Shown: positions 1-64,000 of the stretch, in pieces | Numbering within the stretch: position 1 is the stretch's first letter | Layout: each line of letters starts with the position of its first letter | Notes under the pieces: model-generated | Database searches by the model: none | Told to the model about the DNA's origin: nothing | The model's input: the letters and a program-made list of their open reading frames with translations, nothing else | Source: Rhizobium album | GTDB taxonomy: Bacteria; Pseudomonadota; Alphaproteobacteria; Rhizobiales; Rhizobiaceae | Length of the DNA stretch: 64,000 nucleotides | Assembly (NCBI RefSeq): GCF_003122325.1 | Contig: NZ_QFBC01000005.1 | Location: forward strand, 248,001-312,000 | Reading direction: 5' to 3' | Made by a program: the position numbers and the translations under genes

Positions 1-804
1 CGTGGCGATGACTGGCTGCCGATCTTCCGCCGGGTGGACGAGGCAACGACGCATCCCTTCGCGCTCTCCAATATTCTGCTGCTGCCGTTTTCCGGACGGG
101 TATCGGGCGGCGGTTTCCGCTTCGGCGATCGGTTCCACCCGATGGAACCCAACATGCCGGGTGAAAAATACCCGCTGCACGGCAGCGCCTTTTCCGCCGT
201 CTGGACGATCGTCGAGACGACCGGAGAAAGCGTGACGCTTGCGGTTTCCGCGGCAGGCCCGGGACCGTTCCTTTATGATGCGACGATGACCTACCGCCTC
301 GACGGCACGACGCTGACGATGACGCTGGGCGCCACAAACCGTGCCGCGTTGCCGTTGCCTTATGGCGGCGGGTTCCACCCCTGGTTCGTCCGCGACGGCA
401 ATACGCTTCTGACGGCGCCGGCTGAAAAAGTCTGGTTCGAACGGGACGATCACCTGCCGGATGGTCTGGGGGACGTCAATATGCATCCGGAGATGGATTT
501 TTCGTGGCCGCGAAAATTGCCGCAGGGATGGATCAACAACTGGTTTTCCGGCTGGCCGGGGAAGGCCCGGCTCGATTGGCCGGATCGCGGTCTTGCCGCC
601 GACATCATCGGTGGCAGCGGTCTTGACCAATACGTCCTCTTTTCGCCTTCCGGCGATGCGGATTATCTTTGCTTCGAGCCGGTGTCCCATCCGGTGGATG
701 CGTTCAACCTGGCGGAAGGCCCGGTGGCGCACGGCATGGTCGTCCTGCCGCCGGGCGCTACGCTGTCGTTGACCGCAAGCGTGCGCGGCATCCTGGCGGC
801 CTGA
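1..804 (+). CDS. Aldose 1-epimerase family protein (5' end cut by window)
   Basis: The frame is open from base 1, so the true start lies outside the window; 267 residues are visible. The galactose mutarotase family interconverts the alpha and beta anomers of free aldoses in the cytoplasm. Family-like marks are YPLHGSAF (His near visible residue 60), GGFHPWF (His near 126) and a C-terminal FEPVSHPVDAFN, which holds the expected catalytic Glu. The gene is followed by an inverted repeat and faces the YehZYXW operon convergently, so it belongs to a locus to the left. The sugar substrate cannot be inferred. Confidence 0.85.
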   Translation, partial: RGDDWLPIFRRVDEATTHPFALSNILLLPFSGRVSGGGFRFGDRFHPMEPNMPGEKYPLHGSAFSAVWTIVETTGESVTLAVSAAGPGPFLYDATMTYRLDGTTLTMTLGATNRAALPLPYGGGFHPWFVRDGNTLLTAPAEKVWFERDDHLPDGLGDVNMHPEMDFSWPRKLPQGWINNWFSGWPGKARLDWPDRGLAADIIGGSGLDQYVLFSPSGDADYLCFEPVSHPVDAFNLAEGPVAHGMVVLPPGATLSLTASVRGILAA

Positions 805-828
805 AGAAAACGAAACGGGGAAAAGAAA

Positions 829-863
829 CCGGGCGTCCAGATGAAGAGGAAATGGACGCCCGG
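829..863. terminator. Hairpin between convergent genes
   Basis: A perfect 11-bp inverted repeat (CCGGGCGTCCA at 829-839, TGGACGCCCGG at 853-863) with a 13-nt loop lies between the epimerase and yehW, which converge. On the minus strand the stem is followed by a T-rich run (TTTCTTTT), so it best fits a terminator for the yeh operon. The plus side has no T run. The remaining bases to 1005 show nothing recognisable. Confidence 0.55.
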
Positions 864-1005
864 AGTGCACCAGAAAGGGGTACTGGCCCCTTGGTAAAGG
901 CTCGCCGCGCCGCGATCCAACGAATTTGCTCAATCGCTGGTATGAATAAAATTTATTACAGGTGGTATCGGGAAGCCCGGCATCCGGATTTGGCGACCTT
1001 GTGGT

Positions 1006-1749
1006 TTAAATTCGTCCCATCCGGCGGGCCGCTGCCCGTTCGAGGGCGGAAAACGCGTCATAGATCAGCACGGCAAGCGCTGCGACCACCAGGCCGCCCT
1101 GCAGGACGAAGGCCAGGTTGTTGGATTGCAGGCCGGCGATGATGACTTCCCCGAGCGTCTTGGCCGCCACGGTGGAGCCGATCGTCGCCGTGGCGAGGCC
1201 GATGACGACGGACAGCCGGATGCCGGCCAGCATCACCGGCGATGCCAGCGGGATCTCGATGCGCACCAGCCGCTGGAAGCCGGTCATGCCGGCACCCCTT
1301 GCCGCTTCCATCACCGAAGGCGGCAGGGTGGTCAGCCCGGTCAGGGCATTTTCGAAGATCGGCAGCAATCCGTAGAGAAACAGCGCGATCAGCGTCGGTT
1401 TTTCGCCAAAACCCACCGCCGGCACGGCAAGCGCCAGGACGGCGACGGGCGGAAAGGTCTGGCCGATATTCACGAGGCTGCGGGAGAGCGGCAGGAATTC
1501 CGCTCCGATCGGCCGCGTCACCAGCACGGCGAGCGCGATGGCCACCACCGTGGCGCCGAGCGTGGCGATGGCCACCGTGCGCAGGTGCAGCAGCGTCAGC
1601 GTCAGCAGGTCGCCCTGATTGTAGATCGCCGGGGCGCCGTCCTGGACGAGCGGCTGCAGCAGACCGGAAAACCAGGCCGGCCGGAACAGGAAGGCGAGCA
1701 GCAGCGCCAGCAGGCCAAGACGCAGGAAAGGCGGCAGCCAGCGGCTCAT
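1006..1749 (-). CDS. yehW: Osmolyte ABC importer permease, YehW-like
   Basis: Inner-membrane permease of a glycine betaine/choline-type (OpuB/YehZYXW) importer; 247 residues against about 243 for E. coli YehW. One hydrophobic segment lies near the N terminus, followed by a BPD transport domain with the EAA loop MEAARGAGMTGFQRL near residue 146, which contacts the ATPase. The chosen ATG overlaps the stop of the ATPase gene by 4 bp (ATGA), which argues against the longer in-frame extension. It is the last gene of a four-gene operon. The family call is firm; the exact substrate is inferred from order and length. Confidence 0.87.
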   Translation of the reverse strand: MSRWLPPFLRLGLLALLLAFLFRPAWFSGLLQPLVQDGAPAIYNQGDLLTLTLLHLRTVAIATLGATVVAIALAVLVTRPIGAEFLPLSRSLVNIGQTFPPVAVLALAVPAVGFGEKPTLIALFLYGLLPIFENALTGLTTLPPSVMEAARGAGMTGFQRLVRIEIPLASPVMLAGIRLSVVIGLATATIGSTVAAKTLGEVIIAGLQSNNLAFVLQGGLVVAALAVLIYDAFSALERAAARRMGRI

Positions 1750-2684
1750 TGCGGCCTCGCGGCGCGCTGGAGCAGGGCCTGCAGACTGACATGGCCGAGG
1801 ATCGTGCCGTCTTCGCCGGCCACCGGCAGCGTTTCCCGGCCGGACCACATCAGCGCCGACAGCGCGTCACGCAGCGAATCGGTGGCGGACAGCGGTTCGC
1901 CCTCGGCAGCACCGGGTTCGACGACTTCGGCCGCTTTGGCGATGGACAGCAGCCGCAGCGGCCGGTCCGCCGCGCCGATCAGCGTCTCGACGAACGGCGT
2001 GGCCGGCCGCAGCACCAGCTCGGCCGGCGCGTCGTATTGCAGCAGCCGGCCCTTATCCATCACCGCCACCTTGTCGGCCAGGTGGAAGGCCTCGTCCATG
2101 TCATGGGTGACGAGAATGATGGTCGTGCCGAAATGTTTCTGGATCGCCAGCAGATCATCCTGCGCTTTCGCCCGGATGATCGGATCGAGCGCGCCAAAAG
2201 GTTCGTCCATCAGGAGCACGTTGGGTTCGGCGGCGAGCGCGCGGGCCACGCCGACACGCTGCTGCTGGCCGCCGGACAGTTCATGCGGGAAACGGTTGCC
2301 GAAGGCGGCGGGATCGAGCTGGAACAGGGTCAGCAGTTCGGCGACCTTGGCGTCGATCCGCGCCCGGTCCCAGCCGAGCAGTTCGGGCACCGTGGCGATG
2401 TTCTGCGCCACCGTGCGGTGCGGAAAAAGCCCGTGGCCCTGGATCGCATAACCGATGCGCCGGCGAAGCTGGTATCCGGGGATCGCCAGGATATCCTCGC
2501 CGTCGATGCGGATCGTTCCCTCCGAGGGTTCGACGAGCCGGTTGATCATCCGCAGCAGCGTCGTCTTGCCGGAGCCGGAGGTGCCGACGATGACCGTGAT
2601 CGTTTGCGGCGCAATCGTCATCGTCACCGCGTCGACCACGGTGTTTGCGCCATAACGCTTCGTGACGGTGTTGATTTCGATCAT
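1746..2684 (-). CDS. yehX: Osmolyte ABC importer ATPase, YehX/OpuCA-like
   Basis: Cytoplasmic ATP-binding subunit of the importer, 312 residues. Walker A GTSGSGKTT is at about residues 34-42, the signature LSGGQQQRV in mid-protein, and Walker B LLMDEPFGALD follows. The last 70 or so residues resemble a degenerate CBS-type regulatory region, as in OpuCA/ProV proteins that sense ionic strength. The start ATG overlaps the stop of yehY by 4 bp and the stop overlaps yehW by 4 bp, so translation is probably coupled. The order SBP, permease, ATPase, permease copies E. coli yehZYXW. Confidence 0.9.
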   Translation of the reverse strand: MIEINTVTKRYGANTVVDAVTMTIAPQTITVIVGTSGSGKTTLLRMINRLVEPSEGTIRIDGEDILAIPGYQLRRRIGYAIQGHGLFPHRTVAQNIATVPELLGWDRARIDAKVAELLTLFQLDPAAFGNRFPHELSGGQQQRVGVARALAAEPNVLLMDEPFGALDPIIRAKAQDDLLAIQKHFGTTIILVTHDMDEAFHLADKVAVMDKGRLLQYDAPAELVLRPATPFVETLIGAADRPLRLLSIAKAAEVVEPGAAEGEPLSATDSLRDALSALMWSGRETLPVAGEDGTILGHVSLQALLQRAARPQ

Positions 2685-3847
2685 GCTGTTGTCTTCCGGT
2701 TGGACGCTTTCGCGTTCATGTCGATGAGGGCATCGAGAACGATGGCGGCGACGAAGGCGAGAAGGACGGTCGGGGCGGCGCCGAGCAGCACGAGGTCCAT
2801 TGCCGTCTGGCCGATGCCCTGGAACACGAAAACGCCAAAACCGCCGCCGCCGATCAGCGCGGCAATCGTCGCAAGCCCGATGTTCTGCACCAGCACGATG
2901 CGGACGCCGGTGAGGATGACCGGCAGCGCCAGCGGAAATTCGACACGCCACAGCCGCTGGCTGTCCGTCATGCCGAGGCCGCGGGCCGCCTCGTTGACGT
3001 CGCGGGGCACGCCGCCGAGACCGACCACGGTGTTGGCGACCACGGGCAGCAGCGAATAGAGAAACAGCGCCACGAAGGCCGGCGCCATGCCGATGCCCCG
3101 GATGCCGATGGCGGCCGCCCCCGGCACGTTGAGGGCGATCCAGCCGAGCGGCGCGATGAGAATGCCGAACAGGGCGATCGACGGGATGGTCTGGACGATG
3201 TTCAGGCTGTTGAGCACCGCGCCGCGCAGGGCGGGCGTGCGGTGGCAGAGGATTCCGAGCGGCAGTCCGGCGACGACGGCGGCAAGCAGCGAGCCGAGCG
3301 CCAGCATGACATGCCGCCCGGCCTCCAGCCAGAAGGTTTCGGCCCGGTTGGCATATTCCTTCAGCAGCGACAGCTCGTCCCAGCTTCCCGACAAGAGGAC
3401 GAAGGCGATGACGAGAAGCGCTGCGGCCAGGAACAGGATGCGGGCCAGAGGTTTCGGCTTCAGCCGCGTGATCGCATCGGCAGCCAGCAGCGCGAAGGCG
3501 AAACACAAAAGCCAGAAACCCGATGCCGGCGAAACGCGCGCATAGCTGTTTTCCGGCGGTGTCAGGTGGAGCGCGGCAAGGCCGATGCCGAGCAGCAGCG
3601 CAACGAGGCAGACGGCAGCCACGGCAAGCCGGACGACGGCCGGCGAGCGGGCAAGCGCCACCAAGCTTGCGGCGATGACGGCGGCGAGCAGGAGAAGGCC
3701 GGCCCAGGCGGGCAGCGAGTCGAGCAGGGATTTCGCTTCGCCCGGCACGATGCGGTTGGCGCGAAACAGGCTGAAAGGGGCAAGCAGCACCCCGCACAGC
3801 GCAAGCGCGGCGATCACGACGCCCAGCTTATCAGGTCGAAATCTCAC
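2681..3847 (-). CDS. yehY: Osmolyte ABC importer permease, YehY-like
   Basis: Second, longer permease of the importer: 388 residues against about 385 for E. coli YehY. The N-terminal half carries several extra hydrophobic segments that YehW lacks, and the C-terminal half is the BPD transport domain with the EAA loop VNEAARGLGMTDSQRL. The two unequal permeases together with one ATPase and one binding protein are diagnostic of the YehZYXW type. A 58-bp gap with a strong hairpin separates it from the binding-protein gene upstream. The start is the first ATG after that hairpin. Confidence 0.88.
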   Translation of the reverse strand: MRFRPDKLGVVIAALALCGVLLAPFSLFRANRIVPGEAKSLLDSLPAWAGLLLLAAVIAASLVALARSPAVVRLAVAAVCLVALLLGIGLAALHLTPPENSYARVSPASGFWLLCFAFALLAADAITRLKPKPLARILFLAAALLVIAFVLLSGSWDELSLLKEYANRAETFWLEAGRHVMLALGSLLAAVVAGLPLGILCHRTPALRGAVLNSLNIVQTIPSIALFGILIAPLGWIALNVPGAAAIGIRGIGMAPAFVALFLYSLLPVVANTVVGLGGVPRDVNEAARGLGMTDSQRLWRVEFPLALPVILTGVRIVLVQNIGLATIAALIGGGGFGVFVFQGIGQTAMDLVLLGAAPTVLLAFVAAIVLDALIDMNAKASNRKTTA

Positions 3848-3870
3848 GCGGCGCCCCTGTCGAAAAGAAC

Positions 3871-3896
3871 GAGGGCCGGCCCGTTCGCCGGCCCTC
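3871..3896. other. Hairpin after binding-protein gene yehZ
   Basis: Perfect 10-bp stem (GAGGGCCGGC at 3871-3880, GCCGGCCCTC at 3887-3896) with a 6-nt loop between yehZ and yehY. There is no T run. It most likely protects the 3' end of the binding-protein message or attenuates read-through, giving more binding protein than permease. Equivalent hairpins follow the other four binding-protein genes in this window. Confidence 0.6.
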
Positions 3897-3905
3897 CCAT
3901 GCGTC

Positions 3906-4817
3906 TTACTTCAGGAAGCCGTTTTTCTTCAAGAAGTCTTCGGCTACGGCCTTGGCGGGCTCGCCGCCCACCTGCACGCGACCGTTCAGTTCCTGCAGTG
4001 TCACGAGATCGAGCTTTTCGAACACCGGCTTCAGCAGGGTTTCGATTTCCGGATGCTCCTTCAGCACCGCTTCGCGAATGATCGGCGACGGCTGGTAGAC
4101 CGGCTGCACGCCCTTGTCGTCCTCGAGCACGACGAGGCCGGACGGCGCGATGCCGCCATCGGTGCCGTAGACCATGGCGGCGTTGGCGCCGTTGGTCTGG
4201 TTGGCGGCAGCGGCAATGGTGGCGGCGGTGTCGCCGCCCGAAAGCGTGATCAGCTGATCGGGTTTCAGGGTGAAGCCGTAGGTGGTCTGGAAGGCCGGCA
4301 GGGCCGCGGCGGAGTTGACGAACTCCGACGATGCAGCGAGCACGACGGTGCCGCCGTTCGAGACATATTTGCCGAAATCGGTGAGCGACTTCACCTGATT
4401 GCCTTCGGCGACGTCCTTGCGCAGCGCGATGGCCCAGGTGTTGTTGGCCGGCGACGGCGTCAGCCAGACGATCTTGTTGGCGTCGTAATCGAGTTTCTTG
4501 GCTTCTTCATACGCCTTGGCGGCATCCTTCCAGACCGGGTCGTCCGACTTTTCGAAGAAGAAGGCGGCATTGCCGGTATATTCCGGATAGATGTCGATCT
4601 CGCCGGCGGCGATCGCCTTGCGGACGACCGGCGTGGCGCCGAGCTGCACCCGGTCGGTGGTCGGGATGTTGTTGGCATTGAGAACGGCGAGGATGATGTT
4701 GCCGAGCACGCCGCCTTCCGTATCGATCTTCGACGAGACCACGACCTGTGCCTGAGCGATGGTTGCGGTGAAGGCAAGGGCAAAGGCTGTTGCGATAAAA
4801 TTCTTTGTGATGGACAT
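3906..4817 (-). CDS. yehZ: Osmolyte ABC importer periplasmic binding protein, YehZ/OsmF-like
   Basis: Periplasmic OpuAC-family binding protein of 303 residues (E. coli YehZ/OsmF is about 305). The Sec signal peptide is roughly residues 1-23, ending ATIAQA before QVVVSSK. Family marks are EIDIYPEYTGNAAFFF, typical of quaternary-amine binding proteins, and YGTDGGIAPSGLVVLEDD. The start MSITKNF was chosen because it begins the signal peptide; an in-frame extension upstream is rejected. It is the first gene of yehZYXW. Likely ligands are glycine betaine, choline or related osmolytes; E. coli OsmF is a low-affinity stationary-phase system, so the true ligand is uncertain. Confidence 0.88.
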   Translation of the reverse strand: MSITKNFIATAFALAFTATIAQAQVVVSSKIDTEGGVLGNIILAVLNANNIPTTDRVQLGATPVVRKAIAAGEIDIYPEYTGNAAFFFEKSDDPVWKDAAKAYEEAKKLDYDANKIVWLTPSPANNTWAIALRKDVAEGNQVKSLTDFGKYVSNGGTVVLAASSEFVNSAAALPAFQTTYGFTLKPDQLITLSGGDTAATIAAAANQTNGANAAMVYGTDGGIAPSGLVVLEDDKGVQPVYQPSPIIREAVLKEHPEIETLLKPVFEKLDLVTLQELNGRVQVGGEPAKAVAEDFLKKNGFLK

Positions 4818-4883
4818 GGAAGTTTCCTTGAAATGAACGTGCAATTTTGACCACGGATCATCGGCGCCGTCCGGGTACGCAGT

Positions 4884-4895
4884 GCCATATATGGC
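4884..4895. promoter_or_regulatory. 12-bp palindrome upstream of yehZ
   Basis: GCCATATATGGC is a perfect 12-bp palindrome 67 bp upstream of the yehZ start, between the end of the GntR gene and the importer operon. It could be an operator for osmotic or other control. No cognate regulator is evident and a chance palindrome is possible. Confidence 0.3.
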
Positions 4896-4959
4896 GGCGC
4901 TTCCGAAAAAACAGAGCGCCGAAGCCGCCCGCTGAGGGTTTGAATTTGCGGGAAGGATT

Positions 4960-5715
4960 TTACGTCCTGGCAAGGCTGAAGGTGAAATGGCTGCCGCGGT
5001 GATAATCGATGGCGTAGATCACCGGCATGCCGCTCGTATCAAAACAGGTTTCGGTGATCAGCAGTGCCGGGCCGAAATCCCTAAGGTCGTTTCGCCCCAC
5101 GACGTCGTCCGGCAGCATCACTGCCGAGACGTTTGCCGCCGACATGCGCGGGCGGTGGCGATGTTGTTCGAGCAGCGAGAGCAGCGATCCGCCCCAGTCG
5201 ATGTCGTAGAGGCGGGTGGGAATGATCCGCCTCGGAATGTAGTCGAGGCAGTACATGATCGGCTCCTGCTGCTCGAGCCGCAGCCGCTCCAGCCGGATGA
5301 CACGTTCGCCGGCCTCCAGCTTCAGCTGCTCGGCAACCGATGCTTCCGGTGCTTCCTCGGAAATCGACAGTACCTTGTTGACCATCTGGTAGCCGCAATG
5401 CCGGCCCATGTCGGTGACACTCTCGAACACGGTGATCGGCCGATCGACCTGCACGGCAGACAGCGCCGACACGAAACGGCCGCGGCCATGCTCGACGTAG
5501 ATGACCGCGTCCTGTTCGAGCAGTTTCAGCGCCTCGCGCAGCGCCGGGCGGGAAATCTTGAACCGCTGCGTCAGTTGCGCCTCGGTCGGCATCTTGTCGC
5601 CCGGCTGCAGGCCCTCGGTGCGGATCAGATCGGCAATGCGGTCGCGAAGCTGGATGACCAGGGTGCGCGTATCGCGAAAAGGCTCTTCCAAAAATTCCGA
5701 CCTCGTGGGGTGCAA
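4960..5715 (-). CDS. GntR-family regulator, HutC/UTRA type
   Basis: 251-residue transcription regulator. Residues about 15-75 form the GntR winged helix-turn-helix (MPTEAQLTQRFKISRPALREAL); residues about 95-245 are a UTRA effector domain of the type that binds small sugar-phosphate or amino-compound ligands. The start is a TTG: it is preceded by AGGAGGAG at good spacing, and no in-frame ATG fits better. Next to the fructoselysine-kinase remnant it resembles FrlR-type regulators of Amadori-compound use. Copies of TGTCTGACAA lie before this gene and before the binding protein at 8884-9708, so it probably controls both. Confidence 0.85.
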   Translation of the reverse strand: MHPTRSEFLEEPFRDTRTLVIQLRDRIADLIRTEGLQPGDKMPTEAQLTQRFKISRPALREALKLLEQDAVIYVEHGRGRFVSALSAVQVDRPITVFESVTDMGRHCGYQMVNKVLSISEEAPEASVAEQLKLEAGERVIRLERLRLEQQEPIMYCLDYIPRRIIPTRLYDIDWGGSLLSLLEQHRHRPRMSAANVSAVMLPDDVVGRNDLRDFGPALLITETCFDTSGMPVIYAIDYHRGSHFTFSLART

Positions 5716-5731
5716 AACATCTCCTCCTTCC

Positions 5732-5741
5732 TGTCTGACAA
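5732..5741. promoter_or_regulatory. Candidate GntR operator (autoregulation)
   Basis: TGTCTGACAA, with near-dyad symmetry (TTGTC/GACAA type), lies 17 bp upstream of the GntR TTG start. The identical 10-mer occurs at 9757-9766 before the binding-protein gene. Assignment to this regulator is inference. Confidence 0.45.
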
Positions 5742-5870
5742 ATGACGCAAGGTCAAGGGCGGTCAGTTCCGCGCAAAAATCCCGGCCGGCCTTGCGTTTT
5801 GATCCATCCAGCGTGTTCCCGTGGCCTCGCTTCGTTGCAGCGCTTGACAGAAAAAATCGAAGATGTCAGT

Positions 5871-5880
5871 TGTCTTACAA
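5871..5880. promoter_or_regulatory. Candidate GntR operator near kinase remnant
   Basis: TGTCTTACAA differs from the other two sites by one base. It sits about 22 bp downstream of a TTGACA hexamer (5844-5849), pointing rightward into the truncated kinase. This looks like the surviving promoter-operator region of the former kinase gene. Confidence 0.4.
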
Positions 5881-5925
5881 TATGGTGTTCCCATGGAAAT
5901 GGAACTGGAGACATGTCGTGGCGTC

Positions 5926-6246
5926 GAGGGGCTGACCGTGGCCTTCGCTTCCGCTGAAGGCGGCGACGACGAGGCGGAACGTGTCATCCGGGACTTGCTG
6001 TCGGATGGTGCCCGGTTCGCGGTCGTGACGCGGGGCGCCCGAGGTGCCATGGCCGGCAGTGCTGAGGGACATTTGGCACGAAGCGGCATCAAGCCGGTCG
6101 ACGTGGTTGATACGACCGGCGCCGGCGACAGTTTTATTGCCGGCTTTCTGTCGGGCTTTGTCGCCGGGCGTTCGCTTCAGGCCTGCCTCGAAACCGGAGC
6201 CGAGCGGGCGGCGCTGACCTGCACGCATGTCGGCGGCTTTCCGCAG
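5926..6246 (+). pseudogene. Truncated PfkB-family kinase, fructoselysine 6-kinase (FrlD)-like
   Basis: Only about 105 C-terminal residues of a PfkB sugar kinase remain. The PfkB signature VDTTGAGDSFIAGFLSGF, including the catalytic Asp of GAGD, is intact, and the stretch starting VAFASAE matches the corresponding part of E. coli FrlD as I remember it. The N-terminal substrate-binding 60 percent is missing, so the product cannot be a working kinase even though a short frame from 5863 could still be translated. After about 6246 the frame runs into an oppositely oriented permease remnant. FrlD phosphorylates fructoselysine and related Amadori compounds; that substrate here is an inference. Confidence 0.7.
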
Positions 6247-6360
6247 AAGCTCTTGCCGCTCGTTCTTCCTGCCGAAGCACCAGCCACCCTGAGGCGATGA
6301 TGATGCCGGCGCCGATGATCGTGTAGATCTTCACCGGTGCGGCAAACAGCACCCCGCGCA
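6244..6360 (-). pseudogene. C-terminal remnant of a DMT/EamA-type permease
   Basis: The minus strand encodes about 38 residues resembling the last transmembrane helix of an EamA-family exporter (FAAPVKIYTIIGAGIIIASG, followed by WLVLRQEERA). The other nine helices are absent. It abuts the kinase remnant tail to tail, suggesting a deletion that removed parts of both genes. Because the match is a single hydrophobic helix plus a typical RQE end, the assignment is tentative. Confidence 0.4.
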
Positions 6361-6404
6361 GGTTGGAGCGCGGTCCGATGCCCAGGGCGGATGAGGCAGG
6401 GATG

Positions 6405-7376
6405 TCAGCGGACATTGAAACGACCGAAACGCTCCTCGATGCGCGCCTGCAGGAACTCCAGGCCGATGGACAGGATCCAGTAGATCATCGAGGCCGTGAT
6501 CAGCATCTCGATGTGGCGGAACTCCGTTTGCCCCTGGGTACGGGCGAGATACATGATCTCCCATACGCCGACAACCGAGACAAGAGACGAGTCTTTCAGC
6601 ATTGCGATAAACTGGTTGCCGGTCGGCGGAATGATCACCCGCATGGCCTGCGGCAGGATGACCAGTGCCATCGTCTGGCTTGGGCTGAGGCCGAGGGCCG
6701 TGGCGCCCTCGCTCTGGCCGCGCGAAATGCTCTGGATGCCGGCGCGGAAGATTTCCGTCATGTAGGCGCCGTAGCAGAGCGACAGCGCCAGGATGCCGGC
6801 GGGCACGGCGCCGATGACGTAACCCACCTGCGGCAGGCCGAGATAGATGATGTAGATCTGCATCAACAGCGGCAGGCCGCGGAACAGCGATGTGTAGAAG
6901 GTGGCGAGGCCGTAGATGACGCCGTTCTTCGAGAGTTTTGCAATGGCGCCGACGAGCGCGATCACCGTGGCGATGACGATGGAGATCGCCGAGATGTAGA
7001 GTGTCGTCACCACGCCCTGGGTGATCAGGAAGCCGATCTTCTTGGCGATGAAGGCGAAAGACAGGTCGAAGGAATAGAAGAACAGCATCAGGAGCACGAA
7101 CAGCTCCAGCCAGACGCCGATCACCTGCTGCCGGCGCGGCAGAAGCCTGAGCAGCTTCCAGTTGGCGGCAAGGATCAACGCAATGGCGATGGCGGCCAGC
7201 AGCCGGCCAAGGCTATCGTTGGCGGCCAGCCATTCGGAAAGCGGCGGAACGAGCCGCCCCAGCCAGACCGAACTGACGCCCATGGCGAAGAGAGCGAGGG
7301 CGACGAGGCCAAGCGCCAGCAGCACGCCGGTGCGCCGCGCCGCCTCCGGATAGTTCAGGATGAACCTGCCGATCAT
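6405..7376 (-). CDS. Polar amino-acid ABC importer permease (HisM/GlnP type)
   Basis: 323-residue inner-membrane permease. The C-terminal 220 residues are the BPD domain of the polar amino-acid family with the EAA loop YMTEIFRAGIQSISRGQSEG and ILPQAMRVIIPPTGNQF. An N-terminal extension of about 100 residues holds two or three more hydrophobic segments, seen in some larger HisM-like permeases. The start MIGRF was chosen because upstream sequence is a repeat. It is the only permease here and no ATPase gene adjoins it, so the ATP-binding subunit must be shared or elsewhere. The binding protein at 8884-9708 is the likely partner. Confidence 0.85.
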   Translation of the reverse strand: MIGRFILNYPEAARRTGVLLALGLVALALFAMGVSSVWLGRLVPPLSEWLAANDSLGRLLAAIAIALILAANWKLLRLLPRRQQVIGVWLELFVLLMLFFYSFDLSFAFIAKKIGFLITQGVVTTLYISAISIVIATVIALVGAIAKLSKNGVIYGLATFYTSLFRGLPLLMQIYIIYLGLPQVGYVIGAVPAGILALSLCYGAYMTEIFRAGIQSISRGQSEGATALGLSPSQTMALVILPQAMRVIIPPTGNQFIAMLKDSSLVSVVGVWEIMYLARTQGQTEFRHIEMLITASMIYWILSIGLEFLQARIEERFGRFNVR

Positions 7377-7396
7377 CTGCGTTCCCCTCCCCCTTG

Positions 7397-7490
7397 GAGC
7401 ATTTCCGCTTTTCTCCGAAACGCGTAAGCGTTCCATTCCCTTGTTCTGGCGCAAAACCGCTGCGCAATCTTGCGCGACATGCTCCATCCT
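7397..7490. repeat. Rhizobial-type intergenic repeat, part A
   Basis: The segment begins GGAGCATTTCCGCTTTTC, contains GCGCAAAACCGCTGCGC, and ends with ATGCTCC, which inverts the start. Its phrases recur at 29867-29965 (CATTTCGCTTTTCC, GGCAAAACCGCT). Such degenerate palindromic elements are widespread between rhizobial genes. It lies between the permease and oxidoreductase genes. Confidence 0.5.
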
Positions 7491-7543
7491 TTTGTTTTTC
7501 GCATTGTCCGCCGCTGAAGCACCTCTGCTTCGGCTGGAAATGC
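7491..7543 (+). repeat. Dispersed palindromic repeat, copy 1
   Basis: GCATTGTCCGCCGCTGAAGC followed by ACCTCTGCTTCGGCTGGAAATGC. The same element, inverted and differing at a handful of positions, lies at 15604-15658. It contains an internal GAAGC/GCTTC stem and sits just after the stop of the oxidoreductase gene (minus strand). Confidence 0.6.
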
Positions 7544-7544
7544 T

Positions 7545-8825
7545 TTAGGCGGCGCGTTCGCGCCACCAGTCCTGGGCCTGCAGTTTCCAATAGGTCAGCT
7601 GCGCCACGGCCAGCCCGGCGATGCCGCCGGCCCAGACGAGGCCGAAGGGTTCGAACAGTCTGTAGCGCTCGCTGGCACCGAGAATGCCCTCGGCAATCAC
7701 CTTGCCGCCAATGGCCGTGGTGTTCAGTCCGTGGCCGCCGAAGGCGGTGCAATACCAGACGCCCGGCTGCAGCCGGCCGATCTGCGGCATCAGGTGGCGG
7801 GCATAGGACATCAGCCCCGACCAGGCGAGTTCGGTCTTCAGCTCTTTCAGCTGCGGATAGGTGCCGACCATTTCGCGGCGCAATTCTTTCGCCAGCGCCT
7901 CGGCGGAGGCGGCGCGCGTGGTGATCCGCCCGCCCCAGAGCAGGCGCCGGCCATCGTCGACGACGCGGTAATAATCGCCGGCCCGGCGGTCGTCGCCGAT
8001 CGCATCGGTGGTGGCGACCGCCTGGCGGATGAGATCCGGCGCTTCCTCGCTGACCATCACATAGGTGGCGATCGGCAGGAAGGCGCGGTTGAGCTTGCCG
8101 ACCAGTGCGCCGGTGTAGCCGCCGGTGGTGAAGACGACGTCGTGGGCGCGCACGGTGCCCTTGGCGGTGCGGACGATCTTTTCCGGCCCGGAAAAATCGG
8201 TACTTTCGGCGGCGGATTGTTCGTAGATGCGTCCGCCCAGGCGCTCGATTTCCGCCGCCAGCGCCCGCAAATAGTTCAGCGGGTGCATGTGGAAGGCGGT
8301 GGGATTGCGCAGGCCCTGATAATAACGTTGCGATTTCAGCACCGCGCGCACCCGGTCGCGGTCGTAGAATTCCAGCTCGTAGCCATAGGTGCGGGCAATC
8401 TCGTCGGCATAGGTCCTGAGACTGTCGCCGCCGTCGTAGCGCAGCACGCCGAGAATACCGCTCTGCGGCTTGGCACCGGTTATCGACAGGTCGCGGATCG
8501 TGTCGCGGATAAAGTCCACGCCCTCCATCGACAGCCGATGCAAGGCCTTGGCCGCTGCTTCACCGGCGTGGCGGGCGATCTCTTCGCTGCCGGTGGCATA
8601 ACCGGCGCTGACGAAGCCGCCGTTGCGGCCGGAAGCGCCGAAGCCGACGCTTTCCGCCTCCAGCACGGTGACGGAGCGGCCGGCGCGGGCCAGCTGCAGC
8701 GCCGTTGTCAGACCAGCAAGGCCGCCGCCGACAATGACGGCATCACAATCGATGTTTTCCGCAAGGACAGGCCTGACCTTCGCCTCGCTCAGGGTGCGTT
8801 TGTAATAGGTATCGGGATAGGACAT
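7545..8825 (-). CDS. FAD-dependent amine/amino-acid oxidoreductase (DadA/PuuB/OrdL family)
   Basis: 426-residue DAO-superfamily flavoprotein. The FAD-binding motif VIVGGGLAGLTTALQLARAG is near residue 30, followed by GFGASGRNGGFVSAGY, typical of OrdL/PuuB-type enzymes. The C terminus has a hydrophobic stretch (GLVWAGGIAGLAVAQL) that may bind the membrane. The family oxidises secondary or primary amines and N-substituted amino acids to imines. Between an amino-acid permease and binding protein, and next to an Amadori-kinase remnant, its substrate may be an N-alkylated or glycated amino acid; that is inference. Confidence 0.82.
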   Translation of the reverse strand: MSYPDTYYKRTLSEAKVRPVLAENIDCDAVIVGGGLAGLTTALQLARAGRSVTVLEAESVGFGASGRNGGFVSAGYATGSEEIARHAGEAAAKALHRLSMEGVDFIRDTIRDLSITGAKPQSGILGVLRYDGGDSLRTYADEIARTYGYELEFYDRDRVRAVLKSQRYYQGLRNPTAFHMHPLNYLRALAAEIERLGGRIYEQSAAESTDFSGPEKIVRTAKGTVRAHDVVFTTGGYTGALVGKLNRAFLPIATYVMVSEEAPDLIRQAVATTDAIGDDRRAGDYYRVVDDGRRLLWGGRITTRAASAEALAKELRREMVGTYPQLKELKTELAWSGLMSYARHLMPQIGRLQPGVWYCTAFGGHGLNTTAIGGKVIAEGILGASERYRLFEPFGLVWAGGIAGLAVAQLTYWKLQAQDWWRERAA

Positions 8826-8854
8826 GGATGGGCTCGTGCAACCGAAACAGAGAA

Positions 8855-8875
8855 ACGGGCGGCAGGGCCGCCCGT
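8855..8875. other. Hairpin after binding-protein gene
   Basis: Perfect 9-bp stem (ACGGGCGGC at 8855-8863, GCCGCCCGT at 8867-8875) with a 3-nt loop, 9 bp after the stop of the binding-protein gene and upstream of the oxidoreductase in the same transcript direction. It probably stabilises or attenuates the message. Confidence 0.6.
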
Positions 8876-8883
8876 ATCGGAAA

Positions 8884-9708
8884 TCAATCGGCGCTATAAT
8901 CCTTGCCGTACCACTTGGTGGTCAGCGTCCCGAGCGTGCCGTCCTTCTTCATTTCCTGGATGATGCCGCCGACCTTGGCGGTCCAATCCGGATCGACCTT
9001 CTCGGCGATGACGACGAGCGGCTCGCGGAAGGCGTATTCGCCTTCGATCACCTTCAGCGGATAGCCGTTCTTGATGGCGTTCATCGCTGTCTGCTCCGGC
9101 GCGATCACCGCGTCGAGGCGCACGCCGTTGCCGAGGCGCAGGTCGTCGAAGGGCAACATCGAATCGGCGAAGGTGCGGACTTCGCCCGGTTCCAGCTTGT
9201 ATTCGATCGGCGGCAGGCCGGGCGCGTCGATTTCAAGCTTGCGATTGATAAAATCTTCCGATGTCGTCGCCGTTTCGACGCCGATCACCTTGCCGTTGAG
9301 ATCGGTGACGGATTTGGCGTCGCTGTCCTTGTGGACGACATAGACATAGGGGCTGTAATAATAGATGCCGACGAAATCGATGACCTGGGCCCGCGCCTTG
9401 GTGGGCGTCACCGAGCCGACGCCGAGGTCGTAGCGACCCTGCCAGCGGCCGCCGGTCAGCGTCTGCCAGTCCGGTGTCTCGAAGCTCACCTCGACGCCGA
9501 GGCGCTTGCCGATCTCGCGGGCGACGTCGATGTCGAAGCCGACCATCTCGTTGTTGTCGTCGAGAAAGCTCTGGGGTGGCCAGCCGCTGTTGGTGGCGAC
9601 GACCATCGCCTTCTTGCCCATGACACGGTCCAGCGTTTCACCGGCCTGGGCGGTCGAGGCAAAAGCCAGCGCGGCGCCGACCGCCAGATATGCGAATAGT
9701 TTCTTCAC
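8884..9708 (-). CDS. Polar amino-acid ABC importer periplasmic binding protein
   Basis: 274-residue SBP_bac_3 protein. The signal peptide is residues 1-22 (ending STAQA before GETLDRV). The sequence GFDIDVAREIGKRLGVEV and YDLGVGSVTPTKARAQ is typical of GlnH/HisJ-like binding proteins. It is the first gene of the run binding protein, oxidoreductase, permease on the minus strand. The operator-like TGTCTGACAA lies about 50 bp upstream, linking it to the GntR gene at 4960-5715. The ligand cannot be told from sequence. Confidence 0.87.
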   Translation of the reverse strand: MKKLFAYLAVGAALAFASTAQAGETLDRVMGKKAMVVATNSGWPPQSFLDDNNEMVGFDIDVAREIGKRLGVEVSFETPDWQTLTGGRWQGRYDLGVGSVTPTKARAQVIDFVGIYYYSPYVYVVHKDSDAKSVTDLNGKVIGVETATTSEDFINRKLEIDAPGLPPIEYKLEPGEVRTFADSMLPFDDLRLGNGVRLDAVIAPEQTAMNAIKNGYPLKVIEGEYAFREPLVVIAEKVDPDWTAKVGGIIQEMKKDGTLGTLTTKWYGKDYSAD

Positions 9709-9756
9709 GAAATCCTCCTTCGTCGCGGATCAGACCTTGTTCCCGTTTCTATAAGA

Positions 9757-9766
9757 TGTCTGACAA
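9757..9766. promoter_or_regulatory. Candidate GntR operator before the binding-protein operon
   Basis: TGTCTGACAA is identical to the site before the GntR gene at 5732-5741. It lies in the 242-bp divergent region between the binding-protein gene (minus) and the beta-keto acid cleavage gene (plus), closer to the former. The rest of the region shows nothing recognisable. Confidence 0.45.
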
Positions 9767-9950
9767 CTTCAGTTGATCCGAAGACACGAGCTTCGTCAAT
9801 AGCGACTCAAGGGGATCGGCGAAACAAAATCGCCGACGCGAATGATTGCCGTATGGACCGTCCCGCCTCTGGCATTTCGCTCCATTCTTTGGCTAGTGTA
9901 GCGGCGAAGATCCGCCGAAGGCGGTTGTGGAGAACAAGCGAGTGGCAGGC

Positions 9951-10883
9951 ATGTCGAAGAACAAGGTCATCATCACCTGTGCGGTCACCGGCTCGGTGCA
10001 CACGCCGTCGATGAGCCCGCATTTGCCGGTGACGCCGGCCGAGATCGCCGAACAGGCGATCGCTGCTGCAGAGGCCGGCGCCTCGATCCTGCACCTGCAC
10101 GCCCGCGATCCGTCCGACGGCCGGCCTTCCGCCGATCCCGCCGTCTTCCTGCAGTTCCTGCCGGTCATCAAGCAGGCGACGGATGCGGTGATCAACATCT
10201 CCACCGGCGGCAGCTCTTTGATGACGCTCGACGAGCGGCTCGCCGCCGCACTCAAGGCCGAGCCGGAAATGTGCTCGCTCAACATGGGCTCGATGAATTT
10301 CGGCATTTTCGGCCTGGCCAAACCGGGCATGGAATGGAAACACGACTGGGAACCGCGGCTGCTGGAAGCGACGCGCAGTGGCATCTTCAAGAACACCTTC
10401 GCCGATATCGAGGACATCCTGAAGCGGCTCGGCGAGGGCTGCGGCACGCGTTTCGAATTCGAATGCTACGATGTCGGCCATCTCTATTCGCTGAAACATT
10501 TTTACGATCGCGGGCTGGTGAAGGGGCCGTTGTTCATCCAGTTCGTGCTGGGCATCCTCGGCGGCATCGGCGCCGATCCGGAAAACCTCGCGCACATGAA
10601 ACGTATCGCCGACAAGCTGTTCGGCGACGACTATCGTTTCTCCGTTCTGGCCGCCGGCCGCGCCCAGATGCCGTTGATCACCATGGGGGCGACTTTGGGC
10701 GGCAATGTCCGTGTCGGGCTGGAGGACAGCCTCTATATCGGCCGCGGCGAACTGGCGACATCGAACGCGCAGCAGGTGGCGCGTATCCGCACCATCCTCG
10801 AAAACCTTTCGCTGGAGGTGGCCACGCCCGAAGAGGCGCGCAGCATGCTGGCGCTCAAGGGCGGCGACCGGGTGGCCTTCTGA
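9951..10883 (+). CDS. Beta-keto acid cleavage enzyme (BKACE, Kce family)
   Basis: 310-residue zinc TIM-barrel enzyme of the family once called DUF849, founded on 3-keto-5-aminohexanoate cleavage enzyme of lysine fermentation. It condenses a beta-keto acid with acetyl-CoA to give acetoacetate and a new CoA ester. Visible marks are VIITCAVTGSVHTP at the N terminus and the zinc-binding ILHLHARDP near residue 45. The ATG at 9951 gives the usual family N terminus; a GTG 24 bp upstream is less likely. It overlaps the GNAT gene (TGATG). The substrate is unknown and varies widely in the family. Confidence 0.85.
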   Translation: MSKNKVIITCAVTGSVHTPSMSPHLPVTPAEIAEQAIAAAEAGASILHLHARDPSDGRPSADPAVFLQFLPVIKQATDAVINISTGGSSLMTLDERLAAALKAEPEMCSLNMGSMNFGIFGLAKPGMEWKHDWEPRLLEATRSGIFKNTFADIEDILKRLGEGCGTRFEFECYDVGHLYSLKHFYDRGLVKGPLFIQFVLGILGGIGADPENLAHMKRIADKLFGDDYRFSVLAAGRAQMPLITMGATLGGNVRVGLEDSLYIGRGELATSNAQQVARIRTILENLSLEVATPEEARSMLALKGGDRVAF

Positions 10884-11395
10884 TGGTGACGGCAAACCGA
10901 AATGCGCTGCTGATCCGCAAGGCGACAGCCTCCGATGCCGAAACCATCCTGGCCGGCATCCGCATGATCGGCGATCATCTCGGCACGCCGCACAAGATCA
11001 GCGCCACGGCCGAGGATTTCCGCCGCTATGGCTTTGGCCCCTCGCCGGCCTTCGAGGTGCTGATTGCCGAAATCGACAGCGCGTTCGCCGGGCTCTGCCT
11101 GTATTTTGCGAGTTTTTCCACCTGGCGCGGCAAGCCGGGGGCCTACATCCAGGATCTGGTGGTCGACACGGCGTTTCGCGGCACCGGCGTTGCCGAGGCG
11201 CTGTTACGGCAGACGGCACGGCATGTCCGAGACAAGGGCGGCGTCTACCTGCGCCTTTCCGTCGATGCGGAAAACCTCACCGCCCGGCATTTTTACGAGC
11301 GGGTCGGCCTGCTGCACCAGCCGGAAGAACATATTCATGCTATTTACGGTGACGCCTTCGATGCCCTCGCCGGCCTCGATGAAAGCGGCGTCTGA
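10883..11395 (+). CDS. GNAT-family N-acetyltransferase, SAT-like
   Basis: 170-residue acetyl-CoA-dependent acetyltransferase. The acetyl-CoA loop region LVVDTAFRGTGVAEALL and the C-terminal ENLTARHFYERVGL resemble the spermidine/diamine acetyltransferase branch. It starts within the stop of the BKACE gene (TGATG) and is followed 24 bp later by an acetylpolyamine deacetylase-like gene. That pairing suggests a small amine is acetylated and deacetylated in this pathway. The function is inferred from branch and context only. Confidence 0.78.
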   Translation: MVTANRNALLIRKATASDAETILAGIRMIGDHLGTPHKISATAEDFRRYGFGPSPAFEVLIAEIDSAFAGLCLYFASFSTWRGKPGAYIQDLVVDTAFRGTGVAEALLRQTARHVRDKGGVYLRLSVDAENLTARHFYERVGLLHQPEEHIHAIYGDAFDALAGLDESGV

Positions 11396-11419
11396 CAGAC
11401 GATAGGATACGGAAGCGAA

Positions 11420-12454
11420 ATGAAGACCTTTTTTGCCGAAGAACAGGCGATCCACGACCCCCGAATGTTCTTGTCCAGCGGGGCGCAGAAACCCAATCCG
11501 GAAAAGCCGGAGCGCACCAACCGCCTGCTCGCCGGCGCCAAGGCGGCCGGGTCCACCATCGAGCGGCCCCGCGACCACGGTTTGAAGCCGATCGCCGCCA
11601 TTCATACGCCGGAATACCTCGCCTTCCTGCGCACCATCTTCGAACGCTGGCAGCGCATCGAAGGCGCCTCCGAAGAGGTGATCCCCAATATTCACCCCTT
11701 GGCACGCGCCGGCAGCTATCCGGCCTCCGCCGTCGGCCAGGCCGGTTACCACATGGCCGATACCGCCTGCCCGATTTCCGCCGACACCTGGCTGAGCGCC
11801 TGCTGGAGCGCCTGGAGCGCGGTGGAGGCCGCCGAGACGGTGCTGTCCGGCGCGCGGGCCTCTTATGCGCTTTGCCGCCCGCCGGGCCACCATGCCTTTG
11901 CCGATGTCGCCGGCGGCTTCTGCTTCCTCAACAACTCCGCCATCGCCGCCCAGCATCTGCGCAGCCAGGCGAAACGTCTCGTCATCCTCGACGTCGACCT
12001 GCATCACGGCAATGGCACGCAGGGCATCTTCTACCGCCGCGACGACGTGCTGACGGTTTCCATCCATGCCGATCCGATCCGCTTCTATCCGTTCTTCTGG
12101 GGATATGCGGACGAGCGCGGCGAAGGCCCGGGCCTCGGCTACAACCTCAACCTGCCGCTGCTGCGGAAATCCGGCGACGCGGAGTTTCTCGAAGCGCTTT
12201 CCGCTGCGGCCGAACGCATTGAAGCCTTTGCCCCGGATGCGCTGGTGGTGGCGCTGGGGCTGGACGCCTTCGAAGGCGACCCTTTCGGAGGGCTCTCGGT
12301 GACGACGCCCGGCTTTGCCCGCATCGGCGAAGCGATCGCCGACATGGGCCTGCCGACCGTCATCGTCCAGGAGGGCGGCTATCTCTGCGATGCGCTCGGC
12401 GATAACCTGACATCTTTCCTCGGCGGCTTTATCGGCGCGGGCGGGGCGCGATGA
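11420..12454 (+). CDS. Histone deacetylase-family amidohydrolase (acetylpolyamine aminohydrolase-like)
   Basis: 344-residue zinc amidohydrolase. Catalytic and metal-binding motifs are present: RPPGHHAF (tandem His), LDVDLHHGNGTQ (Asp and His zinc ligands) and LGLDAFEGDP (second Asp ligand). Bacterial members near this length deacetylate N-acetylpolyamines, aminoketones or related amides in the cytoplasm. It closes the run BKACE, GNAT, deacetylase, which may handle an N-acetylated amine or amino acid from the nearby amine importer. Length fits the family (about 340). Confidence 0.85.
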   Translation: MKTFFAEEQAIHDPRMFLSSGAQKPNPEKPERTNRLLAGAKAAGSTIERPRDHGLKPIAAIHTPEYLAFLRTIFERWQRIEGASEEVIPNIHPLARAGSYPASAVGQAGYHMADTACPISADTWLSACWSAWSAVEAAETVLSGARASYALCRPPGHHAFADVAGGFCFLNNSAIAAQHLRSQAKRLVILDVDLHHGNGTQGIFYRRDDVLTVSIHADPIRFYPFFWGYADERGEGPGLGYNLNLPLLRKSGDAEFLEALSAAAERIEAFAPDALVVALGLDAFEGDPFGGLSVTTPGFARIGEAIADMGLPTVIVQEGGYLCDALGDNLTSFLGGFIGAGGAR

Positions 12455-12540
12455 GGGGTTTTCGGCCGGAGGCGATATCGAGGACGGCGGAGGCCGATGG
12501 CTCGCCGCTCTGCTGCCGGTGCAAGGGAGCGCGCTGAACC

Positions 12541-12945
12541 ATGGTCGCGATGCCAGACACCGTTCCGACGTTCTGGCTACTCGCGGCAGCGACTGCTTTC
12601 CTGCTCAAGCATCTCGCCGCGGATTTCCTGCTGCAAACGGACTGGATGGCGCGCGGCAAGGAGGCGGAACGCGGTTGGCTGGCGCCTTTGGCGGCGCATG
12701 TGGCGGTGCATGCCGCCATCACCGCCCTGATCTTCACTGTCGCCGCGCCGGCGCTTGTCTGGCTCGCCGCGGCCGATTTCGGCGTGCATTTCTTCATCGA
12801 CAGGATGAAGGGCATCTTCGGGCGCAAGCTGACGCTTGCCCCGTCCTCATCCGGCTTCTGGTGGCTGATGGGGATCGATCAGACGCTGCACCATGCGACG
12901 CATCTGGTCTTCGTCGTCGCCCTTGCCGCGGCAAAGGCCGCCTGA
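12541..12945 (+). CDS. DUF3307 family membrane protein
   Basis: 134-residue inner-membrane protein with three or four hydrophobic segments. The N-terminal LKHLAADFLLQTDWMARGK is the typical DUF3307 mark (His, Asp and Gln near the first helix), and conserved His residues recur (FGVHFFIDRMKG, HHATHLVF). No function is established for the family. It begins 86 bp after the deacetylase and converges, with no gap, on the Lrp-type gene. Confidence 0.75.
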   Translation: MVAMPDTVPTFWLLAAATAFLLKHLAADFLLQTDWMARGKEAERGWLAPLAAHVAVHAAITALIFTVAAPALVWLAAADFGVHFFIDRMKGIFGRKLTLAPSSSGFWWLMGIDQTLHHATHLVFVVALAAAKAA

Positions 12946-13182
12946 TCAGAACGCCGTGAACGTCAGCGTCGTCAGCGAGCGCATGATGCCCGGAATGTTG
13001 GCGATGTGCTCGTTGATGAACTTGCCGATGTCCTTGTCTTCGTTGACATAGACCTTCATCAGCAGGTCGTATTCGCCGCTGGTGGAATAAAGCTCCGAGA
13101 CCAGTTCGGTCTTGTAGATCGCATCGGCCACCTGGTAGGTCTTGCCGGGCGCGCATTGAAGCTGGACGAAGATCGGTTTCAT
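12946..13182 (-). CDS. Stand-alone Lrp/AsnC ligand-binding (RAM) domain protein
   Basis: Only 78 residues: the alpha-beta RAM ligand domain of Lrp/AsnC regulators without the DNA-binding helix-turn-helix. Visible are YQVADAIYKTELVSELYSTS and GEYDLLMKVYVNEDKDIG, the amino-acid-binding core. Such stand-alone domains form oligomers and may sense amino acids or modulate full-length Lrp proteins. It lies immediately beyond the LysR gene on the same strand, next to the pipecolate/lysine genes. The start MKPIFVQ is the natural domain start. Confidence 0.85.
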   Translation of the reverse strand: MKPIFVQLQCAPGKTYQVADAIYKTELVSELYSTSGEYDLLMKVYVNEDKDIGKFINEHIANIPGIMRSLTTLTFTAF

Positions 13183-13261
13183 GCTGGTTTCCTGCGAAAT
13201 AGCGATGCCGCCCTTCTTAAAGACGAGAGCGGCCGAAAACAATATGGGCGAAATCGGTACC

Positions 13262-13278
13262 AGCATGCAAGGCATGCT
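13262..13278. promoter_or_regulatory. Inverted repeat upstream of the Lrp-type gene
   Basis: AGCATGC-AAG-GCATGCT, a perfect 7-bp inverted repeat, touches the LysR stop codon and lies about 80 bp upstream of the small RAM-domain gene. It could be an operator or the base of a short terminator for the LysR gene; no T run follows. Confidence 0.3.
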
Positions 13279-14168
13279 TATGTCGCGGCCGCCTCGCGAA
13301 GAATCCATTCGCGGAAGGCGGCGAGCGGCGGATAGGTCAGCCGTTCGGCGGGACAGACGAGATAATAACCGCCCGCACTCTGCATGTCGGCGCCGGCTGC
13401 CACCAGTTCGCCGCGCCGCAACTCCTCCTCGATCAGGAAGGTCGGCAGAAGCGCCACCCCGAGACCGGCCGCCGCCGCCTGCGCCGCTGTGGCAAACTGG
13501 TCGAACAACATGCCGTGGACGCTCGGCTCCGGCACCGCATGGTCGATCAGCCAGCGTTCCCAGGCATCCGGCCGGCTGGTCAGGTGCAGCAAGGGCACGG
13601 AAAGGAAATCCGCCGGCTGTTCCAGCCGGTGACGGGCGCGAAAGGCCGGGCTGCAGGCCGGCACGACGCGCTCCGACATCAGGAAGGCAAGCTCGGCACC
13701 CGGCCAGTGCGGATGGCCGAAATGAATGGCGGCATCGATCGAATCGAGCCGGAAATCGAAGGGCGAAAGCCGTGTGACGAGATTGACCGTCGTACCCGGA
13801 TTGCTTTCCAGAAACCGCCCGAGACGCGGCGCCAGCCAGCGGGTTCCGAAGGTCGGCAGGATCGCCAGCGTCAGGGCGCCGCCGTCCGGGTTGGCCCGCA
13901 GGTTCAGCGAGGCGCTGGAAATGCGCCGCAACGCCTCGCGGATTTCTCGCGCATAGGCGTCGCCGGCGAGCGTCAGCCGGATCGTCTGGCGCTCGCGCAC
14001 GAAAAGTGCGACGCCCAGCTGCTTTTCCAGCGCCTTGATCTGCCGGCTGACCGCGCTTTGCGTCAGGTCCAGTTCGCGGGCGGCGATGGTGACGCTGCCG
14101 GTGCGGGCGGCGGCTTCGAAGGCCGCCAGCAGCGACAGCGAGGGCAGGAAACGGCGGGCGGGCAGCAT
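13278..14168 (-). CDS. LysR-family regulator, GcvA-like
   Basis: 296-residue LysR regulator. The N-terminal helix-turn-helix (FEAAARTGSVTIAARELDLT then QSAVSRQIKALEKQLG) spans about residues 12-60, and the remainder is the periplasmic-binding-protein-like effector domain. It is transcribed away from the AmaA/AmaB-like genes, with a 150-bp AT-rich divergent region between them. LysR proteins usually control the divergent operon, so it is the probable activator of pipecolate/lysine catabolism here. Confidence 0.87.
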   Translation of the reverse strand: MLPARRFLPSLSLLAAFEAAARTGSVTIAARELDLTQSAVSRQIKALEKQLGVALFVRERQTIRLTLAGDAYAREIREALRRISSASLNLRANPDGGALTLAILPTFGTRWLAPRLGRFLESNPGTTVNLVTRLSPFDFRLDSIDAAIHFGHPHWPGAELAFLMSERVVPACSPAFRARHRLEQPADFLSVPLLHLTSRPDAWERWLIDHAVPEPSVHGMLFDQFATAAQAAAAGLGVALLPTFLIEEELRRGELVAAGADMQSAGGYYLVCPAERLTYPPLAAFREWILREAAAT

Positions 14169-14318
14169 GGGTCATTCCCAATCAGAATGAACTCTTGATA
14201 ATAAGTCGATATTCATCATCATGCCGTGGCTGTAAAGACGGACGATCGCAGATTTCGGCTGTCCGATCAGGTGCATTCGGGCAGATCCGCAGACGGTCTG
14301 GCGACAGGGAAGACAACG
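14169..14318. promoter_or_regulatory. LysR/amaA divergent promoter region
   Basis: 150 bp, distinctly AT-rich around 14180-14222. It includes GAATGA and a later TATTCATC as a loose dyad that could be a LysR box. No precise -35/-10 pair can be assigned by eye. Confidence 0.35.
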
Positions 14319-15602
14319 ATGCTGAACGACCCCCGCTCCCACGGTCTCTGGGAAAAGACCGCCCCGCCCGCGCCCGTGACGTCGTCGCTCATCGGGGATG
14401 TCACCGCCGATGTCGCCATCGTCGGCGGCGGTTTTACCGGGCTTTCGGCGGCGCTGCATCTGGCGGAGGCCGGTCGCAAGGCGGTGGTGCTGGAGGCGAC
14501 GGAGGTCGGTTTCGGCGGCGCGGGCCGCAACGTCGGGCTGATCAACGGCGGCATGTGGGTGATGCCCAACGACCTGCCGGGCGTGCTCGGCCCCACCTAT
14601 GGCGAGCGGGTTCTGGAGCTTCTGGGCGGTGCGCCGCTGGTCGTGCGCCAGCTGATCGAAAAACATGCCATTGCCTGCGAGCTGGAGACGAACGGCACCC
14701 TGCATTGCGCCGTCGGTGACGATGGCCTCAAGGAACTGGAAGAGCGGCACCGTCAATGGAAGGCGCGCGGCGCGCCCGTCGAGCTTCTCTCGGCGGAAGA
14801 GACGGCGGCGCGGATCGGTTCGACCGGATATTCCGGCGCCTTGTATGATCGCCGGGCCGGGACGCTGCAGCCGCTTGCCTATGTGCGCGGCCTTGCGCAT
14901 GCCGCCCTTGCTGCCGGCGCCGGCCTCCACACCGGCAGCCCGGTGGAAGGTTATGAAAAGACCGGCAGCGGTTGGCGCGTCAGGACGCCCGGGGGATCGG
15001 TAACGGCGCAATGGATCCTCGTTGCCACCGATGCCTATTCGACCGGCCCCTTCTCGTCCGTCCGCACAGAGCAGATCCACCTTCCCTATTTCAATTTTGC
15101 CACGAGGCCGCTTGGCGACAACCTGTCGCGCTCGGTGCTGCCTGGCCGCGAAGGCTGCTGGGATACCAAGGAAATTCTGTCGTCCTTCCGCATGGACCAG
15201 GCCGGACGCCTGGTCTTCGGCAGCGTCGGCGCCCTGCGCAACACCGGTTATGCCGTTCACAAGGCCTGGGCGAAGCGCGCGATGAAACGCCTCTTCCCGC
15301 AGCTCGGCGATATCGAGTTCGAGTCCGAATGGTATGGCAAGATCGGCATGACCGCCGATGCCGTGCCGCGTTTCCATCGTTTTGCCGAGCGTGTCGTCGG
15401 TTTTTCCGGCTATAACGGTCGCGGCATTGCGCCCGGAACCGTTTTCGGCCAGACGCTCGCCCGCCACATTCTCGGTGACATCGCCGAGGCCGACCTGCCT
15501 CTGCCGGTCACCGATCCTAAAGACCAGAGCTTCCGCGCCGTCAAGGAAGCGTGGTATGAGGCCGGCGCGCAGGTGGCGCATTTTGCCGGCGAACGTTTCT
15601 GA
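14319..15602 (+). CDS. amaA: FAD-dependent oxidoreductase, probable L-pipecolate oxidase (AmaA-like)
   Basis: 427-residue DAO-superfamily flavoprotein. The FAD motif VAIVGGGFTGLSAALHLAEA is near residue 30 and is followed by GFGGAGRNVG; the C-terminal GYNGRGIAPGTVFG closes the FAD site. Pseudomonas putida AmaA oxidises L-pipecolate to piperideine-6-carboxylate, the semialdehyde that AmaB then oxidises. The next gene is a clear AmaB/ALDH7, which is the main reason for this call. The ATG at 14319 follows an AGGGAAG ribosome site; an upstream frame is ignored. A different secondary amine substrate remains possible. Confidence 0.72.
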   Translation: MLNDPRSHGLWEKTAPPAPVTSSLIGDVTADVAIVGGGFTGLSAALHLAEAGRKAVVLEATEVGFGGAGRNVGLINGGMWVMPNDLPGVLGPTYGERVLELLGGAPLVVRQLIEKHAIACELETNGTLHCAVGDDGLKELEERHRQWKARGAPVELLSAEETAARIGSTGYSGALYDRRAGTLQPLAYVRGLAHAALAAGAGLHTGSPVEGYEKTGSGWRVRTPGGSVTAQWILVATDAYSTGPFSSVRTEQIHLPYFNFATRPLGDNLSRSVLPGREGCWDTKEILSSFRMDQAGRLVFGSVGALRNTGYAVHKAWAKRAMKRLFPQLGDIEFESEWYGKIGMTADAVPRFHRFAERVVGFSGYNGRGIAPGTVFGQTLARHILGDIAEADLPLPVTDPKDQSFRAVKEAWYEAGAQVAHFAGERF

Positions 15603-15603
15603 C

Positions 15604-15658
15604 GCATGTCCAGCCGAAGCGAGGCGCTTCGGCGTCGGACAATGCGGCAAAAAAGAAT
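15604..15658 (-). repeat. Dispersed palindromic repeat, copy 2
   Basis: Inverted relative to the copy at 7491-7543. It contains GCCGAAGCG-AGG-CGCTTCGGC, a perfect 9-bp hairpin, just after the amaA stop, and may also act as an intergenic terminator or message-stability element before amaB. Confidence 0.6.
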
Positions 15659-15713
15659 CGAAAGCATTCCATCCGTCGTCGTGACAACCACAAGAACCAT
15701 TGGAAAGACCAAC

Positions 15714-17252
15714 ATGACCCTCGCACAGCTTGATCTCGCCGCAGACGTCAAAAAGATCCTTGCCGACCTCGGCGTTTCGGAAGCACGCTTCACCGGCGGC
15801 ACGCTGTCTGTGACGTCGCCGATCTCGGGCGCCGAAATCGGCCGCCTGCCGGAGGACAGCGCCGCCGCAACGGCCGAAAAGATCGAAGCTGCCCACAAGG
15901 CCTTCCTCGAATGGCGTCAGGTGCCGGCGCCGAAGCGCGGTGAGCTGATCCGTCTGCTCGGCGAAGAACTGCGCGCCGGCAAGGCCGCGCTCGGCCGCCT
16001 CGTCTCGATCGAAGTCGGCAAGATCACCTCCGAAGGCCTCGGCGAGGTGCAGGAAATGATCGACATCTGCGATTTCGCCGTCGGCCTGTCGCGCCAGCTC
16101 TACGGCCTGACGATCGCCACCGAGCGCTCCGAGCACCGCATGATGGAAACCTGGCATCCGCTCGGCGTCGTCGGCATCATTTCCGCCTTCAACTTCCCGG
16201 TGGCCGTCTGGTCGTGGAATGCCGCACTGGCATTGGTCTGCGGCAACGCGACGATCTGGAAGCCGTCGGAAAAGACGCCGCTGACGGCGCTGGCCACGCA
16301 GGCGCTGTTCGAGCGTGCCGTCAAGCGTTTCGTCGCCGAAGGCGGTACGGCGCCGGCAAACCTCTCGACGCTTCTGATCGGCGGCCGCGCCATCGGCGAG
16401 GTGCTGGTCGATCACCCGAAGGTGCCGCTGGTTTCCGCCACCGGCTCCACCGCGATGGGCCGCGTGGTCGGTCCACGTCTGGCGCAGCGTTTCGCCCGCT
16501 CGATCCTCGAACTCGGCGGCAACAACGCCGCCATCGTCTGCCCGACGGCCGATCTCGACCTGACGCTGCGCGGCGTCGCCTTCGCCGCCATGGGCACGGC
16601 CGGCCAGCGCTGCACGACGCTGCGTCGTCTTTTCGTGCATGACAGCGTCTACGACCAGCTCGTTCCGCGCCTGCGGAAGGCCTATGGCTCCGTCGCCGTC
16701 GGCAACCCGCTGGAGTCAGGCACGCTCGTCGGCCCGCTGATCGACAAGGCCGCTTTCGCCAACATGCAGACGGCGCTGGACGGTGCCAAGGCCGCCGGCG
16801 GCACCATCACCGGTGGTGACCGCGTCGACAACGGCTCGGAAAACGCTTTCTACGTGCGTCCGGCGCTGGTGGAAATGCCGTCGCAGAGCGGTCCGGTCGA
16901 GCACGAAACCTTCGCGCCGATCCTCTACGTCATCAAGTACAGCGATTTCAACGAAGCCCTGGCGCTGAACAATGCCGTGCCGCAGGGCCTGTCGTCGTCG
17001 ATCTTCACCAACAACATGCAGGAAGCCGAAACCTTCGTTTCCGCCCGCGGTTCCGATTGCGGCATCGCCAACGTCAACATCGGCCCCTCGGGCGCTGAAA
17101 TCGGCGGCGCTTTCGGCGGCGAAAAAGAAACCGGCGGCGGCCGCGAATCCGGTTCGGATGCCTGGAAGGGCTACATGCGCCGCTCGACCAACACCATCAA
17201 TTACGGCAAGACCCTGCCGCTCGCCCAGGGCGTCAAGTTCGACGTGGAGTGA
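15714..17252 (+). CDS. amaB: Alpha-aminoadipate semialdehyde dehydrogenase (ALDH7, AmaB-like)
   Basis: 512-residue aldehyde dehydrogenase of the ALDH7 (antiquitin) branch. Marks are ELGGNNAAIVCPTADL, with the catalytic Glu region, and GTAGQRCTTLRRLFVHDS, holding the catalytic Cys; both are close to human ALDH7A1 as remembered. It oxidises alpha-aminoadipate semialdehyde (in equilibrium with piperideine-6-carboxylate) to alpha-aminoadipate using NAD+ in the cytoplasm. It lies 111 bp after the AmaA-like oxidase, giving a two-step pipecolate route. A bidirectional terminator follows. The start MTLAQLDL was chosen because the upstream sequence is repeat DNA. Confidence 0.87.
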   Translation: MTLAQLDLAADVKKILADLGVSEARFTGGTLSVTSPISGAEIGRLPEDSAAATAEKIEAAHKAFLEWRQVPAPKRGELIRLLGEELRAGKAALGRLVSIEVGKITSEGLGEVQEMIDICDFAVGLSRQLYGLTIATERSEHRMMETWHPLGVVGIISAFNFPVAVWSWNAALALVCGNATIWKPSEKTPLTALATQALFERAVKRFVAEGGTAPANLSTLLIGGRAIGEVLVDHPKVPLVSATGSTAMGRVVGPRLAQRFARSILELGGNNAAIVCPTADLDLTLRGVAFAAMGTAGQRCTTLRRLFVHDSVYDQLVPRLRKAYGSVAVGNPLESGTLVGPLIDKAAFANMQTALDGAKAAGGTITGGDRVDNGSENAFYVRPALVEMPSQSGPVEHETFAPILYVIKYSDFNEALALNNAVPQGLSSSIFTNNMQEAETFVSARGSDCGIANVNIGPSGAEIGGAFGGEKETGGGRESGSDAWKGYMRRSTNTINYGKTLPLAQGVKFDVE

Positions 17253-17288
17253 GGGCTTCGCTGTTCGGAGGAGTGCGTCTCCACCCTG

Positions 17289-17330
17289 AAAAAAAGGCCA
17301 CCCCGATTGCGTGTCGGGGTAGCTTTTTTT
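17289..17330. terminator. Bidirectional rho-independent terminator
   Basis: Stem ACCCCGA (17300-17306) and TCGGGGT (17314-17320), extended by GGC/GCT pairs, is flanked by seven As on the left and seven Ts on the right. It sits exactly between the convergent amaB and copA genes and should stop transcription from both sides. Confidence 0.9.
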
Positions 17331-17334
17331 CGTC

Positions 17335-19782
17335 TCACCCCCTGAATCGCTTCAGACGCATGGCATTGCCGAGCACGAAGATGCTCGACAGCGCCATGGC
17401 GCCGGCAGCCAGCATCGGCGAAAGCGTCGTGCCGGTCAGTGGATAGAGCACGCCGGCCGCCACCGGGATCAGGATGACATTGTAGGCGAAGGCCCAGAAC
17501 AGGTTTTCGGAAATGTTGCGGATCGTCGCCTTCGACAGTGCGATGGCCCGCGACACGCCGAGGAGATCGCCCGACATCAGCACGACGTCGGCGCTTTCGA
17601 TGGCGATGTCGGTGCCCGTGCCGATGGCGATGCCGACGGCGGCCTCCGCCAATGCCGGGGCATCGTTGATGCCGTCGCCGACGAAGGTGACCACCCGCCC
17701 GCCTTCACCGAGCCGCCTGACCACATCCACCTTGCCGCCGGGAAGGACCTCTGCCACGACCTCGTCGATGCCCAGTTCGCGGGCGATGGCTTCGGCGGTG
17801 CGGCGGTTGTCGCCGGTGATCATCGCCACCGTCAGCCCCATGCCGTGCAGGGCCCGGATCGCCTCCGGCGTCATCGGCTTGATCGGATCGGCAACGGCGA
17901 TGACGGCGGCTAGCCTGCCATCGACGGCGGCATAGAGCGGCGTGCGCGCCTTCTCGCCCATGGCGCGGGCCTTTTCGGCAAAGGGCGCGACATCGAGGCC
18001 GAGTTTTGCCATGTAGCGATCCGCGCCGATGGCGACCGTCCTGCCGTTCACGGTGGCCGAGACCCCATAACCGGCTTCCGCGGCAAAATCGCTTGCCGCG
18101 GCGGGCGAGATGCCCTCCTGCCGCGCTGCCGCGACGATGGCTTCCGCGACCGGATGCTCCGACCGCGCCTCGACGGCTGCCACCAGCGCCAGCACGTCAG
18201 CTCTTTCGAACCCTTCCGTCACCTCGAAATCCGTCAGTTCCGGCCGTCCGGCCGTCAGCGTGCCGGTCTTGTCGACGGCGACCACCTGCGTGTCGCGCAA
18301 GGTCTGCAGGCCGTCGCCGTTGCGGAACAGGATACCGAGTTCGGCGGCGCGGCCGGTGCCGACCATGATCGAGGTGGGCGTCGCAAGCCCCATGGCGCAG
18401 GGGCAGGCGATGATGAGCACGGCAACCGCGTTGACCAGCGCAAAGCTTAGCGCCGGCTCCGGACCGAAGACCAGCCAGACGAGGAAGGTGAGCACGGCAG
18501 CCGCCATCACCGCCGGCACGAACCACGCCGTTACCCGGTCGACCAATGCCTGGATCGGCAGTTTCGAGCCCTGCGCCATCTCCACCATGCGGATGATCTG
18601 GGAGAGCACGGTATCGGCGCCCACCTTGGTGGCGCGGTAGGTCAGGCTGCCGGCCTTGTTGACGGTGCCGCCGACCAGTTCGCTCCCCGCCGCCTTGGCG
18701 ACCGGCACCGGCTCTCCCGATATCATCGACTCGTCGACGAAGGACTGGCCTTCCGTCACGAGGCCGTCCACGGGGATGCGTTCGCCGGGCCGCACCTGCA
18801 CGATGTCGCCTTCTTGCACCGCGTCCATCGGCACGTCGACAAACTGTCCGTTGCGCTCGACGCGGGCGGATTTCGCCTGCAGGCCCATCAGCCGCTTGAT
18901 CGCCTCGCTCGTCCTGCCCTTGGCGCGAGCTTCGAGGTAGCGGCCGAAGAGGATCAGCGTCACGATCACCGCCGCGGATTCGAAATAGACGTTGCGGGTG
19001 CCCGCCGGCAGCAGCGACGGCAGGAAGGTCGCCACGGTGGAATATCCCCAGGCGGCCCCGGTGCCGAGCACGACGAGGGAGTTCATGTCCGGAGCCAGCC
19101 GGAAGAGCGCCGGAATACCCTTGGCGTAAAACCGGAGGCCGGGGCCGAACTGCACGATCGACGCCAGCACGAAGCAGAGGACGAACACCGCCTGTTGCCC
19201 GACCGTCATCGCCAGCCAGTGATGGAAGGCGGGGAAAAGATGCGCGCCCATCTCCAGCACGAAGACCGGCAGGGTCAGGACCGCAGCAAGGATCAGGTCG
19301 CGTTTCAGCCGCCGCATCTCCTGCTCGCGGATCTCGGCGCGCGCGTCCCCGGTCGTGGAAAGCTGAGGCGCCCGCGCCTCGTAACCGGCCTTATGAACCG
19401 CCGCCGCGATGGCGCTGTTCGGCACGCCGGCAATGGCGCGGACGCTCGCCCGTTCGGTCGCAAGGTTGACGTTTGCCGCGATGACGCCGGGCACGGCGGC
19501 GATCGCCGTTTCGACGCGCCGGACGCAGGAGGCGCAGGTCATGCCTTCGATGTCGAAGTCACGCAGGGTCGTTTGCACTTCATAGCCGGCCTTGTGGATC
19601 GCCTCGATGACCGGCGCGGGATCGACGGACGTCTCGAAGGTGACCTCGGCCGTTTCGCTCGCCAGATTGACGTTGGCCGCGCTGACGCCCGGGACCTTGC
19701 GGATCGCCGTTTCGACACGACGCACGCAGGAGGCGCACGTCATCCCCTCGACCGGAAAGCTCTGCCGCAGATCTGCCGCCAT
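17335..19782 (-). CDS. copA: Copper-exporting P1B-type ATPase CopA
   Basis: 815-residue inner-membrane Cu(I) efflux ATPase. Two N-terminal heavy-metal domains each carry [15 protein letters not shown] (Cys 16/19 and 83/86). The transmembrane metal site [10 protein letters not shown], the phosphorylation site DKTGTLTAG, and [10 protein letters not shown] are all present, with the usual eight hydrophobic segments. It pumps Cu(I) from the cytoplasm. Its promoter is a textbook CueR/HmrR site at 19817-19847, so it is presumably induced by copper; the MerR-type regulator itself is not in the window. The CopZ chaperone gene is 22 kb away with the same kind of promoter. Confidence 0.95.
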
Positions 19783-19816
19783 GGTTTTATCCTCGATCCA
19801 ATTTCAGTTGGAAACG

Positions 19817-19847
19817 GGTCTAAAGCTTCCAGCAACGGGAAGGTCAA
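19817..19847 (-). promoter_or_regulatory. CueR/HmrR-type copper promoter of copA
   Basis: On the minus strand TTGACC (-35, 19847-19842) is followed after a 19-bp spacer by TAGACC (-10, 19822-19817). The spacer holds the MerR-family dyad ACCTTCC-N7-GGAAGCT (19844-19824). The overlong 19-bp spacer is the hallmark of CueR/MerR-activated promoters, and the sequence is very close to the E. coli copA promoter as remembered. Confidence 0.88.
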
Positions 19848-19880
19848 CAGCAAAAAAGGGCCGTTCTTGACGGAAACCAG

Positions 19881-20900
<1,020 letters not shown>

Positions 20901-21066
20901 GTCAATTCTGTCCATCCTGCGGGTCTTGTGGCGGATTTGTACCAGATTATCACCCACCAGAAAGAGAATTTTTGAATGTTTTGAAATTATGTGGAATTTT
21001 TTGACGCGTCTTGTGACGCCAATTGATTTGGCCTAACGTTCGTAAAATTCGATTTCGAGGTGAAAC

Positions 21067-21846
21067 TTGTTCCCGGCACAACGGCGCGCGCGCATCATCG
21101 AGCTTCTCCGCGTCGAGCAATCGGCATCGCTGCGGGAGATGGCGGATAAGCTCGCCATCTCGCTGTCCACCGTGCGGCGCGATGTCGATTATCTCTGCGA
21201 TACCGGGCATCTGCAGCGCACTCATGGCGGCGCCATGATCGAGGCGACGGCGATGCGCGGTTTCGAGCCGGAAAAAGACATCGCCCGCGCCATCGCCAGC
21301 GCCGAGAAGAAGGCGATCGGGGAGCGCGCCGCGGCGTTGATCCAGCCGGGGCAGACGGTGATTTTCGACAGCGGCACGACGACGGGTGCGGCGGCGCGCT
21401 CGGCGCGGGAGCGCACCATTCCGTTCACGGCGGTGACCAACGACCTGCATATCGGCACCCTGCTTTCCGACAATGCGGCGATCCAGACCACGGTGACGGG
21501 CGGCACCGTGCGGGCGGGCTCGACCACGCTGCTGGGCGTTGCCGCCATGCGCACGCTGGAGCGCCTGCATGCCGACATCGCCTTCATCGGCACCCATGCG
21601 CTAACGGCGGAGGTGCTGTCGGATACATCGACGGAACTGGCCGATATCAAGCAGACCATTTTGCGGGCTGCGGACCTCGTTGTGCTTCTCGCCGACAGCA
21701 GCAAGTTCTTCAGCCGGTCCTTCTGCAGCTTCGGATCGCTGAAGGACGTCCACCTCATCATCACCGACGACAGGCTCGACCCCGATCATGCGGCAACGAT
21801 CCGCGCGCTCGGTATACCGGTCGAATGTGTCGCCGCCTCTTCGTAG
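21067..21846 (+). CDS. DeoR-family regulator of the threonate/erythronate locus
   Basis: 259-residue DeoR/GlpR regulator. The winged helix RRARIIELLRVEQSASLREM spans about residues 5-55, and a C-terminal sugar-phosphate sensor (DSGTTTGAAARSARER) follows. The start is TTG, supported by GAGGTG 4 nt upstream and by the usual DeoR N terminus; there is no closer ATG. It is divergent from pdxA2 and 16 bp before the DUF1537 kinase, and probably represses both until a phosphorylated intermediate builds up. Confidence 0.87.
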   Translation: MFPAQRRARIIELLRVEQSASLREMADKLAISLSTVRRDVDYLCDTGHLQRTHGGAMIEATAMRGFEPEKDIARAIASAEKKAIGERAAALIQPGQTVIFDSGTTTGAAARSARERTIPFTAVTNDLHIGTLLSDNAAIQTTVTGGTVRAGSTTLLGVAAMRTLERLHADIAFIGTHALTAEVLSDTSTELADIKQTILRAADLVVLLADSSKFFSRSFCSFGSLKDVHLIITDDRLDPDHAATIRALGIPVECVAASS

Positions 21847-21862
21847 TCAGGACCGATCACGC

Positions 21863-22939
21863 ATGCCGAACCTTCGCCTCATCGCCGACGATCTGACCGG
21901 CGCACTGGACAGCGGCTGCGCCTTTGCGACGCAGCAGGAGTCTGTGCTGATCGGCCTGCCGTGGCAACCGCTGCCGGAAGGCCCGCGCATCGCCGTCAGC
22001 ACGGAGACCCGCGATCTCGACGAAGCGGCGGCAGTCGCCGTCGTGGCGGACGTTTTGCAAGGCTTGGAACCCGGGAGCCACGCCCCAACGCTATGGTTCA
22101 AGAAAATCGACAGCGTCATGCGTGGCCATCCCGTGGCGGAGACGGTCGCGGCCATGCACACCGGCGGGTTCGAGCACTGCGTTTTTGCTCCCGCCTTCCC
22201 GGATATGGGCCGTGTGACGGTGGATGGCAGGCAATATCTTGCCGGGGCGGAGCGGCGACAGGTGGGGCCGGATTTCTGCGTGGATTTCGAAGCTCGTGGG
22301 TTTTCTGCCGGGCTGCTGGCTTTCGATGGAGACGGCCGCTCCATAACGGCATCCGGCGATCAAACGGTTTCGATCATCGATGCGGAGACACAGGAGACGC
22401 TGGTGAAACGCATAACCACCCTACGGCACAAGGCAAAGCAACGCACTCTATGGGTCGGGACCGGCGGGCTGGCTGCTGCGCTGTCGCGACAGCGATCCCT
22501 CCGGGCCATGCCGCCGGTCCGGGCGGTCATCGTCGGCACCACCCATCCGGTGACCCTGGATCAGATCAGCCACGCGGTGGCATCCGGCCTGGCAGTGCCG
22601 GATGATGCCGAGCCCGAAAAGGATGGAAGGCCGGCCCTGATCGCGCCGTCGCTTTCGAGCGCGGACGCCTCGGAGACGTCGGCGCGCCTGGGTGACCTGG
22701 TGCCGGAGATCAGCATCGGCAATCCGGCGGAAACGGCTTTCATCATCGTCGGCGGCGACACGCTTTCGAAGGTGCTGCAATCGGTCGGCGCAAAATTTCT
22801 GGAATGTTTTGGCGAGGTGGCGACGGGCGTGCCGATCTGCCGCATCGCTGGCGGCAGGTGGCAGGGCGTGACGCTCATCACCAAATCCGGCGGTTTCGGC
22901 AAGGAAAGCCTGCTCAGCGACCTGCTTTCGGTGAAGTGA
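21863..22939 (+). CDS. DUF1537 four-carbon acid sugar kinase
   Basis: 358-residue ATP-dependent kinase of the OtnK/DtnK/DenK family. The N terminus LRLIADDLTGALDSG with its Asp pair and the C-terminal nucleotide loop TKSGGFGKESLL are diagnostic. Members phosphorylate D-threonate, D-erythronate or 3-oxo-tetronates at O4. Paired with PdxA2, D-threonate or D-erythronate is most likely. At 358 residues it is shorter than the usual 410-430, mainly in the middle, so the substrate may differ. The start at MPNLRL removes an unconserved in-frame extension overlapping the DeoR gene. Confidence 0.82.
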   Translation: MPNLRLIADDLTGALDSGCAFATQQESVLIGLPWQPLPEGPRIAVSTETRDLDEAAAVAVVADVLQGLEPGSHAPTLWFKKIDSVMRGHPVAETVAAMHTGGFEHCVFAPAFPDMGRVTVDGRQYLAGAERRQVGPDFCVDFEARGFSAGLLAFDGDGRSITASGDQTVSIIDAETQETLVKRITTLRHKAKQRTLWVGTGGLAAALSRQRSLRAMPPVRAVIVGTTHPVTLDQISHAVASGLAVPDDAEPEKDGRPALIAPSLSSADASETSARLGDLVPEISIGNPAETAFIIVGGDTLSKVLQSVGAKFLECFGEVATGVPICRIAGGRWQGVTLITKSGGFGKESLLSDLLSVK

Positions 22940-22940
22940 G

Positions 22941-22969
22941 GGAGCGTTTCGATCCGTTCGAAACGCTCC
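22941..22969. terminator. Terminator between convergent genes
   Basis: GGAGCGTTTCGA (22941-22952) and TCGAAACGCTCC (22958-22969) form a perfect 12-bp stem with a 5-nt loop between the kinase (plus) and the SDR gene (minus). The stem is strong, but T runs are absent. Confidence 0.65.
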
Positions 22970-22974
22970 ACGCC

Positions 22975-23718
22975 TCATCCGAGCGGCCGTCCGCCATCGA
23001 CGGGGATGACGGCGCCGGTCATGAAGGTCAGCGTTGTCGCGGCGGCGATGACGGCCTGCGCAACCTCGTCGGGATCGGCGAGCCGTTTCAGCGGCGTTCG
23101 CTCGGCCTGCTGGTTGCGCCAGGAGACGTCGAGGGACTGCACGAATTCCGTATCGACCAGTCCTGGCGCCACCGAGACGACACGCACCTGCGGTGCCAGT
23201 GCCCGGCCGAGTGATTTCGTCAGGTTGTCGACGGCGGCTTTCGAGGCGCAATAGGCGATGTTGCTGCCCATGGCCGTGTTTGCCGCAATCGAGGAGATGT
23301 TGACGACGAGGCCTTCTTTCCCCGCCCGAAGAAGCGGCATCATTGCCCGTGTCACGGCAATGACGCCGCGGACGTTCACGGAGAGGATATCGTCGATCAG
23401 CGCATCGTCCAGCGCGTCGAGATCGCCATGCGGTACGAAACGGGTGATGCCGGCGCAATTGACGAGGATATCGAGCCCGCCGAATTCCGCCTTCAGGCGT
23501 TCGGCGGCCGATGCCAATGCCGGCGTGTCCGTCACCGGCGCATGCACGGCCAGATGCCCCTCGCCCGGCAGCGAAGCGACAAGCGCTTCTGCCTTGGCGG
23601 CGGTGTTGTATCCGACCGCGACACGGGCGCCGCTTTTCGCCAGCGCCATGCAGATCGCCTTGCCGAGGCCGCCGGCGCCGCCGGTGACGAAGGCCGTCTT
23701 GCCATCCAGCCGCATCAT
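22975..23718 (-). CDS. Short-chain dehydrogenase/reductase (FabG-like)
   Basis: 247-residue classical SDR. The cofactor motif TGGAGGLGKAI is near residue 12, NCAG in mid-protein, and the catalytic Ser with YCASK (Tyr and Lys) is intact, so it should be active on NAD(P). It overlaps the stop of the 3-hydroxyacyl-CoA dehydrogenase-like gene (ATGATG). It is the last gene of a long minus-strand unit that starts with a sugar-type importer and includes HisD-like, lactonase-fold and dehydrogenase genes. The substrate is unknown. Confidence 0.82.
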   Translation of the reverse strand: MMRLDGKTAFVTGGAGGLGKAICMALAKSGARVAVGYNTAAKAEALVASLPGEGHLAVHAPVTDTPALASAAERLKAEFGGLDILVNCAGITRFVPHGDLDALDDALIDDILSVNVRGVIAVTRAMMPLLRAGKEGLVVNISSIAANTAMGSNIAYCASKAAVDNLTKSLGRALAPQVRVVSVAPGLVDTEFVQSLDVSWRNQQAERTPLKRLADPDEVAQAVIAAATTLTFMTGAVIPVDGGRPLG

Positions 23719-24662
23719 TTCCCCTCTTCCTGTCTCTTGCGGAAGGCCGCGAGCCTGGTGAGATAGGCATCCCGCCAATCGCGCCGGCCGGCAAGGTCTT
23801 CGGCCGGCAGGGCTGCCCGCCGTTCGGCGGTGACGTCCGCGATCAGGTCCGCCGACCATGGGCGCGGCGCGGTGCGCGACTGCGCGATGCCGTGGTAGAG
23901 CGGCCCCAGCCGTTCGGCATAATCCTTGACGCCGCCGGGGGCGTTGAGGTCGATGGTTTCGAACGGTCCCATGAACGACCAGCGCAGGCCGAGCCCGTAG
24001 GACACGGTCTTGTCGATATCGGCGGCGCTGGCATACCCTTCCTCGAACAGAGCCCAGGCCTCGTTGAGCAATGCGCCCTGCAGGCGGTTGAGGATGAAAC
24101 CCTCGATCTCCCGCCGCACCAGAACCGGCACCTGCCCGACGCCTGTCATGAGCGCGTCGACGGCGGCCACGGCGCCGGCATCGGTCCAGGGCGCCGGCAC
24201 GATTTCGACGACCGGCACCAGATGCGGCGGATTGACGGGATGCGATACCATGAAGCGCGCCCGGTTGGCGCACTGTTCGGTGAAGGCCGAGGCCGGGATG
24301 CCGGAACTGGAGCTGCCGACGATGGTTTTCGGCCCCATCACCTTGTCGATCGCCAGCGACACCTCGGTCTTGACGTCGACACGTTCGAACACCGATTCCT
24401 GCACGTAGTCGGCCTGGCTAACCGCTGCCTCCAACTGGTCGACGACGCTGATGCGGTCGAGCACCGCGGCAGGATCGTCGACGAGGCCGGCGGCCTGCAG
24501 GTCCTTGAGGCCGGTCTCGATATGGCCCTTGACCTTGGTCCGGATCGCCTCGTTCGGATCGAAGATCGTCACGTCGAGGCCGGCGCGAGCAAAAACGATG
24601 GACCATCCGGAGCCGACGAGGCCGGCTCCGACGATGCCGATGCTACGGATATCCCCGCTCAT
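23715..24662 (-). CDS. 3-hydroxyacyl-CoA dehydrogenase family protein (lambda-crystallin/L-gulonate or carnitine dehydrogenase-like)
   Basis: 315-residue NAD-dependent dehydrogenase. The Rossmann motif GIVGAGLVGSGWSIVFARAG opens the protein; SSSSGIPAS and the catalytic His region VSHPVNPPHLVPVVEIVP follow, and the C-terminal domain is that of the lambda-crystallin branch. That branch oxidises free hydroxy acids such as L-gulonate, carnitine or 3-hydroxybutyrate analogues rather than CoA esters. It overlaps its neighbours on both sides by ATGA-type junctions, so it is tightly coupled to the MBL-fold and SDR genes. Confidence 0.83.
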   Translation of the reverse strand: MSGDIRSIGIVGAGLVGSGWSIVFARAGLDVTIFDPNEAIRTKVKGHIETGLKDLQAAGLVDDPAAVLDRISVVDQLEAAVSQADYVQESVFERVDVKTEVSLAIDKVMGPKTIVGSSSSGIPASAFTEQCANRARFMVSHPVNPPHLVPVVEIVPAPWTDAGAVAAVDALMTGVGQVPVLVRREIEGFILNRLQGALLNEAWALFEEGYASAADIDKTVSYGLGLRWSFMGPFETIDLNAPGGVKDYAERLGPLYHGIAQSRTAPRPWSADLIADVTAERRAALPAEDLAGRRDWRDAYLTRLAAFRKRQEEGK

Positions 24663-25549
24663 GCCGAAACCTTGGAGGGTTCGCCGTCCGCGAGGCAGAT
24701 TTCGGTGATCCGCAGGCCTTCCGCGGTGATCCGCGACGGGAATGTATCCCGCAGGCGCTCCTCATGGATCGGGATGACGCGATGGGCGTCATGGCCGGCC
24801 TGCTTCATCATCTCTTCGGTTGCCAGCACCAGGTTGGTCTGGCTGCCGACGGCAAGGCCGACCGGCACGTAGATATCGTCGAGATCGACGGCGGACCCCG
24901 GTCCCTTGATGTTTTCGAAGACATAGACGAGGTCGCCGGCGAGCACCCAGGGATCGGCCGATTCCGTCTTGCCGTCATTGCGAACCGTCACCCACATCGA
25001 GCCGTAGGTGTGGCTGTCGAAGGCGGCATGCAGGTCGATGCCGGGCAGCACGTCGGTGAGCGAGCCGTCCACCGTCACCAGCCGGCGGTCGCGGGCAAGA
25101 TCGACGCCGCGGACGATATCGCCCGGATCGACGGCGACCATCATCCAGCGCATGCGGTCCGGCAGCGACATGGCCCAGACCCATTTGGCGATTTCGCGCT
25201 CCTGGATGTAGAATTTCGCCTTGGGGAAATCCTCGACATTGCCGAAATGGTCGAAATGCGCGTGGGTGATGAACACCGTGTCGACATCCTCCGGCGCCAC
25301 GCCGATTTCGGACAGCACCACCTTGGGGCTGCGCCAGTTCTCGACGCCGAACTTGTCGCCCAGGTGTTTTCCGTAGGCCTTGTCGTTGTAGCCGACATCG
25401 ACCATGGCAATGTGGTCCTTGCCCTTGATGACGACGTAGCAATAGGGAAGCTTCACGTAGCCCTGGTTATGTGCGCCGTAGAGCACGCCGCTCTTGTGGT
25501 ATTTGGCCACGAAACTGTATTCGCAGACCCAGATCGAATAATCGCTCAT
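24659..25549 (-). CDS. MBL-fold hydrolase, AttM/AHL-lactonase-like family
   Basis: 296-residue metallo-beta-lactamase-fold enzyme. The metal motif FITHAHFDHFGN carries HxHxDH; DSHTYGSMWVTV and VLAGDLVY supply later metal ligands, and HRVIPIHEER the last His. The family hydrolyses lactones. In this catabolic operon a sugar-acid or intermediate lactone is more likely than acyl-homoserine lactone. GGAGGAG precedes the ATG. It lies between the 187-residue unknown gene and the dehydrogenase. Confidence 0.8.
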   Translation of the reverse strand: MSDYSIWVCEYSFVAKYHKSGVLYGAHNQGYVKLPYCYVVIKGKDHIAMVDVGYNDKAYGKHLGDKFGVENWRSPKVVLSEIGVAPEDVDTVFITHAHFDHFGNVEDFPKAKFYIQEREIAKWVWAMSLPDRMRWMMVAVDPGDIVRGVDLARDRRLVTVDGSLTDVLPGIDLHAAFDSHTYGSMWVTVRNDGKTESADPWVLAGDLVYVFENIKGPGSAVDLDDIYVPVGLAVGSQTNLVLATEEMMKQAGHDAHRVIPIHEERLRDTFPSRITAEGLRITEICLADGEPSKVSA

Positions 25550-25570
25550 TTCTCCTCCCTTGGATAAAAA

Positions 25571-26134
25571 TCAGTGCTGCGGCCCGCAGCTGCAACAGGC
25601 ATGGCTAAAATCGACCATGGCAAGACCGGCCTTCTCGCTCGCCGTGGTCTGCAGGGCGCGGTAGGCCTCCTTGATCCGGTCTCCGGCCTGGTCGAGCGCC
25701 TCTTCGGTGCGGTCCGGCCGGCCGAGTTTTTCGATATGCGCCAACACCTCGCCGCAGCAGATCGTCGCTGCCTCCAGCCGGCGGCGGTGTTCGGCAAGCG
25801 GCGGTGGCGCGATCAGAGCCGAAAGGGCGGCGACACATTTCTGCCAGCGCTGCCGTGCCGCTTCCATTTCCGGCAGGTCGAGCAGCTCGCGGCGGCGCGT
25901 CAGCCGCGCCAGGATCAGGAACCCGGCAAGCTGGCCGACGATGCGGCGCAGGTCCTCGAAAACGACGCGGGCGGCTAAGGCATAAGATCCGGCGGCATCG
26001 CTTTCGAAGTCGCGGGCAAGCGTGCCCTGGTCGATCGCCGGTGTCGCGGCAAACGAGCCAGCCGAAGCCAGCAATTCGCAATCCGGCCGGTGCACGGTCA
26101 CCAATCGGTCGAAAAGGGCACGGGCTTCGCTCAT
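25571..26134 (-). CDS. Uncharacterised 187-residue protein with Cys-rich tail
   Basis: I do not recognise a family. The protein is mostly helical by composition, with no signal peptide or membrane helix, and rich in Ala, Arg and Leu. It contains ATICCGEVLAHIEK near residue 125 and ends ACCSCGPQH, a Cys cluster followed by His that could bind a metal or an Fe-S centre. The start overlaps the LacI stop by 4 bp (ATGA) and the MBL gene follows 21 bp later, so it is a member of the catabolic operon. It may be a small redox or accessory subunit; that is a guess. Confidence 0.75.
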   Translation of the reverse strand: MSEARALFDRLVTVHRPDCELLASAGSFAATPAIDQGTLARDFESDAAGSYALAARVVFEDLRRIVGQLAGFLILARLTRRRELLDLPEMEAARQRWQKCVAALSALIAPPPLAEHRRRLEAATICCGEVLAHIEKLGRPDRTEEALDQAGDRIKEAYRALQTTASEKAGLAMVDFSHACCSCGPQH

Positions 26135-27180
26135 TCCGTCTCCTCCATACGCCAGCGTGTCGTGTTGCGTTCGATGACGCCGCTTGGAACGATGCGGCGC
26201 ACCACCGGCTTTTCCTCCGGATTGGCGGCCAGCGCCCGGGCGAATTCCACCGTCGTCGCCAGCATCTCGTCCACCGGCTGGCGGATGGTGGTGAGGCTGT
26301 GCGAGGGCCAGTGGGCCATGGAAATATCGTCGAAGCCGATCACCGAAAGATGTTTGGGCACATCCAGCCCCAGCTTCTCGCGTACGCCTTCGATGAAGCC
26401 GATCGCCAGGATGTCGTTGGCGCAGAACACGCCGTCCGGGCGGAACGGCAGCGCGGCGAAGGCGTCGGCTGCGGCATAACCGGCGTCGTAGCTGAAGCGG
26501 CCGGCCTCGATGACCACCGGTTCCGCCAGGCCCCGCTCCTTCGCCCGGTCGACAAAACCTTCCTTGCGCTCGACATTGGTCGAGGCGTCGGGAAAGGCCG
26601 AGACATAAGCAAGCGCGCGGTGGTTGCGGTCGATGAGGAAATCGGCGGCGCGACGCCCGCCTTCGCGGTTGTCGCAGCTGACGCCGAAACATTCCGGATC
26701 GAGCGACAGGCGGTTGAAGAAGATGCAGGGGCTGCCCGCCACCCGACATTCCCGCATCGCTTCCGACGACAGCGAGGCTGCCAGGATGATCACCAGGTCC
26801 GGCTGGTAGGACAGGAGCAGCCTCACCGCATCGTCGACCTTGGCGGAATCGCTTGCCGCCACCAGCATGACATTCATGCCGATCGCCTGCAGGTCCTCCG
26901 TCAGCCGTGTCATCACCTCCGGATAGAAGGGGTTGTTGATGTCGGAGACCACCATGCCGACGATCTGCGTCTTCTTGGTGATCAGGCTCTGCGCGAAGGG
27001 GTTCGGCTTGTAGCCGATCTCCTGGGCGCGGGCGAGCACGGCCTCGCGGGTGGTGGGAGCGATGACGGCATCGGCATAGAAGGCCCGGGAGACGGTGGAA
27101 ACCGACATCCCGAGATCCCGCGCCAGATCCTTGACGGTCACGCGCGGCTTACTTTGACGATTCAGGGTCTTGGCCTTCAT
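26131..27180 (-). CDS. LacI-family regulator of the sugar-type ABC/HisD-like locus
   Basis: 349-residue LacI/GalR repressor. The helix-turn-helix and hinge (VTVKDLARDLGMSVSTVSRA) lie at about residues 14-33, followed by a periplasmic-binding-protein-like sensor domain (VVSDINNPFYPEVM, FCANDILAIG). It lies in the middle of the locus it probably controls. Palindromes with the core GAACGTTC typical of LacI operators lie before the binding-protein gene (29817-29834) and before the ATPase gene (33608-33621). The start MKAKTLN puts the HTH at the expected distance. Confidence 0.88.
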   Translation of the reverse strand: MKAKTLNRQSKPRVTVKDLARDLGMSVSTVSRAFYADAVIAPTTREAVLARAQEIGYKPNPFAQSLITKKTQIVGMVVSDINNPFYPEVMTRLTEDLQAIGMNVMLVAASDSAKVDDAVRLLLSYQPDLVIILAASLSSEAMRECRVAGSPCIFFNRLSLDPECFGVSCDNREGGRRAADFLIDRNHRALAYVSAFPDASTNVERKEGFVDRAKERGLAEPVVIEAGRFSYDAGYAAADAFAALPFRPDGVFCANDILAIGFIEGVREKLGLDVPKHLSVIGFDDISMAHWPSHSLTTIRQPVDEMLATTVEFARALAANPEEKPVVRRIVPSGVIERNTTRWRMEETE

Positions 27181-27203
27181 GCGCTCCTCGCTGGTTTTCC
27201 CGA

Positions 27204-28490
27204 TCAGGCCGAGTTGGAGCCGCCGTACCGACGAACACGGATGTTCGCCTGTTCGGCATGGCCGGCAAAACCTTCGAGCTGGCACAGACGTGAGCAATAT
27301 TCGCCCACGAGCGCGCTGGCCTCGTCAGTGACAACCCGCTGATAGGTGCATGTCTTGATGAATTTTCCCACCCACAGGCCACCCGTATAGCGGGCCGCCT
27401 TCTTCGTGGGCAAGGTGTGATTTGTGCCGATCACCTTGTCGCCGTAAGCGACGTTGGTGCGCGGCCCGAGGAACAGCGCGCCGTAGTTGCTCATGTTGTC
27501 GAGGAAATAGTCGGGATCGGCGGTCATCACCTGCACATGCTCGTAGGCGAGGTCGTTGGCGACCGCCAGCATTTCCTCGTCGCTGTCGCAGACGATCACC
27601 TGGCCGTAATCCGCCCACGACTTGCGGGCGATGTCGGCGGTGGAGAGGATGTCGAGCTGGCGTTCGACTTCCGCCATCGTGTCATGGGCGAGCTTTTCGG
27701 AGGTGGTGAGCAACACCGCCGGGCTGGTCGGCCCGTGCTCGGCCTGGCCGAGCAGATCGGTCGCGCAGATCTCGCCGTCCACGGTCTCGTCGGCGATGAC
27801 GAGCGTTTCCGTCGGCCCGGCGAAGAGGTCGATGCCGACGCGGCCGTAGAGCTGGCGCTTGGCTTCCGCCACGAAGGCGTTGCCGGGGCCGACGATCATG
27901 TCGACCGCCTCGATGCTTTCGGTGCCGAGCGCCATGGCGCCGACCGCCTGGACACCGCCCAGCACGTAGATCTCGTCGGCGCCGCCGAGATGCATGGCGG
28001 CGACGATGGCCGGATGCGGCTCGCCGTTGAACGGCGGCGCGCAGGCGATCACCCGCTTGACGCCGGCGACCTTGGCGGTGACGACGCTCATATGCGCCGA
28101 GGCGACCATCGGATATTTGCCGCCGGGCACGTAGCAGCCCACGGCGTTGACCGGGATGTTCTTGTGACCGAGGAAAACGCCGGGCAGCGTTTCGACCTCG
28201 AGGTCGAGGATGCAGGCGCGCTGCTTTTCCGCAAAATTGCGGACCTGGGCCTGGGCGAAACGGATGTCGTCGAGATCGCGCGGGGAAACCTTGGCGATCG
28301 CCGCTTCGATCTCGGCTTCCGTCAGCCGGAAGGCCTTCGGCGTGTATTTGTCGAATTTGGCCGATAGTTCCCGAACGGCCGCATCGCCGCGTGTGCCGAT
28401 ATCGGCCAGAATACCTTCCACCGTCGTCTTCACCGCGGCATCATTGGCGGCGATTGCGTCGGCATCCTGACCCTTCTTCAAAAATCTCAT
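27204..28490 (-). CDS. Histidinol dehydrogenase-like zinc alcohol dehydrogenase (HpsN family)
   Basis: 428-residue NAD-dependent, zinc-type dehydrogenase of the HisD superfamily. Marks are [19 protein letters not shown], the core [27 protein letters not shown] and [10 protein letters not shown] with the zinc-binding His. HisD proper oxidises histidinol in two steps, but catabolic paralogues such as HpsN oxidise other primary alcohols (for example sulfopropanediol) to carboxylates. There are no other his genes, and it follows a sugar-type binding protein, so a catabolic alcohol or polyol is likely. A 74-bp gap with a hairpin precedes it. Confidence 0.83.
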
Positions 28491-28519
28491 GTCTGCGTAC
28501 CTTTTCGACCTTTCGGGGA

Positions 28520-28544
28520 GGGACAGCGCACGGCGCGCTGCCCC
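28520..28544. other. Hairpin after sugar-type binding-protein gene
   Basis: Stem GGGACAGCGC / GCGCTGCCCC with one wobble pair in the minus-strand RNA and a 5-nt loop, between the binding-protein stop and the HisD-like start. No T run follows. It probably stabilises the binding-protein message. Confidence 0.55.
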
Positions 28545-28564
28545 GATTTTTCGTGTGATGCAGC

Positions 28565-29782
28565 TTACGGCTGGACGGTCGGTTCGATCTTCGTCAGGTG
28601 ATAGAGATCGGCCGGCGGCTCGCAGCCCTGGCAATTGATGTCCGGCTCGTTCGGAGCCTGCTTGACCTCTGCCGGCAGGGCCTGGATCGTCGCGCCTTCG
28701 ACGGGCGTGCCGTTCAGGGCGGACTGGATGGAGAGTTCCGGCAAAAGCACCGGATCGAGCACTTCCGTCACGAAGGAGGAAGGCACGACGCCATCGGCAA
28801 AGGCGTTGCAACCGTCTTCGAATTTCTCGCCCTTGCAGATCTTGACCTTGTCGGCCGGGACCCACGGCAGCGGATATTCGATGTTGGTGGCGGCCAGTTC
28901 ACGCTTCTTGGTGAGGATTTCCATCATCAGCTTGAAGGCGTAACCCGACTGAGCCGGCGGCGAGCCGGCGGAAACGCCGCGCAGGCCCTTTTCCTGCATC
29001 GCCGGATCGGCTAGCGCCAGACGGAAGCCGTTGGAGTTTTCACCGGTCATCGGCACCAGCTTGCCGCCCTTGTCGAGCAGCGCCTGGATTGCGCCGTATT
29101 CGCCGGCCTGCGCCCAGATGCCGTCGACATCAGGATGGGCGACGAGCGCCTTGGCCGTTTCCTGCTGCGTCGTGCGGTCGTCCCAGTAGGAATAATATTC
29201 GGCAGCGATCTCGATGCCGGGATATTTCTTGAAGATGCTCAGCGCGCCGTCCGTATGACGCTTGTCGACCGAGTTGCCGGGAACGCCGCGCGACAGGAAG
29301 ATCTTGCCCTTGCCGCCGAGTTCGTTGACCAGCGCCTGGGCGGAGTTTTCGCCGAAGCCCGACGTGATGTAGCTGACATTGTAGGCGCAGGGCTGCGTCA
29401 CGGTGGCGTCGTACATGAAGAACAGCACGCCGGCTTCGCAACCGCGCTTGATGGTGCGGTTCAGCGCCGTCGAAGAAATCGGGAAGCTGACGATACCGTC
29501 GGCGCCGGCTTCGATCATGCTTTCATAGGCCGAGATCTGCGCCTGCGGATCGGTGCCCGATATCACTTCGGTGAGTTCCACCATATCGTTGTAGGGCGGT
29601 GTGGCCGCCAGCGCCTTGACGATGTTGGCGGCTTCCGACTGCCAGGAATTGCCGCTGTAGCTCAAGCTCAGGTAGATCTTGAACTTCTTGCCGTCCTGGG
29701 CATGCGCCGGCTGGCTGACCATGCCCGATCCGAAGGTCGCCGCCATCATGGCCGTGGCGAGCATAAACATTGAACGCTTCAT
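28565..29782 (-). CDS. Ribose-type ABC importer periplasmic binding protein
   Basis: 405-residue Peripla_BP_4 protein, longer than RbsB (about 300), with a distinct C-terminal extension. The signal peptide is residues 1-28, ending QPAHA before QDGKKF. Sugar-binding-protein marks include [14 protein letters not shown] and [20 protein letters not shown]. The tail contains a CQGC pair. It is read in the same direction as HisD-like and LacI genes and is partnered by the permeases and ATPase at 29967-33567. The ligand may be a polyol or sugar acid rather than a simple sugar, judging by the enzymes. Confidence 0.87.
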
Positions 29783-29816
29783 CAGTCTCCTCCTTTAAAA
29801 GCCTCTGCGGACTTAC

Positions 29817-29834
29817 AGTGAGAACGTTCCCACT
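29817..29834. promoter_or_regulatory. LacI-type operator before binding-protein gene
   Basis: AGTGAGAACGTTCCCACT is an 18-bp palindrome broken at a single symmetric pair, 35 bp upstream of the binding-protein start. It shares GAGAACGTTC with the operator at 33608-33621. The LacI protein at 26131-27180 is the obvious candidate. Confidence 0.7.
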
Positions 29835-29866
29835 ATTCTTCAAAAAAATGCCTGTGCTTCCCCCAG

Positions 29867-29965
29867 GGTCATTTCGCTTTTCCAGGAAACGCTAAAATGC
29901 CCCTGTCCTTTTGTTTTCACGCAATTCCGAAGGCAAAACCGCTCCCGCGCTTTTGCCGGAATTGT
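29867..29965. repeat. Rhizobial-type intergenic repeat
   Basis: Contains CATTTCGCTTTTCCAGGAAACGC and, further on, CAATTCCG...GGCAAAACCGCT...CTTTTGCCGGAATTG, an imperfect inverted repeat. Its phrases recall the copy at 7397-7490. It fills the space between the second permease stop and the operator of the binding-protein gene. Confidence 0.55.
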
Positions 29966-29966
29966 T

Positions 29967-30998
29967 TTACCCGCCCGACCTTGGTTTGCCGGACAGTCCT
30001 CGAAGCCGCTCGAACAGTTCCTCGCGCAGCAGGAGGAGAGCGACCAGAATGATTCCGCCTTCGATGATGGTACGCAGCCCCTGCTCCAGACCGATGGCGG
30101 CGATGACGGTGCCGACGGTGGTGAGCAGGATCGCGCCCCCGACCGTGCCGGCGAAGTTGCCGTTGCCGCCGAGGATGGAGGAGCCGCCGATGACGACGGC
30201 CGCTATCGACGGCAGCATGTAGTTGTCGCCCATGCGCAGCGTCGCGCCGTTGGCATACCCCACCAGCATCATGCCGACGAAGCCGGCGCAGACGGCGCTG
30301 ATGACGTAGGGCAGCACGGAGACCAGGGTGATCGGCACGCCGGCGATCCGTGCGGCATCCCTGTTGGTGCCGAGCGCATAGAGGTAGCGGCCGAAGACGG
30401 TGCGGCTCTGCACGATCCAGCCGACGACGGCGAAGATCACCAGGAAATAGACGGGTGCGGGGATGCCGAGCCACGAGCCCTTCATCAACAGCAGCAGCAC
30501 GTCCGGCGAGGCGCCGCGCGGCGTGCCGTTGGTGAGGCCGAGGGCGGCCGACGAGACGATGATCGACGTCGCCATGGTCATGATGAAGGGCGGTACCTTC
30601 AGCCATACGATGCCGATCGCCGAGGCCAGCCCGACGCCGCCGCAGATCGCCAGCACGAAGGGCAGCATGTACCAGGCGCCCGGCCCGTTGCCGATCCAGG
30701 TGGTGGTCAAGACGCCGCCGAGGGTGATCACCGCCGGCAACGACAGGTCGAGGCCGCCGGTGAGGATCACCAGCCCCTGCCCGAAGGACAGGACGACGAG
30801 GAAGGAGGCGAGCGTCAGCACCGTCAGCACCTGCTGCCAGGAGCCCAGCGACGGGCTGACCAGCCGCGATGCGAGGATCAGCACGACGCACAGGACGAAG
30901 ACGGCGATGGCGCTGACCGTGTGCCGGTCGATGCGGCGTGCCTTGCGTGTATCCTGCTCTGCTTGGAATTTGCTCATCACGTCTACCTGCGATGTCAT
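29967..30998 (-). CDS. Ribose-type ABC importer permease 2
   Basis: 343-residue RbsC-like (BPD_transp_2) inner-membrane permease with about nine hydrophobic segments. Marks are LTGGLDLSLPAVITLGGV and GTNRDAARIAGVP, the conserved loop that contacts the ATPase; GGSSILGGNGNFAGTVGGA follows. The start overlaps the stop of permease 1 by 4 bp. With permease 1 it forms a heterodimeric channel, unlike RbsC, which is a homodimer. Confidence 0.88.
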   Translation of the reverse strand: MTSQVDVMSKFQAEQDTRKARRIDRHTVSAIAVFVLCVVLILASRLVSPSLGSWQQVLTVLTLASFLVVLSFGQGLVILTGGLDLSLPAVITLGGVLTTTWIGNGPGAWYMLPFVLAICGGVGLASAIGIVWLKVPPFIMTMATSIIVSSAALGLTNGTPRGASPDVLLLLMKGSWLGIPAPVYFLVIFAVVGWIVQSRTVFGRYLYALGTNRDAARIAGVPITLVSVLPYVISAVCAGFVGMMLVGYANGATLRMGDNYMLPSIAAVVIGGSSILGGNGNFAGTVGGAILLTTVGTVIAAIGLEQGLRTIIEGGIILVALLLLREELFERLRGLSGKPRSGG

Positions 30999-31993
30999 GC
31001 GGTCGTCCTCCGGCCTGTCAGGCGGGCGAAGGCGCTGCCGAAGACGATGGCCAGCACCAGGACGACGCCCTGGAAAATACCGGTGTAGAAAGAGGATACA
31101 CCGCCGGAAAACAGCACTTTCTGCAAAAGCATCAGCGTCGCCGCGCCGAGGATCGAGCCGATCAACCCGCCGCGACCGCCGGAAAGCGAGGTGCCGCCAA
31201 GCGCCACGGCCGCAAAGGCCAGCATCAGGAACGGCGTGCCGGAGTTCGGATTGCCGGTCGCGGTCTGGGCACTGAGCATGAAGCCTGCGAGCCCGTAGAT
31301 CATGCCGGCGCCGACAAAGGCGGCGAAACGCACCTTGATGACCGAGATACCCGAAAGCGAGGCGGCCTGCTCGTCGGCGCCGACGGCATAGAGGCCGAGG
31401 CCAAGATTGGTGCGCTTGAAGACAAGCCAGGCGAGGACGACGGCGAGCACGAACAGGCCGGAGATCGGCAGCACGCCGAACAGGCGGTCGGTGAGTTCGT
31501 AGCTCACCCAGTCGGCCACCATGCCGCCCGGCGCATCGAGGATCACCAGCGCCAGCCCCTGGCAGACGATCATCGTCGCCAGCGTCGCGGCAATCGCCTG
31601 CAGCCGCAGGATCGCCACCAGCCAGCCGTTGACCGCACCGACGATGCCGCCGACAGCCAGACATATCGCCAGCGAGACCAGCGCGCCGAAAGGCCCTTCC
31701 TGAGGATAGACCGCCATCAACACGTTGGTCAGCGAGATGACGCCGGCCACCGACAGGTCGAAGCCGCGCGACAGCACCACCAGCGTCTCGCCGGCGGCGG
31801 CGATTGCCAGCGGCACGGAATTGTTGACGAGGTTGGTGAAGGTGCTGGACGACAGGGCGCTCGGCTGCAGGCTCGCATAAATGGCGTAGAGCAGCACGTA
31901 GAGGACGAAGACGATACCGGCGCCGCTGGTCAGCAGCTTCATCGGCTGGGCGCGTCGCATACGGTGCGGGGTGGAATGGGTGAGACTGGCCAT
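30995..31993 (-). CDS. Ribose-type ABC importer permease 1
   Basis: 332-residue RbsC-like permease. Marks are LSRGFDLSVAGVISLTNVLM and VGADEQAASLSGISV (ATPase-contact loop), then GGTSLSGGRGGLIGSILGA. The ATG at 31993 shares one base with the stop of the ATPase gene (TGATG); a TTG one codon earlier is also possible. It partners permease 2. Confidence 0.88.
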   Translation of the reverse strand: MASLTHSTPHRMRRAQPMKLLTSGAGIVFVLYVLLYAIYASLQPSALSSSTFTNLVNNSVPLAIAAAGETLVVLSRGFDLSVAGVISLTNVLMAVYPQEGPFGALVSLAICLAVGGIVGAVNGWLVAILRLQAIAATLATMIVCQGLALVILDAPGGMVADWVSYELTDRLFGVLPISGLFVLAVVLAWLVFKRTNLGLGLYAVGADEQAASLSGISVIKVRFAAFVGAGMIYGLAGFMLSAQTATGNPNSGTPFLMLAFAAVALGGTSLSGGRGGLIGSILGAATLMLLQKVLFSGGVSSFYTGIFQGVVLVLAIVFGSAFARLTGRRTTA

Positions 31994-33567
31994 CAATGCA
32001 CTCCTGCGCTTGCCCGGCGCTCTGCGCCGCCATGGCCGATCAGGGCTGCCACCAGTGCCTGTTCGTCGATGTCCTCGCCGGTGAATTCGCTGAAGATGCG
32101 GCCGCCGTAGAGCACCATGCAGCGATGGGCGAGCTGGACGATCTCCGGCAGTTCGGAAGAGTAGAACAGCACCGAGCCGCCCTGTTCGGCAAAATTGCTG
32201 ATCGCCGCATAGATCGATTGTTTCGTGCCGACATCGACGCCGCGGGTCGGGTCGAAGAGCAGCAAGGTCTGGGCGCCGGTCGCCATGACGCGGGCGAGCA
32301 GCGCCTTCTGCTGGTTGCCGCCCGACAGGTCTCCGATGGGGAAGGAGAGATAACGCTGGCTCATCTCGACGCGCTGGGCATGTTCTTCGCTCGCCGCCCG
32401 CTCGTTGCGGCCGGAGACGAGCCCCGCCTTGCTCACCGAGGGCAGGATCGGCAACACGATGTTGCTGGCCGCCGAGAGGCCGGAAAGGATGCCTTCCGTC
32501 TTGCGCTCCTCCGGCAGGTAGGCGATGCCGCCGCCGACGCGCAGAGCATGGCTCGGGCCGCGCAGCGCCTGCGCCACGCCATCGACGGAAATCGTGCCGG
32601 AGGCCGGCTGGCGCAACCCCGCCAGCGTGCGGAACAATTCACGCTGTCCCTGCCCTTCGAGCGCGGCGATGCCGAGGATTTCGCCCTTGCGCAGCTCGAA
32701 GGAGACATCCTTCAGCGTATCGCCGGCCATGCCGGAGACGGACAGGACGACGGGTGCGTTCAATGTCGCTGCCGTGCTGGTTGCGGCGCGGCGGGCCGCA
32801 TGGCCGCGGCGGCCGACCATCATCTCGAAGATGTCGCCATCGGTGGCGGCGGAAAGCTCCACCGTGGCGATGGAGCGGCCGTTGCGCAGCACGGTCGCCC
32901 GGCTGCACAATGCCCGCACCTCGCTCAGCCGGTGGGAGATATAGAGTACGGCCATGCCCTTCGCCGTGGCGGCGCGAACATGGTCGAAAAGCCATTGGGT
33001 ATCGGCAAGTGCTGCCGTCGGCTCGTCGAGCACCAGCACATGGCGGGCATTGACGAAGGCGCGGACGATTTCGACGCGCTGGCGATCGGCGAGCGGCAGG
33101 CTTTCCAGCGCAGCACCCGGATCGATATGGTCGAGGCCGTAACGCGCCAGGATCTCGGCGCCGGCCTGCCAGGTGCCGGCCGCCGACGTCATGCCGGCAA
33201 CGCCTTTCGGCAGCCTGGGCAGAAGCAGGTTTTCGGCAACGGACAGATTAGGCAGCAGGCTGAGTTCCTGGAAGGCGGTCGCCACGCCTTCGGCGCGGGC
33301 TGCGGAAATGGAGGTCGGCGCATAGGGCCGGCCCTTGAGCACCATGCCGCCGGCATCGGGACGCACGACGCCGCTCAGAATTTTCACCAGGGTAGATTTG
33401 CCGGCGCCGTTTTCGCCAAGCAGCGCATGCACTTCGCCGGCCATCAGCGTCATCGCCGCTTTCTCGACGGCGACGGTTGCGCCATACGCCTTGCGGATCG
33501 CTTCAATGGACAGGGCCACCTCCCCCGCGCCAACAGGCACGGCAGGCCCGGAAACCGGCTCTTGCAT
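31993..33567 (-). CDS. Ribose-type ABC importer ATPase (two nucleotide-binding domains)
   Basis: 524-residue RbsA-like protein with two ATPase domains. Domain 1 has Walker A GENGAGKST and Walker B LVLDEPTAAL, but its signature reads LPLADRQRVEIVRA instead of LSxGQ. Domain 2 has the signature LSGGNQQKALLAR, while its Walker B reads LLLFDPTRGVD, lacking the usual D-E pair, so only one site may hydrolyse ATP, as in much of this family. It is the first gene of the three-gene transport operon and has a perfect LacI palindrome about 40 bp upstream. Confidence 0.9.
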   Translation of the reverse strand: MQEPVSGPAVPVGAGEVALSIEAIRKAYGATVAVEKAAMTLMAGEVHALLGENGAGKSTLVKILSGVVRPDAGGMVLKGRPYAPTSISAARAEGVATAFQELSLLPNLSVAENLLLPRLPKGVAGMTSAAGTWQAGAEILARYGLDHIDPGAALESLPLADRQRVEIVRAFVNARHVLVLDEPTAALADTQWLFDHVRAATAKGMAVLYISHRLSEVRALCSRATVLRNGRSIATVELSAATDGDIFEMMVGRRGHAARRAATSTAATLNAPVVLSVSGMAGDTLKDVSFELRKGEILGIAALEGQGQRELFRTLAGLRQPASGTISVDGVAQALRGPSHALRVGGGIAYLPEERKTEGILSGLSAASNIVLPILPSVSKAGLVSGRNERAASEEHAQRVEMSQRYLSFPIGDLSGGNQQKALLARVMATGAQTLLLFDPTRGVDVGTKQSIYAAISNFAEQGGSVLFYSSELPEIVQLAHRCMVLYGGRIFSEFTGEDIDEQALVAALIGHGGAERRASAGVH

Positions 33568-33607
33568 GCATTCCTCCCATGATCCTCAGAGCGCTGGTAA
33601 CGTTCTC

Positions 33608-33621
33608 TGAGAACGTTCTCA
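33608..33621. promoter_or_regulatory. LacI-type operator before ATPase gene
   Basis: TGAGAACGTTCTCA is a perfect 14-bp palindrome 41 bp upstream of the ATPase start. It matches the near-palindrome before the binding-protein gene, so one LacI repressor likely controls both transcripts. It lies in a 377-bp gap (33568-33944) whose only other recognisable content is the terminator at 33836-33865. Confidence 0.75.
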
Positions 33622-33835
33622 TTCGTAGATCAACGTATTTTCCGTGTCAACGGGGTAATTGCATGCGCAGAGGATTCGGATGGGTTAACGTCGCTGCCGG
33701 GGATGACCGGAAAAGCTGCAAAGCTCCAACGTCCGTCATCTCAGGCCGTGAACTGGTGATCTTATAACCTATTGATATAGTTTAATTTATCGTCTCGCGA
33801 CCGAGGATGACGTAGCGGACGCTGCAAAATACTCA

Positions 33836-33865
33836 ACAAAAATGGGCGCAACAATCTTGCGCCCA
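33836..33865 (-). terminator. Rho-independent terminator of the amine importer/ADH operon
   Basis: TGGGCGCAA (33843-33851) and TTGCGCCCA (33857-33865) form a perfect 9-bp stem with a 5-nt loop. On the minus strand it is followed by TTTTTG, about 80 bp beyond the alcohol dehydrogenase stop. This is a classic intrinsic terminator. Confidence 0.85.
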
Positions 33866-33944
33866 CTCAATTGCAGGGATGAAACTCATGTGTGCGGGTA
33901 TTGATGTTGCGGTCCCAGCCCGCATTGGCCCGCTTTGAGCGGCT

Positions 33945-35114
33945 TTACGCCCCGGACGCCGCCGAAAGAATGCTCTTCAAGCCGGCCTCGTCGAGCGCCA
34001 CCGGATTGCCGCCGGCGCAAGGATCGACGACGCCCATGGTTGCCACCTTGTCGGCGTCGATATCCGTCAGGCCCATGCCGGAAAGCTTTTCGGGGATCGA
34101 CAGATCGCGGCGCAGGTCGAGGATCCAGTCGACGACGCCCTCCGCGTCATGGCGCGGCAGGTCGAGGAAGCGGGCCAGCAAGGCGAGCTTGTCGGCAATC
34201 GCCGGCGTGTTGAATTCGACGACATAGGGCATCAGCACGGCGTTCAGCAGGCCGTGATGGGCGTCGTAGAGCGCGCCGAGCGGATGGGCGAGCGCATGGA
34301 TGGCGCCCAGGCCTTTCTGCAAGGCGACGCAGCCCATGCCGGAGGCGATCAGCATCTGGCCGCGGGCTTCAAGATTGTTGCCTTCGTGCACGGCGCGCGG
34401 CAGCCATGTCTTGATCAGGCGCAGCGCGTTGAGGGCGATGCCTTCCGCCATCGGATGGAAGGACGGCGCGCTGAAGGCTTCGAGCGCGTGCGACAGGGCA
34501 TCCATGCCGGTCGCGGCGGTGATGTGGGCCGGCAGGCCGACGGTCAGTTCCGGGTCCATGACCACGATGTTTGGCATCATCTTCGGATGGAAGACGATGA
34601 CCTTGCGCTTTTCCGCATCGTGGGTGATCACCGAGGAGCGACCCAGTTCGGACCCGGTGCCGGCGGTAGTCGGAATGGCGATGACAGGCACATGGCGGTC
34701 GGTGTTGGCGCGCGTCCAGTTGTCGCCGATATCTTCCAGATCCCACATCGGGATCGTCTGGCGGGCCATGAAGGCGACGGCCTTGGCCGCATCCAGCGCG
34801 CTGCCGCCGCCGATGGCGACGACGAGGTCATGATCGCCGCTGACGAAGGCGTCCACTCCGTCGGCGACATTGGCGCCGGTCGGGTTGGGCTTGACGTTGG
34901 AAAACAGGCCGGCCGGCAGTCCGCCGGCCTTCAGCACTTCGAGCGTCCGCTGAACCGGGAACAGGTCCTTCAGGCCGGCATCGGTGATGACGAGCGGGCG
35001 GCTGGCGCCGAGTTCGCGCACCATCTCGGCAAGGCCCGAGATGCGGCCGTTGCCGAAACGGACGGCGGTCGGAAAGCTCCAGTTGCTGGTGGTGGCAAGC
35101 GTATCGATGGGCAT
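33945..35114 (-). CDS. Iron-containing alcohol dehydrogenase (group III)
   Basis: 389-residue NAD(P)-dependent alcohol dehydrogenase. Marks are VAIGGGSALDAAKAV and IPTTAGTGSELGRSSVIT (cofactor binding) and the iron-site histidines in DALSHALEAF and ALAHPLGALYDAHHG. It is the last gene of the operon binding protein, ATPase, permease, permease, ADH, 18 bp after the permease stop. With a gamma-glutamyl ligase at the head of the cluster it could oxidise the alcohol of a gamma-glutamylated aminoalcohol. The exact substrate is not determinable. Confidence 0.87.
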   Translation of the reverse strand: MPIDTLATTSNWSFPTAVRFGNGRISGLAEMVRELGASRPLVITDAGLKDLFPVQRTLEVLKAGGLPAGLFSNVKPNPTGANVADGVDAFVSGDHDLVVAIGGGSALDAAKAVAFMARQTIPMWDLEDIGDNWTRANTDRHVPVIAIPTTAGTGSELGRSSVITHDAEKRKVIVFHPKMMPNIVVMDPELTVGLPAHITAATGMDALSHALEAFSAPSFHPMAEGIALNALRLIKTWLPRAVHEGNNLEARGQMLIASGMGCVALQKGLGAIHALAHPLGALYDAHHGLLNAVLMPYVVEFNTPAIADKLALLARFLDLPRHDAEGVVDWILDLRRDLSIPEKLSGMGLTDIDADKVATMGVVDPCAGGNPVALDEAGLKSILSAASGA

Positions 35115-35132
35115 GGGTAAACTCTTGATCTG

Positions 35133-35966
35133 TCAGGAAGACGGAAGGGATGCCGACTGGCGTTTCAGCGCACGGCGGCGGAAAACCTCGGCGGTGACGA
35201 CAAGCAGCAGTGCGGGAATGAGATTGAGCGTCGCCAGTGCCGGATAGATCGGCGATGATCCGACGGCGATGCCGCTATAGACGAAGATCGGCAGCGTCCG
35301 CGCCGTGCCCGCCAGCGAATAGGAGACGTAGAAATTGCCCCAGGAGAGCAGGAAGGCAAAGATGGCGGCGGAAAAGATCCCCGGCCACAGCAGCGGAAAG
35401 GTGATTTCGCGAAACACCTGCCAGCCTGTCGCGCCGGCATCGCGGGCGGCATCCTCCAGCGTATCGTCGAAGCCGTAGACCTGGACCGCGACGATGACGA
35501 GGGCGAACGGCGTGATGTAGACGACGTGCCCGATGACCACGGTGACAAGCCCGGTCGAAAAGCCGAGCCAGTTGCCGAGCACGGAGAACCACAACAGCAT
35601 GACGACGCCGAGCAGCAGTTGGGGAAACAGAAGCGGTGCGAACGTCACGGCCCGGAAGACCGATTGTAGACGGAAACGATAGCGGATCCAGGCGACGGCG
35701 CCGGCCGTGCCGAAGGCCGTGGCGAACACCATCGATATCGCCGCCACCACCGCGGAGTTCAACACTGCGGGGAAGAAATCCGGGCGGCTGACCAGTTCGC
35801 CATACCATTGCAGCGAAAACCCTTCGATCGGCAGGGTCAGGACCCGGCTCGACGTAAAGGAAAAGGCCACCAGCGTGATGATCGGCGCGTAGAAGAACAG
35901 CAGCAATACCAAGACGCTGCCGATGAGCAACGTATCGAGAAGGATATTCTTGAAGCGCGGCGACAT
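35133..35966 (-). CDS. Spermidine/putrescine-type ABC permease (PotC-like)
   Basis: 277-residue inner-membrane permease with about six hydrophobic segments and the EAA loop LEDAARDAGATGWQVFREIT. Its start shares one base with the stop of the PotB-like gene (TGATG). It is the second permease of the amine importer. Confidence 0.87.
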   Translation of the reverse strand: MSPRFKNILLDTLLIGSVLVLLLFFYAPIITLVAFSFTSSRVLTLPIEGFSLQWYGELVSRPDFFPAVLNSAVVAAISMVFATAFGTAGAVAWIRYRFRLQSVFRAVTFAPLLFPQLLLGVVMLLWFSVLGNWLGFSTGLVTVVIGHVVYITPFALVIVAVQVYGFDDTLEDAARDAGATGWQVFREITFPLLWPGIFSAAIFAFLLSWGNFYVSYSLAGTARTLPIFVYSGIAVGSSPIYPALATLNLIPALLLVVTAEVFRRRALKRQSASLPSS

Positions 35967-36841
35967 CAGGCGGCACTCCGCTGGTTCGGCCTGCGGCGCA
36001 AGGTCAGCGCCGCGGAGACGGCGAGCGTCAGCGCACCGATGGCGATGAGCACGAGGGTCAGCGCCGCCCCGAGCGGCCAGTTGACACGTGTTTCAAAACT
36101 CTGGCGGATCAGTTCCGACGCCAAGGGCGAGGTGCCGCCGCCGAGAACGCGGGGTTCGAGGAAGGCGCCGAGGCTGAGCACGAAGACCAGCACCGCGCCG
36201 GAATAAAGGCCCGGACGCGATAGCGGCAAGGTGACCTCGAAAAAGGTCCGCAGCCGCGAAGCGCCGGCATCATAGGCGGCCAGCACCAGGTCGCGGTCGA
36301 TGCGCACGAGCGACAGATAGATGGTGAACATCGGATAGGTGACGAGATTGTAGACCATGCCGATCATCGTGCCGGCCGGGCTGAACAGCAGGTTGAGCAT
36401 TTCCGGCGGGAAGCCGATATGCATCAGCAGCCAGTTCGCCACGCCGTTCTTGTCGAGGATGAGGATCCAGCCGAAGGTCTTGAGCACGGCATCGGTAAGA
36501 AAGGCGAAGATGATGAGGATCTGGATCTGCGTCTTGTAGGACTTGAGCCGCGTCGCCATTGCGTAGGCGGCGGGATAGGCGATCAGCACGCAGAGAAGCA
36601 CGCAGACCACCGCCATGCCGACCGTGCGCAGCATGATCGTCCAGTAATGCGGCTTGGAGAAGACCTCCGTCCAGATCTTCAGGTTCCAGGTCCAGGACAG
36701 GCGGTAATATTGCGTTGTCTGGAAGGTCAGCACCGCCGTCATCAACAGCGGGATGAGGAAGAAAACCACCATGACGATCGCCAGCGGCGCGACCATGGCG
36801 ATCAGGACAGGATCTTTCCAGGATTTCTGCTCGATCTGCAT
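35966..36841 (-). CDS. Spermidine/putrescine-type ABC permease (PotB-like)
   Basis: 291-residue permease with six hydrophobic segments and a divergent EAA loop (VLAAYDAGASRLRTFFEVTL). The ATG at 36841 is preceded by GGAG at proper spacing; a GTG two codons earlier would overlap the ATPase stop and is an alternative. It partners the PotC-like protein. Confidence 0.87.
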   Translation of the reverse strand: MQIEQKSWKDPVLIAMVAPLAIVMVVFFLIPLLMTAVLTFQTTQYYRLSWTWNLKIWTEVFSKPHYWTIMLRTVGMAVVCVLLCVLIAYPAAYAMATRLKSYKTQIQILIIFAFLTDAVLKTFGWILILDKNGVANWLLMHIGFPPEMLNLLFSPAGTMIGMVYNLVTYPMFTIYLSLVRIDRDLVLAAYDAGASRLRTFFEVTLPLSRPGLYSGAVLVFVLSLGAFLEPRVLGGGTSPLASELIRQSFETRVNWPLGAALTLVLIAIGALTLAVSAALTLRRRPNQRSAA

Positions 36842-36843
36842 GC

Positions 36844-37938
36844 TCACTCCGACAGAAGAAAGGCGTGAGCGGGCTGGAAACCGACCCGGACGCTTTCACC
36901 GACGCGGGCCGGCAGCACGATGGAGCCGGGCAGGTCCATGACGACGGCGGCGGGCAGGCCGGCAACGCGGATGCGATACTGCGTCGAGGCGCCCTTGATG
37001 AAATATTCCTCGACTTCGCCGTCCAGCACCCATTCGCCGGGAGACGCGTCGCCCTTGACGAACCGCGTGCTTTCCGGCCGCACCAGAAGCGCGGTGCCGG
37101 CGGCGGACAGGGCCGGCGAGACGTGCTCGGCCGGGATTTCGGCGGAGGCGCCCGGTATCAAGGGCGAGGTGACGGTCGCGCCGGCGGCGGTTTTCGTGGC
37201 GGTAACCGGCAAAAAGTTCGTCTCGCCGATGAAGCCGGCGACGAACATGTTGGCCGGACGGTAATAGATGTCGGCGGGCGTGCCGATCTGCACGACATGG
37301 CCGCTGCGCATGACGCAGATGCGGTCGGCAAGCATCATGGCTTCTTCCAGGTCATGGGTGACGAGGACGAAGCTGGTGCCGATCTCGCGGTGCAGCTTCT
37401 TCAGCTCCGCCTGCAGCGATTTCTTCAGCTTGGCATCCAGCGCGCTCATCGGCTCGTCGAGCAGCAGGACGCCGGGCTGGGAAACGAGCGCCCGCGCCAG
37501 CGCCACGCGCTGCTGCTCGCCGCCGGAGAGCTGCGCCGGGTAGCGGGTGAGATATTCCGGCTTGAGATGCATCAGGTCGAGCATGGCGCGGACGCGGCTG
37601 TCCGATTCCGGTTTCGCGACCTTCTGCAGTTTCAGCGGGAAACCGATGTTTTCGGCGACGGTCTTGTGCGGGAACAGCGCCAGCTTCTGGAAGACGATCC
37701 GTGTCGGCCGGTTGGCGGCGGGAACGCCGCGCATGTCCTTGCCCTGGATTTCGAGGCGGCCACCGGTCGGCTCCTCGAAACCCGCGAGGATCTTGAGCAG
37801 TGTCGTCTTGCCGCAGCCGGACGGTCCCACCAGCGCCAGAAATTCGCCTGCTCCGACTTCCAGGGAAACGCCGTGCAGTGCGCGCGCCGACCCGTAGTCC
37901 TTCACAATGTCGGCGGCATCGATAATGGGGCCTACCAA
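36844..37938 (-). CDS. Spermidine/putrescine-type ABC ATPase (PotA-like)
   Basis: 364-residue importer ATPase. Walker A GPSGCGKTT, signature LSGGEQQRVALAR and Walker B LLLDEPMSALD are intact, and the C-terminal 100 residues form a TOBE domain. The start is taken as TTG at 37938, since GAGGAAG precedes it and the protein then begins VGPIIDAADIV. The alternative ATG at 38019 would add 27 residues that span the intergenic hairpin and resemble nothing. Substrate class is polyamine or small organic cation by similarity. Confidence 0.87.
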   Translation of the reverse strand: MVGPIIDAADIVKDYGSARALHGVSLEVGAGEFLALVGPSGCGKTTLLKILAGFEEPTGGRLEIQGKDMRGVPAANRPTRIVFQKLALFPHKTVAENIGFPLKLQKVAKPESDSRVRAMLDLMHLKPEYLTRYPAQLSGGEQQRVALARALVSQPGVLLLDEPMSALDAKLKKSLQAELKKLHREIGTSFVLVTHDLEEAMMLADRICVMRSGHVVQIGTPADIYYRPANMFVAGFIGETNFLPVTATKTAAGATVTSPLIPGASAEIPAEHVSPALSAAGTALLVRPESTRFVKGDASPGEWVLDGEVEEYFIKGASTQYRIRVAGLPAAVVMDLPGSIVLPARVGESVRVGFQPAHAFLLSE

Positions 37939-37977
37939 GCTCAGCTTCCTCGATCTCTGAATAAAGAAATGGAACAG

Positions 37978-38004
37978 GACGGGCCGGCCCGGGGGCAGCC
38001 CGTC
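37978..38004. other. Hairpin after PotD-type binding-protein gene
   Basis: GACGGGC (37978-37984) and GCCCGTC (37998-38004), a perfect 7-bp stem with further GC pairing inside, between the binding-protein stop and the ATPase start. It supports the shorter ATPase start, since a coding role for this stretch is unlikely. Confidence 0.55.
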
Positions 38005-38025
38005 GCAACAGCATTTCACACCCGG

Positions 38026-39174
38026 TCAGCGGGCTGCAAGTTCTTCCTGCCAGATCGCCAGCATATCGTCGATATTCGGCGCGACGGTGTGGAACTGGCT
38101 GTTGTCCCAGGCCGTCCACATGTAGTCCATCTGCAGGGCCTTCTTCTCCTCTTCGGAGAACAGGGCTTCCGCCTTGCTGTTCGGCACGAGGTTGCAGGTG
38201 GCTTCGGTGATGGCAAGCTGCTTTGCGACTTCCGGAGAGACGATATACTTCAGGAAGTCGGCGGCGATCTGCGAATTCTTGCCGTTGTCGATGAGGCCGG
38301 TGGCCTCCATCCAGATGATGCCCTGCTTCAGGCCGTTCTTCGGCTCGGGGACGATCGACTGGATGTAGTCGTGGCCCTTCATGCGCAGGGCGGAGGTGGC
38401 ATAGGTGCCGCCGCCGATCAGCGCGCGGAACGAACCGTCGATCAGGCCCTTCTGGGCGACGGCAAGGTCGGCGACGATGGCGCGGGTGTTCTTGAAGGCG
38501 GCGCGCAGCACCTTGCGGACTTCTTCCAGCGCCGCCTCATCGAGTTCTTCGTAGGGGTTGATGCCGGCATAGAGGGCCAGCGGCATGATCGGCCAGTCAC
38601 CCCAATCGAGCAGGCAAATCTTGTCCTTGTAGGCGCTGTCGAAGACGGGCGCATAGCTGGACCAGGTCTCCAGCTTGTCGAACTTGGTGTTGACGGTCGG
38701 GCCGACCCAGCCCCAGCGCGTCGGCAGGCCGGTCGCCTTGCCTTCGAAGGCAAGCGGCGCGAAGGGGGCGCGAAACTGCGGATAGAATTCCGCAAACTGC
38801 CCGGCGAAATCCGCCTCGTCGATGAAGCGGCAGAAGCCGGCCGGACCCATGCGCTGGATCCACGGGCTGTCGGACGAAACGAGGTCGAAATCGCGCGATG
38901 CGCCGGCCGCCAGCTTGGCGAAACCGCCGGCGGAATCGGTGATCAAGTCGATGGAGATCGACGCGTCCTTCTGCTTCTGGAAGGGCTCCAGAATGCTGGG
39001 GGCGTTGTAGCCTTCCCAGCACATGTAGTTGAGGCTTTCGGCCGCCCTGGCATCTCGCGACGCCAGGAAGTTGCCGGCGACCGCGGCAAGGCCCAGACCG
39101 CCCATGCCCTTGAGGACCGAGCGGCGGCCGATGCTGCCGAATGTGTTGCCGATATCTGCTGTTCCCTTTTTCAT
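38026..39174 (-). CDS. Spermidine/putrescine-type periplasmic binding protein (Tat-exported)
   Basis: 382-residue PotD-like protein. The N terminus carries a twin-arginine motif (GRRSVLKG) followed by a hydrophobic stretch and ARAAESL, so export is probably by the Tat pathway near residue 43. Marks include NYMCWEGYNAPSILEPF and GRRWGWVGP-like loops (LPTRWGWVGPTVNTKF). It heads the transport operon 42 bp after the ligase gene on the same strand. Polyamine, aminoalcohol or similar cationic ligands are plausible. Confidence 0.87.
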   Translation of the reverse strand: MKKGTADIGNTFGSIGRRSVLKGMGGLGLAAVAGNFLASRDARAAESLNYMCWEGYNAPSILEPFQKQKDASISIDLITDSAGGFAKLAAGASRDFDLVSSDSPWIQRMGPAGFCRFIDEADFAGQFAEFYPQFRAPFAPLAFEGKATGLPTRWGWVGPTVNTKFDKLETWSSYAPVFDSAYKDKICLLDWGDWPIMPLALYAGINPYEELDEAALEEVRKVLRAAFKNTRAIVADLAVAQKGLIDGSFRALIGGGTYATSALRMKGHDYIQSIVPEPKNGLKQGIIWMEATGLIDNGKNSQIAADFLKYIVSPEVAKQLAITEATCNLVPNSKAEALFSEEEKKALQMDYMWTAWDNSQFHTVAPNIDDMLAIWQEELAAR

Positions 39175-39216
39175 TTTTTCCTTCCTCTCTTCTCACTATC
39201 GATCGACTGGAAATGC

Positions 39217-40569
39217 TCAGACGACACCGAGGTAGCGCCTGATCTCCCACTCGCTGACCTGCCTTTGGTATTCGGCATGTTCCACGGCGCGGCTTTCCGC
39301 GAAGCTTTCGACGAAATCATCCCCGAATGTTTCGCGGGCGAATGTGCTCGCCCGCAGGCGGGCGGATGCTTCGTGAAGATCGCGCGGGAAAACCGCCTGC
39401 GGTGCCGGCGTGCCGGCGTAAAAATCCTCGCCGCTGCTCGGCGGCGGCTCGATGCCCTCGCGGATGCCGGCAAGGCCGGAGCCGAGCAGCATGGCCAGCG
39501 CCAGATAGGGGTTGGTGTCGGCAGAGGGCACGCGAAACTCGATGCGGGTCGCCTCGGGCGTATCGTTGATGACGCGAATGGCAGCCGTGCGGTTCTGCAC
39601 GCCCCAGTTCGCCGCGGTCGGCGCCCAGGCGCCCGGCACCAGCCGCTTGTAGGCGTTGACTGTCGAGGAGCACATCGCCAGCAGTTCCGGCATGTATTTC
39701 AGGAGGCCGCCGACGAAGTGGCGGGCGGTCGCGCTCAATCCGTCCGGCGCGGAAGGATCGGCGAAAACGGCATTGCCGGCCTTGTCGCGCAGCGAAAGAT
39801 GCAGGTGCCCCGATTGACCGGACAGTTTTGGCGAAAGCTTCGACATGAAGCTCACCGTCTTGTTGTTGCGGGCAAAATAGGCGCGGGCGAAATTCTTGAA
39901 CAGCATCGCGTCGTCGGCCGACTTGATGCCTTCAGCATGCACCAGCGGCGCTTCGAAGCAGCCGGGGCCGAGCTCGGTGTGGATGGCATCGAGCCTGACG
40001 TCCATGGCCGCCATGGTCGCATCGAGGCCCTGCAGCAGGTCGCCGTAGAGCGCCGAGGTCTGCAGCGAATAGGTGCGGTTTCCCTGGGCGAAATGCGTCA
40101 GGTCGCGATATTGCTTCGCACGCATGCTTTCCGCCGTTTCGTCGAAGACGAAGAACTCGAATTCGAAGGCGGAATGGACGTCGAAGCCGAGGTCTGCGGC
40201 CCGCTCAAGCTGGGAGATGCAGACATTGCGCGGCGACCGGCGGCCGAACTCGCCACTGAAATCGGCCAGGCACAGTGCGGTATTTTCGGCGAAGGGATAG
40301 CGGCGGACGCTGTCGGCAAAAATCGTTGCCGAACGATCCACGAAGGAGCCGTCGCGATAGGTTCTCTCGGCGATATCCCAGAAATACAGGACCTCGCAGA
40401 AGGGATAACCGCCCTTGGCCAGCTTGACGGCTTTTTCCGCCGAGACGAGCTTGTCGCGGAATTCGCCTTCCGGATCGACCATGCCGATATGCACGGTGCG
40501 GGCACCGATTTCCTGAAGCTTTGTTTCGAAGGTTGTGGACGGATCGCTTGATTTCGGCATGGCTCTCAT
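39217..40569 (-). CDS. Glutamine synthetase-family ligase, probable gamma-glutamyl-amine ligase
   Basis: 450-residue GS-fold ligase. Catalytic-domain marks are FEFEFFVFDET (metal-binding Glu), QSGHLHLSLRD and the ATP/phosphate-binding segment ANWGVQNRTAAIRV. True GlnA lacks this kind of gene context; PuuA, IpuC and related enzymes attach glutamate to amines such as putrescine or alaninol as the first catabolic step. Linked to an amine-type importer and an alcohol dehydrogenase, gamma-glutamylation of an aminoalcohol or polyamine is the best hypothesis. Two ATG codons (40569, 40560) compete; neither has a strong ribosome site. Confidence 0.85.
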   Translation of the reverse strand: MRAMPKSSDPSTTFETKLQEIGARTVHIGMVDPEGEFRDKLVSAEKAVKLAKGGYPFCEVLYFWDIAERTYRDGSFVDRSATIFADSVRRYPFAENTALCLADFSGEFGRRSPRNVCISQLERAADLGFDVHSAFEFEFFVFDETAESMRAKQYRDLTHFAQGNRTYSLQTSALYGDLLQGLDATMAAMDVRLDAIHTELGPGCFEAPLVHAEGIKSADDAMLFKNFARAYFARNNKTVSFMSKLSPKLSGQSGHLHLSLRDKAGNAVFADPSAPDGLSATARHFVGGLLKYMPELLAMCSSTVNAYKRLVPGAWAPTAANWGVQNRTAAIRVINDTPEATRIEFRVPSADTNPYLALAMLLGSGLAGIREGIEPPPSSGEDFYAGTPAPQAVFPRDLHEASARLRASTFARETFGDDFVESFAESRAVEHAEYQRQVSEWEIRRYLGVV

Positions 40570-40614
40570 CTCAGTATCGGATTAAAGCCTAGGCGGGCCG
40601 CCGAGACATGGAAA

Positions 40615-40630
40615 TATCCCGATGGGGATA
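40615..40630. promoter_or_regulatory. Dyad in ligase/LuxR divergent region
   Basis: TATCCC-GATG-GGGATA is a perfect 6-bp inverted repeat in the 115-bp divergent region. It is a plausible operator for the LuxR-type regulator and lies about 46 bp upstream of the ligase start. Confidence 0.45.
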
Positions 40631-40684
40631 GAAGCACATGCGGCTGGCAGATAAAGCGTTGGGGAAGTGGCGGAAGGACAATCA

Positions 40685-41482
40685 TTGGACAGGGGATTTG
40701 CCGCGTGGAACAGCGCGGTCGCAGCCACCGTGGAGACCATCGGAACCCATGATTTTCCGCGGCGCCTGGAAGCGGCGCTGAAATCGATCATCGATTTCGA
40801 TATCCTGATGGTCTTCGGTTATGACGGGCCGGTCAAGCCGGTCTGCTGCTATCACAACATCGACGAGCACCGCGCCCGCACCGTGGTAGATGCCTATATC
40901 TCCGGTCCCTATCTCCTGGATCCCTTCTACGGTGCGGCCATGGACAAGAAGATCGGCGGCATGCGGCGGCTCAAGGATATGGCGCCCGACCATTTCTACA
41001 GTTCGGAATATTACAAGCAGCATTATGTCCGCACCGGCATCCGCGACGAAATCGGTTTCGTCTGCCGTCCGGCAAACTGGGCGGCCGTGGTGGTGAGTTT
41101 TACCCGCCCGACGACGGCGCCCGCCTTCGGCCGGCGCGAGCTTGCCTTGGTGCGCGACGCGGAACCGCTCCTGCGGGTGCTCGGCGAGCGGCACTGGCGC
41201 CGGGACGATCCGGCCTCGGGCGCTCCCCAACGCCTGTCATCGCCGCAAAATCCGATCAACGAAACGCTGAGCCGCATGACCGACGGTATCCTGACGCCGC
41301 GGGAAATCGAGATCACTTCGCTGATCCTACGGGGGCATTCGAACGCGTCGATCTCCGAAAAGCTGAAGATCACCGCGGGCACGGTGAAGATCCACCGCAA
41401 GAACATTCACCAGAAGCTGGACATCTCCAGCCAGGCCGAACTGTTCGGCATGTTCATCCAGCAGCTTTCCTCCTCGAAGTAG
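40685..41482 (+). CDS. LuxR-family regulator of the amine/aminoalcohol locus
   Basis: 265-residue regulator with a C-terminal LuxR/FixJ helix-turn-helix (LTPREIEITSLILRGHSNAS, then SEKLKITAGTVKIHRKNIHQ) and an N-terminal sensor-like domain of about 190 residues unrelated to a receiver domain, possibly GAF-like. It is divergent from the ligase operon, so it probably controls it in response to the amine. TTG at 40685 is chosen since GGAAGGA precedes it at good spacing; a GTG 18 bp earlier has its purine run directly adjacent. Confidence 0.82.
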   Translation: MDRGFAAWNSAVAATVETIGTHDFPRRLEAALKSIIDFDILMVFGYDGPVKPVCCYHNIDEHRARTVVDAYISGPYLLDPFYGAAMDKKIGGMRRLKDMAPDHFYSSEYYKQHYVRTGIRDEIGFVCRPANWAAVVVSFTRPTTAPAFGRRELALVRDAEPLLRVLGERHWRRDDPASGAPQRLSSPQNPINETLSRMTDGILTPREIEITSLILRGHSNASISEKLKITAGTVKIHRKNIHQKLDISSQAELFGMFIQQLSSSK

Positions 41483-41501
41483 CGCGGCAGAGAAAATTCC
41501 G

Positions 41502-41532
41502 GTTGACCTTCCAGTTACCGGAAGGTGCATAC
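41502..41532 (+). promoter_or_regulatory. CueR/HmrR-type copper promoter of copZ
   Basis: TTGACC (41502-41507), 19-bp spacer, then CATACC (41527-41532). The spacer holds the perfect dyad ACCTTCC-N7-GGAAGGT (41505-41525). It matches the copA promoter at 19817-19847 in spacing and arms. Confidence 0.88.
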
Positions 41533-41561
41533 CGGCACTATCGAAATCTCAGGAGCACATC

Positions 41562-41759
41562 ATGCTGAAATTTTCCGTCCCCGACATGTCCTGCGGCCAT
41601 TGCGTCGGCGCGATCACCAAGGCCGTCAAGGAAATCGATGCGACCGCCAAGGTGGATGCCGATCTCGACCGGCAGACCGTCTCCATCGAAACGCTTGCGG
41701 GCGCCGACAAAATCGCTAAGGCTCTCGACGACGCCGGTTATCCGGCAACGATTCAATAA
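41562..41759 (+). CDS. copZ: Copper chaperone CopZ (heavy-metal-associated domain)
   Basis: 65-residue cytoplasmic metallochaperone with the Cu(I) motif PDMSCGHCVGAI (CxxC). It delivers Cu(I) to CopA or to the regulator. It has its own MerR-type promoter 30 bp upstream. The family length is 65-70, so it is complete. AGGAG precedes the ATG. Confidence 0.92.
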   Translation: MLKFSVPDMSCGHCVGAITKAVKEIDATAKVDADLDRQTVSIETLAGADKIAKALDDAGYPATIQ

Positions 41760-41816
41760 GCCTGCCAAAGCGTCCGTCGCGGCGGTCGTGCCAAGGGAAA
41801 CACCCGGACCGCCGTC

Positions 41817-42179
41817 ATGCGTTTGCTTTATCTCTGTCTTGGCTGGATCATGGTCGGCGTCGGCATCGTCGGCGCCTTCCTGCCGGTGCTGCCCACCACA
41901 CCCTTCCTGTTGCTTGCCGCCTGGCTTTTTGCCCGATCTTCGCCGCGCCTCGAAGAGTGGCTGCTGTCTCATCGCATCTTCGGCCCGCCGCTTCGGGATT
42001 GGCGGGAGCGCGGCGCGATCAACCGGAAGGCAAAGATCACGGCCTGTCTCCTGATGGCGGCAAGTTATGCCGTCTTCTGGTTCGTCCGCCAGCCGGGGCC
42101 GCTGGCGGCGATCCTGCTGGCCGCCGTCATGCTCTGCAGCGCGACATTCATCCTCACCCGGCCGGACGGCCGCCGATAG
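41817..42179 (+). CDS. DUF454 (YbaN-like) inner-membrane protein
   Basis: 120-residue membrane protein with three or four hydrophobic segments. The marks GIVGAFLPVLPTTPFLLLAAW and FARSSPRLEEWLLSH are typical of DUF454. Function is unknown; in several bacteria it lies near metal or haem genes. It follows copZ by 57 bp and may share its copper-responsive transcript. Confidence 0.85.
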   Translation: MRLLYLCLGWIMVGVGIVGAFLPVLPTTPFLLLAAWLFARSSPRLEEWLLSHRIFGPPLRDWRERGAINRKAKITACLLMAASYAVFWFVRQPGPLAAILLAAVMLCSATFILTRPDGRR

Positions 42180-42215
42180 GTTGCGGCGTCTGGCGGACGT
42201 GAACCGCCGCTCCGA

Positions 42216-43751
42216 TCAGCGCCGGCCGGCCGCAAAGGTTTCGGCAATCGCCAGCACGGCGGCATGCACCGGCCCGGAGGTGATCGTCGGGATCACCGAG
42301 GCATCGACGATCGACAGGTTGTCCAGCCCGTTGAAACGCAGGTCGGCATCGACGATGGCGTCGGCATCCTTGCCCATCCGGCAGGTGCCGACCGGGTGGT
42401 GATGGGTGATGACCGCCCTGGCGATGAAATCGTCGATCTCGGCCGTGGTTCGGACACCTGGTCCCGGCAGCAGTTCCTCGGCTTTCCATGCTGTCAAGGC
42501 TTGTGCGCTGCCGATCTCGCGGGCGACGTCGAGTGCCCGGCGGAAGGTCGTCCGGTCGTGATCCGTCTGCAGGTAGGCGGGATCGATCACCGGCTTGTCG
42601 TGAAGATCCGGGCCGCCGATCGAAAGATAACCCCGGCTCGACGGATGGGTGACGCCGAACAGGAAGGTGTAGGCGAAACCGGGTGCGACGGCAGCAAAAC
42701 TCTCCGAAACCGAAGGTCCGGTGACGCAGCCGAGCACGATATCGGGCACACCCTTCGCCTCGGTGATGTCGGCGGCATTCAGGTACATCAGCGACTCGGA
42801 ATGCTGCAGCTTCGTCGGCGGCACGGCCTGGCTGGACCGGTAGACGTTGCCGGCGCCGAGCAGGTGGTCGTGCAGGTTTTGGCCGATTGCCGGCCGCGAC
42901 AGGCGGCATTCGACGCCGGCCCGGCGCAGGACGTCGGGATCGCCGAGGCCGGAGCGCATCAGAAGCAGGGGTGTCGCCACCGATCCCGTGGAGAGGATGA
43001 TCTCGTCGCCGGTGATCGTTTCGTCCCGCCCGTCGCGCGTGACGGCAAGGCCGGTCACCCGGTTGCCGTCGATCACCAGCCGATGCACCGAGACGCCGGT
43101 GAGGATGGTGAGATTGGGCCGCGCCCGCACATCATCGGTCAGATAGGCATCGGCGACGCTGACGCGTTTGCCGTCGCGGATGGTCAGCGAGTTCGGGGAT
43201 GTGCCGTTCAGGTTGCGGCCGTTGTGATCCGGCAGGGTCGGCACGCCGCGTTCATGCCCGGCGGCGATATAGGCACGGACGACGGGATTGACCTCTTCGT
43301 CCGGCAGCCAGACCGGCAGCGGCCCGTCGCCGCCGTGCAGTTCGGATGCGCCGCCGGAAAACCGCTCGCTGCGCAAAAAGCCCGGCAGCAGCCCGTCATA
43401 GGACCAGCGGTCGGAACCGGTTGCCTCGGCCCAGACGGCAAAATCGTCGGGATGGCCGCGGACATGCGCCATGGCGTGCAGGCAGCTCGATCCGCCCAGC
43501 ACCCTGCCGCGCGGCCAGGGATGGATGCGGTTCGCCGTGCCGGGCTGCGGCACGGTCTCGTAGGCCCAGTCGTAGTCGCGGCCCTGGATGAAGGGCCACA
43601 TGGCGGGTTTGGCGATGTCGGGATCGGTCGGCGCGACGCCGGCCTCGATCAGCGCCACCTGCCGGTCGTCGTTTTCGGACAGCCGCGCGGCGAGCACCGA
43701 GCCCGCCGAACCGCCGCCGACCACGACCACGTCGAAATGTTGTGCGGTCAT
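42216..43751 (-). CDS. GMC oxidoreductase, probable pyridoxine 4-oxidase
   Basis: 511-residue FAD enzyme; M. loti pyridoxine 4-oxidase is of similar size. The N-terminal FAD motif VVVVGGGSAGSVLAARLSE, GRVLGGSSCLHAMAHVRGHP and the C-terminal THHHPVGTCRMG are GMC marks. The active-site pair reads H450-x-H452 and, 42 residues on, Pro494 in TSGPVHAA, where most GMC enzymes have His or Asn. The same H-x-H and Pro spacing is reported for M. loti pyridoxine 4-oxidase (His460, His462, Pro504, from memory). It would oxidise pyridoxine to pyridoxal with O2. It ends the minus-strand ring-cleavage operon. Confidence 0.7.
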   Translation of the reverse strand: MTAQHFDVVVVGGGSAGSVLAARLSENDDRQVALIEAGVAPTDPDIAKPAMWPFIQGRDYDWAYETVPQPGTANRIHPWPRGRVLGGSSCLHAMAHVRGHPDDFAVWAEATGSDRWSYDGLLPGFLRSERFSGGASELHGGDGPLPVWLPDEEVNPVVRAYIAAGHERGVPTLPDHNGRNLNGTSPNSLTIRDGKRVSVADAYLTDDVRARPNLTILTGVSVHRLVIDGNRVTGLAVTRDGRDETITGDEIILSTGSVATPLLLMRSGLGDPDVLRRAGVECRLSRPAIGQNLHDHLLGAGNVYRSSQAVPPTKLQHSESLMYLNAADITEAKGVPDIVLGCVTGPSVSESFAAVAPGFAYTFLFGVTHPSSRGYLSIGGPDLHDKPVIDPAYLQTDHDRTTFRRALDVAREIGSAQALTAWKAEELLPGPGVRTTAEIDDFIARAVITHHHPVGTCRMGKDADAIVDADLRFNGLDNLSIVDASVIPTITSGPVHAAVLAIAETFAAGRR

Positions 43752-43761
43752 CTCGGCTGCC

Positions 43762-44805
43762 TCACCGCTGCTCGGCCGGAACCACCTTGCCGTCCTTGGT
43801 CATCGCCTCGCCGTCGAGCGAGAGCGAGCAGTTGCGTAGCGGAATATCGAGATGGCAGGGCACGTCGCGCGTGCCACCGGCCTCGGTGTTCGGACCGGTG
43901 GAGAACAGGAAGTTGCCGGCAAACGAGCGGGCATCCATGCCGAGCTGGGCTTCCGGGTTGGTGAGGCCGAGCACGGTCCAGTGGGCACGGGTATGCAGGC
44001 CCCAGCCGACATGCGCCATGGCATAGGCTTCCGGATCATCGAAGGAATCCATGAAGCGGCGCAGGAACTCGGCGTCGAAACCGCCGTCGATCTTGGTGAC
44101 GTAGCCGTTCTCGACGGTAAAAGTCACCGGGCTGCGGGCATACATCTTCATCGGCAGCAGGATATCGCCTTCCTCGATGACGATGGTGCCGTTGGCGGTC
44201 TTTTCGGTCGGCCAGGTGGCGACGAAGCAGCTCGGCCAGTGGTCCCAGCGGCCCGGCTCGTCGGCAAGGCCGTATTGCGTCAGCACCGGATACTGGCCGA
44301 GGTCGCATTCGAAATCCGTGCCGGCCTTGGAGGTGACGGTCATCTTCTTGGCCACGCCGAGCTTCTTGGCGCCGGCGAGAACGCGGGCCTTGTCCTCTGG
44401 CTTCGGCAGCATGCGCAGCATGATTTCCGGAGGCTCGACGGCGAGCAGCATGCGGGCGCCGGTCTTGAGGATTTCTTCCTGCTCCTTGGAGAACAACAGC
44501 TGCAGCGTGTCTATGACGAAGTCGCTGGCCTTGAGGCAGGCGAGTGCCGCCTTGTTGTGCTCCAGCGCGGTCTTGCCGATGTAACCGGACTTGTCGCGCG
44601 AGATCGCCTTTTCGCCGTTCATCGGCGCCAGGTTGAGGTTGGTGACGACGGCGCCCATGTCGGCTGCGGCAAGGCGCGCCATGCCGGCGATCTGCTGGTT
44701 GGAATCGTCCGAGGTCAGAATGGTCAGCTGTTCGCCGGCCTTGAGATTGCACATGGCGAGAACTTCTTTCCACGCCATCATCAATGCTGCATCGCTAATC
44801 GCCAT
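43762..44805 (-). CDS. NicX-like 2,5-dihydroxypyridine 5,6-dioxygenase family protein
   Basis: 347-residue non-haem iron(II) ring-cleavage enzyme related to NicX of nicotinate degradation and to M29 peptidases in fold. Shared blocks are ILKTG/LLAVEPPE, DEPGRWDHWPS, HVGWGL, GNFLFSTGPNTE and PCHLDIPLRNC. Counting gives His265, His318 and Asp320, the same positions I remember as the iron ligands of P. putida NicX. NicX opens 2,5-dihydroxypyridine to N-formylmaleamate. Here other nic genes are absent and the neighbours point to a substituted pyridine, perhaps a hydroxylated pyridoxate. Confidence 0.85.
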   Translation of the reverse strand: MAISDAALMMAWKEVLAMCNLKAGEQLTILTSDDSNQQIAGMARLAAADMGAVVTNLNLAPMNGEKAISRDKSGYIGKTALEHNKAALACLKASDFVIDTLQLLFSKEQEEILKTGARMLLAVEPPEIMLRMLPKPEDKARVLAGAKKLGVAKKMTVTSKAGTDFECDLGQYPVLTQYGLADEPGRWDHWPSCFVATWPTEKTANGTIVIEEGDILLPMKMYARSPVTFTVENGYVTKIDGGFDAEFLRRFMDSFDDPEAYAMAHVGWGLHTRAHWTVLGLTNPEAQLGMDARSFAGNFLFSTGPNTEAGGTRDVPCHLDIPLRNCSLSLDGEAMTKDGKVVPAEQR

Positions 44806-44841
44806 CGTTTTGTTCCCTTATGATTTAATTGGTTTGTCGTT

Positions 44842-45375
44842 TCAGGCGTCGTCCTGGCCCGGCAGTGAAAAGAAATTGCGGTTGAAGTGCAGCAACGGAC
44901 GCTTGGCGGGATTGAGCCGCACCTTCTTCACCGTGCCGAAAAACACCGAATGGCTCTCCGTCTGCGTCACCTCCGAAACGACGCAGTCGATGTTGACCAG
45001 CGCGCTGTCGAGCGCCGGAGACCCGGTCGCCAGTTCCAGCCAGTCGGCATCGAGGAACTTGTCCTGGCCCACCGCGCCGCCATGGCCGGCAAAACGCTTG
45101 GCGATCTCTTCGTCGGTCTCGGCGAGGATATTGACGCAGAAGGCGCCGGTCGAGGTGATCGCCGCATGCGCTTCGCCCAGACGATTGACGCAGACCAGCA
45201 TGCTCGGCGGCGTCATCGACAGGCTGCAGACGGCGGTTGCCGTCAGGCCGCGGCGGGCCTCCTTCTGGCCGGCGGTGATGATGGTGACGCTGGCGGCCAA
45301 AAGCCGCATCGCCGCCTTGAAATCGTCGACGAGATCATGAGCGGCGAGGTCTGGTGAAGTCTGCGCCGCGTTCAT
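44842..45375 (-). CDS. Flavin reductase of a two-component monooxygenase (HpaC-like)
   Basis: 177-residue NAD(P)H:flavin reductase. The marks FKAAMRLLAASVTIITAG, GLTATAVCSLSMTPPSMLVC and GAFCVNILAE are typical of HpaC-type reductases. It supplies reduced flavin to the HpaB-type oxygenase encoded at 48653-50140 in the same operon. The start MNAAQTS overlaps the amidase stop by 4 bp, so the long in-frame extension upstream is rejected. Confidence 0.87.
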   Translation of the reverse strand: MNAAQTSPDLAAHDLVDDFKAAMRLLAASVTIITAGQKEARRGLTATAVCSLSMTPPSMLVCVNRLGEAHAAITSTGAFCVNILAETDEEIAKRFAGHGGAVGQDKFLDADWLELATGSPALDSALVNIDCVVSEVTQTESHSVFFGTVKKVRLNPAKRPLLHFNRNFFSLPGQDDA

Positions 45376-46673
45376 GCCTTGCCCCTTTTCTGGCTCCAGT
45401 GATCCTCGACAGCCGCGGCAACCGCCAGCGTCCGCCGGTCGTCGTAGCGCCGCCCCACCACCTGCACGCCGACGGGAAGCCCTTTCGGCCCGATGATCGC
45501 CGGCACGTTCAGGCACGGGCCATGCAGCACGGTCCAGGCACGATTGAACAGCGGATCGCCGGTCGGCATGCCTTCGGGCGCCTCGCCCGGGGCGGATGGC
45601 GTGATCAAGGCATCGAAACCCTCGATCAAAGCTTCGAAGCGGTTGCGGATCTCGGGAAGGCGGCGGCGCGCATCCATGTATTCGTCGATCGTCGTCAGGG
45701 ATTTGTCGTGCATCATCTGCCGGGTGGCGACGCCGAGCTGCGGCGAGAGATGTTTGCGCTCATAGGCCAGCGACTGGGTCACTTCCCAGCCCATGATGGC
45801 GTCCTGCAGGTTGAAGATCTCGTCGAACCAGTCCGGTACGGGGATTTCCTTGACGGTCGCACCGGCGTTCGACAGAAGCTCGGCCGTCGCTTCCACGGCC
45901 TGTTGCGACGACGCTTCCGCCTGGTCCCAGCGCGATGTCCGGAAAACGCCGACGGTTGGTTTGCTCATCGCCTCTTCGACGACGAAGCCCGGGTTGTCGG
46001 CAATGGCGGCCGTGCACCAGGCCGCATCCCGCACATCGCGGGTGATGATGCCGAGGGTATCGAGATTGTCGCACAGCACTTTCACGGCGGTGCGGTTCAG
46101 CAGGCCGAAGGTCGGCTTGAAGCCGACGACGCCACAGAAGGAGGCGGGGCGGACGACCGATCCGGATGTCTGGGTTCCGAAGGCAAGCCGGGCATGCCCG
46201 GCGGCAACCGCGGCGCAGGAGCCGCTGGACGAGCCGCCGGGCGTGTGGGCGGTATTGTGCGGGTTGCGCGTCTTGTTCGGGTTCATCATCGCGAACTCGG
46301 TCGAGACGGTCTTGCCGAGCACGACGCCGCCAGCGCTGCGGGCGATGGTCACGCAAGGCGCATCCCAGGCCGGACGGAAGCCATCATAGACCCGCGACCC
46401 ATAACCGGTCGGCATGTCGGCCGTATCGATGACGTCCTTGACGCCGACGGGCACACCGGCGAGCGTTCCCCTGGTCGCCGCCTTGTCGATGCCGCGGGCA
46501 TGGACCAGCGCATTGTCGCGCGCCAGATGTTGCCATGCCATGATCGGCCCGTCCGTGGCCTCGATGTGATCGAAGAAGGCCGTCGTGACATCGACGGCGG
46601 AGAGGTCGCCATTGCCGACCTTTCGGGCGATGTCGCGGGCGGAAAGTTCGAGAATTTGCGATGTCGCGGCCAT
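45372..46673 (-). CDS. Amidase signature-family hydrolase 1
   Basis: 433-residue amidase. The Ser-cisSer-Lys triad is visible: VGVKDVID near residue 74 (Lys) and TPGGSSSGSCAAVAAG (the two Ser). GGAGG precedes the ATG. It lies between the flavin reductase (ATGA overlap) and a second amidase (11 bp). In a pyridine pathway it could hydrolyse the N-acyl-maleamate-type ring-cleavage product or the amide it leaves. Confidence 0.85.
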   Translation of the reverse strand: MAATSQILELSARDIARKVGNGDLSAVDVTTAFFDHIEATDGPIMAWQHLARDNALVHARGIDKAATRGTLAGVPVGVKDVIDTADMPTGYGSRVYDGFRPAWDAPCVTIARSAGGVVLGKTVSTEFAMMNPNKTRNPHNTAHTPGGSSSGSCAAVAAGHARLAFGTQTSGSVVRPASFCGVVGFKPTFGLLNRTAVKVLCDNLDTLGIITRDVRDAAWCTAAIADNPGFVVEEAMSKPTVGVFRTSRWDQAEASSQQAVEATAELLSNAGATVKEIPVPDWFDEIFNLQDAIMGWEVTQSLAYERKHLSPQLGVATRQMMHDKSLTTIDEYMDARRRLPEIRNRFEALIEGFDALITPSAPGEAPEGMPTGDPLFNRAWTVLHGPCLNVPAIIGPKGLPVGVQVVGRRYDDRRTLAVAAAVEDHWSQKRGKA

Positions 46674-46684
46674 GATCCGCCTCC

Positions 46685-48127
46685 TTATGCTGCGTGGCCG
46701 AACGGGGCCGGCGGGCGGCGATCGAACCAGGGAAATGCCTGTTCTAGCTGCGCCGCCAGCGAAAACAGCAAGGCATCCCGCCCGAAGGCGGCGCCGAAAT
46801 GGATGCCGATCGGCAGGCCGTCATCACTCATGGCGAGCGGCACGCTCATCGCCGGGCAGCCGGAAGCGTTGAAGGCAGCGGTAAACGGCCCGTGGCTCCA
46901 GAAGCGGGCGAAGAATTCGTCGAGGTGCCTGCCGCGTCCGGCCAGTTCGCCGAGTTTTGGCGCCGGCGTGTCCGCGACCGGGCTGAGCAGGATGTCGTAG
47001 CGGGCGAAGAAACGGCCAAGCGCCCGTGCCGTCGCATGCAGCTGGTTGATCGCCCACATATAGTCGATGCCGGAGCGGCTGCGGCCCTCGCGCACCCATT
47101 CCTGGTTGACCGGTTCGATCTGCTCGATCGGATCCGGCCCGCCCGGCTGCTGACTGAAGCTGATACCGGTGGCGGCGCTGACGCCGGCGATGATCCGCCA
47201 TGCCTTCATCAACGCGTGCCCGTCGTAGCCGGCATCGGCCACGTCCTCGACATGGTGGCCGAGACCTTCCAGCTTCCTTGCCGTATCGCGGACGGCTGCC
47301 AGTACCTGTGGATCGATCGCCGTGCCGGTCGGCGCCGTCAGCGTCATGCCGATGCGCAGGCATTTTGGCGGGCGGGCGAGGCTGGCGAGATAGGTGCCCT
47401 CCTCGGCCGGCGCGGCATAGGGGTCGCCGACATCGGAGCCGGCGGAAACATCCAGAAGCGCGGCGTTGTCGCGCACCGACCAGGAGACCGCATGCGGCGT
47501 CGACATGCCAGCAATTGCCTCGACGGCGACGGGGCCGAGCGGGTTGCGCATGCGGGTCGGCTTGAAACCGAAGAGGCCGCAATGGGATGCCGGCAGGCGC
47601 GTCGAGCCGGCGCCGTCGGAACTGTTGGCGAAGGCAACGAGGCCGGCCGCCACGGCCGCCGTCGAGCCGCCGGAGGAGCCGCCGGCCGTACGCGTCAGGT
47701 CCCACGGGTTATGCACCGGCCCGAAGGCATCGGATTCGGTGGTAAAACTGAGGGCGAATTCCGGCGTGTTGGACTTTCCGAGGATGACGAGGCCGCCGGC
47801 CTTGTAGCGTGCCGCCAGCGTGCCGTCCCGCCTCGACACCGTATTCCGGTGCAGCTCCGAGCCGGTGGAGAGGATCATGCCGTCCACCTCGAAACCGGTA
47901 TTCTTGATCAGGAACGGCACGCCGGTAAAGGCGCCGTCCGGCAGGCCATCGGCGATTGCTTTGCGGGCGAGGTCGAAATGCGCATGCACGACGGCGTTGA
48001 GCTTCGGGTTCAGCGCTTCGATCCGCGCGATGGTCGCATCGAGCAGCTCTTCGGCCGAGATCTCCTTGCTGCGGATCAGCCCGGCCAGTCCGAGTGCGTC
48101 GTATCGGGTGAAATCGAAAGCGGCCAT
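46685..48127 (-). CDS. Amidase signature-family hydrolase 2
   Basis: 480-residue amidase with Lys in PFLIKNTGFEV and the serines in TAGGSSGGSTAAVAAG. Only distantly similar to its neighbour, so the two probably do different steps (for example N-deacylation and deamidation) rather than being a recent duplication. It is placed 6 bp before the SnoaL-like gene stop in the same operon. Confidence 0.85.
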   Translation of the reverse strand: MAAFDFTRYDALGLAGLIRSKEISAEELLDATIARIEALNPKLNAVVHAHFDLARKAIADGLPDGAFTGVPFLIKNTGFEVDGMILSTGSELHRNTVSRRDGTLAARYKAGGLVILGKSNTPEFALSFTTESDAFGPVHNPWDLTRTAGGSSGGSTAAVAAGLVAFANSSDGAGSTRLPASHCGLFGFKPTRMRNPLGPVAVEAIAGMSTPHAVSWSVRDNAALLDVSAGSDVGDPYAAPAEEGTYLASLARPPKCLRIGMTLTAPTGTAIDPQVLAAVRDTARKLEGLGHHVEDVADAGYDGHALMKAWRIIAGVSAATGISFSQQPGGPDPIEQIEPVNQEWVREGRSRSGIDYMWAINQLHATARALGRFFARYDILLSPVADTPAPKLGELAGRGRHLDEFFARFWSHGPFTAAFNASGCPAMSVPLAMSDDGLPIGIHFGAAFGRDALLFSLAAQLEQAFPWFDRRPPAPFGHAA

Positions 48128-48133
48128 TTTTCG

Positions 48134-48538
48134 TCACGCAATCTGTTGTTTGAAGCTGTCGAGGTTCCAGAGATCCTTGGTGCCGATCAACCCGTCATCG
48201 GAAAACTCGAAGAGATGCAAGCCCTTCAGCACCACGGTCTTCGGCTGCGGCACCTCTTCGCCCTCCTTCGGGCGCGGCGTGAAGGTGCCGCGCATCGTGT
48301 AGAGCACGGCCGCCTGCCGGCCGGAAAGGATGCGCTGCTCTTCGCTCCAGGTGACGTCGGGCAGCATGCGGAAGAAGCCGGCAAGCCCTTCGGCCACCGC
48401 TTCGCGTCCCGTCCTGCGTTTGCTCATTGCGACTTCCTCGTGCCAGCCGTCTTCGGGGTAAAGCGCGCCGGCCTTGGCCGCATCGCGCTCGGCGTAGGCC
48501 AAATAAAAGGCATCGAGGATGGAATGGAAATCGGCCAT
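48134..48538 (-). CDS. SnoaL-like (NTF2-fold) protein
   Basis: 134-residue protein of the NTF2/SnoaL fold: FHSILDAFYLAYAERDAAKA at the N terminus, YTMRGTFTP and LKGLHLFEFSDDGLI toward the C terminus. Fold members are small isomerases, dehydratases or non-catalytic binding proteins. The ATG at 48538 has GGGGAC upstream. It sits between the second amidase and the HpaB-type oxygenase, so it probably acts on a pathway intermediate. No specific reaction can be assigned. Confidence 0.8.
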   Translation of the reverse strand: MADFHSILDAFYLAYAERDAAKAGALYPEDGWHEEVAMSKRRTGREAVAEGLAGFFRMLPDVTWSEEQRILSGRQAAVLYTMRGTFTPRPKEGEEVPQPKTVVLKGLHLFEFSDDGLIGTKDLWNLDSFKQQIA

Positions 48539-48608
48539 GGGAAATGTCCCCAGCAAGTGCTGGCGGCCCCTGCCCCGATCCGGGCGAGGCGGCCAGATTC
48601 AGGATGTC

Positions 48609-48634
48609 GGCAGGCGCCCGCAAAGGCGCCCGCC
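48609..48634. other. Hairpin between HpaB-type and SnoaL-like genes
   Basis: GGCAGGCGCC (48609-48618) pairs with GGCGCCCGCC (48625-48634) through a GC-rich stem with one wobble and a 6-nt loop. It could reduce read-through after the oxygenase gene. No T run. Confidence 0.45.
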
Positions 48635-48652
48635 TTGCCGATGAAGGCCGGC

Positions 48653-50140
48653 TTATTCGATGCCGGCGAGCTTCTTGACCTGGCCGGTGAACTCGTTGCG
48701 CTTGATCTCTTCGTAGAGACGGGCGCGCAGGCGCGGAGCCGGGCTGGCATTGACGTTTTCGAACAGGGCGACACGGCCGGCAAGCGCACCGGAGGTCATG
48801 TCCCAGATGAAGTTCATCAGCTGTTCCTTGACCATGGCGGAAACGCCGTGGCCGGGCAGCAGGTCGTGCAGGTAGTGACCGATCTCGGGATTGTCGTACG
48901 CCTTTTTGCCGAAGCGCATGACGAGGCCCTGGCCGCACATTTCCTGCAGGATGTGAATGATGCGCGGATAATGCTGGATCGAGTAGAGGCGGCCGGCGGT
49001 CAGCATGCCGGCATCCGGTGCCATCACGCCGCCCTCGGTCGGCTTGGCAAGCGCTTCCGCCGCCAGCACGAAGGCGCGCAGCGCCTGCTGGTATTCGATC
49101 AGTTCGCCGAGCATCAGCTGCACGGCCGGGATCTTGCCGGTGCCGAGGTAATCGAGCACGAGCTGGCCAGCGCCGACGAACAGTTCCGCCTTGACGGCAA
49201 GGCGCGTCAGCACGTGCCAGTGCGCGAAAATGCAGACCGGGCCGTAATACTGCATCGCCGTCGGATCGCCGAGGTTGAAGATGCGGTCCTTCGGAACGAA
49301 GACGTTGTCGAAGATGATGAACTGGTCGGCTTCTTCGCCCATGGAGGCGATCGGATGGTCGAATTTTTCCGAACCCGGCTGCGACACCATTTCGCGGGAA
49401 ATCAGCTTGATGCCTTCGGAATTGACCGGGATCGACCCCCAGATGCAGGCGTCCGCCGGCGTTTCCTGGATGCCGCCGAGGTTGGTGAAGAAGATTTCCT
49501 TGGCCTGCGCTGCGATCGAACCGACCGTCTTGGCGCCGTAGATGCGGATGCCGTCCTTCTCGACGCTCTTGACCTTGAGAAGCGATGCTTCGGACGCCTT
49601 CGGAGAAGAGCGGTCGGACTGCGGGCCGGCAAGGCTTTCGGAGGCCGTCAGGTTGTTTTCACGGCCGTATTCGACGTAGCGCTCGATGTTTTCGGCGAAA
49701 TCCGGATCGATGCCGTCGATCAGCGACTTCTTCTTCTTGAAGGTCGGCAGGTAGGCGTAGAGGCCGACGGCGATGGCGGGCGCCAGATCCGGCGGACGGC
49801 CGAAGGTGCCGCCGGTCTTCAGGCTGGTGTATTCGATCATCTTGCGGCGATCGACCAGCTCTTCCTTGGTGCGCGGGATCTGCCAGGCGCGGCTGACGAC
49901 GGCTTTGGCGGCCTCGTCGTAATAGGTGGTGGCATCGGCGTGCTCGTCGGTGAACTGGTCGTCGAACATGGATGCGAGAAGATCGACGCCGGCGGCGAGA
50001 GCCGGCTCGTCCGTCACCTTCTCGATCTGCTTGCCGCCAACCCAGATCTGGCGGCCGTCGATCAGCGACTCCTTGAATTCGGCACCCGTCTTCAGACGGT
50101 GCTCCGTCGCCGATTTGAATTGCCTTTGCGTGTTTGTCAT
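48653..50140 (-). CDS. HpaB-family FADH2-dependent monooxygenase
   Basis: 495-residue oxygenase subunit of the 4-hydroxyphenylacetate 3-hydroxylase family. Family marks include DFAENIERYVEYGREN, DHPIASMGEEADQFIIFDNV (then VPKDRIF) and the C-terminal GHYLHDLLPGHG. Such enzymes use reduced flavin and O2 to hydroxylate phenols next to the OH. On a 3-hydroxypyridine they could add OH at C2 or C6, giving the dihydroxypyridine a NicX-type enzyme opens. The partner reductase is at 44842-45375. Confidence 0.87.
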   Translation of the reverse strand: MTNTQRQFKSATEHRLKTGAEFKESLIDGRQIWVGGKQIEKVTDEPALAAGVDLLASMFDDQFTDEHADATTYYDEAAKAVVSRAWQIPRTKEELVDRRKMIEYTSLKTGGTFGRPPDLAPAIAVGLYAYLPTFKKKKSLIDGIDPDFAENIERYVEYGRENNLTASESLAGPQSDRSSPKASEASLLKVKSVEKDGIRIYGAKTVGSIAAQAKEIFFTNLGGIQETPADACIWGSIPVNSEGIKLISREMVSQPGSEKFDHPIASMGEEADQFIIFDNVFVPKDRIFNLGDPTAMQYYGPVCIFAHWHVLTRLAVKAELFVGAGQLVLDYLGTGKIPAVQLMLGELIEYQQALRAFVLAAEALAKPTEGGVMAPDAGMLTAGRLYSIQHYPRIIHILQEMCGQGLVMRFGKKAYDNPEIGHYLHDLLPGHGVSAMVKEQLMNFIWDMTSGALAGRVALFENVNASPAPRLRARLYEEIKRNEFTGQVKKLAGIE

Positions 50141-50210
50141 ACGCGTGTTCCCCTTCGGATATTTTAAGATAAGGCAGATATGTGAAGCGCCGTCAGGCGG
50201 AAATGCTCGG

Positions 50211-50603
50211 CTATTCGTGCTCCCGGATCACTTCTGCGGCAACGCGCATGCAGTCGAGCGCGGCCGGCACGCCGCAATAGATGGCGGCCTGGAGGATGAC
50301 CTCGACGATCTCCTCCTTGGTGACGCCGTTGTTCAGCGCGCCGCGCACATGGATCTTGATTTCATGCGGCCGGTTGAGGGCCGTCAGCATCGCGAGGTTG
50401 AGGAAGCTGCGCGTCTTGCGCTTCAGGCCCGGGCGGTTCCAGATCTCGCCCCAGCACCATTCCGTCACCAGTTTCTGCAGCGGCGCCGTCAGGTCGTCGA
50501 CGGAATTGAGCGAGCGGTCGACATAGGCGTCGCCAAGGACCTCCCGTCGCACTTTCAGGCCTTTTTCGAAGAGTTCCGTCTGGAACTCGGGGCGAGTCGT
50601 CAT
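50211..50603 (-). CDS. Carboxymuconolactone decarboxylase-family protein (PcaC-like)
   Basis: 130-residue helical protein of the CMD family: WNRPGLKRKTRSFLNLAMLT and HEIKIHVRGALNNGVTKEEI are PcaC-like. PcaC decarboxylates 4-carboxymuconolactone; members in other pathways decarboxylate vinylogous acids or act as peroxidatic AhpD-like proteins. The CxxC of AhpD is absent. It is the first gene of the minus-strand operon and could decarboxylate a carboxylated ring-cleavage product. Confidence 0.82.
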   Translation of the reverse strand: MTTRPEFQTELFEKGLKVRREVLGDAYVDRSLNSVDDLTAPLQKLVTEWCWGEIWNRPGLKRKTRSFLNLAMLTALNRPHEIKIHVRGALNNGVTKEEIVEVILQAAIYCGVPAALDCMRVAAEVIREHE

Positions 50604-50714
50604 CAATGTCCCCCATTTCTTATTTGTTGTCGCCGGGCGCCCGGTTTGCAGGCAACTGCCACCCTTCGCCGTTGATGCCCGGACCATAACGGCCACGATA
50701 TTGACCGTCAAGAG

Positions 50715-50735
50715 ATTGTATGACAGGATTACAAT
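50715..50735. promoter_or_regulatory. Dyad in the divergent promoter region of the pyridine locus
   Basis: ATTGTA (50715-50720), 9 bp, TACAAT (50730-50735): a perfect 6-bp inverted repeat in the 223-bp gap between the two divergent operons. AGATTGTATgAC here recurs with one mismatch as AGATTGTATtAC at 57919-57930 before the SDR gene. The FadR-type GntR protein at 56262-57002 is the candidate binder. Confidence 0.5.
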
Positions 50736-50826
50736 AATATAAAAACGGGACAGGCGAAGGCGCGGTCTCGACAGGGGCGGCGGAATCGAACATCAATGCC
50801 GCAGCGGTCGAAGACCAAAGCTTCCG

Positions 50827-51663
50827 ATGGGGCGGAAAAACGTGTCGATAGAACCATTTGAGCTATACGCCATCCGTTACGCCAATCATTCCGGCCGCCA
50901 TCTCTCCGACAATTACCTCGGCGGCGACAGCCATGAAGGCGGTGCGGATCTCGACTATTATGTCTGGGTGGCGCGGCGTTCCGATCGCGTCTTCGTTATC
51001 GATACGGGCTTCGACGAAGAGGCGGCGCAAGCGCGGGGCCGCACCCTGCTGCGCATGCCCTCCGAGGCGCTTTCCCATCTCGGCATTGCCGCCGCGGATG
51101 TCGACCAGGTGATCCTCACCCACCTGCATTACGACCATGCCGGCACGCTCGACAGCTTTCCGAAGGCGCGCTTTCACGTGCAGGATGCGGAGGTGGCTTA
51201 TGCCACGGGGCGCTGCATGTGCCATTCGCCGTTGCGCGCGCCCTATTCCGTCGAAGATGTGACGCGCTTCGTGCGCTGCGTCTATCATGGCCGTGTGGCG
51301 TTCCATGACGGCACCACTGAAATCGTGCCGGGCCTGACGCTGCATCGCACCGGCGGCCATACCGCCGGGCTGCAGGTCGTGCGGGTGTGGACGAAGCGCG
51401 GCTGGGTGGTGATCGCCTCCGATGCCTCGCATTTCTACGATAATGTTTCGAGCGGCCGGTCCTTCCCGATCCTGCACAGCCTCGGCGACATGCTGGAGGG
51501 TTTTCGAACCATCAAGGCGCTGGCCGAGGACGAGGACCACATCGTACCCGGTCACGATCCGCTGGTGATGAAGGTCTATCGTCCGCCAAGCCCGGAACTG
51601 GAGGGCATTGCCGTCCGGCTCGACGAGGCGCCGATCAAGCCATGGAGAGATCTGCTGCCATGA
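50827..51663 (+). CDS. MBL-fold lactonase-like hydrolase
   Basis: 278-residue metallo-beta-lactamase-fold enzyme. Metal ligands are in VILTHLHYDHAGTL (HxHxDH), HRTGGHTAGLQ and IASDASHFYDN, with the last His in VPGHDPLV. In M. loti 4-pyridoxolactonase is also an MBL-fold protein, though its sequence as remembered differs, so a lactonase role on 4-pyridoxolactone is an inference from context. A GTG at 50842 after GGCGGAA is an alternative start. The stop overlaps the SDR start (ATGA). Confidence 0.8.
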   Translation: MGRKNVSIEPFELYAIRYANHSGRHLSDNYLGGDSHEGGADLDYYVWVARRSDRVFVIDTGFDEEAAQARGRTLLRMPSEALSHLGIAAADVDQVILTHLHYDHAGTLDSFPKARFHVQDAEVAYATGRCMCHSPLRAPYSVEDVTRFVRCVYHGRVAFHDGTTEIVPGLTLHRTGGHTAGLQVVRVWTKRGWVVIASDASHFYDNVSSGRSFPILHSLGDMLEGFRTIKALAEDEDHIVPGHDPLVMKVYRPPSPELEGIAVRLDEAPIKPWRDLLP

Positions 51664-52439
51664 GGGGAAAAACTGCGCTGATCACCGGCTCGACGGCCGG
51701 ATTGGGACTGGCCATCGCCGAACGTTTTGCCGCCGAAGGCTGCAACACCGTGCTGACAGGCCTGGATACCCAGGAGGACGGCGAGGAGACCGCCGCCAAG
51801 CTCGAAGCAAAACACGGTTGCTGCGTCGTCTACAAGCGCGCCGACCTGCGCAATCCGCAGGAGATCGAGGCGCTGCACGCCGCCGCCGTCCGCACCTTCG
51901 ATACGGTCGATATCCTCGTCAACAACGCCGTCATCCGCCGTTTCGCCCCCGTCGAGCAACTGCCGCCGGAGGACTGGAGCCAGGCGCTGGCCGTCAATCT
52001 CTCCGCCGCCTTTCACACGATCCGGCTGGCCTTGCCCGGCATGCGGCAGAAAGGCTGGGGCCGGATCATCAATCTCGCTTCCGTCTACAGCCTGATTGCC
52101 CTGCCCGGCCGGCTGGACTACGTCACCACCAAACATGCCATCGTCGGCATGACGCGGACGGTGGCGCTGGAAACGGCATCGGAGGATATCACCTGCAATG
52201 CCATCTGCCCCGGCCTGATGCACACGCCCTCGGCGCAGGCACGGATCGAGGCGATGGCGGCGGAGAAGAACATTTCCGTCGAGGAAGCCACCCGCGACTT
52301 TCTCTCGACCCGCCAGCCCGGCGGACGCTTCATTTCCATGGATACGGTCACGGCGCTTGCCGCCTTTCTCTGTGGCCCGCACAGCCGCGATCTCAACGGC
52401 GCGCTGCTGCCGGTCGATAACGGCTGGTCCATCGCCTGA
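51660..52439 (+). CDS. Short-chain dehydrogenase (3-hydroxybutyrate dehydrogenase-like)
   Basis: 259-residue classical SDR. The cofactor motif ITGSTAGLGLAIAERF is near the N terminus, NNAVIRRF replaces the usual NNAG, and the catalytic Tyr-Lys pair in LDYVTTKHA is intact with LASVYS. It is translationally coupled to the lactonase-like gene. Pyridoxal 4-dehydrogenase of M. loti is an SDR feeding a lactonase, so it could make 4-pyridoxolactone here; a hydroxy-acid dehydrogenase role is equally compatible with its sequence. Confidence 0.83.
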   Translation: MRGKTALITGSTAGLGLAIAERFAAEGCNTVLTGLDTQEDGEETAAKLEAKHGCCVVYKRADLRNPQEIEALHAAAVRTFDTVDILVNNAVIRRFAPVEQLPPEDWSQALAVNLSAAFHTIRLALPGMRQKGWGRIINLASVYSLIALPGRLDYVTTKHAIVGMTRTVALETASEDITCNAICPGLMHTPSAQARIEAMAAEKNISVEEATRDFLSTRQPGGRFISMDTVTALAAFLCGPHSRDLNGALLPVDNGWSIA

Positions 52440-52484
52440 TTTCCTATCGAACGCATACGGCGCATCAAGCGCCCTGGAGGTATC

Positions 52485-53393
52485 ATGTCTAAAACGGTTC
52501 TGGGTTTCGTCGGTCTCGGCAATATGGGGGCGCCGATGGCGTCGCGCCTCATCGATGCGGGGTATGAGCTGGTCATTTACGACCGCAGCGAAGCCGCCCT
52601 GCAGGCCCTCGTTGCCAAAGGCGCCCGCGCTGCCGCTTCGCCGGCTGCCGTCGCTTCCGAAGCCGAGACCGTGCTGATCTCGCTGCCGACGCCTGACGTC
52701 GTCAAGCTCGTCTGCACCGGCGCCGACGGCCTGTCATCGGGCACGAAAATCCGCCGCATCGTCGATCTCTCGACCACCGGCCCGCAGGCCGAGGCCGATG
52801 TCGCGACCAGGCTGCAAGGCACCGATATCAAGCTGATCGATTGCCCGGTCAGCGGCGGCGTGGCCGGCGCCAGTAAGGGCTCGCTGGCGCTGATGGCCTC
52901 AGGCGACCGCGACGCCTTCGATCTGCTCGTGCCGGTGCTCGAAAACCTCGGCAAGGTGTTTTATGTCGGCGCCGAGCCCGGCATGGCGCAGACGATGAAG
53001 CTGATCAACAATATCTGCTCCGCAGCCGCGCTTGCCATCACCTCCGAAGCCATGGTGCTCGGCGCCAAGGCCGGGCTGGAGGCGGAGACGATGATCGACG
53101 TGCTCAACGCCGGCAGCGGCCGCAACAGCGCCTCGGTGGACAAGATCCCACGTTTCGTGCTGCCGCGCACCTTCGATTTCGGCTTTGCCGTCGGCCTGTC
53201 CGCCAAGGATATCCGGCTGTGCGTCGAGGAAGGCGAGCGTCTCGGCGTGCCGATGATGGTGGCGAGCGCCGTTCGCCAGCTGTTTTCGATCACCAGGAGC
53301 GAATTCGGCCATGATGCCGACATGACCGCCGTCATCCGCACCGTCGAGCAGTGGGCCGGCGCCGAGGTCAAGGGCAAGGACGCCAAGGCGTGA
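52485..53393 (+). CDS. 3-hydroxyisobutyrate dehydrogenase-family oxidoreductase
   Basis: 302-residue beta-hydroxyacid dehydrogenase. The Rossmann motif GFVGLGNMGAPMASRLIDAG begins the protein; DCPVSGGVAGASKGSL is the substrate loop and Lys in GMAQTMKLINN is catalytic. GGAGG precedes the ATG. The family includes 2-(hydroxymethyl)glutarate dehydrogenase of nicotinate fermentation, and pyridoxine ring opening would leave hydroxymethyl acids, so oxidation of a CH2OH group fits the context. That role is inferred. Confidence 0.85.
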   Translation: MSKTVLGFVGLGNMGAPMASRLIDAGYELVIYDRSEAALQALVAKGARAAASPAAVASEAETVLISLPTPDVVKLVCTGADGLSSGTKIRRIVDLSTTGPQAEADVATRLQGTDIKLIDCPVSGGVAGASKGSLALMASGDRDAFDLLVPVLENLGKVFYVGAEPGMAQTMKLINNICSAAALAITSEAMVLGAKAGLEAETMIDVLNAGSGRNSASVDKIPRFVLPRTFDFGFAVGLSAKDIRLCVEEGERLGVPMMVASAVRQLFSITRSEFGHDADMTAVIRTVEQWAGAEVKGKDAKA

Positions 53394-53395
53394 GC

Positions 53396-54742
53396 ATGGC
53401 GATGCAGACGGGAGCGAGCCGGCGGCTTGCGGCCTTCGCCGCGGGCCTGGCATGGGAGCAGGTGCCCGCCGAGGTGCGGCACGCGGCGAAACGCTGCCTG
53501 GTCAATTTCTTCGCAACCGCAATCGCCGGCAGCGGCGAGCCGGCGCTCGACAAGGCCTGCGGCGTTCTCGGCGCCTTCAGCGGCCCGTCGTCTTCCACCG
53601 TGATCGGCCGTGACGAACGGCCGGACATGCTGTGGGCGTCGTTCCTGAATGCCGCCAGCGCCAATGTCTTCGATTTCGACGACACGCATATTCCGACGAT
53701 CATCCACCCGACGGCGCCGGTCGCTCCCGTCGTTTTCGCGCTGGCGGAAAACCGTCCGCTGCGCGGCGAGGAGCTTTTGCTGGCCTTCATTCTCGGCGTG
53801 GAAATCGAATGCCGCATCGGCAATGCCGTTTCGCCGAGCCATTACAGCCGCGGCTGGCACATCACCTCAACCTGCGGCACGTTCGGCGCCGCCTTTGCTG
53901 CCGGCAAGATTTTGGGTTTCGGCGAAGGGCAGTTCCTCGACGCCCTCGGCAATGCTTCGGCGCAGGCCTCCGGTCTGGTCGAGACGCTGGGCACGATGTC
54001 GAAAAGCATCAGCGTCGGCAATGCCGCCCGCAACGGGCTGCTATCGGCGCTGCTTGCTGCCGACGGCTTCTCCGGCCCTGCCTTGCCCTTGGAAGGTCCG
54101 CGCGGCTTTCTGGAGGTTACGGCGGAAAAGCCTGACCTTGCTATTCTCCTCGATGGCCTCGGAACACGCTGGGAAATCCTCTCCAACACGTTCAAGCCTT
54201 ATCCCTGCGGCGTCGTGCTCAATCCGGTGATCGATGCGTGCCTGACCTTGCGCGGCAAGCCGGGTTTCGACGCCGCGGCCATCGAAAAAATCACCCTGAC
54301 GGGTCATCCGCTGCTGCGCCAGCGCACCGACCGGCCCGGTGTTGCGACCGGCCGCCTGTCGCAGGTCAGCGCCCAACATGCGGTGGCGATATCCTTGCTC
54401 ACCGGCAAGGCCGGCCTGCCGGAATTCAGCGACGAGAGCGTTGCCGACCCGGCGGTGCGGGCGCTTGGCGAAAAGCTCTCTTTCGTCGACGATCCCGCCT
54501 TCGATGTCGAAGGGGCACGCGTCGAGATCACCCTGGCCTGCGGAAATCTGGCGGTGACGGTGGAAAAGGCGCGCGGCAGCCTCGGCAATCCCTTGAGCGA
54601 TGCCGAACTGGAGGACAAACTGAAGGTACTCAGCCGGTATCGCGGTCGAAGCTTCGATATCGACCGCTTGCTGTCGGCCATCTGGGCGCTCGACCGAACG
54701 GACGATGCGGGTGCCGTTATGAAACACGCGGCCGGCCACTAA
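53396..54742 (+). CDS. MmgE/PrpD-family protein
   Basis: 448-residue member of the 2-methylcitrate dehydratase/aconitate decarboxylase superfamily. Marks are FDFDDTHIPTIIHPTAPV near residue 98 and GWHITSTCGTFGAAFAAGKI near residue 155. Members dehydrate or decarboxylate branched tricarboxylic acids. In this operon an aconitate-like product of pyridoxate ring opening could be the substrate. It starts 2 bp after the previous stop. The exact reaction is not assignable. Confidence 0.85.
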   Translation: MAMQTGASRRLAAFAAGLAWEQVPAEVRHAAKRCLVNFFATAIAGSGEPALDKACGVLGAFSGPSSSTVIGRDERPDMLWASFLNAASANVFDFDDTHIPTIIHPTAPVAPVVFALAENRPLRGEELLLAFILGVEIECRIGNAVSPSHYSRGWHITSTCGTFGAAFAAGKILGFGEGQFLDALGNASAQASGLVETLGTMSKSISVGNAARNGLLSALLAADGFSGPALPLEGPRGFLEVTAEKPDLAILLDGLGTRWEILSNTFKPYPCGVVLNPVIDACLTLRGKPGFDAAAIEKITLTGHPLLRQRTDRPGVATGRLSQVSAQHAVAISLLTGKAGLPEFSDESVADPAVRALGEKLSFVDDPAFDVEGARVEITLACGNLAVTVEKARGSLGNPLSDAELEDKLKVLSRYRGRSFDIDRLLSAIWALDRTDDAGAVMKHAAGH

Positions 54743-54772
54743 GCCATCGCTGCAGGAACAGGAGTGAAGACC

Positions 54773-55954
54773 ATGAGCAAACCCACCCAGACCGATCCGA
54801 TTTTTACGCTGACCACCGGTCCTGTCGATTCCTATCCGGCGGTCCTGCGGGCGCTGGCGCGGCCGGTGCTATATGATTACGATCCGGCTTTCCTTGAGCA
54901 TTACGAAAATGTTTCCCGCAAGGTGCAGAAGGCGTTCGCCTCGCGCACCATGCCGGTGATCCTGCAGGGCGAGCCGGTGCTCGGCCTCGAAGCCGCTGCC
55001 GCCTCGCTGCTGGCCAGGGAGGATGTCGTCCTCAATCTGGCTTCGGGCGTTTACGGCGCCGGCTTTGCCGGCTGGGCGAAGCGTTATTGCGCCGAGGTGG
55101 TGGAAATCCGCGTTCCCTATAACGAGGTGATCGATCCGCAATCGGTCGCCGACATGCTGAAGGCCCGCCCGGAGATCCGCGTCGTCGCGGTTTGCCATCA
55201 CGATACGCCTTCCGGCACCATCAATCCGGTCGCCGAAATCGGCCGGATCGTCCATGCGCATGGTGCCCTGCTGCTGGTGGATGCCGTGTCGTCCTTCGGC
55301 GGCATGGAGGTCTATCCCGACACGATCCATGCCGACCTGTTTGTGACTGGCCCCAACAAGTGCCTCGGCTGCCCGCCCGGCCTCTCGCTGCTGTCGGTGA
55401 GCGATGCCGCCTGGGCGAAGATGAAGGCCAATCCGGCTGCGCCGCGGGCCTCGATGCTGTCGATCCTCGATTGGGAAGACGCCTGGCGCGCCGACCGCCC
55501 CTTCCCTTTCACCCCGTCGGTCGCCGAAATCAACGGCCTCGATGCGGCGCTCGACCTCTACCTTGACGAAGGCCCGGAAAACGTCTGGCGCCGCCATGCG
55601 CTGACGGCCGAGGCCACCCGCGCCGGCATCCTGGCCGCCGGCCTGAAACTCTGGCCGGCCAGCGAGGCGATTTCATCGCCGACGACGACGGCCGTTCGTG
55701 TTCCCGAGGGCATCGACGAAGCGGTGCTGCGCAAGGAGGCGCGGCGGCGGTACGGCGTGGTGTTCTCCTCCGGCCGTGGCGAAACGCTCGGCAAGCTGAC
55801 GCGCATCGGCCATATGGGGCCGACGGCGCGGCCGATCTATGCCCCGATCGCCATCACGGCGCTGGTCGGCACGCTGTCGGCCATGGGTGTTGCCGGCCTT
55901 GATCTCGGCGCCGGCGTGACGGCTGCCATGGCGGTGATCGACCGCGATCTGTGA
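54773..55954 (+). CDS. ppaT: Pyridoxamine-pyruvate transaminase
   Basis: 393-residue class V aminotransferase, the same length as the M. loti enzyme and, as remembered, very similar along its whole length: VLYDYDPAF, GEPVLGLEAAAASL, LNLASGVYG, VCHHDTPSGTINP, VDAVSSFGGM, GPNKCLG (Lys196), RASMLSI, FSSGRGETLGKLTRIGHMGP. The enzyme transfers the amino group of pyridoxamine to pyruvate, giving pyridoxal and alanine, with no PLP cofactor of its own. This gives the strongest pointer to vitamin B6 as the substrate of the locus. The ATG at 54773 has AGGAG 8 nt upstream. Confidence 0.85.
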   Translation: MSKPTQTDPIFTLTTGPVDSYPAVLRALARPVLYDYDPAFLEHYENVSRKVQKAFASRTMPVILQGEPVLGLEAAAASLLAREDVVLNLASGVYGAGFAGWAKRYCAEVVEIRVPYNEVIDPQSVADMLKARPEIRVVAVCHHDTPSGTINPVAEIGRIVHAHGALLLVDAVSSFGGMEVYPDTIHADLFVTGPNKCLGCPPGLSLLSVSDAAWAKMKANPAAPRASMLSILDWEDAWRADRPFPFTPSVAEINGLDAALDLYLDEGPENVWRRHALTAEATRAGILAAGLKLWPASEAISSPTTTAVRVPEGIDEAVLRKEARRRYGVVFSSGRGETLGKLTRIGHMGPTARPIYAPIAITALVGTLSAMGVAGLDLGAGVTAAMAVIDRDL

Positions 55955-56261
55955 CGTCAGACGCTGCCGTCGGCGCAGGCGGCAGCGGCCCACCTGAAAA
56001 AGGCGGGTTGGCATAGTATTATATTCGCGTATTATGCGAATCTGATGGGGGATGAGGCCAGAAGCGGTTTTCACGGGATATTGCCGCCGGGGCATGACGC
56101 CTTCGACGAGGTTGACGTCTGTCAAGAATGGCGGGGACTGAAGCTCGCAGGTCGGTGGCGATGCTTGGTACAGTTCCCCGGACTATGGTATGAAGTGCGT
56201 GGTTGTCGAAGCTTTGGCCGGATAGCTGCGGTCGCGCACGGGACAGGATACGAAACCGCTG
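55955..56261. promoter_or_regulatory. 307-bp gap before the GntR gene, with a dyad
   Basis: No gene is evident. It contains ATTCGC-GTATTAT-GCGAAT (56023-56041), a perfect 6-bp inverted repeat in an AT-rich stretch, which could be an operator of the following GntR gene. No terminator is obvious after the transaminase gene. Confidence 0.45.
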
Positions 56262-57002
56262 ATGCTGAATAACAACGGTAAGAAGAAGATGCCGGTTTTG
56301 TCCAAGGACGCGCCCCAGTATAATTTCAAGGTCACCAAGACGGCTGCACCCTTGCGCCACAGCGTCACGGAAAGCATTCGCAATTCCATCGCCGCCGGCA
56401 TCTACAAGGCCGGTGACCGGCTGACGGAACGCGATCTCTGCGAAATGACTGGCGTCAGTCGCACGGCCGTGCGCGAGGCGCTGCGCCAGCTTGAATCCGA
56501 AGGAATGATTCACGTCCTGCCGCACCGCGGCCCGATCGTCGCCGGTGTCACGCCGGAGCAGGCCGAAGGCATCTACCAGGTGCGCATGGAACTCGAAGGG
56601 CTGGCCAGCGAATTGTTTGCGCAGCGTGCGACGCCCGCCGACCACAAGGCATTGCGCAAGGCCTTCAAGAAGATGAAGGATTCGTCCACCTCGACGGATT
56701 CCATCGTCCGCCTCAAGGCCAAGAACGACTTCTACGATTGTCTGATCTCCGGCGCTTACAACGAAGCGCTGGGCCAGACGCTCTCCATGCTCAACTCCCG
56801 CATCATGGTGCTGCGGGCCACGTCGCTGCAGGCGCCGGGCCGCACGGTGCAGAGCATGGAGGAACTGAGCGAACTGGTGGAACTGCTGGTCGCCCGTAAA
56901 GATGCCGAGGCGCGCAAGGCGGCGATCAAGCATGTGTCCAATGCCGCCAAGGTGGCGATCGGCATTCTGCGCGCCCAGTTCGAGGAAGCGGCCGCGGAGT
57001 AA
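56262..57002 (+). CDS. GntR-family regulator, FadR/FCD type
   Basis: 246-residue regulator. The winged helix (GDRLTERDLCEMTGVSRTAV, then REALRQLESEGMI) spans about residues 30-90 and the rest is an FCD effector domain with metal-binding His/Asp positions. It sits at the middle of the pyridine/vitamin B6 locus, between the degradative operon and the SDR and importer genes, so it is the likely controller. An alternative ATG at 56289 would remove nine residues. Confidence 0.87.
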   Translation: MLNNNGKKKMPVLSKDAPQYNFKVTKTAAPLRHSVTESIRNSIAAGIYKAGDRLTERDLCEMTGVSRTAVREALRQLESEGMIHVLPHRGPIVAGVTPEQAEGIYQVRMELEGLASELFAQRATPADHKALRKAFKKMKDSSTSTDSIVRLKAKNDFYDCLISGAYNEALGQTLSMLNSRIMVLRATSLQAPGRTVQSMEELSELVELLVARKDAEARKAAIKHVSNAAKVAIGILRAQFEEAAAE

Positions 57003-57022
57003 CGGCGGCAGGTTTGCCGCCG
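57003..57022. terminator. Hairpin between convergent GntR and SDR genes
   Basis: CGGCGGCA (57003-57010) pairs with TGCCGCCG (57015-57022) in a perfect 8-bp stem with a 4-nt loop between two convergent stops. No T run. Confidence 0.5.
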
Positions 57023-57042
57023 CTGCCGCATGGCGGATCGTT

Positions 57043-57810
57043 TCAGATCCCCGGCGTCGCGCCGCCATCGACATTGATCACCGTGCCCTGGATATAGGAG
57101 GCCTTGTCGGAAACGAGGAAGGCGACCGTGTGGGCGATCTCTTCCGGCGTGCCGTAGCGGTCGATGTGTTGGGCCAGGCGCATCTCCTCGCGGGCCTGCT
57201 CGAAGCTGATGCCCTGGTCCCTCGCCCGGACCTTGATGCGAGCTTCCAGCCGATCGGTAACAATATGACCGGGGCACAGCACGTTCATGCGAATGTTATC
57301 CACTGCTGCCCGCTTCGACAGCGCCTTGGTGAAATTGATGATGGCGGAATTCACCGAGCCACCGATGGTGAAATCCGGTTCCGGCGTGTGGGCGCCGATG
57401 CCAGAAATGTTGACGATGCTGCCGCCGGCCTTGGCAAGCGCCGGCCATGCGGCGCGGCAGAAGCGCACGGTGGCATGAAACTTCAGCGCGAAGCCGCTGA
57501 TGAAATCCTCTTCCGTCAGGGTGAAGAAATCGCCGCGCTTGGTGGCGCCGGCATTGTTGACGACGACGTCGATCCGGCCGAACGCATCGAGGGCGGCCTT
57601 GACCACCGCGTCGGGCGCCTCGGGCTGTGAAAGATCGGCGGCGACGGCGAGTGTCGCCGGCGCGCCCGCGGCCTTTGCCAGTTCGACCGTTTCGTCGAGG
57701 CCGGCCTGGTCGCGGGCGGCAACCACGACGGCATAACCGGCCCGGCCGAGTTCGATGGCGATGGCCCGTCCCAATCCCTTGCTGGCGCCGGTCACGATCG
57801 CTGTCTGCAT
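57043..57810 (-). CDS. Atypical SDR lacking the Tyr-Lys catalytic pair
   Basis: 255-residue SDR-fold protein. The cofactor motif VTGASKGLGRAIAIELGRAG, NNAG and the C-terminal GTVINVDGGATPGI are normal. At the catalytic YxxxK position it reads IGGSVNSAIINFTKAL, so Tyr is replaced by Gly and Lys by Asn when aligned with ordinary members; the catalytic-region Ser is in NISGIGAH. It may be a divergent subfamily with other catalysis or a non-enzymatic binder. It converges on the GntR gene and has its own promoter region with a large inverted repeat. Confidence 0.83.
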   Translation of the reverse strand: MQTAIVTGASKGLGRAIAIELGRAGYAVVVAARDQAGLDETVELAKAAGAPATLAVAADLSQPEAPDAVVKAALDAFGRIDVVVNNAGATKRGDFFTLTEEDFISGFALKFHATVRFCRAAWPALAKAGGSIVNISGIGAHTPEPDFTIGGSVNSAIINFTKALSKRAAVDNIRMNVLCPGHIVTDRLEARIKVRARDQGISFEQAREEMRLAQHIDRYGTPEEIAHTVAFLVSDKASYIQGTVINVDGGATPGI

Positions 57811-58155
57811 TGTCTTTTCCTTCGTGTTTCACAAGGTTAAACAGGCAGTTTTCCAAGCTTTTTCAAGGCGATGGAGCAGGCTGCCGATTTCCCCTTTTCG
57901 CGCCTCAATGCGCTTGACAGATTGTATTACGGTATGAGAGTGTTATGCCCATTGAGGCGTGTCAAGCCCAATGGTCCCCGGTTCGGGAAATTGTTCCGAA
58001 CGGCTTTTCTGAACAGGTGCAGGAAAGGCTTTCCCGATGCAAGTCGATTGGCGTATCCACGGTGCGATGACTGCCTTGCGGCAGGCTTCCGGCCGTCCGT
58101 GCGCCGGTCTTGCCGGCGGCGGGGGCGAAGGCGGCAGGGCCGCCCCCTCTTCGTC
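57811..58155. promoter_or_regulatory. 345-bp gap with interleaved inverted repeats
   Basis: CGCCTCAATG (57901-57910) is exactly inverted as CATTGAGGCG (57950-57959), and CTTGACA (57913-57919) is inverted as TGTCAAG (57960-57966), giving a symmetric element with a TTGACA hexamer on each strand. AGATTGTATTAC at 57919-57930 resembles the site at 50713-50724. The part from 57967 to 58155 holds GC-rich short hairpins (for example GGCGGC-AGG-GCCGCC at 58130-58144) and no gene I can support. Confidence 0.5.
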
Positions 58156-58584
58156 TCATATCGCCTTGCAGGTCATCCGGTTTTCGGCCTGGGTGCAGAC
58201 GAGATTTTCCGCCGCCGGCGTGTCTCCGGCCCGACGTGACAGGACGATCTCGGCGCGCGTCTCCCAGGAGCGCCCCTCCAGGCCGCACCACAGCGACTGG
58301 ATCGGCATGCGGTCTTCCTTGTCGTTGAGCAGGAAGATCTCGCCGCTTTTCGGATCCGACCACAGCTCGACGCTCACCTTTGCGCCCTCTGCGGCAATGC
58401 CGAGGTCCAGGGAATACCAGTGGGCGATCGCGCTCTTGCAGGCCATCGGGGCGGGGCCGGCATTGGTGAAGGTCATCGGCACCTTCACGAGCCCGTCACG
58501 GCCGCGCGCCACCACATGGACTTCCTGTGCGGCGGTCGTGCCGGCCAGGGCAATCAGGAACATTGAAATCAGGGAGAATTTCAT
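58156..58584 (-). CDS. Small exported protein of unknown function
   Basis: 142 residues with a clear signal peptide (residues 1-19, MKFSLISMFLIALAGTTAAQ start). The mature part is beta-rich by appearance and has four Cys (in MACKSA, SLWCGLE, NLVCTQ and MTCKAI), enough for two disulfides in the periplasm. I do not recognise the family. It is divergent from the BMP-family binding-protein gene and shares a 99-bp promoter region with a striking inverted repeat. It could be co-regulated with the importer. Confidence 0.72.
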   Translation of the reverse strand: MKFSLISMFLIALAGTTAAQEVHVVARGRDGLVKVPMTFTNAGPAPMACKSAIAHWYSLDLGIAAEGAKVSVELWSDPKSGEIFLLNDKEDRMPIQSLWCGLEGRSWETRAEIVLSRRAGDTPAAENLVCTQAENRMTCKAI

Positions 58585-58613
58585 CGTCGACTCGTTGAGT
58601 TGAATGAATATTG

Positions 58614-58646
58614 TGTTTGTTATTTGCAAAATACGAATAACAAACA
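58614..58646. promoter_or_regulatory. Perfect 11-bp inverted repeat before the BMP importer
   Basis: TGTTTGTTATT (58614-58624), 11 bp, AATAACAAACA (58636-58646). It lies centrally in the divergent region, 30 bp from the small exported protein start and 38 bp from the binding-protein start. It is AT-rich and most likely an operator for a dimeric regulator. Confidence 0.7.
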
Positions 58647-58683
58647 TATGAATTACAGGCAAACAAAAAGGGGAACCTAAGAA

Positions 58684-59718
58684 ATGAAGAGCATTCTGAA
58701 AAGAAGTGCGAGTGTTATTACTTTTGTTGCGCTCATGAATACTTTTGCGCTTGCCGCGGAAGTCAAGTCCATCGCCATCCTGACGCCGGAACAGGGCACG
58801 GATTTCGGCTGGAACCAGCAGGGCATCGATGCGGCCAAGGCTGCCGGCGCCAAGGCTGGCGTCGAAGTCACCGTTGCCGAAAACCTCGGTTACGGCGACG
58901 TTCGCCCGACGCTGCGCGAGCTTGCCGAAGACGGCGCGAGCCTGCTGATCGCCCATGCCAGCGGCTACAACACCGCTGCTCCGGAAATCGGCGCCGAGCT
59001 CAATGTTCCGGTTGCCATCGTCGACCGTCCGGACCAGTTGAAGGCCGGCGCCGTTGCCGACTACACGGCAAGCGGCCATGAAGGCGCCTATCTCGCCGGC
59101 CGCCTCGCCGCCAAGATGTCGCGCACCGGCGTCGTCGGCATCGTCGTTTCCGGCGAGCCTCCGTCGTGGAACGCCATGTCTTCCGCTTTCGCAGAGGGCG
59201 TGAAGGCTGAAAAGTCGACCGTCGAAGTCCGTTACGCCGTGATCGGCCCGGCTGCTTATGCCGACGTCGCAGGCGGCAAGCGCGTTACGGAAACAGTGAT
59301 CGCGGCTGGCGCCGACGTCATCTTCGGTCAGGGCAACGGCTCGTCCTTCGGCATGCTGCAGGCTGTCGAAACCACCAAGGCGACCGATGGCGGCAAGGTC
59401 TATTTCATCGACGTCATCGGCGACAAGACGTCGCTCGACAAGGGCTTCCTGCTGTCGTCCGTCATCTGGGACCTGACCCCGGTCTACGTTGCGATGATCG
59501 AGGACCTGAAGGCCGACAAGTTCGGCAGCCACAACTACGACATCAAGCTCTCCGACGACTCCGTCAAGCTGCTCAAGACCAAGAGCATCCCGGACGATGT
59601 CTGGTCGCAGATTTCGGCGCTGCGCGACGACATCATTGCCGGCAAGATCAAGGTCGAGCCGCATTTCGATGCCGATACCGTGCACAAGCTTGTCACGGCC
59701 GTTCCGACGGCGCAGTAA
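58684..59718 (+). CDS. BMP-family ABC importer periplasmic binding protein
   Basis: 344-residue protein of the Bmp/PnrA-like family of nucleoside and purine-type binding proteins. The signal peptide is residues 1-24 (ending TFALA before AEVKS). Marks are ILTPEQGTDFGWNQQGIDAA and QGNGSSFGMLQAVE. It heads a four-gene importer operon. In the setting of vitamin B6 genes a pyridoxine-type vitamer or another aromatic heterocycle is a plausible ligand, but known members mostly bind nucleosides. Confidence 0.87.
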   Translation: MKSILKRSASVITFVALMNTFALAAEVKSIAILTPEQGTDFGWNQQGIDAAKAAGAKAGVEVTVAENLGYGDVRPTLRELAEDGASLLIAHASGYNTAAPEIGAELNVPVAIVDRPDQLKAGAVADYTASGHEGAYLAGRLAAKMSRTGVVGIVVSGEPPSWNAMSSAFAEGVKAEKSTVEVRYAVIGPAAYADVAGGKRVTETVIAAGADVIFGQGNGSSFGMLQAVETTKATDGGKVYFIDVIGDKTSLDKGFLLSSVIWDLTPVYVAMIEDLKADKFGSHNYDIKLSDDSVKLLKTKSIPDDVWSQISALRDDIIAGKIKVEPHFDADTVHKLVTAVPTAQ

Positions 59719-59740
59719 TAGAGCGCAGACGATCGTTCGC

Positions 59741-59766
59741 CGCGCCGACGGGGTTCCGTCGGCGCG
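59741..59766. other. Hairpin after BMP binding-protein gene
   Basis: CGCGCCGACGG (59741-59751) and CCGTCGGCGCG (59756-59766): perfect 11-bp stem with a 4-nt loop between binding-protein and ATPase genes. It probably stabilises the upstream message. Confidence 0.65.
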
Positions 59767-59784
59767 TGCGATGCCTTTTCGGAC

Positions 59785-61368
59785 ATGAAACAGAGTTGCA
59801 GATTTATGGTGGGCAGTTCCGCTTCTCCGGTTGCCGCACAAGGGCCAGTCGTGTCCTTGCGCCAGGTGACAAAGCGATTCCCGGGCGTGGTTGCCAACGA
59901 CCACGTGACGATCGACCTCTGGCCGGGAGAGGTCCATGTTCTTCTCGGCGAAAACGGTGCGGGCAAATCGACGCTCGTCGGCATGCTTTCGGGGCTGCAG
60001 AAGCCGGATGAGGGCGAAATCCTCATCGACGGCTCGGCTATCGATATCGCCTCGCCGCGCCAGGCGCTCGATCTCGGCATCGGCACCGTCTTCCAGCATT
60101 CGATGCTGGTGCCTTCCTTGACGCTGGTCGACAATTTTACCCTCGGCGGCCCGTGGTGGAAGCGGCCGGACCGCGAAGGTGTCGCGGCGCGGATGCGCGA
60201 GCAGGCGAGCAGCATCGGTATCCGCATCGATCCTTATGCGCTGGCGGGTTCGCTGTCGCTCGGCGAACAGCAGCAGGTCGAGATCGTTCGCGCCCTGATG
60301 CGCGGCAGCCGCTGCCTGATCCTCGACGAGGCGACGGCGATGCTGACGCCGCGCGATGCCGAACAGCTCGGCGAACTGATGCGCCGTCTCGTGGCGCGCG
60401 GGCTGGCCGTGGTGTTCATCACCCACAAGCTCAACGAGGCACTGGCTTATGGTGACCGCATTTCCGTGCTGCGGCTCGGCAAGAATGCCGGCGCCATGGA
60501 GCCGCAGGTCTTGAAGAGCGCCGATACCTCCGCCGCAATGGCGGAAGTCGTGCGCATGATGTTCGGCACCAATGCTTTCGGTGAGGCAGAATCCGGCGCT
60601 CGCGAGATGCGTGCCGTTGGCGGCAGGCCGGTGCTGGCCGTCGATGGGCTTGCGGTCGACGATGGTTCGGTGCCGCTCTCCGGGATCTCCTTCACCGTGG
60701 CTGCGGGCGAAATCCTCGGCCTGGCCGGTATCGACGGCAATGGCCAGAAGCAGCTGGCGGAAGCGCTTGCCGGGCAGCGGCCGATCCGTTCCGGCTCGCT
60801 GAAGCTCAAGGGCGTTTCGCTGGAAAAGGCAGGCGTCGGCGAGCGGCGCAGCCATGGGCTGCGATACGTCACCGACGACCGCCTGGGTGAAGGCACCGTC
60901 GGCACCTTCCCGGTGTCCACCAACCTGCTGCTCAAGCAGATCGGCGACCGGCCGTTCTGGAAAAGCGGCGTCGAGCAGCCGGCGGCGATTGCCGACAATG
61001 CCCGGCGCTATGTCGGCGAATTCGACGTGCGCACGCCGAGCATCGAGACCCCGGTTGCAAAACTTTCCGGCGGCAACATCCAGAAGGTTCTTTTGGCGCG
61101 CGAGCTTTCGGGGGCGGCCGAGGCGGTGATTTTCGCCAAGCCGACCTATGGGCTGGATGTCCAGAACATCCGCTCCTCCCGCCGGCGCATCCGCGAGGCG
61201 GCGGAGGCCGGCCGCGCCGTGCTTTTGATCTCCACCGACCTTGAGGAAATCCTCGAACTGGCAGATCGTATCGCCGTCATGTCGCAAGGGCGCATCGTCG
61301 GAACGGTGGACAACGATGCCGATGCTAGGCGCAAGATCGGCGAATTGATGAGTGGGATGACGGTATGA
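59785..61368 (+). CDS. BMP-type ABC importer ATPase (two nucleotide-binding domains)
   Basis: 527-residue YufO/NupO-like protein. Domain 1: Walker A GENGAGKST, signature LSLGEQQQVEIVRAL, Walker B LILDEATAML. Domain 2: signature LSGGNIQKVLLAREL, with Walker B degenerated to VIFAKPTYGLD, as is usual in this nucleoside-type family. An internal ATG at 59806 is an alternative start. The stop overlaps the permease start by 4 bp. Confidence 0.88.
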   Translation: MKQSCRFMVGSSASPVAAQGPVVSLRQVTKRFPGVVANDHVTIDLWPGEVHVLLGENGAGKSTLVGMLSGLQKPDEGEILIDGSAIDIASPRQALDLGIGTVFQHSMLVPSLTLVDNFTLGGPWWKRPDREGVAARMREQASSIGIRIDPYALAGSLSLGEQQQVEIVRALMRGSRCLILDEATAMLTPRDAEQLGELMRRLVARGLAVVFITHKLNEALAYGDRISVLRLGKNAGAMEPQVLKSADTSAAMAEVVRMMFGTNAFGEAESGAREMRAVGGRPVLAVDGLAVDDGSVPLSGISFTVAAGEILGLAGIDGNGQKQLAEALAGQRPIRSGSLKLKGVSLEKAGVGERRSHGLRYVTDDRLGEGTVGTFPVSTNLLLKQIGDRPFWKSGVEQPAAIADNARRYVGEFDVRTPSIETPVAKLSGGNIQKVLLARELSGAAEAVIFAKPTYGLDVQNIRSSRRRIREAAEAGRAVLLISTDLEEILELADRIAVMSQGRIVGTVDNDADARRKIGELMSGMTV

Positions 61369-62456
61369 GCGCCGCACAGACAACACGCACGGCGGACAAG
61401 CCGACCGAGGCACCGCCGGAGCATCGCCGCGAATGGGCGCATATGGCGCTGATCACCATCGGACCGGTCGTCGTCGCCCTTGTCATCGGCGGGCTGGTGC
61501 TGATCGCCATGGGCGTCAATCCGCTGACCTATTATTCCTACGTCGCCGGTCGCGGCCTGTTTTCGCCGTCCGGCCTGCAGGCGACGCTGACGCGGATGGG
61601 GCCGCTGCTGTTGATCGCCGCCAGCCTGATCGTCGCCTTCCGGGCGGGGATCTGGAACCTCGGCGGTGACGGGCAGTTCCTCTTGGGCGCGGTGCTGGTC
61701 GCGGCTGCCGGTCCGGCTCTGGTCGAGATCTTTCCGGTGTGGGTCGTGCTGATCGTCGGGCTGCTGATCGGCGCTGTCGTCGGCATGCTCTGGTCGGTGG
61801 TGCCGGCGCTGCTCAGGGCCTATCAGGGCGTCAACGAGATCATCACGACCTTGATGATGACCTTCCTCGGCGTGTCTCTGGCCAATGTTCTCGTCAAGCT
61901 GGCCTTTCTCGATCCGACCACGACCGTGCCGCAGACGCGGACGCTGCCGGTGGAAGACCGCCTGCCGCGGCTGTTCGATACCACAGTTTCGTCCGGCCTG
62001 CTGATCGGCCTCGCCGTCATCATCGTCGTGCATCTGGTGATGACCCGCACGGCTTTCGGCCTGAAATTGCGTGTCGTCGGTGCCAATTCCAAGGCGGCGA
62101 TCCATGCCGGCCTGCCGGTGCCGCTGTTGACGGTGCTGGTGTTCGGCATCTCCGCCGCCCTTGCCGGACTGGCCGGTGCCGTCGATATCCTCGGCACGCA
62201 GGGCAATGTCCGCGCCGACTGGAACCCGGCCTACAGCCTGACGGTGGTGCCGCTGGTCTTTTTGGCGCGCTTCAACGGTTTCGGCACCATCGCCTTCGTT
62301 TTCCTGTTCTCGGTGCTTTCGATCGGCGGCGAGAGCGCGGCGCGCAAGCTCGGCGTGCCCAACTATTTCTCGCTGGTTATCGTGGCGATCCTGCTGGTCG
62401 TGCTCGGCCTGACCGAATATCTCGACCAGCGCCGGCAGCAGAAGGTGAGGAGCTAA
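61365..62456 (+). CDS. BMP-type ABC importer permease 1 (NupP-like)
   Basis: 363-residue inner-membrane permease of the BPD_transp_2 family with about ten hydrophobic segments. Marks are FRAGIWNLGGDGQFLLGAVL and VNEIITTLMMTFLGV, then VVGANSKAAIHAGLPV (ATPase-contact loop). It is coupled to the ATPase gene by an ATGA overlap and followed 3 bp later by permease 2. Confidence 0.88.
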   Translation: MSAAQTTRTADKPTEAPPEHRREWAHMALITIGPVVVALVIGGLVLIAMGVNPLTYYSYVAGRGLFSPSGLQATLTRMGPLLLIAASLIVAFRAGIWNLGGDGQFLLGAVLVAAAGPALVEIFPVWVVLIVGLLIGAVVGMLWSVVPALLRAYQGVNEIITTLMMTFLGVSLANVLVKLAFLDPTTTVPQTRTLPVEDRLPRLFDTTVSSGLLIGLAVIIVVHLVMTRTAFGLKLRVVGANSKAAIHAGLPVPLLTVLVFGISAALAGLAGAVDILGTQGNVRADWNPAYSLTVVPLVFLARFNGFGTIAFVFLFSVLSIGGESAARKLGVPNYFSLVIVAILLVVLGLTEYLDQRRQQKVRS

Positions 62457-62459
62457 GTC

Positions 62460-63392
62460 ATGGGTCTGTTTACCGAAGCTTTCCTTACGTCTCTGGTGCT
62501 CGGCGCCGTCGTCGCCGGCATTCCGCTGCTGCTGGCCGGTCTTGGCGAGCAACTGTCGGAAAAGGCCGGCGTGCTCAACATCGGTCTCGAAGGCATGATG
62601 CTGATCGGCGCCTACATGGGGTTCCTGATTGCTTATGTCTCCGGCTCCACCACGCTCGGCTTCGCCTTCGGCGCGCTGGGTGGCATGGCGGTGGCGGCGA
62701 TCATGGCGCTGCTCTGCGTCCGGCTCGGCCTCAACCAGATCGTCATCGGCATCGCCCTGACGCTGGGCGCCGAGGGGATCACCGCGCTCCTGCACAACAT
62801 CCAGTTTTCGCGCACCTATCCGCGGCTGGATGCGATGGACACGTTGCCGATCCCGCTCCTGTCGGGCATTCCGGTGATCGGGCCGGCCGTCTTCGATCGC
62901 CCTGTCATCGTCTACATCGCCATCCTGCTCGTCTTCGTGATGATCTACGTCTTCCGCGCCACCCATCTGGGCAGCGCGCTGCAGGCGGCGGGCGACAAGC
63001 CGGCGGCGCTGGATGCGGCTGGCGTCGACGTCATCTGTACCCGCACCGTCGCCGTGTTGTGCACCGGGCTGTTCGCCGGGCTCGGCGGCGCCTTCATGTC
63101 GATCGTCGGCGCCGGCGTCTTCGTGCCGTTCATGACGCATGGCAACGGTTTTATCGGCATCGTGCTCGCTATGCTGGCGCGCGGCAAGCCGCTCTGGGTG
63201 CTGGGCGGGGCGCTGCTGTTTGGTGCCTGCCTGTCGATGACGACGGCGCTGCAGGTGGCCGGTGTCGATATCCCCACCGACGTCATCCAGATGCTGCCGT
63301 TTGCCATGGTCATGCTGGTGCTGATCCTTGCCGGACGCCGCGCCAGCCTGCCGCTGGCGCTCGGCTCCAGCTATGTTCGTGGCGCGCGCTGA
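62460..63392 (+). CDS. BMP-type ABC importer permease 2 (NupQ-like)
   Basis: 310-residue permease: GVLNIGLEGMMLIGAYMGFL near residue 38 and AAGDKPAALDAAGVDV as the ATPase-contact loop are typical of the second nucleoside-family permease. It completes the importer. An intrinsic terminator follows at 63418-63443. Confidence 0.88.
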   Translation: MGLFTEAFLTSLVLGAVVAGIPLLLAGLGEQLSEKAGVLNIGLEGMMLIGAYMGFLIAYVSGSTTLGFAFGALGGMAVAAIMALLCVRLGLNQIVIGIALTLGAEGITALLHNIQFSRTYPRLDAMDTLPIPLLSGIPVIGPAVFDRPVIVYIAILLVFVMIYVFRATHLGSALQAAGDKPAALDAAGVDVICTRTVAVLCTGLFAGLGGAFMSIVGAGVFVPFMTHGNGFIGIVLAMLARGKPLWVLGGALLFGACLSMTTALQVAGVDIPTDVIQMLPFAMVMLVLILAGRRASLPLALGSSYVRGAR

Positions 63393-63417
63393 CCCTGCCT
63401 CGAATGCCTGATTGAAA

Positions 63418-63443
63418 TCCGCCGCCGGCCCTCTGGCGGCGGA
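63418..63443 (+). terminator. Terminator after the BMP importer
   Basis: TCCGCCGCC (63418-63426) pairs with GGCGGCGGA (63435-63443), loop 8 nt, followed by TTCGTTTTC. It lies 26 bp beyond the permease stop and separates the importer from the aminotransferase gene. Confidence 0.75.
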
Positions 63444-63541
63444 TTCGTTTTCATGGTCATGTCCGGGACCAGACGAGATTCTGCGCATAAGGGGCGGGCT
63501 TTGTGACCTTCTCCGGCGGGAAACAGGAGGAGAGCCACACT

Positions 63542-64000
63542 ATGTCCAAGCCCCGCACGACCAGCACCGGCAGCAGCTACGGCGTCGATCACCTCCCCAA
63601 GATTGCCTATGCCCGCGGCAGCTATCTCTTCGATGTCGACGGCAACCGCTATCTCGACGGCTCGGGCGGCCCGGCGGTCTATTGTCTCGGCCACGCCCAT
63701 CCGGAAGTGAATGCCGCCGTCGCCGAGCAGATGGGCAAGATCGCCCATGCCTATCGTTACCTCTTCTCCAGCGATGCGGTGGAGGAACTGACCGACATCA
63801 TCACCGACCGGACGGGCGGGCATTTCCCCAATGCCGTCTATGTGACCAGCGGTTCGGAGGCGGTGGAATCCTGCCTCAAGATCGCCCTGCAATATCATGC
63901 CGCCCGCGGCGAGATGAGCCGCCGGCGCTTCATATCCCGCCGGCGCTCCTGGCATGGCAATACGCTGGGCGCCTTGTCCGTCTCCGATTTCAGGACGCGC
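63542..64000 (+). CDS. Class III aminotransferase (3' end cut by window)
   Basis: 153 residues visible, open to the window edge. The N-terminal region of a class III PLP aminotransferase is clear: GSYLFDVDGNRYLDGSGGPA, VYCLGHAHPEVNAAVAEQ and YVTSGSEAVESCLKIALQYH, with SWHGNTLGALSVS. The PLP lysine lies outside the window. GGAGGAG precedes the ATG. Family members use omega-amino acids, diamines or aromatic amino donors. Its place after the importer suggests a role in the same pathway or in amino-donor supply, but it may begin a separate operon. Confidence 0.85.
   Translation, partial: MSKPRTTSTGSSYGVDHLPKIAYARGSYLFDVDGNRYLDGSGGPAVYCLGHAHPEVNAAVAEQMGKIAHAYRYLFSSDAVEELTDIITDRTGGHFPNAVYVTSGSEAVESCLKIALQYHAARGEMSRRRFISRRRSWHGNTLGALSVSDFRTR

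Follow-up and report, generated by a model that had tools for sequence, protein, structure and literature searches.

The 64,000 nt stretch of Rhizobium album DNA analysed here (GCF_003122325.1, NZ_QFBC01000005.1, positions 248,001-312,000, forward strand; hereafter the window) contains two divergent operons in which genes for a pyridoxine 4-oxidase (PNO) and a pyridoxamine-pyruvate transaminase (PPAT) stand alongside those for an HpaB-type hydroxylase and its flavin reductase, a homologue of the dioxygenase NicX, two amidases and accessory proteins. Very probably this locus encodes a vitamin B6 catabolic pathway in which the ring is opened by HpaB/NicX chemistry, as supported by the recurrence of the cluster, the occurrence of this HpaB within PPAT genomes and the rarity of the classical enzymes. 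We lean towards pyridoxal, rather than 4-pyridoxate, as the compound whose ring is attacked. The explanation as a whole, a B6 pathway departing from the known one at pyridoxal, appears somewhat probable, and its most explicit form is an evenly balanced proposition: an HpaB-type pyridoxal 6-hydroxylase, then a NicX-clade enzyme with Gln177 that opens the fully substituted ring, bypassing 4-pyridoxolactone and 4-pyridoxate and feeding three interchangeable lower modules across bacteria. Beyond homology, synteny and active-site comparison, we infer every step set out below.

If correct, the proposal would add a further bacterial route of vitamin B6 destruction, one in which the ring is broken by enzyme kinds known from phenol and nicotinate breakdown, and would bring a fully substituted ring within the scope of NicX-type cleavage. 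It would also account for B6-specific entry enzymes without known downstream genes in Rhizobium, Ciceribacter, Neorhizobium, Ancylobacter, Paracoccus, Celeribacter, Ochrobactrum/Brucella and others, which are the named records with HpaB relatives, and it would offer annotators a set of named families together with Gln177 of NicX as a marker. No description of an HpaB/NicX route for B6 appeared among the results listed from an open-licence library.

Gene content and probable entry of B6 vitamers

The genes that an earlier note on this DNA had placed in two divergent operons at 42216-55954 are present there, and all were located by domain, model and PDB matches. The features of the locus are as follows.

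42216..43751, minus: pyridoxine 4-oxidase (PNO), GMC family; top two PDB matches 3t37 ('probable dehydrogenase', 639 bits) and 4ha6 ('pyridoxine 4-oxidase', 638 bits); 59% to PNO of a classical cluster
43762..44805, minus: NicX-type Fe(II) ring-cleaving dioxygenase; 7cn3, 383 bits; Fe ligands kept, E177 replaced by Q
44842..45375, minus: flavin reductase partner; PF01613, 127 bits; ORF from 45516, start 45375 inferred
45372..46673, minus: amidase 1 (Ami1); PF01425, motif GGSSSGS
46685..48127, minus: amidase 2 (Ami2); PF01425, motif GGSSGGS
48134..48538, minus: SnoaL-like protein; PF12680; ORF from 48556, start inferred
48653..50140, minus: HpaB-type flavin hydroxylase of the two-component kind, with a B6 vitamer as proposed substrate and C6 as the site of attack; HpaB_N and HpaB domains (PF11794, PF03241)
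50211..50603, minus: carboxymuconolactone decarboxylase-like protein (CMD); TIGR02425, 154.3 bits; ORF from 50711, start inferred
50604..50826, no strand: divergent promoter region; conserved element AGATTGTATGACAG at 50713-50726
50827..51663, plus: MBL-fold hydrolase, proposed lower-step lactonase; motif HLHYDH; NF047925, 47.7 of 325 bits
51642..52439, plus: SDR1, 3-hydroxybutyrate dehydrogenase-like by sequence matches, proposed lower-step dehydrogenase
52485..53393, plus: 3-hydroxyisobutyrate dehydrogenase-like protein (HIBADH); PF03446, PF14833
53396..54742, plus: MmgE/PrpD family protein; PF03972, PF19305; ORF from 53351, start inferred
54773..55954, plus: pyridoxamine-pyruvate transaminase (PPAT); NF046070, 665.8 bits (cut-off 600); PDB 2z9u, 607 bits; ORF from 54764, start inferred
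56262..57002, plus: GntR-family regulator; TIGR03338, 100 of 271.5 bits; in 17/17 intact type A clusters
57043..57810, minus: SDR2, found only in type A by cluster comparison
57919..57932, plus: the promoter element again, here as AGATTGTATTACGG
58156..58584, minus: F8, small protein adjoining the transporter genes for B6; predicted to be a beta-sandwich that is secreted (signal judged by eye)
58684..59718, plus: putative B6 ABC transporter substrate-binding protein; NF047927, 491.5 of 400 bits
59785..61368, plus: putative B6 ABC transporter ATPase; NF047930, 772.6 of 670 bits
61365..62456, plus: putative B6 ABC transporter permease 2; NF047929, 541 of 400 bits
62460..63392, plus: putative B6 ABC transporter permease 1; NF047928, 513.7 of 465 bits

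The entry enzymes have strong homology to known proteins. We take both 3t37 and 4ha6 to be the M. loti pyridoxine 4-oxidase, and 2z9u, although deposited as 'aspartate aminotransferase', is presumably M. loti PPAT. PNO would thus oxidise pyridoxine to pyridoxal and PPAT would convert pyridoxamine to pyridoxal by transamination, the vitamers being brought in by the ABC system, for which all four NCBIfam equivalog models (58684-63392) exceed their cut-offs. The transporter genes begin just past 55954, where the earlier note ended. The choice of B6 as the substrate, already made in that note, is supported, in that PNO and PPAT homology, the transporter models and the cluster comparison below all point to it.

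Recurrence of the cluster and rarity of the classical enzymes

Outside the window, 46 intact clusters, of which 45 are distinct, contain PNO, PPAT, HpaB and NicX in one of three architectures. This count omits clusters without PPAT: L068, plus L028, L061 and L069, whose contigs are cut. Ami1, Ami2 and the SnoaL-like protein are each found in 44 of the 46 and the flavin reductase in 40, being absent or under threshold in the remaining 6; the amidases of two clusters (L040, L041) sit apart, on the far side of PNO. Relatives of HpaB from the scan share 62-83% identity with it. Across 297 genomes of the order, HpaB at 76% or more was found in seven, all of them among the 22 that carry PPAT (hypergeometric P 4.5e-9, relatedness not corrected for), and at E<=1e-60 there was a single other HpaB match, of 30% identity. 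The co-occurrence of HpaB and PPAT is thus more than chance.

A cluster such as L068, which has HpaB (62%) and NicX (40%) without PNO or PPAT, invites the suggestion that the pair acts on another 3-hydroxypyridine and that the B6 genes are merely its neighbours. The partner genes of L068 differ as well, however, and PNO and PPAT accompany the pair in 46/46 intact clusters of three gene orders, with 7/7 HpaB genomes of the order sample also being PPAT genomes; we consider that suggestion very unlikely.

We termed 'classical' the 9 of 22 PPAT genomes with a 4-pyridoxolactonase over the cut-off. None of these has this HpaB, and six of the 22 have neither. The window shares PNO, PPAT, the B6 ABC transporter and the pyridoxal hub with the classical 4-pyridoxate route of Mesorhizobium loti and Pseudomonas, but it has HpaB, NicX and two amidases where that route has its own enzymes. 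The earlier assertion that the classical ring-opening set is missing is largely supported at the thresholds used. In the R. album genome no classical pyridoxal 4-dehydrogenase was found at E<=1e-55, with 72/101 first-look candidates scored. FHMPC dehydrogenase was likewise missing at E<=1e-80, and the best score for 4-pyridoxolactonase, 96 of 325 bits, fell short of the cut-off. The genome's nearest relative of the MHPC ring oxygenase (40%, 211 bits) lies on another contig, and two other classical genomes searched were also without a close orthologue. Furthermore, no 4-pyridoxate dehydrogenase, HMPD decarboxylase or AAMS hydrolase is named among the domain and model assignments of the cluster genes. 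Among 30 genome handles with HpaB, pyridoxal dehydrogenase was found in none (vs 8/8 classical) and FHMPC dehydrogenase in none (vs 8/9 classical over the cut-off), where in these searches and that for SDR1 only part of the first-look candidates was scored in some genomes; 4-pyridoxolactonase was over the cut-off in one (G310, 339.9 bits).

Proposed ring hydroxylation and opening

HpaB resembles the HpaB/chlorophenol monooxygenase family in its domains and its flavin reductase partner, and the solved structures most like it score 203-204 bits and bear the names chlorophenol, 4-hydroxyphenylacetate and nitrophenol monooxygenase. It differs from the 4-hydroxyphenylacetate 3-monooxygenase model HpaB-1, reaching 224.9 of 480.2 bits, and lies below the NCBIfam equivalog cut-off of HpaB-2 as well (128.8 of 885.2 bits). 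The NicX homologue matches 7cn3, a 2,5-dihydroxypyridine 5,6-dioxygenase, over residues 1-346, its remaining two listed PDB matches having E of 0.27 and 0.53. Present annotation models recognise these genes no more closely than as distant HpaB relatives, and the NicX homologue fits none of them. In NicX the Fe ligands are H265, S302, H318 and D320, and E177 and H189 bind the substrate (PMC7910607). The window homologue conserves all of these save position 177, which is Gln in the 48/48 HpaB-cluster NicX places read and Glu in the six nearest other relatives. L068 also has Gln177, as do L130 and L135, whose neighbourhoods lie outside those read, so that neither HpaB with NicX nor Gln177 is exclusive to B6.

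It is reasonable to postulate that HpaB and its reductase hydroxylate C6, para to the 3-hydroxyl and most likely on pyridoxal, and that the NicX homologue would then open the ring at C2-C3, as its family chemistry suggests. From the resulting N-acetyl imide, Ami1 and Ami2 may cut two amide bonds to release acetate and ammonia. This order of events, and the fit of two amidases to an imide product, had been anticipated in the earlier note, and both are supported. The scheme resembles the nicotinate NicX step of Pseudomonas putida, where two hydrolytic steps likewise follow ring opening, but departs from it in Gln177, in a proposed ring bearing methyl, hydroxymethyl and C4 substituents, and in its PF01425 amidases. 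The NicD and NicF families are distinct from these amidases.

Chlorophenol and nitrophenol monooxygenases displace ring substituents, and HpaB might by analogy act at C4, expelling a formyl or carboxyl group to give 3,4-dihydroxypyridine for the NicX homologue to open. Ring opening of 3,4-dihydroxypyridine has a precedent in Arthrobacter IN13, by an enzyme of a different family (PMC7356986). The product, however, would be a single enamide, for which two amidases are not needed, yet both are kept in nearly all clusters, and the substrate of characterised NicX is 2,5-dihydroxypyridine; C4 attack therefore seems remote compared with hydroxylation at C6.

Proposed lower steps and fate of pyridoxal

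SDR1 and the MBL enzyme adjoin each other, each shares its superfamily with its classical counterpart, and the earlier note had them convert pyridoxal to 4-pyridoxate. SDR1 has 32% identity to the pyridoxal dehydrogenase of a classical cluster; the MBL enzyme has 26% to its 4-pyridoxolactonase and is far below the cut-off of the lactonase model NF047925. Since neither is an orthologue and 29/46 intact clusters, which keep HpaB, NicX, PNO and PPAT, have neither gene, these roles are unsupported, and 4-pyridoxate becomes just one option as the HpaB substrate. One could still suppose that this pair, or unlinked enzymes in the other types, makes 4-pyridoxate for C6 hydroxylation and opening; the CMD protein would also be suited by tricarboxylate chemistry, and direct oxidation of pyridoxal to 4-pyridoxate by an oxidase is known (PMC6253932). 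As type B2 clusters have no dehydrogenase for the aldehyde in common, an unlinked enzyme may indeed oxidise it beforehand. Against this, the partner of CMD in type B1 is a PcaD-like hydrolase in place of MBL, which points to a lactone formed after ring opening. We regard prior formation of 4-pyridoxate as unlikely, albeit worth retaining, and favour pyridoxal because it better fits the minimal clusters. The earlier interpretation as a whole is thus partly supported.

The lower steps are not alike among the three cluster types, and those of the window's own type are the weakest part of the scheme. The type A remainder would be a six-carbon formyl/hydroxymethyl diacid (lactol), which SDR1 may oxidise to a butenolide; CMD would decarboxylate this, MBL would open it, and HIBADH and the MmgE/PrpD protein might finish the sequence. 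CMD falls just under the cut-off of 155.7 bits for PcaC, the 4-carboxymuconolactone decarboxylase, and the L049 hydrolase scores 166 of 255.85 bits on the PcaD model. In B1 the lactonase partner of CMD is PcaD-like and in A it is the MBL enzyme, a pairing that resembles the PcaC/PcaD protocatechuate steps, though here the substrate is presumably another. When the whole genomes of 24 type B handles were searched, no SDR1 relative exceeded 46% in any of them, and 20 had no MBL relative at E<=1e-20. MBL relatives are encoded outside the cluster in G087 (56%), G308 (46%) and G303 (41%), all of type B, and one of 53% is present in the classical genome G131.

Gene content and entry of the B6 vitamers

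Re-examination of the window bore out the earlier note, which had delineated a candidate cluster for vitamin B6 degradation, in both its coordinates and its gene calls. Two divergent operons meet at 50604-50826. Leftward on the minus strand lie genes for a carboxymuconolactone decarboxylase-like protein (CMD), the two-component flavin hydroxylase HpaB, SnoaL, the amidases Ami2 and Ami1, a flavin reductase, a homologue of the ring-cleaving dioxygenase NicX, and pyridoxine 4-oxidase (PNO); rightward on the plus strand lie those for an MBL-fold hydrolase (MBL), a short-chain dehydrogenase (SDR1), a 3-hydroxyisobutyrate dehydrogenase-like protein (HIBADH), MmgE/PrpD, pyridoxamine-pyruvate transaminase (PPAT) and a GntR regulator. 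Past the end of the region originally described are genes for a second short-chain dehydrogenase (SDR2), for the small protein F8 and for a putative B6 ABC transporter, whose four components all score above their NCBIfam cut-offs. PPAT scores 665.8 bits on its equivalog model (cut-off 600) and 607 bits against PDB 2z9u, which we take to be the M. loti enzyme, while PNO scores 639 bits against PDB 3t37 and 638 bits against 4ha6 ('pyridoxine 4-oxidase'). On account of this homology of PPAT and PNO, the handling of B6 vitamers by the cluster as far as pyridoxal may be regarded as well supported at the level of sequence.

In clusters with the architecture of the window (type A), a conserved element, AGATTGTATKAC, lies in the divergent region. 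It occurs exactly in 18 of 142 loci (17 intact type A clusters and the short contig L028), at a similar distance ahead of HpaB, and with one mismatch in the type A fragment L072. As copies are present in the window at both 50713 and 57919, a single regulon covering both operons and the SDR2/transporter side is suggested; for a longer form of the element with one mismatch allowed, 0.02 occurrences are expected in the window, the pattern having been derived from these very sites.

Several further features of the window were recorded. F8 (58156-58584, minus strand) adjoins the B6 ABC transporter in both classical and HpaB clusters; it has no Pfam match, its predicted fold is a beta-sandwich (mean pLDDT 88), and a fold search of the PDB was empty at E<=0.001. 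Immediately ahead of the gene for the B6 binding protein, at 58614-58646, two 11-base arms separated by 11 bases form a perfect inverted repeat. The left neighbours tested (36844-41482; a PotD-type protein, a glutamine synthetase-like protein and a LuxR regulator) had no match in any of 51 locus sets, and the right edge truncates a frame that by eye resembles a class III aminotransferase (63503-64000).

Linkage of HpaB and NicX to B6 genes

When named genomes were scanned with HpaB of the window as query, 45 loci were obtained at 62-83% identity. Forty of these, together with six from genomes of the same order, make up 46 intact clusters, of which 45 are distinct, genome G155 and locus L066 being one contig as judged by their equal length of 261,789 bases (by the same token, the 30 HpaB genome handles discussed below are 29, and the 24 type B handles 23). 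Left outside this set were three short contigs without PPAT (L028, L061 and L069), the fragment L072, which is without HpaB, and L068, which is without PPAT and PNO. With matches required to reach 38% identity (30% for SnoaL, F8, AbrB and one GntR family) and to cover half of the query, PNO, PPAT, HpaB and NicX are present in 46/46 intact clusters, PPAT and HpaB being part of the selection requirement; Ami1, Ami2 and SnoaL are each present in 44, and the flavin reductase in 40. Among 297 genomes of the order, PPAT exceeds its cut-off in 22 and HpaB (at least 76%) is found in seven, all of which fall within the 22 (hypergeometric P 4.5e-9, relatedness ignored). A further genome, G236, holds an HpaB relative of 30% identity that is interrupted by two stops.

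Some related genes lie in other surroundings. In Pararhizobium polonicum (L068, 7984-20865), HpaB (62%), NicX (40%), a flavin reductase and an amidase stand without PNO or PPAT, alongside what by eye are an ABC system of the Pot type and a protein resembling isochorismatase; two Neorhizobium genomes have a similar block of amidase, isochorismatase and ABC genes on the far side of PNO (L141, 4026-13865, and L142). Four loci (L082, L090, L091 and L092) hold PPAT homologues over the cut-off, 59-68% identical to that of the window, and within about 20 kb of them none of the other compared B6 genes was closely matched.

The classical route and the three architectures

The known pathway is represented by the classical cluster of the relative G248 (loci L073 and L093), in which 4-pyridoxolactonase, pyridoxal dehydrogenase and FHMPC dehydrogenase all exceed their NCBIfam cut-offs. 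The other members, named from gene order and family, are presumably PNO, a hydrolase, a ring oxygenase, a decarboxylase, dehydrogenases, a transporter and PPAT. We define a genome as classical by a 4-pyridoxolactonase over cut-off, so that this count is true by definition. Nine of the 22 PPAT genomes are classical, seven have HpaB, none has both and six have neither; across the HpaB handles, the lactonase exceeds its cut-off in 0/7 and 1/23 (G310). Pyridoxal dehydrogenase was found in 0/30 HpaB handles versus 8/8 classical genomes given (at least 68%), and FHMPC dehydrogenase in 0/30 versus 8/9 classical genomes over cut-off (the ninth reaching 467 of 500 bits), in genome-wide searches that for some genomes scored part of the first-look candidates (in the window's own genome, G000, for instance, 72 of 101 SDR candidates). 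The classical ring oxygenase was set aside as a discriminator, since relatives of 36-40% occur in 3/30 HpaB handles, including G000, and no close orthologue was found in the classical genomes G209 and G131.

Genomes G209 and G131 (L074, L094, L077 and L103) have the classical upper genes and FHMPC dehydrogenase, yet are without a close ring oxygenase relative. Near pyridoxal dehydrogenase, PPAT and lactonase, G181, likewise classical, has a set of HpaB, flavin reductase, Cupin_7 and amidase-like genes (L079, 2373-6211), possibly for a further ring-opening route. In G136 (C1:3238821-3239308), the 4-pyridoxolactonase gene near PPAT is broken up and contains a stop.

The intact clusters fall into three architectures. 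Type A (n=17) was defined as having MBL and MmgE/PrpD, so that the counts of these two are true by definition; it has the gene set of the window, and SDR1, HIBADH, CMD, GntR and SDR2, which formed no part of the definition, are each in 17/17. In type B1 (n=13, 12 distinct), CMD is accompanied in 13/13 by an alpha/beta hydrolase and a crotonase; in L049 this hydrolase resembles PcaD (166 bits on TIGR02427, against a cut-off of 255.85), and gene calls place a HIBADH-like gene in 8/13, 35% identical to that of the window in the two tested. In type B2 (n=16), 16/16 clusters encode a membrane protein resembling AbrB, and CMD and HIBADH are unmatched at threshold. Within the stretch read, SDR1, MBL, MmgE/PrpD and SDR2 are found in 0/29 type B clusters. 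Searched genome-wide, MBL is present in 6/6 type A genomes tested (at least 52%); 20/24 type B handles are without a match at E<=1e-20, the other four giving 56, 46, 41 and 29%. SDR1 has orthologues (at least 56%) in 6/6 type A genomes, and in type B handles relatives of 44-46% in 5/24 and none at E<=1e-70 in 19/24.

Order of steps and the NicX active site

The earlier note had HpaB acting on 4-pyridoxate or a relative of it, for whose formation from pyridoxal SDR1 and MBL would be the candidates in the window. We have set aside both assignments, MBL as the 4-pyridoxolactonase and SDR1 as the pyridoxal 4-dehydrogenase: within the stretch read, each is absent from 29/29 type B clusters, a lactonase over cut-off occurs in just 1/30 HpaB handles, and among the candidates scored pyridoxal dehydrogenase was found in none. 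Given the 3-hydroxyl of B6 and the chemistry of its family, HpaB would hydroxylate at C6, and the NicX homologue, again by family chemistry, would cleave the ring between C2 and C3; the ring-opened product would hold two amide bonds, fitting the two amidases, and it is the presence of these that led us to set aside attack by HpaB at C4. We favor placing oxidation of the aldehyde after ring opening rather than before it, because the genes common to the minimal type B2 clusters hold no dehydrogenase for the aldehyde, and because the hydrolase that accompanies CMD differs (MBL in type A, PcaD-like in type B1), a pattern that would fit a butenolide arising once the ring is open. Formation of 4-pyridoxate by an unlinked pyridoxal oxidase is nonetheless a plausible rival, since pyridoxal is converted to 4-pyridoxate either via dehydrogenase and lactonase or directly via pyridoxal oxidase, according to PMC6253932. 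Both orders would meet at 5-oxo-2,5-dihydrofuran-3,4-dicarboxylate. Among the matches listed from the open-licence literature, none describes this route.

In NicX, the Fe ligands are H265, S302, H318 and D320, E177 and H189 hold N1 and O1 of the substrate, and E177A leaves 2.7% activity (PMC7910607). The window homologue keeps the Fe ligands, H189, R293 and L104, and has Phe at 105 and Gln at 177. The former change was dropped as a sign of altered function because, in the same paper (PMC7910607), H105F is still active, and because Phe also occurs in the nearest other relatives (L115-L120). Gln177 is present in 60/82 aligned rows, comprising 48 distinct places in HpaB clusters (in the window, in PNO/PPAT clusters or in cut contigs of these), L068, L130, L135 and repeat rows; elsewhere the position is Glu in L115-L120 and P. 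putida, and of the more distant relatives 12 have Val there and 3 have Ile. Our reading of these residues is that the homologue would retain its chemistry with an altered grip on the substrate, and we infer that Gln177 may mirror a substrate derived from B6. L130 and L135, which likewise have Gln at 177, are distant NicX relatives (32%).
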